64,000 bases of DNA. It comes from Turnera subulata. Its lineage: Eukaryota; Streptophyta; Magnoliopsida; Malpighiales; Passifloraceae. The notes under the pieces are model-generated. The model did not search any database. It was not told the origin of the DNA and saw only the letters and a list, made by a program, of their open reading frames with translations. Each line of letters opens with the position of its first letter. Position 1 is the first letter of the stretch. This document shows positions 1-64,000 of this stretch, in pieces. The translations under genes and the position numbers were made by a program. The stretch is taken from the NCBI GenBank assembly GCA_028386065.3, contig JAKUCV010000190.1, positions 132,798 to 196,797 on the forward strand, given 5' to 3'.

Positions 1-1636
1 AATTCTTCTCGGGTCCAACACTTTGTGGTCCTCATGGAATTCCTCCCCGGTCCAAATAATGCCTCAAATACAAACAATGCATATGAAGACATCATTCCAA
101 TAAAGATGGAAATCGTTAGTTTCTCAATCATTCAATTAAATAGATAGTACTTAGGATAATATATTAAATAATTAAAATTTCAATTATATGAACATAATTA
201 AATACATAATTTGAACGTAATAAATATTCTAGCTAAGTCATTTTTGACCACACGGGCCAACATATGCTGGGCCATCAAAATTTTCTAGGCCTTAGACGCA
301 TCCTGGGTTGTCCTCAGCTCCTCACCCTTTTTTTAAAAAAAAAAGATTTGGGCCCGTCCAACATCGCAGCCCGTTGATTGCTTGAGTCCACCATCAATTT
401 GTTTCCTTTTCGGTTTATTCTTCACGCGCGTCTCCTCCTGGAAGACTTCACATTAACGCGCCCATTCTTTGAGTTCACGGTGAAAGTTGGAGCTCCCACA
501 CCATCACCTTAGCAGATCTCCCTTCCGGCTGTGGTGCGTTGTTCAACTCCGGCGTACCTCCCATGGCGGGACTTCACTCGGGCAGGGAGTGAACAACGGC
601 GACAGTTCCTTTGGTGTCTCCTCCTCCTAGCTAGGGCTGTGACGGCGGCTGGGGGGTGCTTCCAGCACGAACAGAGGTGGTTGGGCTCTTTTCGTCCATG
701 TCCTCGTGTGCCAAAGGTTTGTCATCTCACCTTCCACCGACGGCAAGACAACGGACTCGTGATTCGGCAGCTTCCTTTGCTCGTGGCTGCGCCTTGCTCC
801 CGTGGAGGCGTCCGTTGGGTTTTGCTTGGATCCGGCCTTGACGAAGGCAGCAGGAATCGATCTAGGTCGTGGCACGTTCGGCGCCCTCCTTCCTTCACGC
901 GTGTCGGTCATTATCTAGCATCAGAGCGGGCCGGATCTGCTCCAAGACTGCTCCCGGCAACAATTTTTTTCCGGCTCTCCGGCGAAGCATAGGGTGAAGA
1001 TGCATCTTTGGGCGTTGCTGGGTCGCTCCTCCCATCCCTACAGCGGCTGTTGCTCCTTTTCCTCCGGCCGTTTGCAGGCGTCGATGAGGTGGGTCCTATC
1101 AGGTATGCTCGCTGTTCGCCGTTTCCCGATAGCTTGTTCTCCATTGGATCGATCCGCTCATCCGACGCGTGTGAGCTCACTGTAAGAATTGTTTCCTGTC
1201 TCGTTGTATATCTTTGCTTGTTGGATCCGCTCTGCCTGTGCAGACCTAATCAGATCTGCACCTGTCCTTTGTTCCGACAGTTGTGATGTTTGGCTGGATG
1301 ATCTAGCTCTTCTCCACCATGGCTTATTGGTTTGCCTTTAATTTTTGTTTTTGCGCTGCTTCTGTTTCACGATCTGCACACATTCAGGAGTTAAAATACC
1401 ATTAGTTGGATGGTTAAATAAATTATCCATAAACAAACATGTTTGTTATTTATAAAATATGCTGGATCTGTCGGATCTCCTAGATGTGTTGATGCGTTGA
1501 TGTTGGTTTGCTGAATCTGTGCTATCCGAAGTCGTTGTTGTTGGTTAATCTCTGATGTTTGATTTTTTGATGGATTGAACGGTTGATGGTTTGATGGATT
1601 GTTTGGCTTTCAAATCGTTCCCGGCAACGGAACCAA
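1..1636. other. Unassigned region, no supported gene
   Basis: AT-rich flank (1-480), then a GC-richer stretch (about 480-1300) with an open frame of 153 codons at 531-992. I do not recognise its product, overlapping frames are equally open, and the composition resembles the GC-rich leader or promoter segments seen inside LTRs elsewhere in this window. From 1300 to 1615 it is T/G-rich, like a plant intron or UTR. I call no gene here. Confidence 0.4.
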
Positions 1637-1988
1637 TGATATGAAAATGAGGAATAGGAGGCCGAAACTGGGAGAGATTTTATTAATTGATTGAAAATGT
1701 TCCATACAACCGAATAAATCGGGAGAGAGCCAAGAGATCTGGTTCATGCCCTAATTTTGGACTTTTATATTACAGATATTAGTTATTGCCTATTGGACAA
1801 ATATGGGTGCGTTATCCTGCCAAGTGTCACGTTGTGAGTGGCAAAGGTTGGATTTCGGATGGATAAGGGTGGTGATGCTGGATCACGGGCTGAATTCCTT
1901 TGGGCCTCGGGTTCCTGGACTTATTAGAACTGGGCCTGTGCATTATCTTCATGGCAAAGGATTGAGCCCGTTGGGCTATATTATATCA
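1637..1988 (-). repeat. Isolated LTR-like segment with adjacent primer-binding-like site
   Basis: The segment starts TGATATGA and ends TATATCA, giving short inverted termini of the TG...CA type. On the minus strand its end is followed at once by a TTGGTTCCGTTGCCGGGAA-type sequence (about 1617-1636), which resembles the primer-binding sites of some plant LTR elements. If so, the internal region would lie to the left, but no gag or pol is visible there and no partner LTR is in the window. The element could be a solo or truncated LTR, or a TRIM-like fragment. Confidence 0.35.
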
Positions 1989-2690
1989 ATACATCATAAG
2001 AATTGTCACTATAAGGTTTTATTATCTCGCAATTGCAGTATGAACCCTCATTATGCTATAATAGCTGAGACGACTCAATTACTCTCTCATATAGAGCTAT
2101 CAATACCGATACATTATTTTCACGCTTGACATTATGGTTTGTGAATTTATTTGTCGTGGCTTTGCTAAACATACTAGGTGATGCACATCTGCATGACTTT
2201 TATCGTTAGTACTACTAAATTTATTATTGTTAACGATGCCTTGATATAATGCTTTGGTACCCTATGCGTTGAGAAAACGCAAATTCATTATGGCATCCAG
2301 CGAAACACAGTAACCATACTTTATGATGTTCACTATAATATGCTTAATTACATCATGATTTTTCACTATAATGTGTTCAGCCACACCATGTTTACAGTCA
2401 TACCATGATTACTTGGTGCTATTTGATAAACATGTTACCCATAAATATTGCTTGATAAGCTAATATGATGCTGATTCGGCCATCGAAAAATATCCTGAGG
2501 GTTGTTTAAATGGTTCCTTACCATTTTCGTCATGCATACGACATAAAGTTTATATGAAAATCATGACAAATGATTATAATTATTGTCGTCATATCTCTTG
2601 ATTATTTTGCAAACATGCATAGTGCACAGAGAGGTTACTCGATAACTCTTCTATATAATACTTCTGATGATGTTTCTGACAAAATATTTG
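1989..2690. other. AT-rich stretch without recognisable gene
   Basis: Low-complexity AT-rich DNA with several similar phrases about atgatgttcactataat. I see no coding potential, RNA gene or clear element boundary. Confidence 0.4.
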
Positions 2691-4356
2691 TGATACCTTA
2701 TATAAGTTACTAGGTTCAAGGACTAATCTTTGCAAGGGCTTCTGGAGGAGGAGCCAAAGAAGTCAGAATGAATTCGCACTTTTTGGAGTCCCTCATTGAA
2801 AGGAAGCTGGTACCTTGAGGTACACCTCGGGTGGAACCTGTGAAGGGACTTTGAAGTAGTACTTAGAGCAATCGCACACAATGTGGAAGCTCGACCAAGT
2901 CCCACCAGTAGGATCCCGAAGTTAAGGATGCTCTCACCCTTGACTTGAAGCAGGAAGCTGAAGAGCTTCCTGAAGAAATTTCAGACCATGCAACTGAACA
3001 CAAATGAGAAGAATTCAAATTCCATCAGAGGATGTTACTCACACTCGGACCACGCTATAGTTTCAAGCTACCTGAGAAGCGCTATTTTGTATGGCGGGGC
3101 ACCCAACTTCTATGACGATATGAAAAGCTGATAGGACAGGCTCCCACCAAGATCCATACCTTCCATCCTAAAGATGGGAGGGATGCACCCCGGGAGGTTC
3201 CAGATTCAGAGCTTCCCTAAAAAGGACGTTAGTACCTCTTCGATGTCCAACATGGCGAGGAGGATTGTCCCGGGACTATGTCTCCCGACTCAATGAGGAA
3301 TGTTGCAAATAAAAGATACAAAATGCCAAGATAGCTAAGGCACAACAGGGACATGGAGAAAAACTTCCCTAACTCTTTTTTCTGGCTCCCTAGACCAGCA
3401 ACGCCTGACTCGCGAAGAGGGTAGTCGAGTACCTTTGCCAGGATAGAACCTGCCTACAAAGATACAACAAACTGGAGTGCCGGTGGAACCGAACACAATG
3501 ACGTGCGGGATCCAAATCCAAAGACCTCCAAAAAGGGCTAGCAAACACAACGAATATGATGTCAGGACAATCCGATATACTCTCTTGAGTTTTGCTGAGA
3601 TTTGCATATTGACACATGATGAGCCTTAAAGGCTGTCATCGGGACGATTCCAGAACGTAGGAATGGAAACAGAAGGGCTGCCCTTAATGGGCTTTACCAG
3701 ATTCAGACCCTTCAAAAATCTATGTGAGCAAAAGGGGAGGGCCCTTCCAAATCCTCTTGAAGTCCTAACCAACTTTCTTGTGAATTGAGTCCTATATGAA
3801 TTCGAACGCGCCTACAAATTGAGGAAACCATATTTGTTATGGCTTTATGGTTCACCCTTCTAGCCATCAATAATTCATTGGAAGCACCCAAAGTGGATCC
3901 AAAACTGGATTTTGGGGATGCCAAGTGGAGAAAATACCAAAAACAGATGCCCATCATGCAAAGGACCCTCGTATGAGGGGAGGACGATCAAGCACGTCCA
4001 AAAGAAGCAGCCAACGGTCCCTCAAGGATAGGGGGCTCATAATCGTCAACAAGGGAAGCTCACAAATGCATACCCTTAAAGTCTATCCCCAAAATGGCAA
4101 ATCCTAAGGGCAGGGTACCATTGACTTTGTCGACGTACGGACACAGAAAAGATCGCCTAGATTCATAACATCTCCATCTTGTATCCCCTTGCTTAAAAGA
4201 GAAAGATATGAGATCGGTTACTAATGCCCATACCTTAACGAGCTACTATCATAGAGGAAGTCCCTCTCTTAACAGGGCACCTCACATACAAAAGGATGCC
4301 CACCTCTTAGCTAGGCTCCTTACAAAAAGAAACTCATCCCTTAATGGGACTTCTTA

Positions 4357-4830
4357 CACAAGGGTCGCTCAACGTCTCACGTGGCACCCAACAGGGAAGC
4401 TGTCTTCAGAGGCACTCCCACACATATACAAGGGTCGCTCAACATCTCACATGGCACCCAACATGGAAGCTGTCTTCAGAGGTGCTCCCACACATTTACA
4501 AGGGTCGCTCAACGTCTCACGTGGCACCCGACATGGATGTTGTCTTTGGAGGCGCTCCTACACATACACAAGGGTCGCTCAACGTCTAACGTGGCACCCA
4601 ACTGGGATGTTGTCTTCCATAGGTGCTCCCAAACACAAGGGTCGCTCAACGTCTCACGTGGCACCCGACAGAGATGCTGTCTTCGGAGGCGCTCCCACAT
4701 ATACACAAGGGTCGCTCAACGTCTAACGTGGCACCCAACAGGGATGCTGTTTTCCATAGGCGCTCCCAAACACTAGGGCCGCTTAACGTCCAACGTGGCA
4801 CCCAATAGGGATGCTGTCCTCCACGGAAAT
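4357..4830 (+). repeat. Minisatellite, about seven 65-72 bp units with ACGTGGC core
   Basis: About seven direct units each begin with acaagggtcgctcaacgtc and continue through a tcacgtggcaccc-like segment to a gcgctccc-like end. Unit starts lie near 4357, 4427, 4499, 4568, 4637, 4707 and 4773. Several long open frames cross the array only because the repeat lacks stops in several phases. Most units contain ACGTGGC, the core of plant G-box/ABRE elements. Confidence 0.85.
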
Positions 4831-5839
4831 CCCACACATGCAAAAATCAATCCACTACTTTTTATATATAGTATCGCTAATAAAGTTTTTGACATGATGT
4901 TTGGTGATGCATGCTTATATAATTTTATCATTAATATATGAGTACTACTTGACCTACCATTATCATTGCTAATGATTCCTCACATGATATTTGTGGTACC
5001 TCTTACAAGTTATCAGGTTTCTAGAGGCTTCTGTGGTGGCCATATACGCCCCGTGAGGCTCCAACATAAAGGAGGCAACTGATCTCCGACAAAATCTATG
5101 CAGCAATAGAGGATCATTCAAAGAATTCAAAGCTAGGGATGCATTCACCATCAGCGCCGGGGGCTAGAAGCAGGAGAGCTTCCCGACAAAATCAAAGGCC
5201 AAGCCATCAAACGCTTGGGAGGGAAGATCAAATCCCATCAAGCATGTCGCTCGTGGATGCTGGAGTTAATATGACGGCTGCCCAATATGTGTGCACATCA
5301 AAAGCTACCTAATGATAACCTGGAAGATCTAAAAGCAAGTAATGGCGAGCTACCATCAAGGGGAAGCCCAAGGATGAAGCCTGAGAACAAATACCATAAG
5401 CTGCAAACAGCCCCATCGGAGCCACACAACGCAAAGGCCCATAGTCGTGCCACAAAATGCGAAAGGCCCTAGGAATGCTAACACACGAATTGGTGATTTT
5501 TAACTCATGTTATTCTCTGAGCTTCCCTGAGAGAAGGAAGCCTCCGTAAGCTTGCTTAAAGATGAAAACCAGGATGACGTCCCAAGATGGTTCCCAAAGG
5601 TTTCAAACGCCCCAACGGATGCAAGACAAATTAAACCTACCAGGTCCAGTGTGTGCCGCTACAAGGTTACCTATACTGCATCCAGGGTTGTCCTTCGTTG
5701 AACGGGGTTCAGAAAGCCTAAGAGCCATTCAAGAGGATACCAAAGTAGCACTAAAGGCTGCCTTCTTCTTGATGAGGCACCTATTGCCAAAGCTTCACCT
5801 AAAAAATGGTGATATTGCAAAGCCACCGACGTGACCCGT

Positions 5840-6955
5840 GAGTGACCCAAAGCAAGAACCTATTGAGGTTCCAAAACAAAGGCCGGGAGGTGCCCAACAT
5901 AGAAGACCCGTGCAGGGGTTCCCAACGAAGATCCTATTGAGGTTCCCAAACAAAGGCCGGGAGGTGCCCAGCATAGAGAACCCGTTGAGGGGTTCCCATC
6001 GAAGATCCCATTAAGGTTACCAAACAAAGGCTAGGAGGTGCCGTAGATAAGCAGTGGGGTGGTTCCGAACAAAGACCTTATGAAGGTCCTAAGACGAAGG
6101 CCAGAAGGTGCCCAACGTAGAAAACCCATAGAGTGGTTCCCAGCAAAGATCCTATTAAGGATCCAAAACAGAAGCTGGGAGGTGCCCTACGTAAATAACC
6201 CATGGAGTGATTCCCAACAAAGATCCTATTGAGGGTTCAAAACAAAGGCCGAGAGGTAATGTAGAAAACCCATAAAGCGGTTCAAAACAAATATCCTGTT
6301 GAGGTTCCAAAATGAAGGCCAAGAGGTGCCCAGTGTAGATAACACATAGTGGTTCGAAACAGGAACCTACGGAGGTCCCAAAACAAAGGCTGGGAGGCGC
6401 CTAACGTAGATAATCCGTGGGGTGGTTCCAAACAAAGACCTTACGAAGGTCCCAAGACGAAGGCCAGGAGGTGCCCAACATAGATAACCAATAGAGTGGT
6501 TCCCAACAAAGATCCTATTAAGGATCCAAAATAGAAGCCAGGAGGTGCCCTACGTAAATAACCCGTGGAGTGGTTCCCAACAAAGATCCTATTGATTGTC
6601 CAAAACAAAGGCTGAGAGGTGCCCAATGTAGATAACCCGTGGAGTGGTTCCCAACAAAGATCCTATTGAGGGTCCAAAACAAAGGCCAAGAGATGCCCAA
6701 TGTAGATAACCCGTGGAGTGGTTCCCAACAAAGATTCTGTTGAGGTTTCAAAGTGAATACCAGAAGGTGCCCAATGAAGATAAACTATATAGTGGTGCTA
6801 TGGAAGAAACCTCACGGAGGTCCCAAAATGAAGGCTAAGAGGTGCCCAACAAATATCACCCATAGAGTGGTTCCGAACCAAGACTCTAAAGAGGCTCACA
6901 ATGAAAGCCGAAATGTGCCCACCGATGATAACAAATACAATAGTACCCTTTAATC
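5840..6955 (+). repeat. Minisatellite, about 15 diverged units of roughly 70-75 bp
   Basis: A degenerate direct repeat. Each unit reads approximately ggttcccaacaaagatccta, then a gaggt-ccaaaacaaaggc block, then gggaggtgcccaacgtaga and taacccgtggagtg. Units diverge by substitutions and small indels, so the array is older than the one at 4357. Minus-strand open frames in it are repeat artefacts. Confidence 0.85.
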
Positions 6956-7804
6956 GAAGAAGCTTATTCCAACTCAGAGTCAAAGCAGTAAAGGGGCGAA
7001 TTCCCCGAAACCACACACTCGACGTACAAACAAATGACTACCACTTGTGGGGAGCTTAGAGGCGAACAGCTACCCTCCGAGAAAATCCTCACTAAAACTC
7101 ATACAAGGTGTCTGGTTCCTTGAAGATCACAAAGAATAATTTATGTCATGTTTCCACTCAAAACCCATAGCCATGTCCAGTGTTAGGAAGGCTGGGAACT
7201 CCAAGCAATCACTCTAAATGACCAGGCTGGAAGAAGGAAAGCTACCCGAAGATTCCAAATGGTGCAAGAGAAGTTCGGATCCTATCAAAGATGATGAAGT
7301 GTCTTCACAAATATCCTTTCAAATGAACCAATGTCCTTATGGATGCCCATGTAACGCCCCGAATTTTTGGTATTTAATTTCTATGAAGTTTTTGGGATTT
7401 TTGAAATTTTATTTCCAATTTTACCCTCGAGATTTTTCTTTTTCCGGGTTTTTGGTCAAGGAAATTAAATTATTTTCCTTGGAAAATATTCATTTCATTT
7501 TTGTTAGGACTAATGCTTCCATGTTTCATTTCAGGGTTTTGATAATGACAAACTAACCAAAGCTCCATTCATGAATTCATCCCTTGAGGAAAAGCAAAAA
7601 GACATCAATCAATGAAGCACAAGTCTAAGACAAAGGAGTACAAGATTTGAAGCAACAAGGATGAAGATATATATAGAGAGTTCATCTATAGGAAATCCTT
7701 GTAAATGGTAACTCAAGTACTCCAAGTTAATGCTCAAACCAAAAATCATTTTCCTCATGCATTTCATAAATCATGTAAGTCATTAAACTGGTTTTTAAGT
7801 TCTA

Positions 7805-8264
7805 AACATCGATGTTTTTAGAACAACATCGATGTTGCATCAAGTCGATTTCAAAATCTTTTTGGCAGTAGCAAGAAAACATCGATGTTGGATTATAAAA
7901 CATCGATGTTCTTGTGACCGTTGGTCAAAACATCGATGTTTACAATCCAACATCGATGTTCATGAGAACCTGTCTTTGAAACATAATTTTGCCGAAGCCA
8001 AAAAACATCGATGTTGGCCAGTTAAACATCGATGTTGCGCAAAACATCGATGTTTCATTTTCCAACATCGATGTTCTGGCATAGACCCTTTTTCATCATA
8101 TGTTTGCGAAGCCAAAAAACATCGATGTTGCGATGAAGAACATCGATGTTGTGTATGAAAACATCGATGTTCTAAAATGCAACATCGATGTTTTACTAGC
8201 CGTTAGCTCAATTATTTAAATGCAACGGCTAAACATCGATGTTCTTGATGAAAACATCGATGTT
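7805..8264. repeat. Array of eight paired 12-bp palindromes in the 5' LTR
   Basis: Sixteen perfect copies of AACATCGATGTT are arranged as eight pairs. The gap inside each pair is 8 or 9 bp (8,9,8,9,9,9,9,9), so centres lie 20-21 bp apart. Gap sequences all differ. In single-stranded RNA each pair could fold as a 12-bp stem with an 8-9-nt loop; in DNA the two sites would lie on one face of the helix. The array ends about 100 bp upstream of the TATA box. Confidence 0.95.
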
Positions 8265-8360
8265 GTGCCGTTATGGGCAGAAACCTTTTTCAGACAAACA
8301 TGCTAAACTTTCATAAAGGTTTCAGAAATTGTTCCCAATGATCATATGCATCTTTTAGAC

Positions 8361-8368
8361 TATAAATA
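8361..8368 (+). promoter_or_regulatory. TATA box of the 5' LTR promoter
   Basis: TATAAATA within gactataaatagaggcc, about 100 bp downstream of the palindrome array. The same box is present in the 3' LTR at 15004-15011. Between array and TATA lie AACGGCTA and its inverse TAGCCGTT (about 8200-8232), similar to the mitosis-specific activator (MSA) core bound by plant MYB3R factors. That link is inference. Confidence 0.75.
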
Positions 8369-8931
8369 GAGGCCTTAAACCTCATTTTCAGATTGATCAA
8401 CTCACATCTACATTCAAGCATTCTTTGAAAATCATTCAACAAATTTTTGAGCTATAACTTGTGAGAATTCTGAGTTGTTCAATAGAGCTTTCCTTTGTAC
8501 TCATATCCACTCTATTAGAGAGTTTTGCTTGAGAGATTGTAAGTGTTATTCATACACCACAAGGGAGGATTGTTCCCTTGAGAGAAGCCTTAAGGTGTGG
8601 TATCCTTAAGCAAGAGAGTAGGATTCTTGTGATTAGAAATCCTAGAAAGTCTTGAAGTGAGGTATCTTCAAGCAAGTATATTGAGGTTCATGTGACTTGA
8701 ACTCTCAGGTTGTAACGGTTTGTTAAGCACCCGTAAGCTTAACATAGATAGTGAAATCTTCAAGTGAGACTTGAAGGGCTGGATTAGCCACACTAGTAGA
8801 GTGTGTGTGAACCAGGATAAATCTCTTGTGTCCTTCATTCTTTTAATTCCGCATTCAATTCCTGCTTATTTCGTTTTTATTCGATTATCGCTATTCACCC
8901 CCCCTCTAGCGAAGGGATATTGTTCTAACAA

Positions 8932-8945
8932 TTGGTAGCGGAGCC
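8932..8945 (+). promoter_or_regulatory. Primer-binding-like site
   Basis: TTGGTAGCGGAGCC starts two bases after the 5' LTR. It resembles the initiator-Met tRNA complement used by many plant Copia elements (TGGTATCAGAGC), with changes in the middle. The Gypsy element at 47370-54273 has a similar TGGTAGCGGGGC site. Confidence 0.65.
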
Positions 8946-8985
8946 TAACTCTCTGAAAAACTTAACCGTTTGAGAGGTATTATCC

Positions 8986-10203
8986 ATGGCTTTTTCAAGT
9001 AATGTGTTTGCAGGAAACAATGAAGGACAGTCCGTCACCCGTCCACCATTGCTCAATGGCGCCAACTATACATATTGGAAGGAGAGGATGAGAGTCTTTA
9101 TTCAATCCAACAACTTCACTCTCTGGCGGACAATAAAGAACGGAGATCAAATTCCGACAAAGAGAGTTGGTGAAATTATGGTGACTAAGACGGAAGAGGA
9201 GTATGATGCCGAGGACGTCAAGAAAGTTCAAAATAACTTCATGGCAATCAACATACTCCATTGTGCACTTAATCAAGAAGATTACCAGATGATTTCACGA
9301 TGCACTACCGCCAAGGACATTTGGGATATGCTGGAAGTCACCTATGAGGTAACAGAAAGTGATGATGAAACGAACTTTCAATGCCTCATGGCAAAGGAAG
9401 AAGAAGTAGAAGAGGTAAGTGATTCTGAACCTTCTAACCATGATGAATTGCAAAACGCTTTTAATGAATTGTATGCTGAATATATTAAAATCTCTAAGAT
9501 TCATTTAAAGCAAAAGAAACATATTGCTTCATTAGAAAAGAATCTAGAAGAGCTTACCTGTGAAAATGATAAATTGAAGGAAGAAAATAGGACTCTAGGC
9601 ATGCCCAAAGAATGTGAATCATGTAAATCACTATATGAACAAGTCACAGAACTTGAAAGAAAAACTAAGGAGTGTTCCTCATGCAATTCTTTGAAAGAAC
9701 AAAATGAGAAGTTATTATGTGAAAATGAAAAGCTTAGAGAAGAAAACAAGTTTTATGGGAAGAAGAGTGCTAACAAACCGGATAACTTAGGATGCACGAC
9801 ATGTAAACCCTTAAAGAAGCAAGTTGAAAATCTTGAGGCAACATTAAAGAAATTTAGCACCCCTCAGAAAAATTTAAATTCTATGCTAAACAATTTGCAA
9901 TCAACTAAACATGGAATAGGTTTTAGAAACGAACCTAAAAGAACTAAAATCGAGCCTAGGAAGCATAAGGTTCAACCCAAGGGTCACCATGTTAGTAAAG
10001 TGCACAAATATGGACAGCATAATTATTATCAACCTAGATGGATGCACAATCCAAATGTTATTTGCCATTACTGTAATAGAGTAGGACATATTGCTCCTGC
10101 TTGTTTTACTAGGCATAGACATTGGACTCGAAGTGAAGCCTATCGTCATCATGTCCCTAACACTCAAGGACCCAAAGAAATTTGGGTACCAAAAACCCAT
10201 TGA
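8986..10203 (+). CDS. Shortened SIRE-type Gag with coiled coil and zinc knuckle
   Basis: 405 codons. Residues 20-125 match the N-terminal part of the plant Copia Gag (DUF4219/UBN2 type: LLNGANYTYWKERM..., then KKVQNN...WDMLEV). The usual remainder of UBN2 and the first zinc knuckle are missing: residue 120 runs straight into an acidic segment (EEEVEEVSDSE). Residues 150-310 form a heptad-rich coiled coil with repeated CxxC pairs (CESCKS, CSSCNS, CTTCKP). Residues 362-375 form a CCHC knuckle CHYCNRVGHIAPAC. The C-terminus ends IWVPKTH, as in SIRE Gag just before protease, but here pol is absent. It probably coats element RNA and assembles particles, perhaps needing an intact partner Gag. The start is the only ATG in context, close to the primer site. 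Confidence 0.85.
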   Translation: MAFSSNVFAGNNEGQSVTRPPLLNGANYTYWKERMRVFIQSNNFTLWRTIKNGDQIPTKRVGEIMVTKTEEEYDAEDVKKVQNNFMAINILHCALNQEDYQMISRCTTAKDIWDMLEVTYEVTESDDETNFQCLMAKEEEVEEVSDSEPSNHDELQNAFNELYAEYIKISKIHLKQKKHIASLEKNLEELTCENDKLKEENRTLGMPKECESCKSLYEQVTELERKTKECSSCNSLKEQNEKLLCENEKLREENKFYGKKSANKPDNLGCTTCKPLKKQVENLEATLKKFSTPQKNLNSMLNNLQSTKHGIGFRNEPKRTKIEPRKHKVQPKGHHVSKVHKYGQHNYYQPRWMHNPNVICHYCNRVGHIAPACFTRHRHWTRSEAYRHHVPNTQGPKEIWVPKTH

Positions 10204-10335
10204 TTTGTTTTGCAGGTGTGCTTGAAGGCATCAAGTGTACTTTAGTACCTTGATTGCGGATGCTCCAAGCACATAATCAAGGAAGCATCCAAATTCCTAA
10301 TTGATTCTTGGGAAGTAAGCAAGCCGAGACATAAA

Positions 10336-10442
10336 AACATCGATGTTTAGGAGCCAAACATCGATGTTGAGTGGACTTCAACTAGTATCATTCCCAACCG
10401 GCAGCATGAAACATCGATGTTTAGTATCAAAACATCGATGTG
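10336..10442. repeat. Two more palindrome pairs downstream of gag
   Basis: Two pairs of AACATCGATGTT, each with a 9-bp gap. The last half of the second pair is altered at its final bases (AACATCGATGTG). They lie just after the gag stop. Confidence 0.9.
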
Positions 10443-10716
10443 CAGGTAAGTACTCTAAACTTACTAAATTATTAACTTTGATAATTTGCGGTTCATGACA
10501 ATCTCATCATACAAACAAACTAGAGTTTATTGATGTTCATATCTTACAATTTTACGATACAATGACTCTTACGCACACTTTATATTACAATCATACTTAA
10601 TAGCATATATTACAAAGACACATCTGAACATAAAGCATATTACACGTTCACACTTACATATTTGGAAAGACACATACACACAAGATATATATTACAAGCT
10701 CATATTTCTCACATGT
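10443..10716. other. AT-rich spacer, 3' flank of the antisense ORF
   Basis: No coding signal. On the minus strand this is the 3' flank of the 227-codon ORF and contains AT-rich far-upstream/near-upstream-like polyadenylation sequence (for example tgtaatat). Confidence 0.4.
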
Positions 10717-11400
10717 CTATCTATTTGGCTCTGCACTCACTTTAAAGCCACTTGGCTCATTTGTAATGATAACTCTGAGGCTATCATTCCATGAAAACCA
10801 CATGCCTCCAGTGTTATTTTCTCCATGTTTTTCAAAACGGTTGACTGGCGGGAAACGCAAAGGAATAGCGCCATGATGATCACCTTCTTGCCACTGAGTC
10901 TCCGTAAGCAAAACCATATTTGGTTTATACTGGTTTTTGAGGTCTCTCAAAGTACCTGCAAAATCTTGTGAGTGCCTCGCCATACCTCTGCAATTCCACA
11001 CTAGCAACCGAACCTTTGGCCATGTTGGTGACAATCCTCCTACATGAGGCAGACTCCGAGCAAGCATTGAAATCCGATAGTAGATACCTTGCTCAAGATA
11101 TTGGCTGGCCGTCTCCAAGCTAAAATTTTCAAGCCGCTCGGAGATAAAAAACATTACAGAATTAGCAGAACCAAAGTAAGACGTTCTCACCTCACTTTGA
11201 TGTTCCAGGAACATGGTCTCCTCCATTGGAGTAACAAAAAATCTGGATGAGTAAAGCTCATCCACAAATACAAGACGTGGAATTGTACCTAGTATAGGAG
11301 GGAGCTCCTCAGCCGGCTCATTAACCATGCTATATGATAAGCGGTTTCTCCTGCCTTGAGCGGCTCCTAGAACGAAAAACACAGATGAAGGGGAAGGCAT
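10717..11400 (-). CDS. Antisense ORF with partial LINE-like endonuclease domain (copy A)
   Basis: 227 codons, intact, opposite to the host element. A gapless relative lies at 50401-51084 in an unrelated LTR element: about 148 of 227 residues are identical by hand count. Residues 1-125 match nothing I recognise; conserved blocks include PRLV.V.ELYSSRFFVT and SVxFFISERL. Residues 131-220 resemble the N-terminal part of plant LINE AP-endonucleases: LLVWNCRG (with the Asn of the active site), TLRDLKNQYKPNMVLLTETQ (with the metal-binding Glu) and GGMWFSW. The later catalytic Asp/His motifs of that fold are absent, so a working nuclease is unlikely. A TATA box lies about 75 bp upstream. Codon 151-170 comparison with copy B shows only synonymous change. 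Function unknown; RNA binding, silencing interference or structural roles are possible but unsupported. Confidence 0.85.
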   Translation of the reverse strand: MPSPSSVFFVLGAAQGRRNRLSYSMVNEPAEELPPILGTIPRLVFVDELYSSRFFVTPMEETMFLEHQSEVRTSYFGSANSVMFFISERLENFSLETASQYLEQGIYYRISMLARSLPHVGGLSPTWPKVRLLVWNCRGMARHSQDFAGTLRDLKNQYKPNMVLLTETQWQEGDHHGAIPLRFPPVNRFEKHGENNTGGMWFSWNDSLRVIITNEPSGFKVSAEPNR

Positions 11401-11472
11401 TTCTACTCTTGATATTTTCTTCTCCTTGATTATGGCTTATTCTCTATGTGTTGTGCATTCTAATTCTCTGCC

Positions 11473-11482
11473 TTTTATAAAA
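11473..11482 (-). promoter_or_regulatory. TATA box upstream of antisense ORF copy A
   Basis: TTTTATAAAA on the minus strand, about 75 bp before the ATG at 11400, with an AT-rich leader. Spacing suits a short 5' UTR. This promoter faces away from the palindrome array at 11947-12461. Confidence 0.6.
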
Positions 11483-11946
11483 CCAAGGACTCGACATTTT
11501 ACTCACAAGGGCAGACCCCTACCACATCTGCCAGAGCTTAAGAAATACCTCGACAAATAGAAACGCCAATTTCATTATTACTAACCGCCAAATTCTCAAC
11601 TAATCAAAAATCTGCTTTGTTGAAAATCTTAGCCTAGCATTGCATTATTGATTTAACACGGGATTTAATGTCTATTTAGCTAGCTATCGGAGGCTATCAA
11701 AGTCCAACCGACAAGACAATTTCTCGAGCCCGGTGCACTGACGACAAGAAGAAAATGTCTTTTAGCGGCAGAGGGATACTTACCACCTCTTGAAATTGTC
11801 ACACATGTTTTCATCACCATAATTCATGTATTATTCATAGCTAATTTGAGCACCCGAGGCTCTACTAAATCTGTTTTGTAGGGACAGCTCGATTCGGACG
11901 ACAAGCACAGTTGAACAAGCAAGGACCTTACTAAGCAAATAGTGAA
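11483..11946. other. Intergenic region between divergent units
   Basis: Non-coding spacer between the antisense ORF promoter and the internal palindrome array. I see no feature beyond AT-rich sequence. Confidence 0.4.
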
Positions 11947-12461
11947 AACATCGATGTTCCACTGACCAACATCGATGTTGGATGCATCACACAAGTGGCC
12001 GAATGACAAAAACATCGATGTTTAGTATCGAAACATCGATGTTCAGGTAAGTCTTTCAAATTCTTCCTCATAACATCGATGTTCAAAACACCCAACATCG
12101 ATGTTTGCACGTATGCGTTGATTTTCAAAAATGTCGAGTGCTAAAAACATCGATGTTTTTGACACCAACATCGATGTTTAACCATAGTGCTTAACCATCA
12201 GATTGGCAGTATACCAACAACATCGATGTTTTCGTACAAACATCGATGTTTGCAAAAATGGGTCTTTTAGCCGAGAGCAAAAAACATCGATGTTTCAGTT
12301 AAAACATCGATGTTGGGAAGTTACCGTTTAAAAATATAGCCGTTGGTCCCAAAAACATCGATGTTCTCTGAAAAACATCGATGTTGAAACGTTACAGTTT
12401 TAAAAAAATATAGCCGTTGGGGAGCCTCAACATCGATGTTTTGGGTGAAAACATCGATGTT
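11947..12461. repeat. Internal array of eight paired 12-bp palindromes
   Basis: Sixteen perfect AACATCGATGTT sites in eight pairs with gaps of 9, 9, 10, 9, 8, 8, 8 and 9 bp. Gap sequences differ from those in the LTRs, so spacing is preserved without sequence copying. The array lies between the divergent antisense ORF and the 418-codon ORF and ends 55 bp before the latter's TATA box. TAGCCGTT motifs are interspersed and an inverted CTAGCCGTT/AACGGCTAG pair follows (12476-12502). Confidence 0.95.
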
Positions 12462-12515
12462 GTGTCGTTAAAAACTAGCCGTTACTGCTCACAACGGCTA
12501 GCTTTTTGGCTCCTC

Positions 12516-12523
12516 TATAAAAA
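12516..12523 (+). promoter_or_regulatory. Internal TATA box for the 418-codon ORF
   Basis: TATAAAAA within tcctctataaaaactc, about 120 bp before the ATG, followed by a CT-rich leader (tcttctccttctcacc...) typical of plant 5' UTRs. Placement directly after the palindrome array parallels the LTR promoter. Confidence 0.7.
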
Positions 12524-12638
12524 CTCAAACTTTTTCTTCTCCTTCTCACCTACAATCTGATTCTCTTCATCCTTTGCATAATCTTCATACAACCTTCTCT
12601 CCTCTTTTGCTTGAATTCTTCTCCCTTTCCTAAACACC

Positions 12639-13895
12639 ATGGCTAGTAGAAGAAGCTCTAAAGGCAAAGATCCTCTTCAAGAGCATCCCACCAAGAGAAG
12701 AAGCTCATCTAGCTCTGGGAACCAATACCCTGTGGAAGGAACTCATATCTGGTTCACTTCCCGTTCACAGCTAAATCGATACAACACCCTCTTTGCCAAA
12801 AGAATCATTGCACCTCCTAGATATCTACCTGCTGAATATCCACAAGAAAAGCAATACACAAACCTACCCAGACTTCTTCAACAATCCCACCTTTGGGAGT
12901 TTGTCACCAGAAGCAGACATGAGTTCAATGCCGACTCCATCTGGGCATTCTACTCGACATTAACTCGGGAAGGAGAGGTTCTATCTGCTCAAATCAATGG
13001 AAAGGTCATCCAACTCACCTTGGAGCAATTCGGTGCATTCGCAAAATTGCCCGTCCAAGGGCACGATATATCCGGCTATGGGGGAGATCATTTTCTTACT
13101 CAGTATGAGATTCCTCTTCTTGCCGAGCTTGGCATCACAGAAGTAAAGAGGAATCGTTCCGGCCGTCCCACCATTCATTCGATTAATCCGGAATATCGTG
13201 TGCTGTTCTATCTTGTCACCCGTGTGATCAAACCACGAGCAGGGAGTCACACCACCATGACCATTGAAGACGAGAAGATTCTTCACGCCATTCTACACGG
13301 TGCACCCATTAATTGGGGACGACTCGTTTTCATGCACATGGCGGAACAGGCCAACACCGAACATCCACTGCCCTATGCGTTTCTGGTCACCGATATTCTG
13401 CTTAGCGCAGGTCTTAATCCGTTGGAAGACACCCTCACCACGGCAGCCAAGTCTTGGGCAATATCCGATGCCACATTCAGAACCGGACAAGCTGCTGAGG
13501 GAGCTCAACCGCCTCACCAACCCGCAGAGCAACAAGCCGAAGCATCTCAAGCAGGCTCTTTCCTTGCTCTTCCTGCACCTGCTCCTCGACCTCCTGGCGC
13601 TACCCTCGACTCAATTGCGGCCACTCTACGCAGCTTAGGAAGGTCAATTGAAAGAATCGACATAGAAGTACAAAGGCAAGGACATGACCTGCGTGCCTAT
13701 TTTGATCACATCAACTACAATCCTCCACCATACTACCAAGGTTACGATTTTGGTGGTAATGAGGATGATAATGATGATGAGGAGGATGAGGACTATGCTC
13801 CCATGGACATTGAGCAAGAAGAAGATGATGAAGAAGATGAAGACCATGAGGATAATAATGATGATGATGATGATGACCTTAGCCCATCCTTTTAG
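12639..13895 (+). CDS. Plant transposon-associated protein with acidic tail
   Basis: 418 codons, intact, Kozak-like accATGG start. Residues 5-30 are basic and Ser-rich (KRRSSSSSG), possibly a nuclear signal. Residues 45-275 match my knowledge of the 'putative plant transposon protein' domain (Pfam Transposase_32 type): RYNTLFAKR near the start, LTLEQFGAFAKLP, then a YLVTRVI...MTIEDEKILHAIL block and HPLPYAFLVTDIL. Residues 280-350 are Gln/Pro/Ala-rich. The last 60 residues are extremely acidic (runs of Asp and Glu). This domain is usually found in plant repeat elements and its biochemistry is not established; the name does not prove transposase activity. It has its own promoter and the same orientation as the element, taking the place of pol. 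Confidence 0.82.
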   Translation: MASRRSSKGKDPLQEHPTKRRSSSSSGNQYPVEGTHIWFTSRSQLNRYNTLFAKRIIAPPRYLPAEYPQEKQYTNLPRLLQQSHLWEFVTRSRHEFNADSIWAFYSTLTREGEVLSAQINGKVIQLTLEQFGAFAKLPVQGHDISGYGGDHFLTQYEIPLLAELGITEVKRNRSGRPTIHSINPEYRVLFYLVTRVIKPRAGSHTTMTIEDEKILHAILHGAPINWGRLVFMHMAEQANTEHPLPYAFLVTDILLSAGLNPLEDTLTTAAKSWAISDATFRTGQAAEGAQPPHQPAEQQAEASQAGSFLALPAPAPRPPGATLDSIAATLRSLGRSIERIDIEVQRQGHDLRAYFDHINYNPPPYYQGYDFGGNEDDNDDEEDEDYAPMDIEQEEDDEEDEDHEDNNDDDDDDLSPSF

Positions 13896-14126
13896 GATTT
13901 TGTTTTTGCTTTGTTTAAATTTATGTCTTCCATGTCTTATCTTTTAAATTGAATCAAATGCTTCTTATTCTTGTTTCTTTTTGCTAATGACAAAAGGGGG
14001 AAAATAATCAAGTAAGTATATGCACCAAGTCAGGGGGAATCATAAATTGAAAAGTTGAAAAATATAGGGGGAATTAATCTCCTTAAAGAACTCATAAAAC
14101 TTGGCATATACTAACATGAGTTTGTC
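13896..14126 (+). other. 3' untranslated region of the element
   Basis: T-rich tail followed by several ggggga purine clusters (acaaaagggggaaaa, tcagggggaatc, tatagggggaatt), resembling repeated secondary polypurine tracts found near the 3' end of SIRE-type elements. Confidence 0.5.
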
Positions 14127-14146
14127 ATTATCAAAAAGGGGGAAAT
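14127..14146 (+). promoter_or_regulatory. Polypurine tract
   Basis: Ends aaaaagggggaaat immediately before the 3' LTR. The upstream tttgtcattatc is typical of SIRE-like Copia elements; the same phrase in inverse form stands at 56860-56890 beside the SIRE-like LTR. Confidence 0.85.
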
Positions 14147-15573
14147 TGTTAGGACTAATGCTTCCATGTTTCATTTCAGGGTTTTGATAATGACAAACTA
14201 ACCAAAGCTCCATTCATGAATTCATTCCTTGAAGAAAAGCAAAAAGACATCAATCAATGAAGCACAAGTCTAAGACAAAGGAGTACAAGATTTGAAGCAA
14301 CAAGGATGAAGATATATAGAGAGTTCATCTATAGGAAATCCTTGTAAATGGTAACTCAAGTACTCCAAGTTAATGCTCAAACCAAAAATCATTTTCCTCA
14401 TGCATTTCATAAATCATGTAAGTCATAAAACTGGTTTTTGAGTTCAAAACATCGATGTTCTTAGAACAACATCGATGTTGCATCAAGTCGATTTTAAAAT
14501 CTTTTTGGCAGTAGCAAGAAAACATCGATGTTGGATTATAAAACATCGATGTTCTTGTGACCGTTGGTCAAAACATCGATGTTTACAATCCAACATCGAT
14601 GTTCATGAAAACCTGTCTTTGAAATAAAATTTTGCCGAAGCCAAAAAACATCGATGTTGGCCAACTAAACATCGATGTTTCACAAAACATCGATGTTTCA
14701 TTTTCCAACATCGATGTTCTGGCAAAGACCCTTTTTCATCATATTTTTGCGAAGCCAAAAAACATCGATGTTGCGATGAAGAACATCGATGTTGTGTATG
14801 AAAACATCGATGTTCTAAAATGCAACATCGATGTTTTACTAGCCGTTGGCTCAATTATTTAAATGCAACGGCTAAACATCGATGTTCTTGATCAAAACAT
14901 CGATGTTGTGCCGTTATGGGCAGAAACCTTTTTCAGACAAACATGCTAAACTTTCATAAAGGTTTCAGAAATTGTTCCCAATGATCATATGCATCTTTTA
15001 GACTATAAATAGAGGCCTTAAACCTCATTTTCAGATTGATCAACTCACATCTACATTCAAGCATTCTTTGAAAATCATTCAACAAATTTTTGAGCTATAA
15101 CTTGTGAGAATTCTGAGTTGTTCAATAGAGCTTTCCTTTGTACTCATATCCACTCTATTAGAGAGTTTTGCTTGAGAGATTGTAAGTGTTATTCATACAC
15201 CACAAGGGAGGATTGTTCCCTTGAGAGAAGCCTTAAGGTGTGGTATCCTTAAGCAAGAGAGTAGGATTCTTGTGATTAGAAATCCTAGAAAGTCTTGAAG
15301 TGAGGTATCTTCAAGCAAGTATATTGAGGTTCATGTGACTTGAACTCTCAGGTTGTAACGGTTTGTTAAGCACCCGTAAGCTTAACATAGATAGTGAAAT
15401 CTTCAAGTGAGACTTGAAGGGCTGGATTAGCCACACTAGTAGAGTGTGTGTGAACCAGGATAAATCTCGTGTGTCCTTCATTCTTTTAATTCCGCATTCA
15501 ATTCCTGCTTATTTCGTTTTTATTCGATTATCGCTATTCACCCCCCCTCTAGCGAAGGGATATTGTTCTAACA
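14147..15573 (+). repeat. 3' LTR of the non-autonomous Copia-type element
   Basis: 1,427 bp, near-identical to 7502-8930. It includes a second palindrome array (14448-14907: eight pairs, sixteen perfect sites) and TATA box (15004-15011). Confidence 0.93.
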
Positions 15574-18500
15574 ATTTTGGAGTCGTTCCTCGATCGGGTT
15601 TCGTTAGGTATACATATTACCGGTGTGAGAGGTGGGTAGTTGAACCTAAAACTACGTCGTTTTAGTAAAGAAAAAGAAATAAAACCAAACCTAAGGCTTG
15701 GTCAACTGGGCGGGTTGACCATGCCAACCAGACAACACGACGTCATTGGCTGGCAGGGTCAAACCCTAAGTGCTTTTGCTCTCTTTTCTTCTTTTCTTCT
15801 CCTATTTTCTTTCCTTCCGCCGGCGCCACTACTCTCTCTCTCTCCCACGATTACATGCGAAACTACCTCCCCCAAATCGTGGTGCTAACGGATGTTGGTT
15901 ACCCTTCAATTCTTTTCCCTTCCTTAACTTTTCTTTTTCTTCTCTTTCGTCTTTTAAACCCTGAGTTACCTCCTCCCGGTTTCTCTTTCGAGCCACATCA
16001 CCACCTCTCTTCTTCTCACATAGCCCCGCCGCCGTTCCCTCCTTCATCATGTCACGCCACCTCCGTCTTCACAACTAAGACGCGAGACTGGATATGGACA
16101 AAACGAGGAGGCCTGTGTGAGGAGCCGCCTGCCGCAATCGTCACATCGTGCCGCCATTGCCTCTTGTTGCCGTCCACCAGCAAGAATTGAAGGAGTGGGG
16201 GCCAAGGTCGATCGAGTGTCGTAGTCTACCCCTTCATGCTGTCGCCTCCAGAATGTTGGGTAAGACCTGACTTCCTTCCTCTCTTTTCTTTTGGGTGTCG
16301 GTTGCTGGTGATTGATGGGTCTATTTTGGTTGTTTGTGTTGTTTTGCGGGCGGCGTCTGTTGGTTCAATGATGGCGGCTGCTGGTGGTCTTTGTTTGTGG
16401 TGTTCGGTCGAAGGTGGTGTTGGTGTGTAGCGATTTCTGGGTGGCTGTCTAGTGATGATGGTTGCCGGATTTGGAGTTCGGGGCTGATAGTTTATTCCGG
16501 AAGAAAGGCTACGGGTTTTAGACTCAACGAATTTACAGATCCAGATTGGACAATGAATTTTCGGTGAGTAGAAATCTTTAGTTTTCGGGATTATCATGGC
16601 ATATGTTTTGGAAAACAAAGTATTAAATTCTATCGTTGGTTGTTGTGGTGTTAGCCCTGGTGTTCGGCAGTGTTGCTTAGGAATTTTTTGCAATCTTGGT
16701 GAATTTCCGGTGAGGGTTGACCGGAATCCGGCAAGTTAAGCACTATTCAGGCGAGACAGCATACTTTCCAACATTACACGGTAATCCTTGGATGATGATT
16801 GTATATTTCATCTTTCCGAGCATGTTATGTTTAGCAAAGAATTAAGCGATGTATTAAAAATAAGATTCAAATGGCTTAGTGGAAACCGAGTTCGGAGAGT
16901 TGAGTGGCGTGGCCGGAATATGTCCGACGCACATGGTATCTTTAGGCCGGGAAAAGCTTGGGCTCGGGAATGACCTTAGAGTCGGAATTAGGAAATCGGG
17001 CCCAGGCCCATTTAAGATACAATATAGCCTTGTATGTGTAATATGGATTTAATAAGTAATGGGTTTTAAGCCCAAAAGAAAACATGAAGGGATTTAGTAG
17101 TGGTTTTAGTTGATATGGACTGTAGGCCTAATAAAGAGTAATTAATTTAAGATGGGCTTTACGCCCAATGGCTTTTGTTGATATGGGCTTTAGGCCAATG
17201 TGATTTTGGAGATTAAAGATAACGCACTCTAGGCCCAACTGATTACACTAGAATTAAGTTACATACGAGATTCTGGAATTGGAAGAATTATTTGGGCTTA
17301 GACCCTGATCTTTTTAGTAACGGGCTTAGAGATGCGGGTTAAACTCGGTATTATATCATTAGCATGCATTTTATTTGTTTGTTATGAATAAACATCTTAT
17401 ATGATGTGTATGTTCGTAGGATGTTATGAGCATAGGAATGTTGAGGCGAAACGAGGCTTCGGCTTTCGAGACAATTTATATGGCCCAGGTGAGGATATAT
17501 AAACCCTTGTATGCTTTACTGCCTACAACACTCAGAATTATAAATGATCACGTAAATTGACATGCGAATTCTTGTGTTGTTTGCATATGTGCTTGTTGTG
17601 CTACTGCTTTGTCTGCACGGTGTAATACAATTAAAGACTTGTTGTGATTGGAATTGTGTGCCTGATTGTTCTCACATGCCTATATACATGAAGGATTATG
17701 TTATGGATTATAACATGGTATTATGTTTTGGGATAGTATGAGGTTATGGGCCAAAGGCCCAGATATGAAAATAATACACAAAGTTCACACATCCCTGGAT
17801 AAACATAATATATGGCACATAGAAATGTATAAGAATAACTAAGAATAAAATACTTAATTCTACTGTGAAGTTGACCGGTAGCCCCGAGGGAAGGTTAGGT
17901 ACCTTCGGGCCACTTTATACGGTTTAGCATGGTCACCTAGGGGAAGAAGGTGCTCCCCTGGAAGACTTGCACCAGTTAGGTGTGTCTGAGCGCACCCTTA
18001 GGGAGCTAGTAGCCACTCGAGGTTTATCGGTGGTTTTGGCCTCTGAATCTACCCCTTCTTAGGTAAGACATTTGGGTTTTCACACCCGGAATCTGGCCAG
18101 ATACGCTACCGGGACTTGACTCACAGTAGGGGGCCCTGAATAATAAAATACTCAAATCATACAAAGATATTAAATGATAATAAACTTTCATCACTGATAA
18201 TCCAATTAAGCATAATAACAAATATAAGATTCCGTGATGTGCAGGGCAGCTTGATTGTGCACTGTGGCGGTGATTGCCAGATACCGGTGTGTTTGTAGTT
18301 GACTTGTAAATGTATACTTTTGTTTATTTGTTTATGGTGAGACAGTGGTTGGTCTCACCCCTCACAGATTTTATGCAGGTTAACTGATCGATGATCAGGA
18401 GTGCATATCAGTAGGTGGCGGTGTTTTTCTCCTCGGGTCGGATCCATAGGGTTCATTTCATACATGTCATTTATGTTATTTTTGTCTTCCGCTGCATACT

Positions 18501-18636
18501 CGTTTTATTGTGTAATCTATTGTATATTTGTTCAATGATTATGTTGTTTGTATCGTATCCCGGGTAGAGAGGGCAATTTGGTCTTTTCACATATTTTAAT
18601 TACTTAAATTGGACAATTTGGGATACGGGCGTTTCA

Positions 18637-18968
18637 GCCCATCTTGGGGCAACCTAACCAGATGCATCCGAGTTGAGATCACTATTAAGGGAAGCACTCA
18701 AAGTTTATCAAGACGCTCCCAACGTCAACATTTGAAGATTTTTCAAGAAAGATTAGGCCATAGCACCCTATGAACCTTCCAAATGATGAAGAAATCACTG
18801 CACTCTTTTTTCCTTCATCAGATTTTTATCCCATTGGGTTTTTCCTGATAAGGTTTTTAACGAGGCAGTATTCTTTAAAGCGTATTCCCTAAATATGATG
18901 ACGTCAAAGGGGCCTTAAATACTTAAATGCCTGAACTTGTACCAAGATTCAACCATTTAGGGGGCTAG
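18637..18968 (+). mobile_element. Old LTR element, right internal part with polypurine tract
   Basis: Continuation of 2691-7349 beyond the solo LTR. It contains cccattgggtttttcctg followed by aaggtttttaacgaggcag (about 18831-18868), a phrase common in the 3' untranslated part of plant LTR retrotransposons, and ends in tttagggggctag (18957-18968), a polypurine tract. Confidence 0.6.
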
Positions 18969-19488
18969 TGATATGACCCAAAATATTAGTGGACCCGATA
19001 AACCCTTGAACCCGTAATCTAGGCTACATGATTGCCCAAGTAACTGAACAAACAGAGGAGCCCATACTAACCAAGGTGTTCCCTAAGAAGCTCCAAGACG
19101 GTCCCAAGACTTAAGGTTCCCAGGGAAGCTGCACAACGGTCCCAAGATCCAAGCCGGAAGCCCAACCTGAGGCAGCCTATACTAGCTCAAAGGAAACTCC
19201 CCACAGCTTCCTCGAGGAAGCCCCATGGCAATCCCAGAATCCAGACGGAAACCACGTGGCATCTGACTTCTCAAGCATGACAAGGCAAGGCTTGTTCAAG
19301 AAGTCATGTACCAACTCCTTAAATCGTGGAGCAAATTGCGGAAACCAAGGGTCACCAAAACTTGTCCATTAAGTGAACCATATTATCTCTTGGCTCTATA
19401 AATATGGAGCCCTCATTTATGTAAAGACTAATGACAAATTGGAGAGATTAATACAATTTTTATATTCTCTCTATATTTTTCCATATCA
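18969..19488 (+). repeat. 3' LTR of the old element
   Basis: 520 bp from TGATATGACC to CCATATCA, so the ends are inverted TGATATG/CATATCA. It contains ctataaatatgg (about 19395), a likely TATA box. The matching 5' LTR is not in the window. Confidence 0.7.
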
Positions 19489-21120
19489 GTAAATTATTGC
19501 AATGGTGATACAGATGCGAGGAGCTATATATAATATGTCATGTGGATCCACATGATACGTATCTTTTAACGAAATGATCAATATTCCTCCAATGAAAGAG
19601 TATCGTTTGTTAATGTGCGCATTCGTGTTTAGCGCGCGAATTCGTCTGCTGATTGTTAGCTGACTATTTGATGCATTGGCCCCGGGCAAAATCTTCTGTT
19701 AAATGTGCATTTCCTACTTAATTAATCATTCCACATCCTGCAAAGACTGTGATTGTTAGCTGGACTTTTTTTTTCTTCTTGGTCAAAGATTATTGAGGAT
19801 TCTTATACCTTATGTTAGCTGGAGGATATATTCTTCCTCTGTTGACATGCATATTTCACGTTTCACGATTTGTGATATATATACTCTGTGAGTTCTGTAA
19901 TAAAAATTGTCCAAGTCAACAATAAATTATAAGGTGTTTCTAGAAACTCGTACACTGGTAGGATTTTTGAGTTCTAGCCAAGCAAGGGGAACTTGCAAAG
20001 AGAGTAGTTTGGCATTCGACTAAAGGTAGTGTTTAGTATTAGGAAAATATAGAAAGTTTGATAGGAAAGTAAGATTGATTGATTTTAGAAAGTAAGACTT
20101 CTAGAAATTTTGTTTTCGAGATTTCATCAATTTCTCTAAAATATTAGGAGAATGATTCCAGTCTTGCACTGTGGGTAAACTACATTCTTGGTCTTTATAA
20201 TTATGTTACTTAGTTATATCACATATTTATTCTCACTTTTTCTAAAAAATAATAAATAAAAAGAACAAAAAATTTCACCCTCCCAAGAGTCCGAGAGGAT
20301 GGTTCCAAAAGAAAAATTAGATTCCTAATATCAAACGGCACCTTATGTTCATATACCTCTACCGTACCCTAGTGGAACACGAATAATAAATTAGTATTCC
20401 CTCTATCTGTATTATCAGCAATTGGTCTATCGATCTGTTTGATTCCTGATATCTGTTTCATAAACTTGAACCAGGATATATTTTTCTAGTTGGTCTCATA
20501 GTCTTGATAATAGCAGCTGTTTATATGAGTTTCAATAAGCCCATAAAATCATCAACTACTAGTGTTAGATATTCCGGTTACAGTTTCCTTAGCATAAGAG
20601 TATCCTCCAAGGAGAATGTTTCATTTATATTTTTTTCGAAAATATTTTTGAGAAAAGGAGTATTCCTCATTCATATAAACATTTATATAAACAGATCTAG
20701 AGATCTTTTCAAGAATTTTAACTTACAATCTAATCATAATTTTGATTATGAAAACAAAGGATATCTCCTTAATGGAAAGATTCACATGGTTGATGCACTA
20801 TATTACGAATTTTTAAAAGAGCCTGGTATTCTTTTACAATAAGTTAATTAATAAGATGCAAAATGAAACGGTACTGCAAACGGAAACCCCAACAGTCACT
20901 GACCTTAATCTCCTCTTCCTACCCGTTCTTGACTACCTACAACCATCGTCAACTAGCGTGGATTACACCTTTTCTTTTTTCTTTTTTTTTACCGGAGCAC
21001 AAGTACTTTATTGACTTTTTTCTTTTTGATGCTAACTTTAAACTTTCATTACATAAGGAGGGTTCGATAGCCAATCAAGTTGGATTTCGTACACTTTTAT
21101 TTAAGGAAAAAGATCATATC
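19489..21120. other. Unassigned AT-rich DNA
   Basis: No gene supported. Two open frames (20504-20842, 112 codons; 20863-21162, 99 codons) have Phe/Lys/Ile-rich products that I do not recognise. A 16-bp perfect palindrome CATGTGGATCCACATG lies at about 19538-19553. Confidence 0.35.
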
Positions 21121-21250
21121 ATTATCCTGCTTTTCATCCCCTTGAACTTTCAGTCAAACTAGGATTACCCCTTAAAAGAAACGGAATTTGACTGTCTAAA
21201 CTTTTAAAATCTGCATTTTACCTCATTCTGTTAGTTGATTTAAGTCCGTT

Positions 21251-21475
21251 CAGTGGCGGAACTAGATATAATTCTTGGAAGGGCCAATATAATATTTTTT
21301 TGTGTAATAATAAAGAATTATGTGAGAAAATAAAATTTAAGAAGGGCCAAATATATGTTACAATAAGACTTATATGAAAAAATTAAAAATTCAAGGACCA
21401 TATGAGAATATTATAATAGGACTTATATGAAAAGTTTAAAAACTCAGGGGCCCCTTCAGCGCCCCTTGGCCACCG
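21251..21475. mobile_element. hAT-type MITE, 225 bp
   Basis: Begins CAGTGGCGGAACTAG and ends CTTGGCCACCG. It is flanked by a perfect 8-bp duplication AGTCCGTT (21243-21250 and 21476-21483), diagnostic of hAT. The terminal repeats match for about seven bases with one mismatch. It lies inside the left arm of the long-TIR element. Confidence 0.8.
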
Positions 21476-21549
21476 AGTCCGTTTAATTGATTTTAATGGA
21501 AAGCATAGATAGGTGACATGTGGCAAGATGGAAAAAACTTGTTTTTTGT

Positions 21550-22188
21550 TTCCAAAAAAAGGATAAAAAAGAATTATACTTGACAAAAAAAAATTTTCTA
21601 AAAAGAAAGGCAAAAAAGAATTCGACTTAACAAAAAATTATTTTTTTATAAAACAAAGCAAAAAAGAATTCTACACAATAGAAAATGCAAAAAAATTAAT
21701 TATAATTAAAAAAATTATTTTTTTAGGCAACAAAATTTTACTTAACAAAAATTTATTTTTTAAAGAAAAAAGGCAAAAAATAATTCTACTTAATAATTTT
21801 TTTACAAAAAGCCAAAAAATAATCTACTTAACAAAGAATTATTTTTTTTTAAAAAAAGGCAAATTCTACTCAACCAAATTATTTTTTTGACAAAAAAATC
21901 CAAAAATAATTCTACTCAATAAAAAATTATTTTCTTAACAAAAAATTACAAAAGAAAAATTCTACTCAACCAAAAATTATTTTTTTTACAAAAAATGGCA
22001 AAAAGAATTATACTCAAAAAAATTATTTTTTCACAAAAAAGACAAAAAAGAATTCTAGTCAACAAAAAATTATTTTTTTATTAAAAAAAAGAATTCTACT
22101 CAACAAAAATTATATATTTTTTTAAAAAAGCAAAAATATTTTACTCAGAAAAAATTATTTTTTTAACAAAAAAGATAAAAAGGAATCC
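21550..22188. repeat. AT-rich minisatellite, about 40-48 bp unit
   Basis: Degenerate repeats of gcaaaaaagaattctact, followed by caacaaaaaattattttttt and an acaaaa-type end. The array resumes at 26059-26145 on the far side of the solo LTR, showing that the LTR inserted within it. About 14 units remain. Confidence 0.8.
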
Positions 22189-25100
22189 TGAAGCACCCCG
22201 ACCTAAACTTACCCTACATACAGTATTTACTGAACAACAGTGCCGACACGTTGCACAAACAGTAAATACATCCAGAAATCCGGCCCAACGACCCAATGTC
22301 AATATCATAGCACTCGACTTTGGGAATCTCAATAACAACATTAGCACAGCGGAAGCATTTATAATCTTATAAACAACATATGCAAAACTCCAAATGCAAA
22401 TTAATGGATCCGAGTCCTGCCCGAGGGGTACACAGCAGCTTGCCCCGTGCGTTCCTGCACTACAACAACTCAACCTACGGGATGAAACCCCGCAGACGAG
22501 GGGTGAGTCCGAAGTGCTCACCGACGAAGGGTAAACAGAGATATATAATCAACCATAATACTTTCGAAGTAAATACAGGCAAAGACAATACAAAGAATCT
22601 ACCATAACACGACTGAGCCAAGACCAATACAATATTTATTATTATTACCAATTTTATCTTCCGGGCCCCGTCACTGGACAAGCTAGGGTCGTACCTGGTT
22701 ATTAACTAATTCTGGATGCCAGGCCTAACCACAATCCGGGATCAACATCCCAATATCACAAATTCGGGATCAACATCCCAATATCTCAAATCCGGGATCA
22801 ACATCCCAATATCACAAAAAATCCGGGATCAACATCCCAATATCACAAATCCGGGATCAACATCCCAATCAACCAACCCACCGGCCATGACACCACAAAA
22901 CTAGTCTCTAACCATCTAGTCGTACCTCTACTTTCCAAGTGATAATTATATCATCTCAACTACAGTCCAATTCCATTACTCTTTCACCAGTTATCCAATT
23001 TTCTAATTTCCTCAGATTAATCCACAATCTCATTCAATCAACAATCTCATATCACCAATTATTCAAAACTAACAGTTCAACAATATTTCCAACACAACAT
23101 ACACAGGTCTGACACGATTCAACAACAACATCAACAATTCCATAGCAATCAGGTAACAGTCAACAATTATTCCAGCAGATCAATCTAACAACAAAAATAC
23201 ACAAACAACAAAGATACACACACAGCATTACGGGCACATATCAAGGTTTATCCATCCTCACCTGATGTGTCTCTGAAACTGCTATCCGGTCAAACCTCGA
23301 TACCCTATATGCATATATAGGAACACAATAATCACTTATAATGCACAACAAAAATGACTATGCATGATACCGGTTTAACTGTTATTCTACGGCTTATCTG
23401 TTCGTTTCATTATCTCCATAATTATCTTATTACCAAACAGTTCTTCCAACTTGGTGGTAATTAATTTAATCCTGCGGTTATATCAAGTGTACTTGATTAA
23501 ATCAAAAAAAACTGAAACCGAGCGCCCAAGTTGATATCCCGGCCCTTAGGTCACTTATAATAGGAAAATACATATATACACAAATACGTTATATAAATTA
23601 TATACAGAAAATTATATTTAATAAATAAATTAAATCATGACCCATACTCGTGGTCTACTCAATACTAAATAATATTTCATAAGATATTTATCCTTGATAA
23701 AATTAATAATAAATATATACATTTAGTAATCGGGGTTTATAAAATAGTGAAGATAATTAAATACATAAATAAAGTACCAAACAATTTTGTTAATTAAAAC
23801 CCTTTAAGTAAAATAAAAAGAATTAGTTTTGTTGACAATAATTTAGCTTAGCTTGATCATATGGTATAAAATAATTGTATCGTAATGTTACAAAAGTGAT
23901 ACTTATAATTCCATATATACTTATATACCGTTAATTATGAAATAACAGAGATAATAAAATTAACGAGTGAATGATATAATTGTTAGTAAAATAATGCGGT
24001 TTAGTATTTTACCATAGTAATTCCATTATAAGACATAATGTAGCCGTAAAAATAATTTCTACGATTTATATGATAAGCCTTATAAACACAAAATTATTTA
24101 TAATGAATTATATTTGTAATCGGGAAAAATTATGACCCGCATTTATATATAGGTGTACTTTTATATATATACGCTAAAAGAAGTATCTATTGTATAACAT
24201 ATATATGTATATAATTAGTAAATCACATGTAATCGTAAATATAAGTACGTTTATAGAATTAAGTAAAATTATAGCGTAGTATTACCTTATACATTGAGAT
24301 AATTGTAATATGATTTACATATATATATGTTTATATATACGTATATGAGAGTGAAATCAATAAATAAGATATGATTTGGGTCTACCATTATTAAACGTAA
24401 TTAAAGAAATTCTCAAAATTAGGCTCGGTAGGCCTTCACGATTGTTTAGCCCACGGAGGATAATTCTGTTAACAATATAATTTGAGAATTAAAGGACATA
24501 ATTAAAATGAATAGCATCATGGGCCTTTTATTAATTAGCCCAGATAAAATTAAACGACTAAAAATTAATATACCTTTCTAACAGCCCAATTAAAATTAAA
24601 AGCATGATTAAATAAATAAAGGAAGCATAATTAAAAGTAAAACAAGGACATCATACCCACAACTCCCCCCCCTCGGCAACAACCCAACAACAACCAAACG
24701 GACACGATTAGCCAATCCAACCGAATAGATTGAAGGAGGAGGAAGAAAGCAAGGGGAGAAGGGAAAGGATTGTCTTTGGGTCTTACCCACACATCACGTG
24801 GCAGACGACGGCGAGTAGCAGGAGAAGAACAGAGGAGATTTGGCCGGCGACGGCTTGGAGAGGAAGAGACAGCAGCGGCAACAGCTGTGGGACGAAGGCA
24901 GCGATCAGAGGCAGATCGACCGACCTGGGGCGAGGAGAGGTCGGGACCGGACGGCGGCGCTTTCTCTGCCTCAACGGTGGCTGCGAGCAGAGGCGGCAGA
25001 GGGAGAAGAGGAGGGTGTGGCAGCGACTGGTCGAGGGGAAAGGATGAGGGCGGCGGCGTCTTGGTGACGGCGAGGAGGATGAGGAGGCAGCTGTTGAGGA

Positions 25101-26058
25101 AGGAGAAAGGAGAAGAGGAAGGGAGGAAGAAGACATGGGAGAAAAGAAAAGAGAAGTGGAGAGGGTCGGTTTGTGGAGAAATTGGGTGGAAAGAAAAAAA
25201 GAAAAAAAAGAAAGGAGGAAGGGGACGAGGGAGGTGGGGAAGATTAGGAGGAAAATGAGGAAAAAGATAAAATAGAAAAGAGAGGAGAAAGAGATGGTTG
25301 TCGGGCAATTATTGGTGCCTTGCCGACACCAAAACGACGTCGTTTGGGACGTCCCCAAACTCAGTCAACTGCCTTGGTCAAAACGCAGGGCCTTGTGTGT
25401 TTTATGCTTCGACTAGGACAAAACTACGTCGTATCGGTTAACACTACACCCAACCTTGTGTTCCATACTTAGACATAATTTATTTCAAAATTTAATTTAT
25501 GAAAACTTTTAGTAAACCATTTAATTTTAGATGAAGTCCAAAATAAATCTCTATACTTATTTGGTAAAATTAATTTCCTAAAACATGTTTATTAGTAATT
25601 ATGGAAAAGTAGTTAATAAATGTCTTGATGAAGTAATGATATTATTAACAACATTATCAACAATAATATACAATATTATTACTTTTCTTTTTAGTAAGGG
25701 AAGAACAATATGGAATTATAGATAGTAAATTCGTTGAAAATTTCATAAATAAAAACTTAGCCAAAAATTCATCGAAAAATTTCTTTAAAAAAATTAATCA
25801 GTAAATTATTGCAACAAGAATTTCCCGGCTAAAATAGTAATAGAAGTATTGTTATAAATGTTGATTAGGAAATTAATAATAATGGTAACAGTATTAACAG
25901 TAATGATAATTTTGAGAGTTGTAAAAATTAATAGCGAAAATATTGAAAATTGACTCGGTTTGGTAAAATTTTAATTATCCGCGATAAAATTTTATTAACC
26001 ACCGTAAAAGTCAAAACAGTTTGGTAAAAATCACGAAAATTTTACCCGGGTCGTTACA
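22189..26058 (-). mobile_element. Gypsy-type solo LTR, 3.87 kb
   Basis: Reads TGAAGCACCCCG...GGGTCGTTACA on the plus strand, so the functional direction (TGTAACG...GTGCTTCA) is minus. Perfect 5-bp duplication AATCC (22184-22188 and 26059-26063). No internal region, hence a solo LTR. Contents: five repeats of a GGGATCAACATCCC motif (22737-22868), an AT-rich middle, and a purine-rich GC segment (24730-25300) whose long open frames on both strands are compositional. The motif aaaacgacgtcgtttggg sits near 25331. Confidence 0.9.
22737..22868. repeat. Five tandem units with GGGATCAACATCCC
   Basis: Units of about 26-32 bp, each with the imperfect palindrome GGGATCAACATCCC. The same motif, with variants, recurs in the LTRs of the Gypsy element at 47370-54273, which ties these LTR families together. 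Confidence 0.85.
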
Positions 26059-26360
26059 AATCCTACACAACAAAAAAATAATTTTTTTACAAAAAACAAA
26101 AAAAATTCTACTCAACAATTTTTTTTTTCAAAAATAGGCAAAAAAGAAAGGAAAAGGCATTTGATAAGATTTTGAATGGACAAGATATTGTCACGTGTCG
26201 TTCATCCATGAGTTTCGTTAATCCTGATAACAGAAACGGAATCGGTCCATCCAAAAGAGGTAAAATGCGGAATTCAAAAGTTTAAGGGGTCCAATTCTAG
26301 TTTTTTTTTTCGGGGATGATCCTAGTTTGACCGAAAGTACAAGGGTAGAAAATAATGAAG

Positions 26361-26870
26361 CCTAGCAAAGATCTATACAAAATATATATCGACTGAAGCG
26401 TTGACTAACACCTATATATGCACATAAATAATATTTGATTGTTTTTGGTATCAATGGCCTTCTCCATACCACCATAGTTGTCCACCAAATTTTCTACACA
26501 GAAGCACCACAGGAGACTCTGAACATTACATATCAGAGGAATATGGAAATTGTGCTAGTTAGCTCTCTTACGACAACAAAGAAAAGAGATCCTCACACCT
26601 ATTTGTGGAGAAGAACACGACCTATAGCTTTCGACCAAAAAAAAAAGAACACAACCTATAGCATTTCTTAATGGAGTACACATCAAATATAAATATCATT
26701 TTTCTTAAATGTAATAATTTAAAAAAGATTCAAGAAGAAGAAGAAGAAAGAGAGCGATTACAACAAGAATCAGCAGAACCTATTACTGATGATATTATAT
26801 GAAATATACCTACTATTGGCAAACAAAGTCTTCTCCAGCAAGCCTACTCCATGATTGACAAGTTAATTAA
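26361..26870. other. Flanking DNA downstream of the BAHD pseudogene
   Basis: No coding signal recognised. It includes short purine runs (about 26725-26750) and would be the 3' flank of the minus-strand pseudogene. Confidence 0.35.
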
Positions 26871-28267
26871 TTAAGTGTGATCGATTGGCTTCATCCCTAA
26901 AGGTAAAACACTTGGGTTTGGGGTAGCAAACTCGAGGAATTCGGGATCACGTTCCAGTATATTCATTGTAGCTTCATCTATTATCATCCATGCCTCAAGG
27001 TCCTCTCCATTCTGTCCAATCTCTTTTAAGAAGGTGAGATTATTCAAAACTGGACCAACTCCTCCTAAGACACCAACCCATATAGGCTTTCCCCATCCGA
27101 AATCAAAATCATTGAGGGCCCATGTTAACCCAACTTGAGATGATAGACATTGACGGTTGCATGGACAAAAGCTGTGGTATACTAGGTCTGCAGTCTCGGA
27201 TGCCGCTTGATGCCTTCCTTCACCTTCAAAATTGCTCAAGAACTCGGCGTTGACCTTTGCAATAGCTTCTCTGGTTAAGGCAACCAAGCCATCCAATCCC
27301 ACCCGATCTGTGTCAGCCAGGTTACAAATTGCAGCTGCATAGGACAAAATATTCCCAATAGAATCTTTTGCCAAGGGAGGGGCTGTTCTCTGCCTTACGT
27401 TTACAGTGAGGCTTGGCACAGAAAGTCTTGGAGAATCTGATATCTTCCTAGCAGCTGAAGACAAGGCTTTCCAAACGAAGGAGGGGACTGTTTCGACGCG
27501 AGACGGATTATCCACGCGTTCACTTCTTGCCTTTTGCCTTAGCGTAGCAATCGCCTTGGCGTAGAAAACGTATCTCTTAACAGAAAAATTTGTCTCGTAA
27601 GACCAAATCTTCATCATCTTCGATGGTATATCAGTTCGCAGTGATGACTCTTAAATGGGGGGGAAACGCAATGGTCCCTGCAAAAGTCTAGGAATATCTA
27701 TAGCCTTGGAGATGGGTACTGCCCTGGTGTGATTGGCTGTCCAGTATCTGAGGAAAGCAGTTGCACTAGATATATACATCAATGATGTCATGCATGAAGG
27801 ATAAAGCGAGTGCTATCCCGCCACACTTGAAAGTGTTGAGCTGTACAGATACTTGAGCTCTTGTTTGTTTCTCTGATAAAAGGGTAAATGGAGGGTATGG
27901 GAGGAACTGATTCAACATGTTTATTTGAGGCCGGTGTTGAAGAAAATCAGACAAAAGGATATTCACTTTGGTTTCTGTGAATGAAACACCCTCTTCATAG
28001 CTGTCTATGTATAAGTTGTCTTTTACTCTCCCACTGAAAGATATAGTATGTGGATAGAGTTTGTGAAAGTGATCTTTTAAGTTGAGCTGAAATTTCTGAA
28101 ATGTTTGACTGTGTATCACTCATTTGGTAGAAAAGGATGATCGGAAAACTAAAATTTTGGGGGCAAAGTTGGTCCAGAAGGGAAAGCTTGAATGGTTTTG
28201 GATGGGGGACATCCAGGGAAGAGGGCTTGATGATTTCTTTTGAAATGAATTCAACCTCCATATTCAA
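26871..28267 (-). pseudogene. BAHD acyltransferase pseudogene
   Basis: BAHD enzymes transfer acyl groups from CoA thioesters to alcohols or amines in plant specialised metabolism, in the cytosol. Reading leftwards from 28267: an N-terminus VEFISKEIIKPSS...FKLSLLDQL; a one-base frameshift near 28045; then GRVKDNLYID; the HxxxD motif (HDIID, about 27780-27800) still intact; a second frameshift near 27770; a stop near 27655; then 248 open codons (26871-27617) with DFGWGKP (about 27085-27105) and the family ending PEFLEFATPNPSVL. Both catalytic and structural motifs survive, but at least three lesions break the frame. It has no visible intron. The clade resembles vinorine-synthase-type members of asterids and other eudicots; substrate cannot be told. 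Confidence 0.88.
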
Positions 28268-28708
28268 GACCTTAACTTGAAGCTAATTAACTAATACTTG
28301 GAATACCCAGATACGATGGGATATCGATGCTATTCACATATATATAGACAGGTCGGCCCCTAAGTACGTAGCCTCTTTGGGGTTGTAAAGAAATATAAAA
28401 CATCATTTTCCACTTGAGATATTGTATTAGTAAACTTATAATACTTAATTACAAGTCAGAAATGGGGAGCCTGCAATACCCAGATATGCTCACTTGCATC
28501 TCCCGGGCCCGGATTCTGTGGAAGATATTAGTTGTAAACTATTCGATTTCTAGTCTCCTCGTTGATCATGTACTCGGGAAAACTATTTCCTGCTCATGTA
28601 TTCCTGCATTTTGATCTAATATTATATGGGGCTCTGATTCCCACATCTATTACTAAAAAGAACCAACTTAGTGCACTTGATGATTCACTTAGCGCATGCA
28701 AGTAAAAT
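28268..28708 (-). other. 5' flank of the BAHD pseudogene
   Basis: Contains cacatatatatagac (about 28336-28350), a possible TATA region on the minus strand about 70-80 bp before the pseudogene start. Nothing else recognised. Confidence 0.3.
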
Positions 28709-28919
28709 GGATTGAGATCCTCTCCTGTAAAGTTATGTCCTGTTGGTTGAATCGTGGCCATGATTTTCAAAATCATTGGTGAGAATTTATTTTTACCTTA
28801 TTTAATTTTTTTAGTTTTTCTTACCTTACATATTTTAGGGCCATTGATTAAACAAATCAACGGTATTTATTTAACAGGATCTCTCCTGTTGAACACTGTA
28901 CAGGAGAGAATCCAAATCC
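28709..28919. mobile_element. MITE of about 211 bp
   Basis: Imperfect terminal inverted repeats GGATTGAGATCCTCTCCTGT and GGATTTGGATTCTCTCCTGT, with AAAAT directly on both sides (28704-28708 and 28920-28924). Inner inverted segments (ttgaatcgtggcc and ggccattgattaaacaa) extend the fold. Superfamily is uncertain because a 5-bp duplication is not diagnostic. Confidence 0.6.
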
Positions 28920-28924
28920 AAAAT

Positions 28925-29546
28925 ACTAGCAAGAACCAAGTTTTTTATCTGTTCTCAACACTATTGCATTAATAGTGATTGGAGGAGCTAGGAGAATAAT
29001 TTTTTTTCTTGATTGCCAAGGTTTTCCAAGGTCAGATATAAATTAAGAAGTAACATATATACTAACTTAACTGACCATCTATCACAAAGCACGCATAAGC
29101 ACTAGGTGCAAAAAGGGACAGAAAAGAGGTCAACTTGGCATTGCCAGCTTCATGCTTACTTTCTCTAATTAAGTATAAACAAAGTGATCCCTCCTATATA
29201 GTTGTGATTTGTTCTATGATAGTCTTTAGCACCCCCAATTCCTATCTAGAAGAGTTTACCATTAGCCTATATAGTTGTGATTTGTTCTATGATAGTTTTT
29301 AGCACCCCCAATTCCCATCACACCCCAATTCTTAACGATCCATGAACGTCCTCTCTCTCGCTGATTTGTCTCACTTATCCCAGATTAAGTTGGAGGCTCC
29401 AAATGTTTATAAAGGATATTGTCTATAATTAGAATATTTAATTGTTTTCAAGTTTAGGTTAATTCCAGCACATACCTTTGAAGAGCTGTATGTGCTCCTT
29501 GGTCAGAACACAGATCACGCCTAAAGCCCATATTCCAAGCCCATCG
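28925..29546. other. Unassigned DNA with a short tandem duplication
   Basis: A phrase of about 55 bp (tatatagttgtgatttgttc...agcacccccaattcc) occurs twice, near 29197-29245 and 29272-29318. No gene recognised. Confidence 0.5.
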
Positions 29547-29551
29547 TAAAC

Positions 29552-31972
29552 TTACAAGGTAAACGCCCAATATAAACCTTTGGCTAATCTTCTTAGAGTC
29601 TTCTTCTCATTTGCTGTTATTTCCTCATGGAATGCCCATTCTCTAAAGTACTCTAGGATGTCTTTATACCAGTGATCCATATCATCATCATCTGTGGTTT
29701 GGCTATGTAGTGGTTGATCCAATCCCGTGGTAGTAAGAGCTATGATGGGGGCTTCGTCGGAACATGAGTTGTCCAAATCGTTCTAAAACCAGGATTCACT
29801 TGTCTCTTCTTTTTGAATAAAGGATGGCCTCTTCCTTCTTTGGACCGTCAATGGTAAGATGATAGCGTTGTTTGGCATTCCCATCATTGAAGAAAGTGTG
29901 GCTAAAGCATTAGCAAACTGATTGTCCCTTCTATGTACATATTGAAAGTCAATCATTCCGAACTTGGATGCTAATGTCTTCAAGTAGTTGTGGTAAGGTG
30001 CCAACTTTTCTTCCCTGATCTTCCACTCTCCTTTGGCTTGGAATATCACTAGAGCCGAATCTCCGAACACCCTTATCTGCTTTATTCCCATATTTAGTGC
30101 TACTTCCAGACCAGTGGTACATGCCTCATATTCAGCCACATTGTTAGTAGCCTTGAATTCTAGCTTGCAAGAAATTGGATATGTCACCTCATTAGGGGAC
30201 ATGAGAATTATTCCTGTCCCGAAGCCGCTTGCGTTAGCTGGCCCGTCGAAATGTATCTCCCAGATCGGTATCTCTAAGTTCATTATCTCCTCATCCGGGT
30301 GGCTCGAACCTCTCATCACCTCCTACTGGCTGAGAGGCTAGAAAGTTGGCTTTGGCTCCTCCCTTGATGGCCTTTTGAGACACGAACCGGACATTGAATT
30401 GTGACAGGATTGCCACCCACCTACTAGTGCGGCTGGAGATGAGCAGGACTTCAAAGGAAATTAAATAATGTCTGAGCTTTTGACAAGCCTAGGTCAAGGC
30501 CACACAAGTCTTTTCCACCATGTTGTAATTCAATTCATACCCATTGAACTTCTTGCTCAAATAATAGATGGTAGTCTCAGTGCGAGAATCTGGCAGGTAT
30601 TGGACTAGTATTGCACCCATGGCTTCTTCCGTGACAGTCAAATACAATAATAATGGTCTTCATTGCCTGAGGGGTTTGAGTATTGGAGGGTTGGGCAAAT
30701 ACTTTTTAATTTGCTCGAAAGCATCCTGCCACTTGTCATCCCATTTAATGAGGACCCCCTTTCTAAGTAACCGGTGAATGGGCGCACAAATGCTAGAGAG
30801 TCACAATAAAGCAATTGACCTACTGGATTCACCCGAGGAAGCTTCGGATTTCTTTCTCACTCTTTGGGGTTGACATTTCTTGAATGGCCTTGATCTTAGA
30901 GGGATGCCCCATTCACTCACTATGAAGCCTAATAACTTCCCTATTTGGATGCTGAAAACACACTTTTGTGGGTTAATCCTCATGCCAAACTCTTGGCATC
31001 TTTCAAAGAATTTCTTTAAGTTAACCACATGGGATTTTCGCATTCCTGATTTCACAATCATGTCATCAACATAAACCTCCACTTCTTTGTGCATCATATC
31101 ATGAAAGAGTGTAGTAGCCATCCTTTGATACGTGGCTTCGACATTAATCAAACCGAAAGGCATGACCTTGTGACAAAACATCTCCTTCTCGGTTTGGAAT
31201 GACGTTTTATGCTTGTCCTCTGGTGCCATTTTTACCCGGTTATATCCCGAAAATCCATCCATGAAAGACAACAGTGCATGTCCAGCCGTAGCGTCTACCA
31301 AAAGATCAATGTGTGGTAAAGGAAATTTATCCTTAGGGCAAGCCTTGTTCAGATCTCGGTAATCCAAGCACATCCTCACTTGTCCATCCTTCTTTGGGAC
31401 TGAACAATGTTAGCCAACCATTTGGGATACTCAATTACCTCCAAATCTGCTTCTCAACTTCTTCTTTCACTTTCAAGGCCCACTGGGGCTGGAGACGACG
31501 GGCTTTCTGCTTTACTTGTTTGGCATTGGGAAAAAAGGAATTTGGTGTTGGCGATGTCTGGGTCGATTCCCAGTATGTCTTCGTAGGACCATGCAAACAC
31601 GTCCACATATGCTTTAATTAAAGCTGCCAAAGTCTCTTGAATCGAGTTTTCGAGAGCCGTGCCAATTCTTATGATCTTTGGATTAGTATACGTGCCCAAA
31701 TTGATCTCAACAGAATCTAGGAGTTCATTCATCTCATTACATTCACACGCATTATGCATGCAATAAATATCATCACAGAAAACATCCAAGTAAGCAAAAG
31801 AGTGCCTCATTTTATTGCTTTGGGATATGAAGACATTATCATCCTCAATGGTTTTGGAATAGGAAAAAATAAAGTTTAGAGAATCATTGTTTGATTCCTC
31901 AGTTACACTTTCAGATTCACCATCTGTTTCATATTCGCTTTCAAACTCAGGTGCTACAAAGGAATCTATCAC
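29552..31972 (-). pseudogene. Tat-type pol: RT, RNase H and additional RNase H
   Basis: The start (31972-31454) contains the pre-RT phrase DVFAWSYEDILGIDPDI and then a frameshift and a stop (near 31440). RT (31379-30801) has DYRDLNKACPKDKFPLPHID, FMDGFSGYNRV, MPFGLINVEATYQR and the catalytic YVDDMIVKS. A first RNase H follows in broken frames (30830-30340: LLLYLTVTEEAMGAILVQ, KFNGYELNYNMVEK). The additional RNase H (30319-29783, 178 codons) has DGPANASGFGTGIIL, NNVAEYEA, FGDSALVI and HRRDNQFANALA, so its acidic residues are in place. A last piece (29776-29552) is the linker before integrase; integrase itself is missing. Confidence 0.9.
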
Positions 31973-32020
31973 AGCTTCCTCCCCGGCAGTTTTGAAAATG
32001 ACACATGGTTTGTGCCATTC

Positions 32021-33308
32021 CTAGTTCCTACCTGTCTGCTTGGTATCACGGGTGACCATTCTTGCAAACCTTCCTTCTTCCTTTCCTAGGTCAATGCTGA
32101 GCATGAAACAATTCTGTTCGTCCATCCATCCCGTAGTATTGATACCCTTGGTGCCACCTTGATGAGGCAATATGATCTGTTTTCGTTCCACCAGGTCTTG
32201 GATCTTGTGGCGGAGTTGGAGACAATTATCAGTGGCGTGCCTAACCATTTGATGAAACTCACAATACTTGCTCGGATCTCCTCTAACAAACAAATCAGGC
32301 TTAGGTTCCAAAGGTTGCAGCAGACTTTCCTCCACACAATTTCTAAACATCTCTCCTAAAGACATGGGCAAAGGGGTAAACTCCCTTGGTTTTGAACCAA
32401 CTTGAAATGGCATTTAAGCAGTCACATGGTTCACCCCAGCTGACTTCTTTCCTTGAGTCACACTTAAATTCCTTCTAGAAGTTGAAGTGTCCGCTGAAAT
32501 CTTAATTTTCCCCGAGCTGATAGCATCTTCCAATTGTATTCCTACCCCAATGAGTGCCTTGAAATTGGCATAATAATTACCAACCATGCGGTCATAATAA
32601 ACCGGTTGAAGGTTCTTAATCACCATCTGTATTTGATCTTCCTTGGTGTTCACCATCAAGGAAGCCTTGTTGCGCCACCTTGAGATGAAAGCAGAGAAGG
32701 TTTCTTGGGCTTCTTGCTTAGCTGTCTCAAGGTCCTTTTTAGTTACATCCACTTCAGTATTATAGTTGTATTACTTCAAGAATTTCTTGCAAATGTCTTC
32801 CCACCTGCTCACTTTACTCTCATCCAAGGTCATGAACCATTTCAGGGCCGCTCCTGACAAAGTCCTTTGAAATAATTGGGCCTTTTAGCTCCGGCCCTAT
32901 CCCTATGGACTGCAACATCCTCACATAAATCTTCAAGTGGGTTGTAGAACATCCCATCCCATTAAATTTCTCGATGTTTGACATCTTGAATTTTTCAGGT
33001 AAACGGACTTCAGGGAACAAAGATAAACGATCTAGGTTCTAATCATCCTCTTTTCTCTTCATGGTTTTCAGTAACTCTTCCACTCTCTTGAGCCTCTCTC
33101 CATCTCCTTTGGCCTCTTGCACCACAGAATCATCATCTTGGACTACTACAACACTATCCCTGACGCCTTGCTTCGAAGCTTGCCCCCCATCACTCTTGGG
33201 GGACACAATCTTTCCTTGCTATAATGCTAACAGTGCATCCCTTACATCCAGATTCTTCAACAGGGATTCCATGGCCGCGTTCATCTCGGTAGTATTATCC
33301 TCACCCAT
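32021..33308 (-). pseudogene. Tat-type gag
   Basis: From ATG at 33308: an N-terminal helical segment (MGEDNTTEMNAAMESLL), a stop near 33040, the capsid motif FKMSNIEKFNGMGCSTTHLK (33000-32920), more frame breaks, then ETFSAFISRWRNKASLM and PVYYDRMVGNYYANF (32752-32414), and a zinc-knuckle-like CEFHQMVRHATDNC (about 32250-32290). It is typical of Tat Gag but split into at least four frames. Confidence 0.85.
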
Positions 33309-33811
33309 CTTGCCCTAGTATTGGGAGGACAAATGTAAAGTTTTCGGGTACCCAAGGGATCTTTTGACACATATTTTTTTTTGTTTTTGGTTTTTTTTAT
33401 TGGGTATGTAGAAGCGAAAAGAGCACTCTATTTATATTTACTTGAATCCACAACAGTAATCACCCAAATGCACGTACCACTTATTGATTCATCATGCATG
33501 AGATGCTCAAGGTATGCAGCTAGTTGGGGGCCAAAAGACTGCCGCTGAGGAATAGTTTGACCTACTTACATGTGATAATGGATATCGCGTGAGGTCCAAG
33601 GCCCATTAATCCCTATCATTGCTGAGAAATGAGAAACGGGTTCACTCAAGCTACTATCGCTTAAGGAAAGCATTGTAGTGGACTCGAATTCCCTCGCCCT
33701 CTTACGGTAGAGGCTTCATATCAATCATCATGAATGAAAGGCACTTATGATGATACGTAAAAAGACATACAAAGTTCATCGATTGGACAAAGTTTATTAA
33801 ACCCACTACTT
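33309..33811 (-). other. Leader region of the Tat-type element
   Basis: Untranslated leader between primer site and gag. It includes a T-rich plus-strand run (33365-33400). No ORF recognised. Confidence 0.5.
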
Positions 33812-33830
33812 CCCCAGCGAAGTCGCCAGC
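33812..33830 (-). promoter_or_regulatory. Primer-binding site, tRNA-Arg-like
   Basis: TGGCGACTTCGCTGGGGAA on the minus strand, one to two bases after the LTR end (TCCTCACA). It is close to the TGGCGACTCCGCTGGGGA site of Ogre/Tat elements. Confidence 0.8.
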
Positions 33831-36800
33831 TGTGAGGACCCGACCCAAGATTAATTAGGCCTCCCCACCTATTTCTTTACACCTTCTTCTTGACTAATAG
33901 TCCAACAGTCAAAGGAGTCGCCACCTTGATTTTATTTGGAAAAATCAAGGAAAAACCATTAGGCATCGGCCTATTTCAAAGGCCACATCTTAAAGGACTA
34001 ATCTTTAGCGAACCAGAGATTGTTAAATTCGTGGGTTCGTCATAGATGGGAAGGTGCTAGGCACCCATCCATGGTGGAATGGAACTTTGTGCAACTGAAG
34101 AATAATTGTATGTCTTATGAGTGTGTGCGTATTGTGTGGAAATAAAATCACATAACAAAATAGTAAACAAAACTAAAAAAAATGAATTAAAACATATTTG
34201 GGCTTGAGTCTCCACTACTGGAAACCACATACGTATCCCAACAACCGGATTCAAAGCCCACGTAGTTTTTATCATGGCATCACCATAGCACTTACATCAT
34301 CAAAAGTATCATTATCAACAACAAATCGTCATCAAACAACAGATAAGAAAAAATATAGGATTACCTCTTGTTGCCCTCCTCTAGCTCCTTGGTTTGGGTT
34401 GTGTTCTCCACCCACTTTCTTTCCACTCCTTAGCTTAATCTTTGATCCCCTCTTGGTCTACCCTTGTTGCCTTTTCCTTGATGCTTCCCACAAAATTTCT
34501 TCAGAGTTTCTGCTAATAAAACTATTTCTAGGCCTGAAGAAGTAGAATTTCTCCAAGCACTAAAGCTTATAGGGGGTATGTGTGAAATAGATTGTGTATC
34601 CCTTGGATTTGAATGAGAGGTCCTATTTATAGAGTTCTAAGGAGTGCAGGAGTCGTGCACCTCTTAATAATCATGATTATGGCTAGAAATCTGGGCCAAA
34701 ACCGAGTAGAATGAAATTATGATAGAAAATCGGGGGGAAATCGCATTTCTGGGGACGCATGACTGCCATGGCGGCCGGCCATCTTTAGATGGCAGCCAGG
34801 TCCTGGCGGTCCACCCGAGATGATCGCCGGGCCTTCCGGGTTTCATGCGTTCCCTTTTTTAGCCCCAATCTCCCCTAATTCCGTCCTAACTTGATTTAAC
34901 AGTATAATTAACCCCTAATCAACCCATAATATCCAATTTTCTTGATTATTACTCCTCCTAAACCTTCCAAGTATGATTGATACACATTCACCCCCTCATT
35001 TCATGCAATTTCATACCAAAAACACATTTACCAAAAAAAGATAATTTAATTTTTATTTTCACGAAAATCAGAGCTAAGACTAGTTTGCAAGAAATGTGTT
35101 TATGGGCCAATAAACTCTAGAGAGTCCATACTTTATTAACCTAGGCCTCTAAATTTATTCCTAACCCAAAAATAAATCATCTCAATATAACTGGGTTAAA
35201 AATAAATTAAAGACCCAAATAAATAAAATAATATACTTTATTTAAATTAGACCTTAATATATATTTTTACCTTAGGATTAAATCATCTCATTAATCCTAA
35301 GACTTAAACACATACAAATGTCCAATTTATAAAATATATAAATTCTACTAAAATAAATTCTAAATATATTTTAGCCAAAGACCAAATTGTCTCATTAGTC
35401 TCGTGGTTTAAGCATACTTAAAATTTAAATGGTCAAAAGCAATTTTTGGTTATTGAACTCACCCTTGCAATGGATTTTGGTCATTGTATCCAATTTTAAT
35501 GGATTTTGGTCATTGTACTCAATAAAAATTATGAATTTTTATTCGCGGGTCAACTCAGTAAAGTGGAGCACCATGTGTCCAGCTATGAGTGGTCAACATC
35601 ATCAGGTGGACCCCAAAAAAAATGGGTGTACCCGCTTCGAATCGGATCAGTTAGAAAGTGAACCCGTTTACACCCGGAATGTGTTAAACCACAAATTAAA
35701 ATAAATTGAAAAACCTAACCTAAAACCCGTAAAATGTTATTTTTTAACTTTTTCTATTCCCATTTCTTTTAAAAATTATGTTTCACGGGTGAAGGAAGGA
35801 ATTTTTTTTTTTTTTGCGGTTGTTGTGAGGTTTTGTTATTTCATTTTTTGCTCAAGAAAAACCACAGAATTTCACACACCCAAATTCATTTTCTCAAAAA
35901 TATTCATTTTATTTATGAATCAAATTCTGTTATTCTTTTTGATACAATCATATTCTTATTAATCTAATGAGTTTTTTTGTCCAAATATTATTCTAATGAG
36001 TTATAGCATTTTTTAAAACCGATTTTGGCATAATTAACGAATATTACCGGACAAAGTAAACGTATAAAGTTCGGGGCATTCATCATGCAAATAATGAGAT
36101 TAGTCATATAATTCTTTTTTGGCCGAGAACATAAAGATAGATTAGTCATATAATTGATTATTGATCCATGTAATCCGATAATTTTAGTTCTCGTACCTAA
36201 ATTTATGGATTTTCAAACTGTTTAGTACGTGAAACTTACATATCATCACATACTTCGACTAAAAAATTAAAATTAGTTAGTAAATGCTAGAATTTTAAAA
36301 AATAGCCTCAAAAATAATGCCAATTAAATCAAAATTAAATAATAAGATAACAAAAGGTCATAATTGATGCTTGCGATTGCCATTGCCATTTTCACGTGGA
36401 GCAGCTGATTCAAACCTAACTTAGACAACCTTTCCCCATCTACAAACCCTTGAAAACATAATTTTTTAAAGAAGAGGGAATAACAAAAGTTAAAAAAACG
36501 AATTTAGGGGTTTTAGGTTGGGTTTTTCAATTTATTTTAATTTGTGGTTTAACCCATTCTGGATGCAAATGGGTTCACTTTCTAACCGATCCGGTTTGAA
36601 GCAGATCTATACACCCACTTTTTTGGGGTCCACATGATAATGTGGACCATTCACAAACGGACACATGGCGCTCTACTTTACTGGGTTGACCCGCAAACCA
36701 AAATTCATGATTTTTGTTGAGTACAATGACCAAAATTCATTGAAATTGGGTATAATGACCAAAATCTATTGCAAGGCAGAGTTCAGTGACCAAAAATTGC

Positions 36801-36855
36801 TTTTAACCAAATCTAAATTAGAAGAATATCTGTGGGTCAAACTTGGGTGTTCACA
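33831..36855 (-). repeat. 5' LTR of the Tat-type element, interrupted by a MULE
   Basis: Plus-strand bounds TGTGAGGACC...GTGTTCACA, so on the minus strand it starts TGTGAACACC and ends CCTCACA. About 1.64 kb without the 1.39-kb insertion and duplicated target. A minus-strand TATA (CTATAAATAGGA) lies at about 34623-34634. Confidence 0.8.
35431..36808. mobile_element. Long-TIR foldback MULE, 1.38 kb
   Basis: The two arms, about 320 bp each (35431-35750 and 36490-36808), are inverted copies. Outer ends are GGTCAAAAGCAATTTTTGG and GGTTAAAAGCAATTTTTGG. Flanks AAATTTAAAT (35421-35430) and AAATCTAAAT (36809-36818) form a 9-10-bp duplication with one mismatch, as expected for Mutator-like elements. 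The AT-rich core has no transposase. Confidence 0.82.
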
Positions 36856-37200
36856 GTGAGCATAATTAAAGTAGAGTGCATTATCTGCCATGGCCTGTCC
36901 CCAAGAGCGTGCAAATTAATCATCCTTATCCTCAAACCTCACTACATAAAAATCATGGTCGAGATCGATCACAGTCAATGAACCCGACGCCCTTTAGAGA
37001 GTTTGGAGTAATGAGCACAATTTTTTATACCCAATATTTCGCCCTATAGCAGTTTGACAATAACTGCCCATTTCCATGGCTTTTCGAGATGTTTTTGGAA
37101 GGCGTCAGATAGCTCTAAAGCCAGACCATACTTGCCCTCAACAAATCGAATATCACCTACGCAAACCACCTCCTCACCTTCATTAGGCAATGCCTCGGAG
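36856..37200 (-). pseudogene. LINE ORF1 (DUF4283-type) fragment, distal part
   Basis: Minus-strand translation gives EGEEVVCVGDIRFVEGKYGL, then LALELSDAFQKHLEKPWKWA and VIVKLL, which is the DUF4283 nucleic-acid-binding region of plant LINE ORF1. It is followed by stops and ends at the Tat LTR border. It joins 44709-45044 if the intervening hAT element is removed. Confidence 0.75.
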
Positions 37201-37330
37201 CAGGAGCGGATCTAGAAATTTTTATGAGGGGCGGCCAAATTTATCCAAATCAGGAGAAATAAAAACGCACATTCTCAAGTTCAAACCCGCGTCATCTACA
37301 TAAATTAAGGCACCACTCACCACCAAACCA

Positions 37331-38679
37331 ACACAAATTCTATGTATGTTTATTAGTACTAGTTTTTGTGCACGTGGTTCCATTTTGTTTCCTTTTAAAA
37401 AAATATTTTTTAAAAATTTTAAAGTTTTTGTTAAGTTTTTTGATTGGGTGATATATTCCCATTATAATTTATAATTTTATCGATGAACAAAAAATTTTTA
37501 TTTTAATAATTAGATCATATGTTGCATCAATTGAATAATTAGCTCTTCTTTTTTTTAATTGTAATTAATTTGTAATATATTCAGCATGAACACCGTTTAT
37601 ATGTAAAACTTTGACATTTGTAAATATTGAAGGAACATAAAGTTTGGTAAGTAAAGTAAATGTAACAGCACATTTTTAATTTTTTTCTTGTTTAACTTTC
37701 TTAAGAAGTGGTTGCATCTATCTATCTTCGTCTTCAATACAAATTCAAATTTTTTCTTTTTCATTTTGTTCTTGAGCAGTTGTTTTCCGCAATTCCTCTG
37801 CAATAAATCGTCCCTTTGCCCTCTCCGAGTCGTTTGCTCTATTCATCCTTACTAAAAAAAAAGTCTTCACAGTGGATCAACTTTTCTTTTCATTACTTTG
37901 CCTACAAAATGAAAATTTAGATTTGTCAATATCTATTCCAAAATAGATCGGTTTTTAGTTATCATTTATTATTTACCTCATCCGCTAACATTGCAATATA
38001 ATTAGTCACTTCGCATCCAATTACCATTTTTGCCTCGTCGAATATGGTTACCAACGCGTTATCTTTTCCGTCAGACACTTCGAGTCTTTGCTGCTATTGC
38101 GCTACTCATGTTCTGTATATCCCATATTGTAAATTTTGCAGCATCTTTCATTCTTTTTCTTTTTGGTTGTTGTGTAATTTGAATATCTTCTTTTTGTCAT
38201 TTCCCAAACCTATTTTTAGAAATTTAGTATATTTTTCCATTGTCTTTTTTAAGTGAAACAAATAATACACTTACCACTCTTGAATATGGATGGCTTCTTG
38301 TATTTTTGGATTTATCATGGTGGTTGTGCTATATGTCGTTGATAGTTGGAGCATGCTTGAGAGTTAAATATAATTTTGTCAATTACTATATCTATATATA
38401 TATATAATTTTCGTAAATTTTTTACCATTGTATTCTCTTATTTTGATGTCTGATATTGCAATGAATTGATTTTTATCTTCATTTTCATATAATTTTTGTC
38501 TCTCCTACTCTGCCAAAATCACCCCATGGGATTAGTGTCAATTGTTCATTCCTGAATACAGAGTCACAGTTAGTACTAAATGAAAGAAAATATTTTAGGT
38601 ATAAGTTATTATACGTAAATTGAATTTTTTTCTTACTTTTTATTCGTCGATATCAATTCTCTTCTTTGGCTTTGGTTTC
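37331..38679. other. AT-rich interior of the hAT element
   Basis: No convincing coding signal. This is probably the 3' flank of the minus-strand Helitron. I could not find the CTRR end and hairpin with confidence. Confidence 0.35.
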
Positions 38680-41600
38680 TACATTACATTTCGATTAAAT
38701 CTTCTACAAACCATTCTAGTACCATTGCAAAGCCCATTTGGTGGATCGAGATTCCTTAGTAACATGATTGGACAATTGATTTTAAGGACAAAATTATGGG
38801 GTGGTAGTCCAGTTGGAGTCAATGTATTGAGAAATTCTTCTTGGTAGCAATTTTGTGTGTCTTCAACAGCCTCATCAGAACTTCTAAATGTCATGCTATT
38901 TCTTGAAAAAATATTGATCAAATTTTCATTTAATTCGTCTACATATTTGTTTATTTTTGCAAGAATTGCTCTCTCAGTCATGCAGCTGAATCCGCATTTT
39001 GTTCCAGGCAAGGATATATGTTTTTTTTATCAAACTATCAATAGTTGATTCATCTCTTTGATAATTGACTATCATCTCGTCTGGTATTGAAATCAACCCA
39101 TCTTCAGTCATAGATTCTTCTCCATTTCCTATCCTTAGTAAAAATTGACTGAATTTCTCATCTGATTTTGGCCTCATGTTGATTGTTAACCTTAATTTAA
39201 CTTGAGCTTTAGCGGGGTGTTCTAGGTTTCTTCTGAAATCTTCAGACATTGGTTCAAAATAAATATCCCACAGTACCTTAGCATTTTCTGGCTGACAATG
39301 CACTAAAACGATCGCAAAAGGTATGCGTAACTCTTGTGGCATTTGGAACGTGACAGCTTCCTTCATACACTCCAATATGCTTTCATCAGATTCCAAAAGA
39401 TCCCTTTTTTATGCTGCTTCTTTGAATGTTGAGTACCGCACTCCATCAATAGACAAAAGATCTTGAAATGATTTTGGTCCTCTTACATGATTCGAAAATA
39501 GTCGAAGGTAGTACCTTTCTCACCTTCTTTCGGGTTTTCTGAATTTACATGACCTATAACGAATTTAGTCTATCTTGGAGCCCATGTTTTCTCTTTTGCT
39601 TTCCACATATAATGTTCCGAAAATTTCCTGTAAATTTAGCAAATTTTAGTAAAAGATATTTTAAATTTAATACTTTTTGTTACTTTATATTATATTTCAT
39701 TTAATATTACTATGTCAATTTTCTTGAAAAAAGTTAAATATTATTTTTTTCTTAATATAAGAAAACTGCCTAAAAAACATTTAAAATGTGTGATAGAATT
39801 TAATTTACTACATACAGGGCAAGTTTTTTTTCTTCTAAATTATAGGAAAACAAAATTTAAAATAGTTCAATAAACTTATGGTAAGAGATAATTTAATACC
39901 TATAGAGGAATTTACGGGCCTTTTCTTCTTTGGAGCATATCACCGTAAATTTTGTGAGCATTGTTCTTGTTATATGATCCCAAGTAATAACAGTTGATAA
40001 ATTTGCATTTTTTCAATAATAAACTGCAACTGTAGATTAATGACTGGAGGACTCATTTCATATAAATTTAAGCCCAAAATTCTCCATGCTGCCTCTTGTG
40101 ACGATACAAATCTTGCATCTAGGAATTTTTTTGATATCATCTATCGTTGTACTCTCATTGTTTTTTGCAATATGCACTGCCACTATATCGTGTCCTTTGT
40201 ATATGTACTTATAAGGGTTAATGCATATTTTGGGGTCCGTACTATTTCAATTGTCCCTTTTAGGAGTCTGTACTAATTTTTGTGCCTTCTATATGCCCAT
40301 ACTCTTATATATCGTCCCTTTTATGGGTCTCGGTCAGCCCTTCAGCTGACGTGGACTGCCCGAGTGAGAAGTGTACTAAAAAATGACTATTTGTTTGACA
40401 CGTGGCTATTGGCTAGGTGCAAGTGGACCCCACTTTCGTTTTTTATTATTTTAATTCATTTTTTTACTTAACAAATTCATAAAACAAAAATAAATGAAAA
40501 AAATACAAACCATCAAACGATTGGCGCTTTAGCCAGTAACAAATCATCTTGATTAGAATAACATGGGCACAAGATATGAAAATTAACATACAGTACGATT
40601 GCTATCATATAAGAAATAAAATGCAAACAGTTAAGCAGCTTAAAGGCCCACGTGCTGCATTTTAGATATTAAAAAATTAATTAAATTAAGTTAACCAAAT
40701 TAAAAAAAACTAGAGGTTAACTTCCAACCAAAAGAAAGAAAAAAAAAAGAAATAAACAACACACCAGCAAAACGTCAACGTTTTGCAAACAACCCCACCT
40801 CACCACCATTTTCCTTTTTTTTTTCTTCTCCTTTTCTTCTCCCTCACTGCCGCCGACCGCCACCACGCGTAGCCACCACCACCAGCTTCGTCTTCTCCGC
40901 CTGCGCACAGCCCCAGTCCGCCGTCTTCCTCCCGTCGCACCGCAGCAGCCACCAGACACCAACGACCGCGCCGACAACGCCTCTTCTCACGCTCTCCCTC
41001 TCGTCCCGCCGCACCTACTCCTGCCACCCCCTGCACGCCGCGTCGCGTCGCCTCCTACGTCGCCTTGCCTTTCCGCTCGTCCCCTTCGTCGTCTCGCCGC
41101 CGCCTGCAACTCCCGAGGTGAGCTTGGGATGATGACGACACGGCTGGGTCGGATTGACCCGTTTCATGTTCGGGTTGTGGAGGTTAACCTCTTCTTTTTT
41201 TTATTTTGCTAACTTAATTTAATTAATTTTTTAAACAAAACGGAAATAAAAGGTAAAAGAATTGCTGAGGGGGAAAAAAGGGGAAGCCGAGCTGGCATCG
41301 CTTGAAATGCACGTGCCCACGCACTGCCACGTGTCATCATTTTAGAGCGCGTTTGACTCATTCTCTGCCCGAGCAGTCCACGTCAGATGGGGGGCTGACT
41401 GAAACCCCTAAAAGGGACGATATCTAATTGTATGGGTATATAAAAGGGACATAAATTTGTACAGACCCCTAAAAGGGACATTTTCAATTGTACAGACCCC
41501 AATATATGCATTAACCCTACTTATAAAGATACTTTACAGAACATATACCTGAGCAGATATTGACATTAATATGAGAATTATATCTTGTCAAGAGATATGG

Positions 41601-42830
41601 ATTATAAGGTACAACCTATCGGTTATTTAGCATTTCCCTTTTCTTTGTCACGATCCGATTATTATTCCTTCGTCTATATATTGGATAACCTTCTTTTCCT
41701 TTAGTTGTTTACGAAGTAAATGTTATAGGATAATGAAATCGACATTGCCGAGTTTTTTTTTTTATCAATATTGTCTTATACTATGCAACCACAATTTTTG
41801 TTCAGCTCACTGCAAGGGTCATACATCATGTGCTTTGGTACTAACTAATAGAGCATAGGATTTTCTTTCTCGTCTGGAATCTCTGCACAAACGAATTGGT
41901 CAAATTGTTATAGAGATGTAATTTTATAGCTTTCCTTCAGTATAAGCAATAAATGAACATGTTGCATTCCTTTTTTTTTGAAACTCGGTAACGAAAGCAA
42001 GTGCAGTTACTTCTCCAAATATATGCTCTTTATTATACTCTCATTCAATTCTCCTTCTTGCATTATTTGCATTCTGTTACGTAGTTCATTGTTAGTGTCG
42101 CAAAAGTAAAGTTGTAAAAATTTGGGACTATTTTCAGTTGGCACCAAACCAGGTAGATGATGATAAATTTGGCCTTGTACTTTGAAAGTATAGACTCCAT
42201 GCTTGGATGATGCCAGTTCCTTATCTAATTTAACTCCAAAAGATGTAAATGGAAAAAATATTGTTATATGCTCTGATATTTCTTTGGAATTCCTGAGCTT
42301 CTGGTGTTGTAGATGTGAATAGACCATATAAATCATCATGATAGGTTGGTGAAGCTAATTTGATTTATCCATTACTGCAACAAAATGATGTTTTATACTG
42401 AAAATTTTTGGCCCCACAATGTATACATGACACAACATTTGCAAGTTTATGCAACTCAAAAGTTGAATGGTGATATTCAGTCGCTCCTGAAACAATTTTA
42501 AAAAATTATATAAGACAGTAAAGTTGTAAAAATTCAAAAAATTAAAGTAAAAACAAATTTCTCATATGACATTAATTTTATATATTTTAAAATAATTATA
42601 AATATAAATTACTAACCTTGATATCGATATGGGGTTGATAATGCATTAAGTAACATGAAACCTTTCTTTTTACGCTTGGAGTTTATATTATTGTCTGAAG
42701 CAATTTGATCACTTGAATTATTCTTTCTTTTTCTTTCAGTCTCCATAGCTCTTTCAATAACTAATTCTCTCTATTCCTCCTCAGTTGACAGTTGACTATA
42801 GTAGGTGTCCTTTGGCTTTTTTGGAGGCAT
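38680..42830 (-). pseudogene. Helitron Rep/helicase remnant, missing the motor core
   Basis: Read leftwards: MPPKKPKDTYYSQLSTEEE start (42830), a CxxC segment with FCCSNGQIKLA (about 42460-42370), RNIRAYNNIFPFTSFG and GQIYHHLPGLVPTENSPKF (42300-42080; Helitron-like N-terminal domain), then degenerate sequence to 41527, the nested MULE, DARFVSSQEAAWRILGLNLY (about 40060-40120), fragments ending in a TWAPR phrase (39600-39420), and 140 open codons (39396-38974) ending in a Pif1-helicase C-terminal segment (LTINMRPKSDEKFSQFLLRIGNG). The last ORF has FLNTLTPTGLPPH and CPIMLLRNLDPPNGLCNGTR. The sequence jumps from MSEDFRRNL directly to the post-core region, so Walker A/B motifs are deleted. Confidence 0.88.
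40215..41517. mobile_element. Non-autonomous Mutator-like element with GC-rich cargo
   Basis: Inverted arms of about 210 bp start GGGTTAATGCATATTTTGGG and GGGTTAATGCATATATTGGG. Perfect 9-bp duplication TACTTATAA (40206-40214 and 41518-41526). The centre (40800-41120) is GC-rich, unlike the AT-rich host. Minus-strand frames there (40717-41036) encode Arg/Gly-rich low-complexity products. The cargo may be a captured gene 5' end (Pack-MULE), but I cannot name a source. Confidence 0.88.
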
Positions 42831-42971
42831 GATATAAAAAGAAAAAACTGTATGGTAGATTTCCTAAAAATATTTAAAGAAAAAAAAGTTAGAAAAACAA
42901 TGATAGTTTGCAATTAATGACATGACATACAACTACTACTAATTAAGGTTTGTGGCTTTTTTACTTTCGGC

Positions 42972-44306
42972 TTTGTTTGTTGTTTCATATACTATATCAT
43001 ATTTGGTTCTTCTTAGTTAGTAGGATTATGTAGGTAGAAATATGAACAAATTTTCAGACGGAGAACACAAAGTTATAGCATTAAATTTGAAGGTTTGGAA
43101 TTCCTAGTTTTAGCATGTGCTTAGTGACCTTAGAGTATAGCAAGTCAGAATTTCTCCAGTATTGTGCATGCCGTCATTGGTTGTTTGGAAACTCTAAGTT
43201 TAGAAATCGTAGAGTAGTTTTGGTTTTTGTTAAAAGGAATTCACCACAGGAATTCTATCCTTCTATAATATCAAACTGTGGATTTGAAAGGTTGAAATAA
43301 TATGAATTATAAGGACAGAAAACAAAACGTTGTTGAGTATACAAATAATGACTGGTGAATTCCGCCAATTCTAAATATAGGCTTCTTCGTGAATTATGCT
43401 ATAGTGCTCATAAATTAATTTTTTTTTAGCAGCAAGTCTGAAAACATACGCTGGCTTTATGTTTGGATTGGAAAAAAATATGCTTGGAAATTATATATAT
43501 ATATATATATATATAAATATATATAAAATGGAATCTATCCAAAGAATGGAATTCAATTCTAAACGTGGGTTTGTCTTTTAACAATTATAATTACAAATAA
43601 TAATAATATGCAACCGGCATGCTCTAAAAGATTCCATCCGAAGAATGGAATTCTATTCTAAACGGGGTTTCTTTCTTTTACAATTACAATTATAAGAAAA
43701 TAATTAAAAACAATAATAGTAGTGAAGGGTAATTGGGTCAATATTAAATAATGGAGAGTAATGAAGTCAATTTGTTTGTTGTTTCATATACTATATCATA
43801 TTTGGTTCTTCTTTGTTGGTAGGATTATGTAGGTAGGTAGATGAACAAATTTTCAGACGGAGAACACAAAGTTATAACATTAAATTTGAAGCTTTGGAAT
43901 TCCTAGTTTTGGCATGTGCTTAGTGACCTTAGAGTATAGCAAGTCAGAATTTCTCCAGTATTGTGCATGCCGTCATTGGTTGTTTGGAAACTCTAAGTTT
44001 AGAAATCGTAGAGTAGTTTTGGTTTTTGTTAAAAGGAATTCACCACAAGAATTCTATCCTTCTATAATATCAAACTGTGGGTTTGAAAGGTTGAAATAGT
44101 ATGAATTATAAGGACAGAAAACAAAACGTTGTTGAGTATACAAATAATGATACAAATAATGACCGGTGAATTCCGCCAATTCTAAATATAGGCTTCTTCT
44201 AGTGAATTATGCTATAGTGCTCATAAATCAATTTTTGTTGTAGCAGCAAGTCTCTGAAAACATACGCTGGCTTTATGTTTGGATTGGAAAAAATATGCTT
44301 GGAAAT

Positions 44307-44360
<54 letters not shown>

Positions 44361-44600
44361 GGAATCTATCCAAAGAATGGAATTCAATTCTAAACGTGGG
44401 TTTGTTTTTTAACAATTATAATTACAAATAATAATAATATGCAACCGGCATGCTCTAAAAATTCCATCCGAAGAATGGAATTCTATTCTAAACGGGATTT
44501 CTTTCTTTTACAATTACAATTATAATATAATAATTAAAAACAATAATAGTAGTGAAAGGTAATTGGGTTAATATTAAATAATGGGGGGTAATGAAGTTAA
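42972..44600. repeat. Tandem duplication of a 0.8-kb unit
   Basis: Copy 1 (42972-43770) and copy 2 (43771-44600) are nearly identical and adjoin. Each contains a TA dinucleotide tract (about 43492-43516 and 44307-44358) that differs in length, and the same 61-codon open frame (43115-43300; 43914-44099), which I regard as incidental. Confidence 0.9.
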
Positions 44601-44708
44601 TTTGCCGGTATTTTTAGAGTTGGTGTTTTTATATAGTATATAGATAAATAATAATATATCTGATTTAGGTGGGCCAGGGCTCTTGCTAGCCCCCTGGATC
44701 CGCCACTG

Positions 44709-45044
44709 CCTCGGAGGGTTCCCTTCCATTCTTCAAAATAACACAGAAACTGCGTTTGTTGGTTCCTGGTGCAACAGGGGTAGACGCAGGACCAAATTCG
44801 TTACCTTTCTCAGATTCAACAATCGCGGGTGCTTGAAGGTGAAACGGTTTGAGTTTCATCAATCACCACGTCCGTACCCTCTATCTGTGGCAACTCAGAT
44901 TCGGTGTCCATGCATGGCCTTGGTAATAACAAGAGATGGAGACAGCTCAGGCCCCACGCTCTTTGCTTCTCGTATTTGATCCTCTTTCGGATTCAAATCA
45001 CTATCCAGAGGCGGAGACGCCTCAATTTCATTGGAGTTACTCAT
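44709..45044 (-). pseudogene. LINE ORF1 fragment, N-terminal part
   Basis: From ATG at 45044 the minus strand reads MSNSNEIEASPPLDSDLNPK, then EDQIREAKSVGPELSPSLVI, followed by stops. Position directly upstream of the DUF4283 fragment (before hAT insertion) and the acidic, Ser/Pro-rich start fit the N-terminus of a plant LINE ORF1. Confidence 0.6.
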
Positions 45045-45214
45045 GACAGAAAACAGAGCACAACGTATCGTTCGTTTAGTTCACTGCTTCCAGTTCTAAG
45101 TTTGCTGATCCAACAAAAATAATTAATTAATTATAAAAACATTTGGAAAGTCAAACAAGTGATATTTGGGTTTATTAAACATTTATCTTTTAAGTTACAA
45201 AATTAGTATAATGA
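45045..45214. other. Short spacer
   Basis: AT-rich, no feature seen. Confidence 0.4.
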
Positions 45215-46452
45215 CACTACTAATTTCCAAGCCTTTTCTTAAGGCCGTATCCGTAAGGAAATGATAAGGAAACTGACTTTCTTACAGATTCCTTACGGAT
45301 TCCTTACCGACAGGCACCGTAAGCAAAATTTGGAAAGAAAATCGCTGTCCGTAAGCAATCCATAAGAACTCCCAAAGGAAACGTTTCTTGCCGCTTCCTT
45401 ATGAGTATCAGTCGTAAGAAAGCCGTAAGGAAATCAGTAGTGGTTTTGGTAAGCTTTGTGTCTTTTCTGTAAGGAAATTAGAAAAGTGGCCCACCCACCA
45501 CCCTGAGCCCGTAAGAACCTATTAGGAAACTACAAGAACGCCGTAAGAAAAAGTTGTGTTTTTGTAAATATTGAATCCATTTACTGCCAGTACCCTGTTT
45601 TGCATAATTAAATTTATATTCAATCCAAAATTACAAGAAGTAAGAATTTAAGTTGTCAAATGTATATACTAAACTGTTAGACAGATTAACTTAAATATTC
45701 ATAAGTATATGTCAATACATTACAGATATGAAAATGTACTGTTTCAAAGACAATATAATTATCATCCAAGGTTTAAACACAAGTACATAAATGTCTAGCT
45801 TGAAGATTGATGGCTAGATGAACCACCTGTTGAATTATTTCTAAGGGGAGGAGGAGGACAACTCGGCACTGGTGGGGGGCATGATATACTACTAGGCACG
45901 GAACCCACGGCAGGCACGGAACCCATGGTAGGCATTGAACCCATAGTCGGATACATTTGCTGCCATTGTTGTGATGAGGAAGGACCATTAGTAGGCCTTG
46001 TCATTTGTGGCTGCATTGGAAATGGCAATTGACCCACACTAGTCATCATTTGTGGTTGAAATAGAGGGCGTGCTGCATAATCAGAAGGCCTTTGTTGTGC
46101 ACTATATTAGGACATCATCATTTGCATTATATAGCCCAACTGGTTTTGAAAGAGATGCATTTGCTCTTGGAAACCATTTTGAAATTGATTCATCTGCTCC
46201 TGAAAACCATCAAGTCGACAATCAACAACAGCTTCTACTGGTTCTTTGGTAGTAGCAGTCCTTTTGGTTGAGGTCACAGAAGAAGTTGAATGTATTGATT
46301 CAGCAAATTTACGGCCGGATTCTCATGTTCCAAACACGCGGCCCTTCTTCGACCCTCCAACAGCTTTTAGCCACGCCGATCGATCTATCGGGGGTGCATT
46401 AGACATCCTCACCGTATTTAGCCTCCAATTTCTCCTTATATTTCTCCTGTCA
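45215..46452 (-). mobile_element. CACTA (En/Spm) element, one end with coding remnant
   Basis: Starts CACTACTAATTT, matching the CACTA terminal repeat. It is followed by a subterminal zone (45240-45560) with about ten copies of CCGTAAG/CTTACGG in both orientations, a hallmark of CACTA subterminal repeats. Then comes a minus-strand Ptta/En-Spm-type coding remnant. The opposite end is not recognisable, so the element is truncated or interrupted. Confidence 0.78.
45795..46406 (-). pseudogene. Plant En/Spm-type (Ptta, Transposase_24-like) C-terminal remnant
   Basis: From 46406: MSNAPPIDRSAWLKAVGGSK, then KKGRVFGT, a TGA stop, ESGRKFAES, a Gln/Phe-rich coiled segment (MNQFQNGFQEQMHLFQNQ), a TAA stop, then a Met/Pro-rich tail (repeated MGSxP, then PPPVPSCPPPP) with stop at 45795. 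The WLKAVGG.KKGR.FG motif and the coiled tail are typical of the C-terminus of this CACTA-associated family. Upstream exons are not visible. Confidence 0.75.
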
Positions 46453-47077
46453 CAAATTTAAAATAAACAAAAAATGAATTAAAGAGCAATAATGCATAAT
46501 TAACCGTAGAAAGATGATATATCCAGGACCAGAAGTCATAACACCATAGAAACAATACAGCATAAAAGCTTACACTGGTGTGCCCTTTACTTTACGCATG
46601 AGAATTAAGCAAATAATGTCAATCAAGTAATTACAAAGAAGACTATCTTACACCTTTTAAGTGGTTACAAAACTCAGAAAGGCCTCACACTAACTCTAAA
46701 TCCTTATTTTCTGTTTATAACTCCTATAGTGAGGTTGTTTAGTTTCTGGTAGTATACAGTTAAAAGTGGAAGAACAGAAATGAAACAAATTATACGAGAA
46801 ATCCTCTATCTCTACTCTATCTTGAAACTTGAAATCATATCCCTTGAAAAAAATTATATCAAAAAGCAAACGCAATCAAGCTTAGAAGATCAATCTCTTG
46901 GGAGGCCAGTTAATTTTTATAATGCATTTTTTATTGGCTTAATAAGTTTTCTCACCTTCTAATTTGACATTGATTTTGATTTTGGCCCTTAAATTTATAG
47001 TTTTTTTTTTTTATTTTGGCTCCTCAATTTGGCTTGACCAGGTTTTCTAGCCCACCTACCTATGTAGGGATTAATAC
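46453..47077. other. Unassigned AT-rich DNA
   Basis: No gene or element boundary recognised. Confidence 0.35.
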
Positions 47078-47369
47078 GTTTTTTTGGTACCTGTGCTGCT
47101 CTTGATCATCACAATTTATACCGATGTTTCAATTTGATCACATTTCATCCCTCAATTAAATTCGATTAGCCTAATTTGGTTATTTTGACCGTTTTTCCCT
47201 CTGAAATCGGTGAAGTGTCAGTTTTTTCGCCAACATGTCATCAAAGTAGGTCCCACTGGCCTATCCGAACTGGTTAACCCAGTTGTCCGAAAACAGACCC
47301 AAACACCTTCCACCTGATAGCCCAAATATCTATTTTTATAATTAAGAATAGATTGTAGATTACTATAAC

Positions 47370-48533
47370 TGAAACACCCCGACCCGTATTTACCGTACAC
47401 AGTAAACACGTGCCGGAACTGTGACGACCCAACCATACAAAGCCCAGGATACAGTGTATACAACAGAAATTCGGGCTCAACAGCCCAAAATAAAAACATC
47501 AATAACGTCATAATCAGCCCAATGGCCCAACAATAGCAAAAGTAGCACAGCGGAAGACTTAATAACTCACAAAGACACTGTATGCGACACATGATGCAAA
47601 CTATGGATCCAAGTCCTGTCCAAGGGATAACGCCGCAACATGTCTGGAATGCATCAAACCTGAACCACAAATAACTCATCCTATGGGATGAAAGCCCGTA
47701 GGTGAGGGGTGAGTCCGAAGTGCTCACAACCATGGATAGACGATCAATATGCAACAGTAAAATTACTCAAGGCGAAAACACAGGCATAACAGCCCAACCA
47801 AAATGAAACAATCCAAAAGACTCGACCTAAAACTAGTGCAAGACCAAAAAAAAGACTAAAACAAAAATCCAATTTTCCAATTTTATCTTTCCGGGCCCAG
47901 TCACGGATAAGCTAGGGGTCAGACCTGGTTCTCAACATATTTCGGGTGCCAGACCAAATCCAAGAGAACCCAGGGATCGACATCCCAAAAATAAGAACCC
48001 AGGGATAGACATCCCAAATATAATCACGGGATAGACATCCCAAGCATAGACATGCTTTTCACAAGTAACCCAGGTCATGGCCACCACAAAATAGTCTTAA
48101 ACCATCGAGTCGTACCACTACTTAAAAATAAAACAACTCAACCCGGCCGCGACCCGCCCAGATGAGTCGGATCCTTACCTTAGGAACGGCGGCGGCGGCG
48201 TGACAACGCGAAGAAAGTTTGCGCGGGCAAGAGGCGACGCTGGCGACTCCAAGGGCGGTGGAAAGGCGGCGCGAGGCGTCACGGTGGCTGAGCAGAGCGG
48301 AGGAGAAGCAGATCCACGGGTCTGCTCGCGGGTCAACAACGCATTGCGGCGTGTCGGCAGGCGGAAGAGGCTGGTGGCGGCGGTGCAGCGAACGGCGGCT
48401 TGGAACTCCTCCTGGTGAACAGTAGCAGGGGGAGGCTCCGGGGTGACGACAGTTCATCCTTTTTTTTCTCTTTTTTTCATTTTTTTTCTATTTTCTTTCT
48501 TTTTCTGATTTTCTTTTTCCATTTTCTGTATTT

Positions 48534-48565
<32 letters not shown>

Positions 48566-49098
48566 CTTTCTTTTTTTTCCTCCATTTTTCCTGGTTTCTT
48601 TTTTTTTCTCTTTTCATTTTTTTTCTCTTTTTTCTTTTCTTCTCTTTCTTTTTTTTTTTCCTTTCCTTTTTTCTCTCTTTTTTTTTTCTTTCTCTCTTTT
48701 TTTTCTTGTCCTCTCTTTTCCTTTTTCTTCTCCTCTCTTCCTCCCCTTCTCCTTTCCTGCTTCTGATTATAAAGAAGAAGAAAAAACTGTTCAGCCTGTG
48801 ACGTTCAATAATGCAGCTTGTTTGCATTATGGAGCGAGTCCGGTCCGGACCAGAAAATAATTGATACCCCCTTAGTTATTTTCCGGTGTGATTTTTCAAA
48901 GATTCCGGGACCCGAAAAATACCGTCTTAAGCCCAAAAAATGCACGGAAAAATCACGAGCGCGGGAAAACCCTCGGTTACGAAAAATGATGCCCGATTTA
49001 CCTTGAATTAATTACCGAAGATTAATTCAACGGTAAATCACGGTAAAAAGACTTTTACAGTCCCGGTAAAAATCCAAATTTTTACCCAGGCTGTTACA
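47370..49098 (-). repeat. 3' LTR (left copy), internally deleted
   Basis: 1,729 bp against 2,928 bp for the other LTR. The main deletion (about 1.17 kb) joins gtaccactactta to aaaataaaacaactc near 48124. Smaller gaps occur near 48145 (lost cacccatgggagg) and near 48365. It contains GGGATnGACATCCC motifs (47975-48045) and a homopyrimidine tract (48463-48760). Confidence 0.9.
48463..48760 (+). repeat. Homopyrimidine tract in the left LTR
   Basis: About 300 bp of almost pure T and C on the plus strand (purine on the element's sense strand). The longer LTR has the equivalent at 53648-53935. Long Phe/Ser/Leu ORFs across it are compositional. Confidence 0.9.
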
Positions 49099-49140
49099 AT
49101 CTACCCACCTTAAAAAGAATTTCGTCCCCGAAATTCCGTC
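49099..49140 (-). promoter_or_regulatory. Polypurine tract and 3' end signature
   Basis: On the minus strand: a GGGACGAAATT phrase followed by ctttttaaggtgggtagat, ending at the LTR. This is the usual 3' end of plant Gypsy (chromovirus) pol regions, which shows that the element derives from a once complete Gypsy. Confidence 0.8.
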
Positions 49141-49242
49141 TTATCCGTGTGTCCCACCACGATAAGCTCCTAGCACACTCTGCCAGGTGTCCAAACTCAA
49201 CCCAAGATACCGCTTATACCCTTAATCGACATCTCCTCCGCT

Positions 49243-49250
49243 TATAAATA
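49243..49250 (+). promoter_or_regulatory. TATA box for the 64-codon antisense ORF
   Basis: TATAAATA, 35 bp before the ATG at 49285, giving a very short leader. Confidence 0.55.
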
Positions 49251-49284
49251 CCAATCCTCATAACTGAGACACTCACTCTCAGCC

Positions 49285-49479
49285 ATGGACTCTCCACTAA
49301 GATCAAGAACTACCTCAGACTCCGAGAACAACAGCTACATCGGTGGCACTGCTTTCCCGACAAGCTCCTATGAAGAACCGCCAAAGAAGCGCTTCAAGAC
49401 AAACATCATCGGCCTGAAAGAGCTGAGGATCGAAAGGGTAAAGCAACGGCTGAAAGCAGCACTCCACTGCAGACACTGA
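49285..49479 (+). CDS. Small basic protein, function unknown
   Basis: 64 codons, ATGG start with gccATGG context. The N-terminus is Ser/Thr-rich (RSRTTSDSEN), followed by a nuclear-localisation-like PPKKRFK and a basic amphipathic C-terminus (ELRIERVKQRLKAALHCRH). I do not recognise it. It is antisense to the Gypsy element, has its own TATA box, and AATAAA-like sequence follows (about 49571-49584). The short length means it could still be chance. Confidence 0.45.
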   Translation: MDSPLRSRTTSDSENNSYIGGTAFPTSSYEEPPKKRFKTNIIGLKELRIERVKQRLKAALHCRH

Positions 49480-49499
49480 CGCAACTGAACACTTCACTG

Positions 49500-50282
49500 A
49501 AGAAGATCAGCTCGGCGGTGATGCAGATAGAACTGGCGTGCGCGGAACTCTTTCTCCGTATTGTAAAACCGTTATGAATAAATAAAATAAGTTTTCTTTT
49601 AAAATCAAAACTCTTATGTTTCGAAGTCTTATGTTAAACAGAAAATCAAAACATCTCAAAGCAAACAAAAATCATCAATAAGAATATAAAATCAATCATA
49701 AAGAGATTAAAAACAAAATTCGTTTAACAAAACCAAAACATAAAGAAGTTATAACAAAAACATATTTCATGATCGGCGCTCTAGGTCGACAGTAGACATC
49801 CTCGATCCCGAGAAACGTGACATGCACAGCTAACGGTGACGTCAGTTTTCCTCGTGAAAAAGACGTCCGTTAACTCGCAAGGCGATGATCACGAGAGCGT
49901 CCTGTCTCCCTTGATAGAAACGTTATCCACTTGTCCACAAATTCCGCATAAGCTAAAAACGTCTGTCAAGTCTCGTATCCCTCCATGATGTCCGAACAGG
50001 TGTAAGCTAGTCGCACATACGCTCTACTCGAGGTATGGTCCCATCGGTCTAGCCTCAACGGTCACAGATGCATGTGATAAAAGATGCAGGAAAAAGTCTT
50101 AAAGAGAATAAAACAAAGTAGCCAAGGTGGTAGAAAATCATAAGATGGAAAAGAGCTGAAAAATACTGGCATTTGTAGCCCGAAAAACGTATAAAGTGAT
50201 GAAGTAATAAATGAAGCAACGGCAAAATTTTCAAAAAGCAAAATCTTGAAAATCGAAAACAGTAATCACGCTCCCATAAGAG
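49500..50282 (+). other. Spacer between the two antisense ORFs
   Basis: AT-rich after 49560, with no ORF recognised. The part at 49770-50060 is richer in GC and may be upstream promoter sequence for the 227-codon ORF. Confidence 0.4.
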
Positions 50283-50290
50283 TATAAAAG
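50283..50290 (+). promoter_or_regulatory. TATA box for antisense ORF copy B
   Basis: TATAAAAG, about 110 bp before the ATG at 50401, with an A-rich leader that has no upstream ATG that I see close to the start. Confidence 0.6.
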
Positions 50291-50400
50291 ACGGAGCGGT
50301 GAAGTGTAAATCATCAAAAGTATTTAAAAGCAAGTTTGTAACACGTTTAGAAAAATAAACACAAACACGTTCAGTATAAACACAAAATCACCAAGTCAGA

Positions 50401-51084
50401 ATGCCTGCTCCATCATCCGTCTTCTTCGTCGAAGGTGCCAACCTAGGCAGAAGAAACCGGCTGGCCTACAGCATGATCAACGAGCATCCAGAGGAACTAC
50501 CGAACAAGCTCGGCAGAATGCCCCGTCTGGTCTCCGTCGAAGAACTCTACTCCTCCAGATTCTTCGTCACTTCCATGGGAGAGACGTTCTTCCTAAAGGA
50601 CCATGGCACTCTAAAGACCTCCTTCTATGGCTCGGCCAACTCCGTCGTGTTTTTCATCTCTGAAAGACTTCAGGAGTTCAACCTAGAGTCCACTTGCCAT
50701 TCCCTAGAGCAAGGTACCTACTATCAGCTCTCAATGATAGCCCAGAGCATGCCCAGAGTATCACGGTTACCAACAACTTGGCCAAAGGCCCGACTACTGG
50801 TGTGGAACTGCAGAGGAGTCGCTAGGCGTTCCCAGGAGTTCTTGCGTACCCTGAGGGACCTGAAGAACCAGTACAAGCCCAACATGGTTCTTCTCACGGA
50901 GACCCAGTGGCAGCCTGAAGACAATCACAGTCCCATCCCACTTCGGTTCCCTCAAGCAAACTGGTTCGAGCTTCCTGGCCAGGACAACAGGGGCGGCATG
51001 TGGTTCTCGTGGAGCAACAGCATCCAAGTCAACATCAACAATGACCCCAACAGCTTCAGGGTCAACGTCATTCCAAGGCGATGA
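50401..51084 (+). CDS. Antisense ORF with partial LINE-like endonuclease domain (copy B)
   Basis: 227 codons, intact, gapless relative of 10717-11400. Shared blocks: RRNRL.YSM, ELYSSRFFVT, GSANSV.FFISERL, TWPK.RLLVWNCRG and LRDLKNQYKPNMVLLTETQW, GGMWFSW. Its codons prefer G/C in third position, unlike copy A, yet the protein is conserved; at 50851-50910 against 10891-10950 there are 12 nucleotide changes and no amino-acid change. The endonuclease-like part retains the early Asn and Glu but lacks the later catalytic motifs. It is antisense to its Gypsy host, as copy A is to its Copia-type host. A termination-like AT-rich tail follows (tgtaatatttatg). Confidence 0.87.
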   Translation: MPAPSSVFFVEGANLGRRNRLAYSMINEHPEELPNKLGRMPRLVSVEELYSSRFFVTSMGETFFLKDHGTLKTSFYGSANSVVFFISERLQEFNLESTCHSLEQGTYYQLSMIAQSMPRVSRLPTTWPKARLLVWNCRGVARRSQEFLRTLRDLKNQYKPNMVLLTETQWQPEDNHSPIPLRFPQANWFELPGQDNRGGMWFSWSNSIQVNINNDPNSFRVNVIPRR

Positions 51085-51325
51085 ATGTACTTTTTTAAAA
51101 AAAAAAATATCAATGTAATATTTATGTTTTTAGTAATATTACTAATATTTATATTTCCGCTTATTTATGGCATCATTTACCTCTTATGTGAATGTTCTGC
51201 GACAGCTGGCATCCCTTGACTGGATCCATAATGCACTAACTAAAATGACATAAAATAATAAACAAATAGAGCGAATTATGCAAACAAGAACAACAAACAC
51301 ACAAAGACTGCCCAACAAGACCTAA

Positions 51326-51345
51326 CGCTCGCCCCGCTACCAAAA
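51326..51345 (-). promoter_or_regulatory. Primer-binding-like site of the Gypsy element
   Basis: Minus strand TTTTGGTAGCGGGGCGAGCG directly after the 5' LTR end (GGCGTTTCA). It resembles the initiator-Met complement and the site of the Copia-type element at 8932. Confidence 0.65.
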
Positions 51346-54273
51346 TGAAACGCCCTGACCCGTATTTACCGTACACAGTAAACACGTGCCGGAACTGTGA
51401 CGACCCAACCATACAAAGCCCAGTATACAGTGTATACAACAGAAACTCGGGCTCAACAACCCAAAATAAAAACATCAATAACGTCATAATCGGCCCAATG
51501 GCCCAACAATAGCAAAAGTAGCACAACGGAAGACTTAATAACTCACAAAGACACTGTATGCGACACATGATGCAAACTATGGATCCAAGTCCTGTCCAAG
51601 GGATAACGCCGCAGCCTGTCTGGAATGCATCAAACCTGAACCACAAATAACTCATCCTACAGGATGAAAGCCCGCATGTGAGGGGTGAGTCCGAAGTGCT
51701 CACAACCATGGATAGACGATCAATATGCAACACTAAAATTACTCAAGGCGAAAACACAGGCATAACAGCCCAACCAAAATGAAACAATCCAAAAGACTCG
51801 ACCCAAAATTGGTCCAAGACCAAAAAAAAGACTAAAACAAAAATCCAATTTTTCCAATTTTATCTTTCCGGGCCCCGTCACGGATAAGCTAGGGGTCAGA
51901 CCTGATTCTCAACATATTTCGGGTGCCAGACCAAATCCAAGAGAACCCAGGGATCGACATCCCAAAAATAAGAACCCAGGGATAGACATCCCAAGCATAG
52001 ACATGCTTATCACAAGTAACCCAGGTCATGGCCACCACAAAATAGTCTTAAACCATCGAGTCGTACCACTACTTATCACGTGACAATTATATTATCATCT
52101 TTCCAGACCAAATCTCAGGGTTCAACATCCCTAGCCAAAAAACCGGGATAGACATCCCTATCCAAAATCAAGGATCGACATCCTTATCACAAATTATTAT
52201 TCATTCCATTATTCTTTAAATCAAAATGCACAAGGATAAACATCCAAAAACTCGACGTACAGGGATAAACATCCCAAAAACCAATCAAAGTACCGGGATA
52301 AACATCCCGAAACAAACCACAACAAATGCCTCAATCAACAGTACAATATTCATCAGACACAATAACCGAGTAATATAGGCACATATTGAAGGAAATCCAT
52401 CCTCACCTTGGCCGATTACTCAACTCTGGAGACAATGACTGGTCCCAAGCTGGCTCCTCGGGAAACTGCCCGATATCCAAACCTATACAGCAAAACAACA
52501 TGCCCATATAAATGTACATAATCGGTATGCTATGATGCCAATACTGCGAAATAAACCCATCCCGGTTTATATCCTTTATTTTTTTTTACCATAATTACCC
52601 CTTTTCCGAAAATATATCGTATGCATATAAGGTTACAAAAATATATTTCCAAAACTATTAAATCAAAACATTTTCATAAAATAATATACTTTTTCCAAAA
52701 TAATAATTACCATAATTTTTCTGAAAATTATAACATATGTATATATTTTCCATAATATTTCCATAAAAAATTATTATACTTTCCAAAATATAATTTCCAA
52801 GTATTATTATCTTTAGAAAACTCCATTTCCAGAAAGTATAATCACATAAACTTATTTTCTGAAAATAAATATGAATTTATAAACACACATATATATTTCC
52901 AAACATAAAATACTTTTCCAAACAATTACACTATCAAAATAATTATATATTTCAGAAATATATATCATGTATACCATATATATTTTTCCAAAGTTAGTTA
53001 CCATAATTTTCCAGATAAATAATAACGTATTTATAATTTCCAGAAAATATATATAATATTTATCTTTTTCCTAAATATATATAATAACATTTTTTTCAAA
53101 ACAAAACATAATTATCACGGTATATATACATACATTTTTCAGTAAAACCGTAAATCATACTTTCTATATTTTTCTCAAAGTGAATATATATATTTTTTTT
53201 GAAAATTAAATACCAGAATAATTATATATATACAATATATATATATTTTTTAAAAAATAAAACAACTCAACCCGGCAACCCAGCACCCATGGGAGGTGCG
53301 ACCCGCCTAGATGAGTCAGATCCTTACCTTAGGAACGGCGGCGGCGGCACGACAACGCGAAGGAAGCTGGCGCGGGCAAGAGGCGACGCTGGCGACTCCA
53401 AGGGCGGTGGAAAGGCGGCGCGAGGCGTCACGGTGGCTGAGCAGAGCGGAGGAGAAGCAGATCCGCGGGTCTGCTCGCGGGTCAACGGCGCGTCGCGGCG
53501 TGTCTGCAGGCGGAAGAGCACGGGGGCGACGGGGCTGGGGTCGCGACGGCACGGCGAAGAGGCTGGTGGCGGCGGTGCAGTGAACAACAACGTGGAACTC
53601 CTCCTGGTGAACAGTAGCAGGGGGAGGCTCCGGGGTGACGACTGTTCATCCTTTTTTTTTTCTCTTTTTTTCATTTTTTCTATTTTCTTTTTTTTCTTAT
53701 TTTCTTTTTCCATTTTCTGTATTTATGTTTTCTTCTTCTTCTTTTTTTTTTCTTTTTTTTTCTTTTGTTTTTCCTGGTTTTTTTTTCTTTTTTTTTCTTT
53801 TCTTCTCTTTCTTTTTTTTTCTCCTTTCCTTTTTCTCTCTTTTTTTTCTTTCTCTCTTTTTTTCTTTTCCTCTCTTTTCCTTTTTCTTCTCCTCTCTTCC
53901 TTTTTTCTTCTCTTCCTCCCCTTCTCCTTTCCTGCTTCTGATTATAAAGATGAAGAAAAAACTGTTCAGCCTGTGATGTTCTATAATGCAGCTTGTCTGC
54001 ATTATGGAGCGAGTCCGGTCCGGATTAGAAAATAACTGATACCCCCTTAGTTATTTTCCGGTGTGATTTTCCGAAGATTTCGGGACCCGAAAAATATCGA
54101 TTTAGGCCCAAAAAATCCACGGGAAAATCACGAGTGCGGGAAAACCCTCGGTTACGAAAAATGACGCCCGATTTACCTTGAATTAATTACCCAAGATTAA
54201 TTCAACAGTAAATCACGGTAAAAAGACTTTTACAGTCCCGGTAAAAATCCAAATTTTTACCCGGCCTGTTACA
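51346..54273 (-). repeat. 5' LTR (right copy), full length
   Basis: 2,928 bp, plus-strand TGAAACGCCCTG...GCCTGTTACA. It holds eight GGGATnnACATCCC-type palindromes (51946-52310), an AT-rich block (52560-53260), a GC-rich segment (53270-53640) and a homopyrimidine tract (53648-53935). Frames over the last two are compositional. Confidence 0.9.
51946..52310. repeat. Array of GGGATnnACATCCC palindromic motifs
   Basis: Eight copies: GGGATCGACATCCC, GGGATAGACATCCC, GGGTTCAACATCCC, GGGATAGACATCCC, AGGATCGACATCCT, AGGATAAACATCC, GGGATAAACATCCC and GGGATAAACATCCC. Arms covary in the AGGAT...ATCCT copy. Spacing is irregular, from about 30 to 140 bp. Confidence 0.85.
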
Positions 54274-54278
54274 ATAAC

Positions 54279-54430
54279 GTCTTCCACCTTTGGAACATTG
54301 AAATCCTAACAACTACCATAAACTCCATCCTACCCCCAAACCTCCTACAATTCCACCATTAGGATTGAACCCATGACCTCTTGGATAAACACCAAGAGAG
54401 TGCCACTACACCACAAGTGGTGTTGACTAT
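54279..54430 (-). mobile_element. tRNA-derived SINE-like element
   Basis: On the minus strand an A-box-like TGGTGTAGTGG (54413-54403) is followed about 25-35 nt later by a B-box-like GGGTTCAATCC (54372-54362), then a non-tRNA body. No cloverleaf is evident, so it is a SINE head and not a tRNA gene. It abuts the Gypsy insertion site, which may have split its tail. Confidence 0.5.
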
Positions 54431-54860
54431 TTCCTTTAAATTAAACAAAAATTCTTTTATCTCATAGTGATCACTTGTCTTTCGTTTCAAGCTTCCATCC
54501 ACCTGATAATCCAAATATCTATTTTTATAGATTGTAGATTACTAGAATAAAAAGAAATATCTATTTTTAGAATAAAAATTTTTGGAAAAGAAAATAATAA
54601 AATAATATAAAAAAGAAATAAAGAAAAAAATGTCTAGTTCGGGTCGGGTTTCGGTTAGGCTTTGGGTATCCACGGGATTTCGGGTCGGTTAGGTGAAGAA
54701 CCTAGGTGAAAAAAACTGACACGCCATTGATTTCAGGGGTAAAACGGTTAAAATAACCAAATTATGCAAATCGGGTTTAATTGAGGGATGAAATGTGATC
54801 AAATTGAAACACCGGTATGAATTGTAATAATTAAGAGCAACACAAGTAACAAAAAAACTA

Positions 54861-55170
54861 TTCTTGGACCTATATAGTAATCGGTCATTATGATGTGTAA
54901 CTTAACTACTTCGTGTCAAATCCTGATAATTATCAAGTAATTTAAAAGAACCATAAGTACTTTAAAAAAAAGAAATAAAGATACTAATACATGATTTCAA
55001 AGTCGATTTCAACGTTTCTTTTTTTTTTTTTTTGAATGAGTGGCGCTAGGCCTATTATTAGGAGAATTAAGTTACAAGAATAAACCGTGGTCTAGCCACA
55101 GAAGTGCTATCCCCATGCAATAATGGTAAATTAGTAATAGGGGCTGAATCTAAGCAGTGATACTGATTTC
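54861..55170. other. Unassigned spacer
   Basis: AT-rich with a T run at about 55020-55035. No gene recognised. Confidence 0.35.
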
Positions 55171-56855
55171 TGTAGGCCCAGTTTGGCTAAGAGAGGGGCA
55201 GGGGGATGAATTAGTCCTTTTTTTGATTAAGCACTAATTTGGCACGGCTGATGCCAAATCTTTCCTGGACTTGAAACTGGAGATTATGAACAATTATGAA
55301 CACACTAAAGTGTACTTGAGAGAGGAATTAGAGAAGCTTGCATAAAGGATTTATAGTGGTTCGCCATAAAGGACTACCTCCACTACTCAAGGAATCCACT
55401 TTGAGATTTCTAACCTTCACTATACCGTGGTTTTTACGGGTTCAACCACAACCTTTTACAACCTTTTTTCTAGGCTATGCTTAAACCTATCACTCACCAC
55501 AAACCTTCCCGGTTTGTTGAATTCCACCTTAGCTGAACAAATCCCAAGTTCCCATTAAGATGTGTATCACTCACAATAAGGAATCTTCAATGACCAAGTC
55601 AAGAAGATGTAAAATAAAGCTCAATACGTTAGCCTTAAAGATAGCATTCAATTTAGGCTCTTCTGGAGAACTGCAAGTATAACTCAGCTAGTATACTGTC
55701 AAGACTTCGTAATAGCAGCTCTGAGTTCAGTTCTTCAATCATTCTTCAATTTATAGAGGCTGGAAAAGTGGGAGCATCATCATCGAACGACTAGTTGTCA
55801 CTTTTTGCTACCTCGGGATTCGGCATCGTTAGCGCCAAATAGTCAATCTGTCAGTTTCTAGAAAGTGGTCTGCACCAGCTGAGCTAACACCTAGGTTTGA
55901 TTCTTCAAGGTTGGACTGAATCGAATATAGTCATTGAGAGAGCATTGTAGTCCTTTAAACGAACACCTGCAGAGTAGAAAGAAGCCAACTTGCAGGTTTT
56001 ATGCACTTAGGAGCGCCTACAACAAGTGGCCTCAAGGTGCAAGAAAGTCAGCACAGGCTTAGCCGACACCTAGGTTTGGAGATCCTAGGTCGATCAGATT
56101 TGAATCTATCCGTTGTGAAACCTGCCCAGATCTTTAGTTAAACATTTTTTGAGTTGATTCATACTAGGTCTCAAGTTTATAGAGTTAGGGAGCATCTTCA
56201 ACAAGTGGTCCCAAAATACAAGATGATCAGCACATGCTGGACAGACATCTAGGTTTGATGATCCTAGGTTTGTCAGATTCAGATCCATTCATTATGAAAC
56301 CTGCCCAGATCCCTAGCCCAACATTTTCTTAGTTAAACGAAGCTAGGTTCCAGGTTTGTAGTTCATAGGAGAGCCTTTAACAACTGGCTCAAAGTTTCAA
56401 GAAAATCAGCACAAGTTGGATAGATACCTAGGTTTGATGGTCCTAGGTGTGGGCTAAATCGAGATGAATCTTTCTAACTCCTATCCAGATCAGTAGATAA
56501 ATATTTTCTAAGCTAAATCATGCTAGATTTCTGGTTCATAGGATATAGGAACATCTCCAACATTTGCCTCAAAGTTGTAAGAAAACCATTATGGTCCATG
56601 GGCATGAAAGAGACTTAAACTCAATAAAATAATACTACTAGCACATATACCAATCCCACTAACCTCAAACCTTAAAAAATCTGATTACAATATTTAATTC
56701 AAGGGTTTGAGTGATGGATTAAAATATTCATAAACCTAGTTTGTCATTAATCAAAATCAATTAAGCACATGGTTAGGTAGTTAGATTAAATCATTAATTA
56801 GCACTAATCGGCTAATTAATTAATCACTAATGCATATATTAATTACCATAACCCA
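55171..56855 (-). repeat. 3' LTR of a SIRE-like Copia element
   Basis: Plus-strand bounds TGTAGGCCCAG...TAACCCA. On the minus strand it directly follows a polypurine tract caaaaagggggagaatat (56856-56874), preceded by tttgtcatcat, typical of SIRE. The body contains repeated phrases about cctaggtttg (55,900-56,450). Confidence 0.72.
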
Positions 56856-58090
56856 ATATTCTCCCCCTTTTTGATGATGACAAACATATATGAAAAAAAC
56901 AAGTATGTGAGAGTTTAAAATGATTAAAGATTTAAGATCCTCCTCAATCTATGAATCTCCCTCTTAATCTATGCTCCCCCTATCTTAAAGCTTTTTCCTG
57001 AATAAGTATAAATCATTCGAGGAACAGAGATAAGTTAGAGCAATAATCACAACTAAATGATATCAATAGCAAGAATCAACCATAATGTAAGCACAAGTTG
57101 ATATCGATAAGCATTCAATCATTGTGTGTTTTTCACACACTCTAACTTTTCTCCCCCTTTTGGCATCACCAAAAATATGCACAAGAGAAGAAAAGATCAT
57201 AATCCTGCAGAAAGATTAACCAATAAACTGCAACAAGGTAGTACAAATAACATTGATATAAAACATAAGCACTTCAGTAGATAACCAAGCTATCTTTGAA
57301 GTATCACTCATTTTTCCCATATTAACGACTAATTAATGGGAATATGACACTTACTTTGAATGAATGAAATTTTAAATTAGTAACTGCAGGTTAGTGGGAA
57401 TAAGTAGGGAAAGTGGGTTAAGTGTAATAACTAGAGGTTTAGAATCTGGGTAATGGAAGAGAGAAAAACCTGGTGGATAATAATGAGTTGCCATGCTTGG
57501 GGCTTTTTTTCTGACAAGCCGCTCTAGGTTCCACCTTTCTAGGATCCATGTCCTCCAACTTTTCTCTTCATCTCCCCACGTTTTCTTCAACCTATATTTC
57601 TTCTTCCTTTTGCTCAGCTTTTCACACTTTCCCATAAAACTTTAACAGCTAGTTTCCTTCCAACCGAGTCCACACTCTTTCTTCAAACCAAATTTTTGTT
57701 TTTTTTTTTTCAGAAACCATAGCACTTGCTTATTTTCACCCAACAATTTCTATCACTCCTATGCACTTTCCTTTTTCCTAACTCTTTTAGCATGCTCGAT
57801 TGATGGTCATTAAATCCCTCTTGCAAAGTTGCATCCTTTCACCGAAATCACATCCTTCCATCTCAAGACATCTTTCTTTTCCAGAAATCATGGACCATGC
57901 CTAGTTTGCACGCAACGAAATCTTCCAGTCCCTTCTTCACCGCTTTTTCTTTTTTTCTTTGGAATGCTTTATTGATGATCATATGAGTACTTTTCTTTGA
58001 CTTATCATCTCAACCCAAAATTATGCCTAGTGATGTGTGAATGTGATGCATGCTGCAGCAAAAAATTAAGGAAAAACACCACCTGGTGCA
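56856..58090 (-). other. 3' internal non-coding region of the SIRE-like element
   Basis: Between the end of pol and the LTR. Contains a second purine tract gccaaaagggggagaaaag (about 57146-57166, minus). SIRE elements often have an envelope-like ORF here; I see none intact. Confidence 0.5.
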
Positions 58091-58530
58091 TTAATCAATT
58101 TGAGGAGAATCGCACATGCCAAGTTTCAACCAAATCTTGTTGAACCAGTCCTCCTTCAAAGGCTTTGTAAATATATCTGCCAATTGACTCTTGGTCTTGA
58201 CAAAATCAAGCATTATATTCTTCTTAAGCACATAATCTCAAATAAAGTGATGCCAAATTTCAATGTGTTTAGTTCTTCTATGTTGAACCGAATTCTCAGT
58301 GGGGTTAATGGCACTTGAACTATCACAGAAAATTGGCACACTATTAAAGGTTAAATTAAAATCAAGCAATGTTTGTTTCATCCAAAGGATTTGTGCACAA
58401 CAAGAACCAGCAGCCACATATTCGGCTTCAGTGGTGGATGTTGACACAAAATTTTGTTTCTTACTTGCCCATGAAACAAGAGCTTGACCAAGGAATTGAT
58501 ATGTACCACTGGTGCTTTTTCGATCAAGAA
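58091..58530 (-). pseudogene. SIRE-like Copia pol, RNase H C-terminal fragment
   Basis: Minus-strand reading: DRKSTSGTYQFLGQALVSWA, SKKQNFVSTSTTEAEYVAAG, SCCAQILWMKQTL, IFCDSSSAIN, RTKHIEIWHHFI, then an LADIFTKPL-type end. The domain is cut at 58530 by insertion of the next Copia element; the remainder would lie beyond the window. Confidence 0.88.
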
Positions 58531-59600
58531 TGTGTAAGTATCCGGTTCATGCAATTGACAATCAAAAGCACAAATACAACATGTATGCGCAGCGGAAATA
58601 CCGGATACACATGGAGGATCCATGTGAAGGGAGCTAAACCGAATAACAATTGTTACATACCTTGTTCGGTTGAGGTCTTTCACCCAACTGTAGAACCGAA
58701 TCAGCTAGAGCCAGACAAAGGCCTCGCCCCTCTACGGTATCCACACGAACCGTTGTAACCGGTTGAAGAACGTCTCACGACTTCAACCCGAGCTCTCCCG
58801 AACTGGTGTGCTAGCAACAGGTTTCCGGGAGCTTTTATTTTAGGTGTTTAGTATTCTTCCTTCTTTCACAAAGAAGAAGAAGCTAGTGTGTATGTGTTTT
58901 TACTCTGAAAAACTCAAACAAGCAAGAGAAGAGCAAGAGAGTGATCTGATCACAAAGGTACTCTACCTTTTTCTTTTCATAATGCATAAGTGATAAGGCT
59001 AATGGCCAACACTAGGCCCCAAAGACCATGACCCTCATTATCTTGTCTCCACTAATGCATAATCAGATAACACACCACCACACCACTAACTCTGGTCAAT
59101 AATTCAGATCATTATTGTACCAAAACGACCCTGATCCAACCACGGTCCAACCGCGGTCCAACCATGGTCCAACCACGGTTCAACCACTTGCTCGAATCAA
59201 CGGTTGTATGTGTGTGACCCTGTAGGCACTTGTACGTTCGGCAATAATCGTAAAATCTCATTTCACAATTATAAGCAAAGAGCGGCGTCTAGCAACACAT
59301 CATTGCCACCCGAACGACAAGATCAATACTGATTCCACGTGCCTCGGAACATGTCAACGTCCCTTCGTCCCATTATCAAGATTAAACACGAGACATGGAA
59401 TATGTCAATCTCGCATATGTTTAATCTCGGTTTCTTGATCCTCGAGTTAACCGGTAAAAACGGATACCAATGATATCATATATCATTATCCGAGCATGGC
59501 CATGCATTTACGGTTCAACTCTATCAAGAAACACTCCGATAATATACCCGTTATATGGGTTGGACGAATCCCCTCTGGATCATACAAAACCCACTACACA
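58531..59600 (-). repeat. 3' LTR of the second Copia element
   Basis: 1,070 bp. Plus-strand start TGTGTAAGTATCC and end CCCACTACACA give inverted TGTGTA/TACACA termini. It interrupts the RNase H codons of the SIRE-like element. The 5' LTR is outside the window. Confidence 0.72.
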
Positions 59601-59655
59601 CTCATCATATGCCCAATGATTACCCTTACGTCTATCCAGTTACGGATGACCAGGA

Positions 59656-60620
59656 NNNNNNNNNNNNNNNNNNNNNNNNNNNNNNNNNNNNNNNNNNNNN
59701 NNNNNNNNNNNNNNNNNNNNNNNNNNNNNNNNNNNNNNNNNNNNNNNNNNNNNNNNNNNNNNNNNNNNNNNNNNNNNNNNNNNNNNNNNNNNNNNNNNNN
59801 NNNNNNNNNNNNNNNNNNNNNNNNNNNNNNNNNNNNNNNNNNNNNNNNNNNNNNNNNNNNNNNNNNNNNNNNNNNNNNNNNNNNNNNNNNNNNNNNNNNN
59901 NNNNNNNNNNNNNNNNNNNNNNNNNNNNNNNNNNNNNNNNNNNNNNNNNNNNNNNNNNNNNNNNNNNNNNNNNNNNNNNNNNNNNNNNNNNNNNNNNNNN
60001 NNNNNNNNNNNNNNNNNNNNNNNNNNNNNNNNNNNNNNNNNNNNNNNNNNNNNNNNNNNNNNNNNNNNNNNNNNNNNNNNNNNNNNNNNNNNNNNNNNNN
60101 NNNNNNNNNNNNNNNNNNNNNNNNNNNNNNNNNNNNNNNNNNNNNNNNNNNNNNNNNNNNNNNNNNNNNNNNNNNNNNNNNNNNNNNNNNNNNNNNNNNN
60201 NNNNNNNNNNNNNNNNNNNNNNNNNNNNNNNNNNNNNNNNNNNNNNNNNNNNNNNNNNNNNNNNNNNNNNNNNNNNNNNNNNNNNNNNNNNNNNNNNNNN
60301 NNNNNNNNNNNNNNNNNNNNNNNNNNNNNNNNNNNNNNNNNNNNNNNNNNNNNNNNNNNNNNNNNNNNNNNNNNNNNNNNNNNNNNNNNNNNNNNNNNNN
60401 NNNNNNNNNNNNNNNNNNNNNNNNNNNNNNNNNNNNNNNNNNNNNNNNNNNNNNNNNNNNNNNNNNNNNNNNNNNNNNNNNNNNNNNNNNNNNNNNNNNN
60501 NNNNNNNNNNNNNNNNNNNNNNNNNNNNNNNNNNNNNNNNNNNNNNNNNNNNNNNNNNNNNNNNNNNNNNNNNNNNNNNNNNNNNNNNNNNNNNNNNNNN
60601 NNNNNNNNNNNNNNNNNNNN
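59656..60620. other. Assembly gap (965 N)
   Basis: A run of N inside the Copia pol region, removing the end of RT and RNase H. Frames reported across it are meaningless. Confidence 0.99.
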
Positions 60621-61993
60621 TCTTTGATTACATCATTAAAACGAAGATTCCAACTCCTAGAAGCTTGCTTCAATCCATAAATGGATCTCTGCAACTTGCA
60701 TACCATATTGGCATTCTCTGGATTGACAAAACCTTCAGGCTGTGTCATGTACACATCCTCTAAAAGATTCCCGTTAAGGAAGGCGGTTTTGACATCCATT
60801 TGCCATATCTCATAATCATCGTATGCCGCTATAGCCAACAGAATCCGGATGGATTTAACCATGGCAACCGGTGAGAAAGTTTCATCATAGTCAATACCAT
60901 GAACTTGCTTGAAACCTTTCGCAACCAATCGCCCTTTATAGGTAATCACATTACCATCCATGTCGGTCTTTCTCTTAAAGACCCATTTGCACCCAATGGG
61001 TTTTACCCCTTCGGGTGGATTAACCAAGGTCTATACCTTATTTTTGTACATGGATTCCATTTCCGAATTCATGGCCTCTAGCCACTGCTCAGAGTCCGGA
61101 CCCGTAATGGCCTGCTGATAGGAAGTGGGCTCATCCTCATCTATGAGCATCACGTCTCCAACATGAGTCATGAGAAATCCATATCTCTCAGGCTCATACC
61201 GAGTCCTATCCGACCTATGCGGTCCATGTGTTACAGGCACAGGAATCTCATCCACAACTTCTTGTGGTTCCTCCCCTTGTTCCATCTCAGCCTCTATCTC
61301 TCGAACTTCTTCGAGTTCTACTTTCCTCCTACTGATTCTTCTAGAAATAAATTCTCTTTCTAGAAAAATAGCAGTCCGAGCCACAAACACTTTGTGCTCT
61401 AAAGGATTATAGAAATAATACCCTTTCGTTTCCTTAGGGTATCCTACAAAGAGGCACTTGTCGGATTTAGGGCCGAGTTTATCCGAAGCTTCACGTCTTA
61501 CGTAAGCCTCACAACCCCAAATTCTCATAAAAGAAAAATTAGGACGCTTCCCAGTCCATATCTCATATGGTGTCTTTTCGACGGATTTAGATGGAACACG
61601 GTTTAGTGTAAAAGCTGCACTCAATAATGCATGTCCCCAAAACAAAGGAGGAAGGTCAGCTTGACTCATCATCGAACGAACCATGTCCAACAAGGTTCTA
61701 TTCCTCCTTTCGGATACACCATTCCATTGAGGCGTACCCGGCAGAGTGAGCTGTGATACTATACCACACTCTTTTAGATGATCAAGGAATTCTCGGTCTA
61801 AGTATTCACCTCCTCGATCTGATCGAAGCATCTTAATACTTTTACCGAGTTGATTTTGTACTTCATTCTTGAATTCTTTGAACTTTTCAAAGGATTCTGA
61901 CTTGTGTCTCATTAGATACACATAGCCATATCTACTGAAATCGTCAGTAAATGTATTGAAGTATGAAAAACCACCTCTAGCCAGTTTGGACAT
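60621..61993 (-). pseudogene. Copia integrase and reverse transcriptase (partial)
   Basis: From 61993: integrase core with FTDDFSRYGYVYLM, RSDRGGEYLDREF and NGVSERRNRTLLDMVRSMM (D, D, E pattern present with the upstream part), FWGHALLSAAFTLNRVPSK, and GCEAYV. Then the linker, a TAG stop where Trp is expected (about 61033), and RT: GCKWVFKRKTDMDGN, YKGRLVAKGFKQVHGIDYDE, TFSPVAMVKSIRILLAIAA, DVKTAFLNGNL, YGLKQASRSWN up to the gap. The YVDD motif falls in the gap. Confidence 0.9.
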
Positions 61994-62022
61994 AGGTCCG
62001 CATACATCACTATGTATAAGAC

Positions 62023-62700
62023 CTAATAAGTCTGATGCTCCTCACCCTTACCGGTAAAAGGAGCCTTCGTCATTTTGCCTAACAAACACGACTCACACGT
62101 CTCAAATGATTCATAATCAAATGAGTCTAAAAGTCCATCTTTATGGAGTTTGGATATACGAGTCTCGTTTATATGGCCTAAACGACAATGCCAAAGGTAT
62201 TTTTCATTAGAATCATTCGTTCTAACCTTCTTCGTGTTAACGTTATAAATTGCGGTTTCTAGGTTTAGAACATACAAACCATTGCTCAAATATGCACCAC
62301 CATAATATACATCATTGAAATAAATAGAACAACAATTGTCCTTTATTATAAATGAAAATCCTTTCTTGTCAAGACAAGATACAGAAATCAGATTCCTGCT
62401 AATGGTTGGTACATAATAGCAATCGTCTAGTTCCAAAACTAAACCACTCGGTAAGGATAGATAGTAAGTTCCTACGGCTAATGCAACAACTCTTGCTCCA
62501 TTTCCCACACGTAGGTCTATCTCACCCTTAGCCAATCTCTTACTCTTTCTTAGTTCATGCACATTTACACAAATGTGAGAACCACATCTGGTATCTAATA
62601 CCCATGATGCAGAGATAGAGATATTCGCTTCTATAACAAACATACCTGAAGTGGAAGTCTCACTTCCCTTCTTCTTCTTCAACTCTTGAAGATAAACCAG
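62023..62700 (-). pseudogene. Copia zinc knuckle end, protease and pre-integrase
   Basis: Follows a TGA in the knuckle. Protease SWVLDTRCGSHIC has Arg where the catalytic Asp-Thr-Gly triad needs Gly. Then a LISVSCLDKKGFSF-type segment, GAG-pre-integrase LWHCRLGHINETRISKLHKD and the integrase zinc-finger end CESCLLGKMTKAPF. A one-base frameshift near 62042 separates it from the integrase core. Confidence 0.88.
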
Positions 62701-63486
62701 GCAGTTCCGTCTTCAATGGCCAGACTTCTTGCAATGGAAGCATTCGTCTTCCTTTGCAATACCACCTTTAGGTTTCAGCATTTGTGAAGAAGATGCACCA
62801 AACTTTTTGGTGGATTTCTTCATCTTAGCTTTACCCTTTCCTTTGTCACCTCCAAGCATCAATATGCTATTGGATTTACTTGCCTTCATTTGTTGCTCAG
62901 CTGTTCCCAACATGTTGAGCAACTCGGACAAGGACTTGTCAAGATGGTTCATATTGAAGTTCATGACAAATTGACCGTAGCTATCAGGCAACGATTGCAG
63001 TGCTAGGTCAACAGCTAATTCCTTCTGCAAAGGAAACCCTAGACCCTCAAGGCTTTCGATGTATCTAATCATCTTAAGCACATGAGGTCTGACGGGAGAT
63101 ATTTCAGCCATTCTGCATTGGAACAATGCCTTAGAGGTCTCGTACCTCTCATGCCTTGCTTGCTCCTCAAAGAGCATCTTAAGGTGTTCGATCATATCGA
63201 ACGCCCCCATGTTCTCATGTTGCTTCTGAAGCTCAGAGTCCATGGTGACCAGCATTAGGCAAGCAATGTCCAATGCATCATCTAGATGCTTCTTGTAAGC
63301 ATCCCTTTCTGCCCTTGGTGCACTAGGCGCCGGTTCACTCGGAACGGGCCCTTCGAGGACATACAATTTCTTTTCTTGTTTGAGGACAATCCTCAAGTTA
63401 CGATACCATTTCAGGAAGTTATTCCCGTTTAACTTTTCCTTCTCAAGGACCGATCGCAGTGACAATGTGCTAGTGTTTTGTGCCAT
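62701..63486 (-). pseudogene. Copia Gag with a stop in the zinc knuckle
   Basis: Starts MAQNTSTLSLRSVLEKEKLN, then GNNFLKWYRNLRIVLKQEKK, the TNT1-94-like Gag common in plants. UBN2 core continues (FEEQARHERYETSKALFQCR, LALQSLPDSYGQFVMNF), then a Lys-rich segment and the knuckle CFHCKKSGH followed by TGA and RRNC, so the only missing knuckle position is the residue replaced by the stop. Confidence 0.9.
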
Positions 63487-64000
63487 GGATACTCTACAAC
63501 AATGATCAACTCACACAAATAAGAGTCATGCATACAAATACATTTAACAAGGAATTCTATTAAATGTGCTCCTACTACATAAATCAAGACAATTATATAA
63601 GTAGGCCAAGATCCATATTTCACTACAACATATGTCAGCTTTGGCTGATCGCATATATCAATAGTTATTTAGGTAGACAACTCTTGTCAATTACATCTCA
63701 TGTAACTCTTGGATAGTTGAGTGAACAACACTTTGTTCAAGTCTATCTCATAGACTTAGCTCAACTCCTTGCCTCTAAGTCCTTAATCCTATTAAGATGA
63801 CCTAGTTAAGTTCAACACCACAATAAGCAGTTCCGATATTACAATTATCGCGTCGCACCTTGCTAAGATAAACAAAGGCACCTTGCTTTGGCAAAACCTA
63901 CCATTTGTTGATCGAAGCAATGATGAGTGCTTACCATGGAAGGCAACTAAGAACTTAATATTTTCATCAACATATAATTCCTACACATCACATGCTTGTT
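63487..64000 (-). other. 5' leader of the second Copia element
   Basis: Untranslated sequence upstream of gag. No primer-binding site or LTR end is seen before the window stops, so the 5' LTR lies beyond 64000. Confidence 0.55.

Follow-up and report, generated by a model that had tools for sequence, protein, structure and literature searches.

The window analysed here, a stretch of 64,000 nucleotides from Turnera subulata (contig JAKUCV010000190.1), contains two LTR elements, E1 and E2, each of which carries an ORF of 227 codons on the strand opposite to its own (aORF1). An earlier note on this DNA had described the two ORFs as intact and as antisense to their host elements, and both descriptions hold. 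The parts of E1 are the following.

7502-15573, plus strand: E1, with LTRs 98.67% identical and the TSD ATTTT, read by eye from the flanks
7502-8930, plus strand: 5' LTR, 98.67% identical to 14147-15573, with 16 palindromes ACATCGATGT
8932-8944, plus strand: PBS-like TTGGTAGCGGAGC, adjoining the LTR end
8986-10203, plus strand: gag-like ORF of Copia type (PF14223, 27 bits at a cut-off of 27)
10717-11400, minus strand: aORF1, open, 227 codons
10744-11004, minus strand: residues 133-219 of aORF1, opening part of an APE endonuclease domain of LINE type (PF03372, sub-threshold)
11005-11400, minus strand: residues 1-132 of aORF1, N-terminal region without family match
11471-11479, minus strand: TATA box TATAAAAGG of aORF1, at -79
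11947-12461, no strand: 16 palindromes in an array ahead of the sense ORF 12639-13895, with 4 more at 10336-10450
12639-13895, plus strand: Transposase_32 ORF (PF20167, E 6.9e-15), between aORF1 and the 3' LTR
13992-14145, plus strand: four purine-tract (PPT-like) copies, preceding the 3' LTR
14147-15573, plus strand: 3' LTR, paired with 7502-8930

The palindrome ACATCGATGT occurs 52 times in E1, with 16 copies in each LTR (7805-8264 and 14448-14907) and 20 in two spacers, and is found neither in the three ORFs of E1 nor elsewhere in the window (expectation 0.009). Successive copies lie 20-22 bp apart in 28 of 51 cases, and the genome contains the paired motif AACATCGATGTT N6-12 AACATCGATGTT at 31,022 places and a control pattern at 15. 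According to the accessible part of PMC2829016, Sireviruses are marked by multiple PPTs and by repeats of a palindromic motif that lie in the LTR and ahead of the ORF at the env position; as E1 has several PPT copies and repeats such a motif in LTR and linker, we read it as a Sirevirus-like element without detected pol. The sequence TATAAAA is present about 120 bp upstream of the Transposase_32 ORF. The parts of E2 are the following.

47370-54273, minus strand: E2, with three LTR parts 97.1, 93.4 and 93.6% identical and the TSD ATAAC, read by eye
47370-49098, minus strand: 3' LTR, lacking about 1.2 kb found in the other LTR
49099-49129, minus strand: PPT region, adjoining the LTR start TGTAACA
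49243-49252, plus strand: TATA box TATAAATACC of aORF2, at -42
49285-49479, plus strand: aORF2, 64 codons, a shortened copy of an antisense gene of 127-133 residues
50283-50291, plus strand: TATA box TATAAAAGA of aORF1, at -118
50401-51084, plus strand: aORF1, open, 227 codons
50797-51042, plus strand: residues 133-214 of aORF1, LINE APE-like part (PF03372, E 0.0022, below cut-off)
51346-54273, minus strand: 5' LTR, with the TSD ATAAC outside

The PPT/LTR junction of E2, which we take to be of the type of Tekay/Del Gypsy (chromovirus) elements, is kept in L014, L016, L020, L029 (E2 itself), L033, L034, L035, L037 and L039. Neither gag nor pol gave a match in E2, pol being sought with four tblastn queries, and the PBS-like TGGTAGCGGGGC of E2 resembles the PBS-like TGGTAGCGGAGC of the Sirevirus-like E1, so that sharing across Copia and Gypsy is only possible. 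Thus, where the earlier note had placed one ORF in a Copia and the other in a Gypsy element, the difference in LTR type and the Copia-type gag of E1 stood up, while the Gypsy label of E2, in which neither gag nor pol matched, rests on the junction and is unproven. Places with a chromodomain were found when we sought a Tekay/Del element with LTR and PPT of the E2 type. The stretch of about 1.2 kb by which the two E2 LTRs differ lies at 52076-53297, and an imperfect palindrome, GGGATNNACATCCC, occurs eight times in the E2 LTRs (47973-48041, 51950-52308) and five times at 22738-22866, within and beside a stretch that matches the E2 LTR at 69% identity. Elsewhere in the window lie many diverged direct repeats (5834-6948), an open frame for the C-terminal half of a transferase-family protein (26871-27650; PF02458 positions 222-433) and 965 N (59656-60620) within a Copia-type element whose gag, integrase and RVT_2 lie on the minus strand.

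How are the two ORFs related? BLASTP aligns the aORF1 proteins of E1 and E2 without a gap at 148 of 227 identical and 180 of 227 similar residues, in agreement with an earlier hand count of about 148, and the peptides of codons 151-170 are, as had also been noted, identical despite 12 nucleotide differences. Over the 684-nt frames, identity at codon positions 1, 2 and 3 is 77, 82 and 37%, with 52, 40 and 143 differences, respectively, in the 227 sense codons (chi-square p = 1e-27). Fourfold sites in codons for the same residue are saturated (17 of 67 identical, against 21% expected from composition); dN is 0.21-0.22, and dS is saturated as well (2.5 by ML, undefined by NG86). A single strong DNA match of 676 bp joins the E1 and E2 regions and coincides with the ORF. 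The codon-position bias, the saturated dS and the confinement of the DNA match to the ORF show an old protein-coding relation rather than a recent exchange between E1 and E2; an origin of both copies in one recent recombination, which the earlier note had kept in view, does not agree with saturated synonymous divergence and unrelated flanks. The aORF1 of E2 has a third-position GC of 0.68, compared with 0.34-0.50 in eight other window ORFs measured, and a run of 11 A (51097-51107) starts 12 bp after its stop.

The family extends far beyond the window. In the assembly to which the window belongs (518.7 Mb, 7125 contigs), all 150 places scored among 7858 first-look candidates match the E1 ORF (E <= 4.2e-106), 14 of them at 93-100% identity, the window's own included, one at 76% and the rest at 70-74%; by hand count, 134 of the 150 have no internal stop. 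The E2 ORF is likewise matched by all 150 places scored of 8126 (E <= 4.6e-132, 85-100% identity), about 101 of them without a stop by hand count. As one place was noticed in both lists, the distinct scored places number about 300, and with 150 of about 8,000 candidates scored per query these copy numbers are lower bounds. Host elements were studied at 22 loci, namely 20 fetched stretches (18 of them of 10 kb) together with E1 and E2. Flanking direct repeats were read as LTRs in 14 of the 22, E1 and E2 included, and four host types can be told apart, two with Copia-type gag (A, G), the E2 type (C) and a type with small LTRs (D).

Type A: E1 and L009-L012; Copia-type gag, with the Transposase_32 ORF in E1, L009, L010 and L012 (not found in L011)
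Type G: L015 and L023; Copia-type gag, with a neighbouring gene set different from that of type A
Type C (E2 type): LTR pairs in E2, L020 and L021; L014 assigned by the junction, L016 and L017 by the ORF only
Type D: L013, L019 and L024-L028, with L018 and L022 assigned by the ORF only; LTRs of about 200-250 bp, elements of 6.2-6.7 kb

The ends of type D elements resemble TGTTATAA...TTATAACA, the PPT-like AAGGGGGAGTG and aORF1 are on opposite strands, and TSDs were found by script in three (L019, L026, L027). Other open frames were listed for four type D copies; second ones, similar to each other, are present in L024 (2672-3187, 172 codons) and L026 (2667-3017, 117 codons), on the strand of aORF1 and upstream of it. 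Judged by the strand of gag or the side of PPT and PBS, aORF1 is antisense in all 18 readable loci of the 22 (L016, L017, L018 and L022 not being readable), and the marks of the antisense aORF class, many copies and conservation at the protein level, are both present. No gag match was obtained in the stretches of types C and D. Searches by tblastn with a Copia RT piece, Copia integrase, Gypsy RT and Gypsy RNase H placed no pol inside any of the 22 hosts, which for E1 and E2 confirms what had been proposed before; two Gypsy RT matches, one outside the L015 repeat at its edge and one near the end of L022, are taken to be neighbouring elements. Palindrome arrays are present in type A and G hosts, 12 copies occur in the L014 stretch, and there are none in the nine type D stretches. 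An ML tree was built from 45 different intact coding sequences, of which 25 have no host label and four (L014, L016, L017, L022) owe theirs to ORF similarity; in it, types A (with L012), G, D and C each form an arm with good support, in an order that the tree does not resolve.

Inside the host types, aORF1 is under purifying selection. Calculated from chosen pairs rather than from every pair, pooled pN/pS is 0.33 in type A (two independent pairs, p 2e-4; free of sampling bias down to 70% identity), 0.18 in G, and 0.17 in C and 0.15 in D, the last two samples being biased to low dN because their copies were drawn from lists ranked by protein similarity. E1 yields 0.15 with L011 and 0.16 with L010. 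Omega is 0.00-0.33 in the 49 listed pairs with dS between 0 and 0.6, omitting L001-L007 and L016 (length) and pairs with dS zero, undefined or >= 0.6. Within types, the N- and C-terminal halves of the protein are alike (pN/pS 0.17; residues 1-125, 0.17). The earlier note had asked whether dN/dS might lie near 1 across many copies; the pooled within-type values of 0.15-0.33 speak against this, and its view of one antisense ORF family that sits in LTR elements with different LTRs and is subject to purifying selection is upheld. That the family is common to several different LTR types stands, and to this the present analysis adds about 300 scored places, the four host types, the LINE APE origin described below and a second antisense gene, aORF2. 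Third-position skews were also tried as proof of long residence and abandoned, as their signs match the flanks but are small, with E1 gag disagreeing on both skews and the E1 Transposase_32 ORF on one.

Each aORF1 of the window has a TATA box, as had been pointed out, with TATAAAAG at -79 from the ATG in E1 and at -118 in E2. Across the 22 copies, TATAAA[AT] lies 66-120 bp upstream of the start in 18 (5 of 5 in type A, 2 of 2 in G, 5 of 6 in C and 6 of 9 in D), and the background of a looser TATA consensus is 0.17 per 100 bp in the 22 loci. The second gene, aORF2, is open over 127-133 residues in L015 and L023, which are Copia gag hosts, and in L014 of the E2 type, and is shortened in L020; in L016 it lies beside a junction and runs to the stretch end, and being about 5 kb from the aORF1 of L016 it was assigned to a neighbouring copy. 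It was not found in L017 or L021, nor in any type A or D stretch. All six loci carrying the gene have TATA[AT]A at -42, and its protein, judged by eye, has basic stretches and a coiled-coil-like end. With one copy per type compared, two stretches upstream of aORF1 are common to C and G (478 bp at 64%, 201 bp at 70%) and one to C and D (108 bp at 73%); downstream of it, A and G share 500 bp at 80%, extending into gag, and upstream A and G have short matches only, taken to be repeat arrays. Type G thus links gag-bearing elements with the E2 type, as expected under cassette exchange.

What kind of protein does aORF1 encode? An HMM of the genome's own LINE APE regions (18 of 20 kept; L079 and L080, with shorter open frames, omitted) matches residues 133-219 in all 42 unique family proteins, aORFs with stops and identical proteins being omitted, and hhalign of the C-terminal part with LINE APE returns a probability of 97.8. 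Such profile matches clearly indicate a LINE APE endonuclease as the source of residues 133-219, which correspond to about its first 85 residues. The alignment ends at position 75-85 of about 214 of LINE APE, and in 29 of 30 copies the stop directly follows codon 227. A complete EEP/LINE APE domain with the later residues, which we take to be catalytic, is absent from aORF1, while N136 and E167, presumably active-site positions of the LINE APE/EEP family, are both kept. Residues 1-132 have no Pfam match, and P0001 has no sequence match in the PDB at E 10, where A1 obtained one weak, unrelated match; in PHROGs, P0001 matched nothing and P0002 one unnamed family at E 0.45. A Retand-type TRP28 protein (PF04195, Transposase_28) was considered and dismissed, a Pfam scan of 37 members at E 0.01 returning PF03372 only. 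AlphaFold models of aORF1 are weak, with a pLDDT of 29.8 from two sequences and 48.8 from 37, and Foldseek with the model gave nothing below E 0.001. No relatives appeared in the protein database or among viral and prokaryote contigs, collections which seem plant-poor and say nothing on novelty.

We consider it probable that aORF1 is an accessory protein gene of several apparently non-autonomous LTR families, kept for the elements' own spread. Its product would be a chimera, in which an unclassified N-terminal region of about 130 residues is joined to about 85 residues from the start of a LINE APE/EEP domain; as the rest of the APE domain is missing, it is most likely no nuclease but a nucleic-acid- or protein-binding regulator. 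In integrated copies, the gene would be transcribed antisense from its own TATA promoter, which makes expression independent of the LTR promoter possible. In two host types it travels together with aORF2. The accessory gene may have been exchanged between non-autonomous LTR families and may act in trans. Rather speculatively, its most likely action might be that of a trans-acting nuclear factor that aids transcription or mobilisation of pol-less elements, for instance as an antagonist of silencing or as a link to the replication machinery of autonomous partners; here we infer transcription, translation, nuclear location, binding and an effect on transposition. A factor encoded by element or host might bind the palindrome arrays of type A and G hosts, with nothing tying these arrays to aORF1. 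A bolder version, which we think unlikely, has an antisense cassette (aORF1, with aORF2 in two host types) spreading among unrelated pol-less LTR families, possibly across Copia and Gypsy, and encoding in aORF1 a circularly permuted, catalytically dead EEP fold from a LINE endonuclease that serves as a trans-acting anti-silencing or mobilisation factor. Residues 44-80 would then continue where the LINE-like part, 135-213, ends. The signal for such a permutation is weak: hhalign gives it a probability of 0.4, of 300 column shuffles 67 reached its score and 5 both its score and its location, and a permuted LINE profile gave no longer alignment to aORF1 than before.

Which other histories could account for these data? 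There is a fair possibility, short of an even one, that all hosts are Copia, the E2-type elements being Sirevirus derivatives with replaced LTRs, so that the family would be widespread without crossing superfamilies. The likeness of TGGTAGCGGGGC in E2 to TGGTAGCGGAGC in E1 points this way, as do aORF1, its upstream sequence and aORF2, which the E2 type has in common with the Copia-gag type G; the LTRs and PPT of the E2 type, however, differ from those of E1, and its PPT junction looks Tekay/Del chromovirus-like. Very improbable, by our estimate, is a small nested LINE-derived transposable element that inserted into several LTR elements. It would account for the LINE-derived C-terminal part, for the end of E1-E2 similarity at the ORF and for the 11-A run after the stop in E2, but an A-run of at least 7 within 120 bp after the stop is present in only 2 of 22 copies (E2 and L015), so that a poly-A tail was rejected as a sign of retrocopying. 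Moreover, aORF1 is antisense in all 18 readable copies, each host type is one clade, the TATA distance is similar between copies, and homology between one C and one G copy reaches far past the ORF.

Separate capture of a host gene by different LTR elements, with the purifying selection between E1 and E2 having acted on the host gene, would fit the outlying third-position GC of E2 aORF1 (0.68 against 0.34-0.50), and captured genes are known in plant LTR elements from the accessible part of PMC7264820. We nevertheless hold it to be improbable: selection is also seen at low divergence inside each host type, the ORF tree divides along host types, and the flanking direct repeats read as LTRs in 14 of 22 loci include those of both window elements. 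The third-position skews of each ORF, which share the sign of its own element's flanks, point weakly in the same direction, E1's other ORFs partly disagreeing. Least of all do we expect that coding is incidental and that the antisense unit makes antisense RNA or siRNA regulating the element. For plant elements, the same part of PMC7264820 discusses antisense promoters with regulatory RNA, yet selection on aORF1 acts at the level of codons, third positions being saturated and first and second ones kept, at a pN/pS of 0.15-0.33.

Several known systems invite comparison with aORF1 and its hosts. With LINE APE domains, aORF1 aligns over the first 75-85 positions and differs in lacking the remainder, in its other N-terminus and in having no reverse transcriptase attached. 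E1 is like the Sireviruses covered by the accessible part of PMC2829016 in having palindromes in LTRs and linker (52 in E1) and multiple PPTs (four PPT-like copies in E1); its motif shares the core ATCGAT with the Tnd-1 motif ACAATCGATTGT, but is without the CGG-CCG core found in 12 of the 13 motifs described there. Linker and 3' LTR of E1 hold 36 motifs, compared with at most 32 in those elements, and E1 is unlike described Sireviruses in that no pol was found and in that it carries aORF1. In VANDAL DNA transposons, as far as the accessible text of PMC5735166 goes, an anti-silencing protein encoded by the element, VANC, is combined with arrays of a short motif in non-coding regions. This likeness to E1 is one of arrangement, protein-motif binding in E1 being hypothetical.

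In bdelloid rotifers, the accessible part of PMC5408684 describes ORF3 types common to LTR and Penelope-like elements and reads them as gene sharing. Like aORF1, they represent the same ORF family in very different retroelements, but they differ in belonging to an animal, in lying as a third ORF beside gag and pol, and in their GDSL and DEDDy protein types. Neither a LINE-derived antisense ORF nor one antisense family in both Copia and Gypsy was met in the literature searched. A large survey of extra ORFs used a cut-off of 250 codons, according to the accessible part of PMC6317226, and may thus have missed a family of 227 codons.

A further parallel lies in plants, where antisense ORFs are established in LTR elements (accessible parts of PMC7264820 and PMC11963269). 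Those of Grande (gene23), RIRE2, Retand (ORF4) and PvRetro13 (ORF2) are placed between pol and the 3' LTR in the accessible part of the 2020 review PMC7264820. As far as described there, they resemble aORF1 in being antisense, present in many copies and of unknown function, with Grande gene23 having its own promoter, and the hosts of aORF1 differ in having no detected pol and in being of several LTR types, as does aORF1 itself in that one part of it is LINE-derived. The same part of the review states that the origin of most plant LTR aORFs is unknown, with no similarity to other transposable elements or viruses; aORF1, part of which comes from a LINE, is a counter-example to that reported absence. 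Here, one antisense gene is kept by selection in several LTR families without found pol while its promoter box stays in place, and the many copies in one genome, the selection and the positioned promoter box make the role of an aORF for its element testable.
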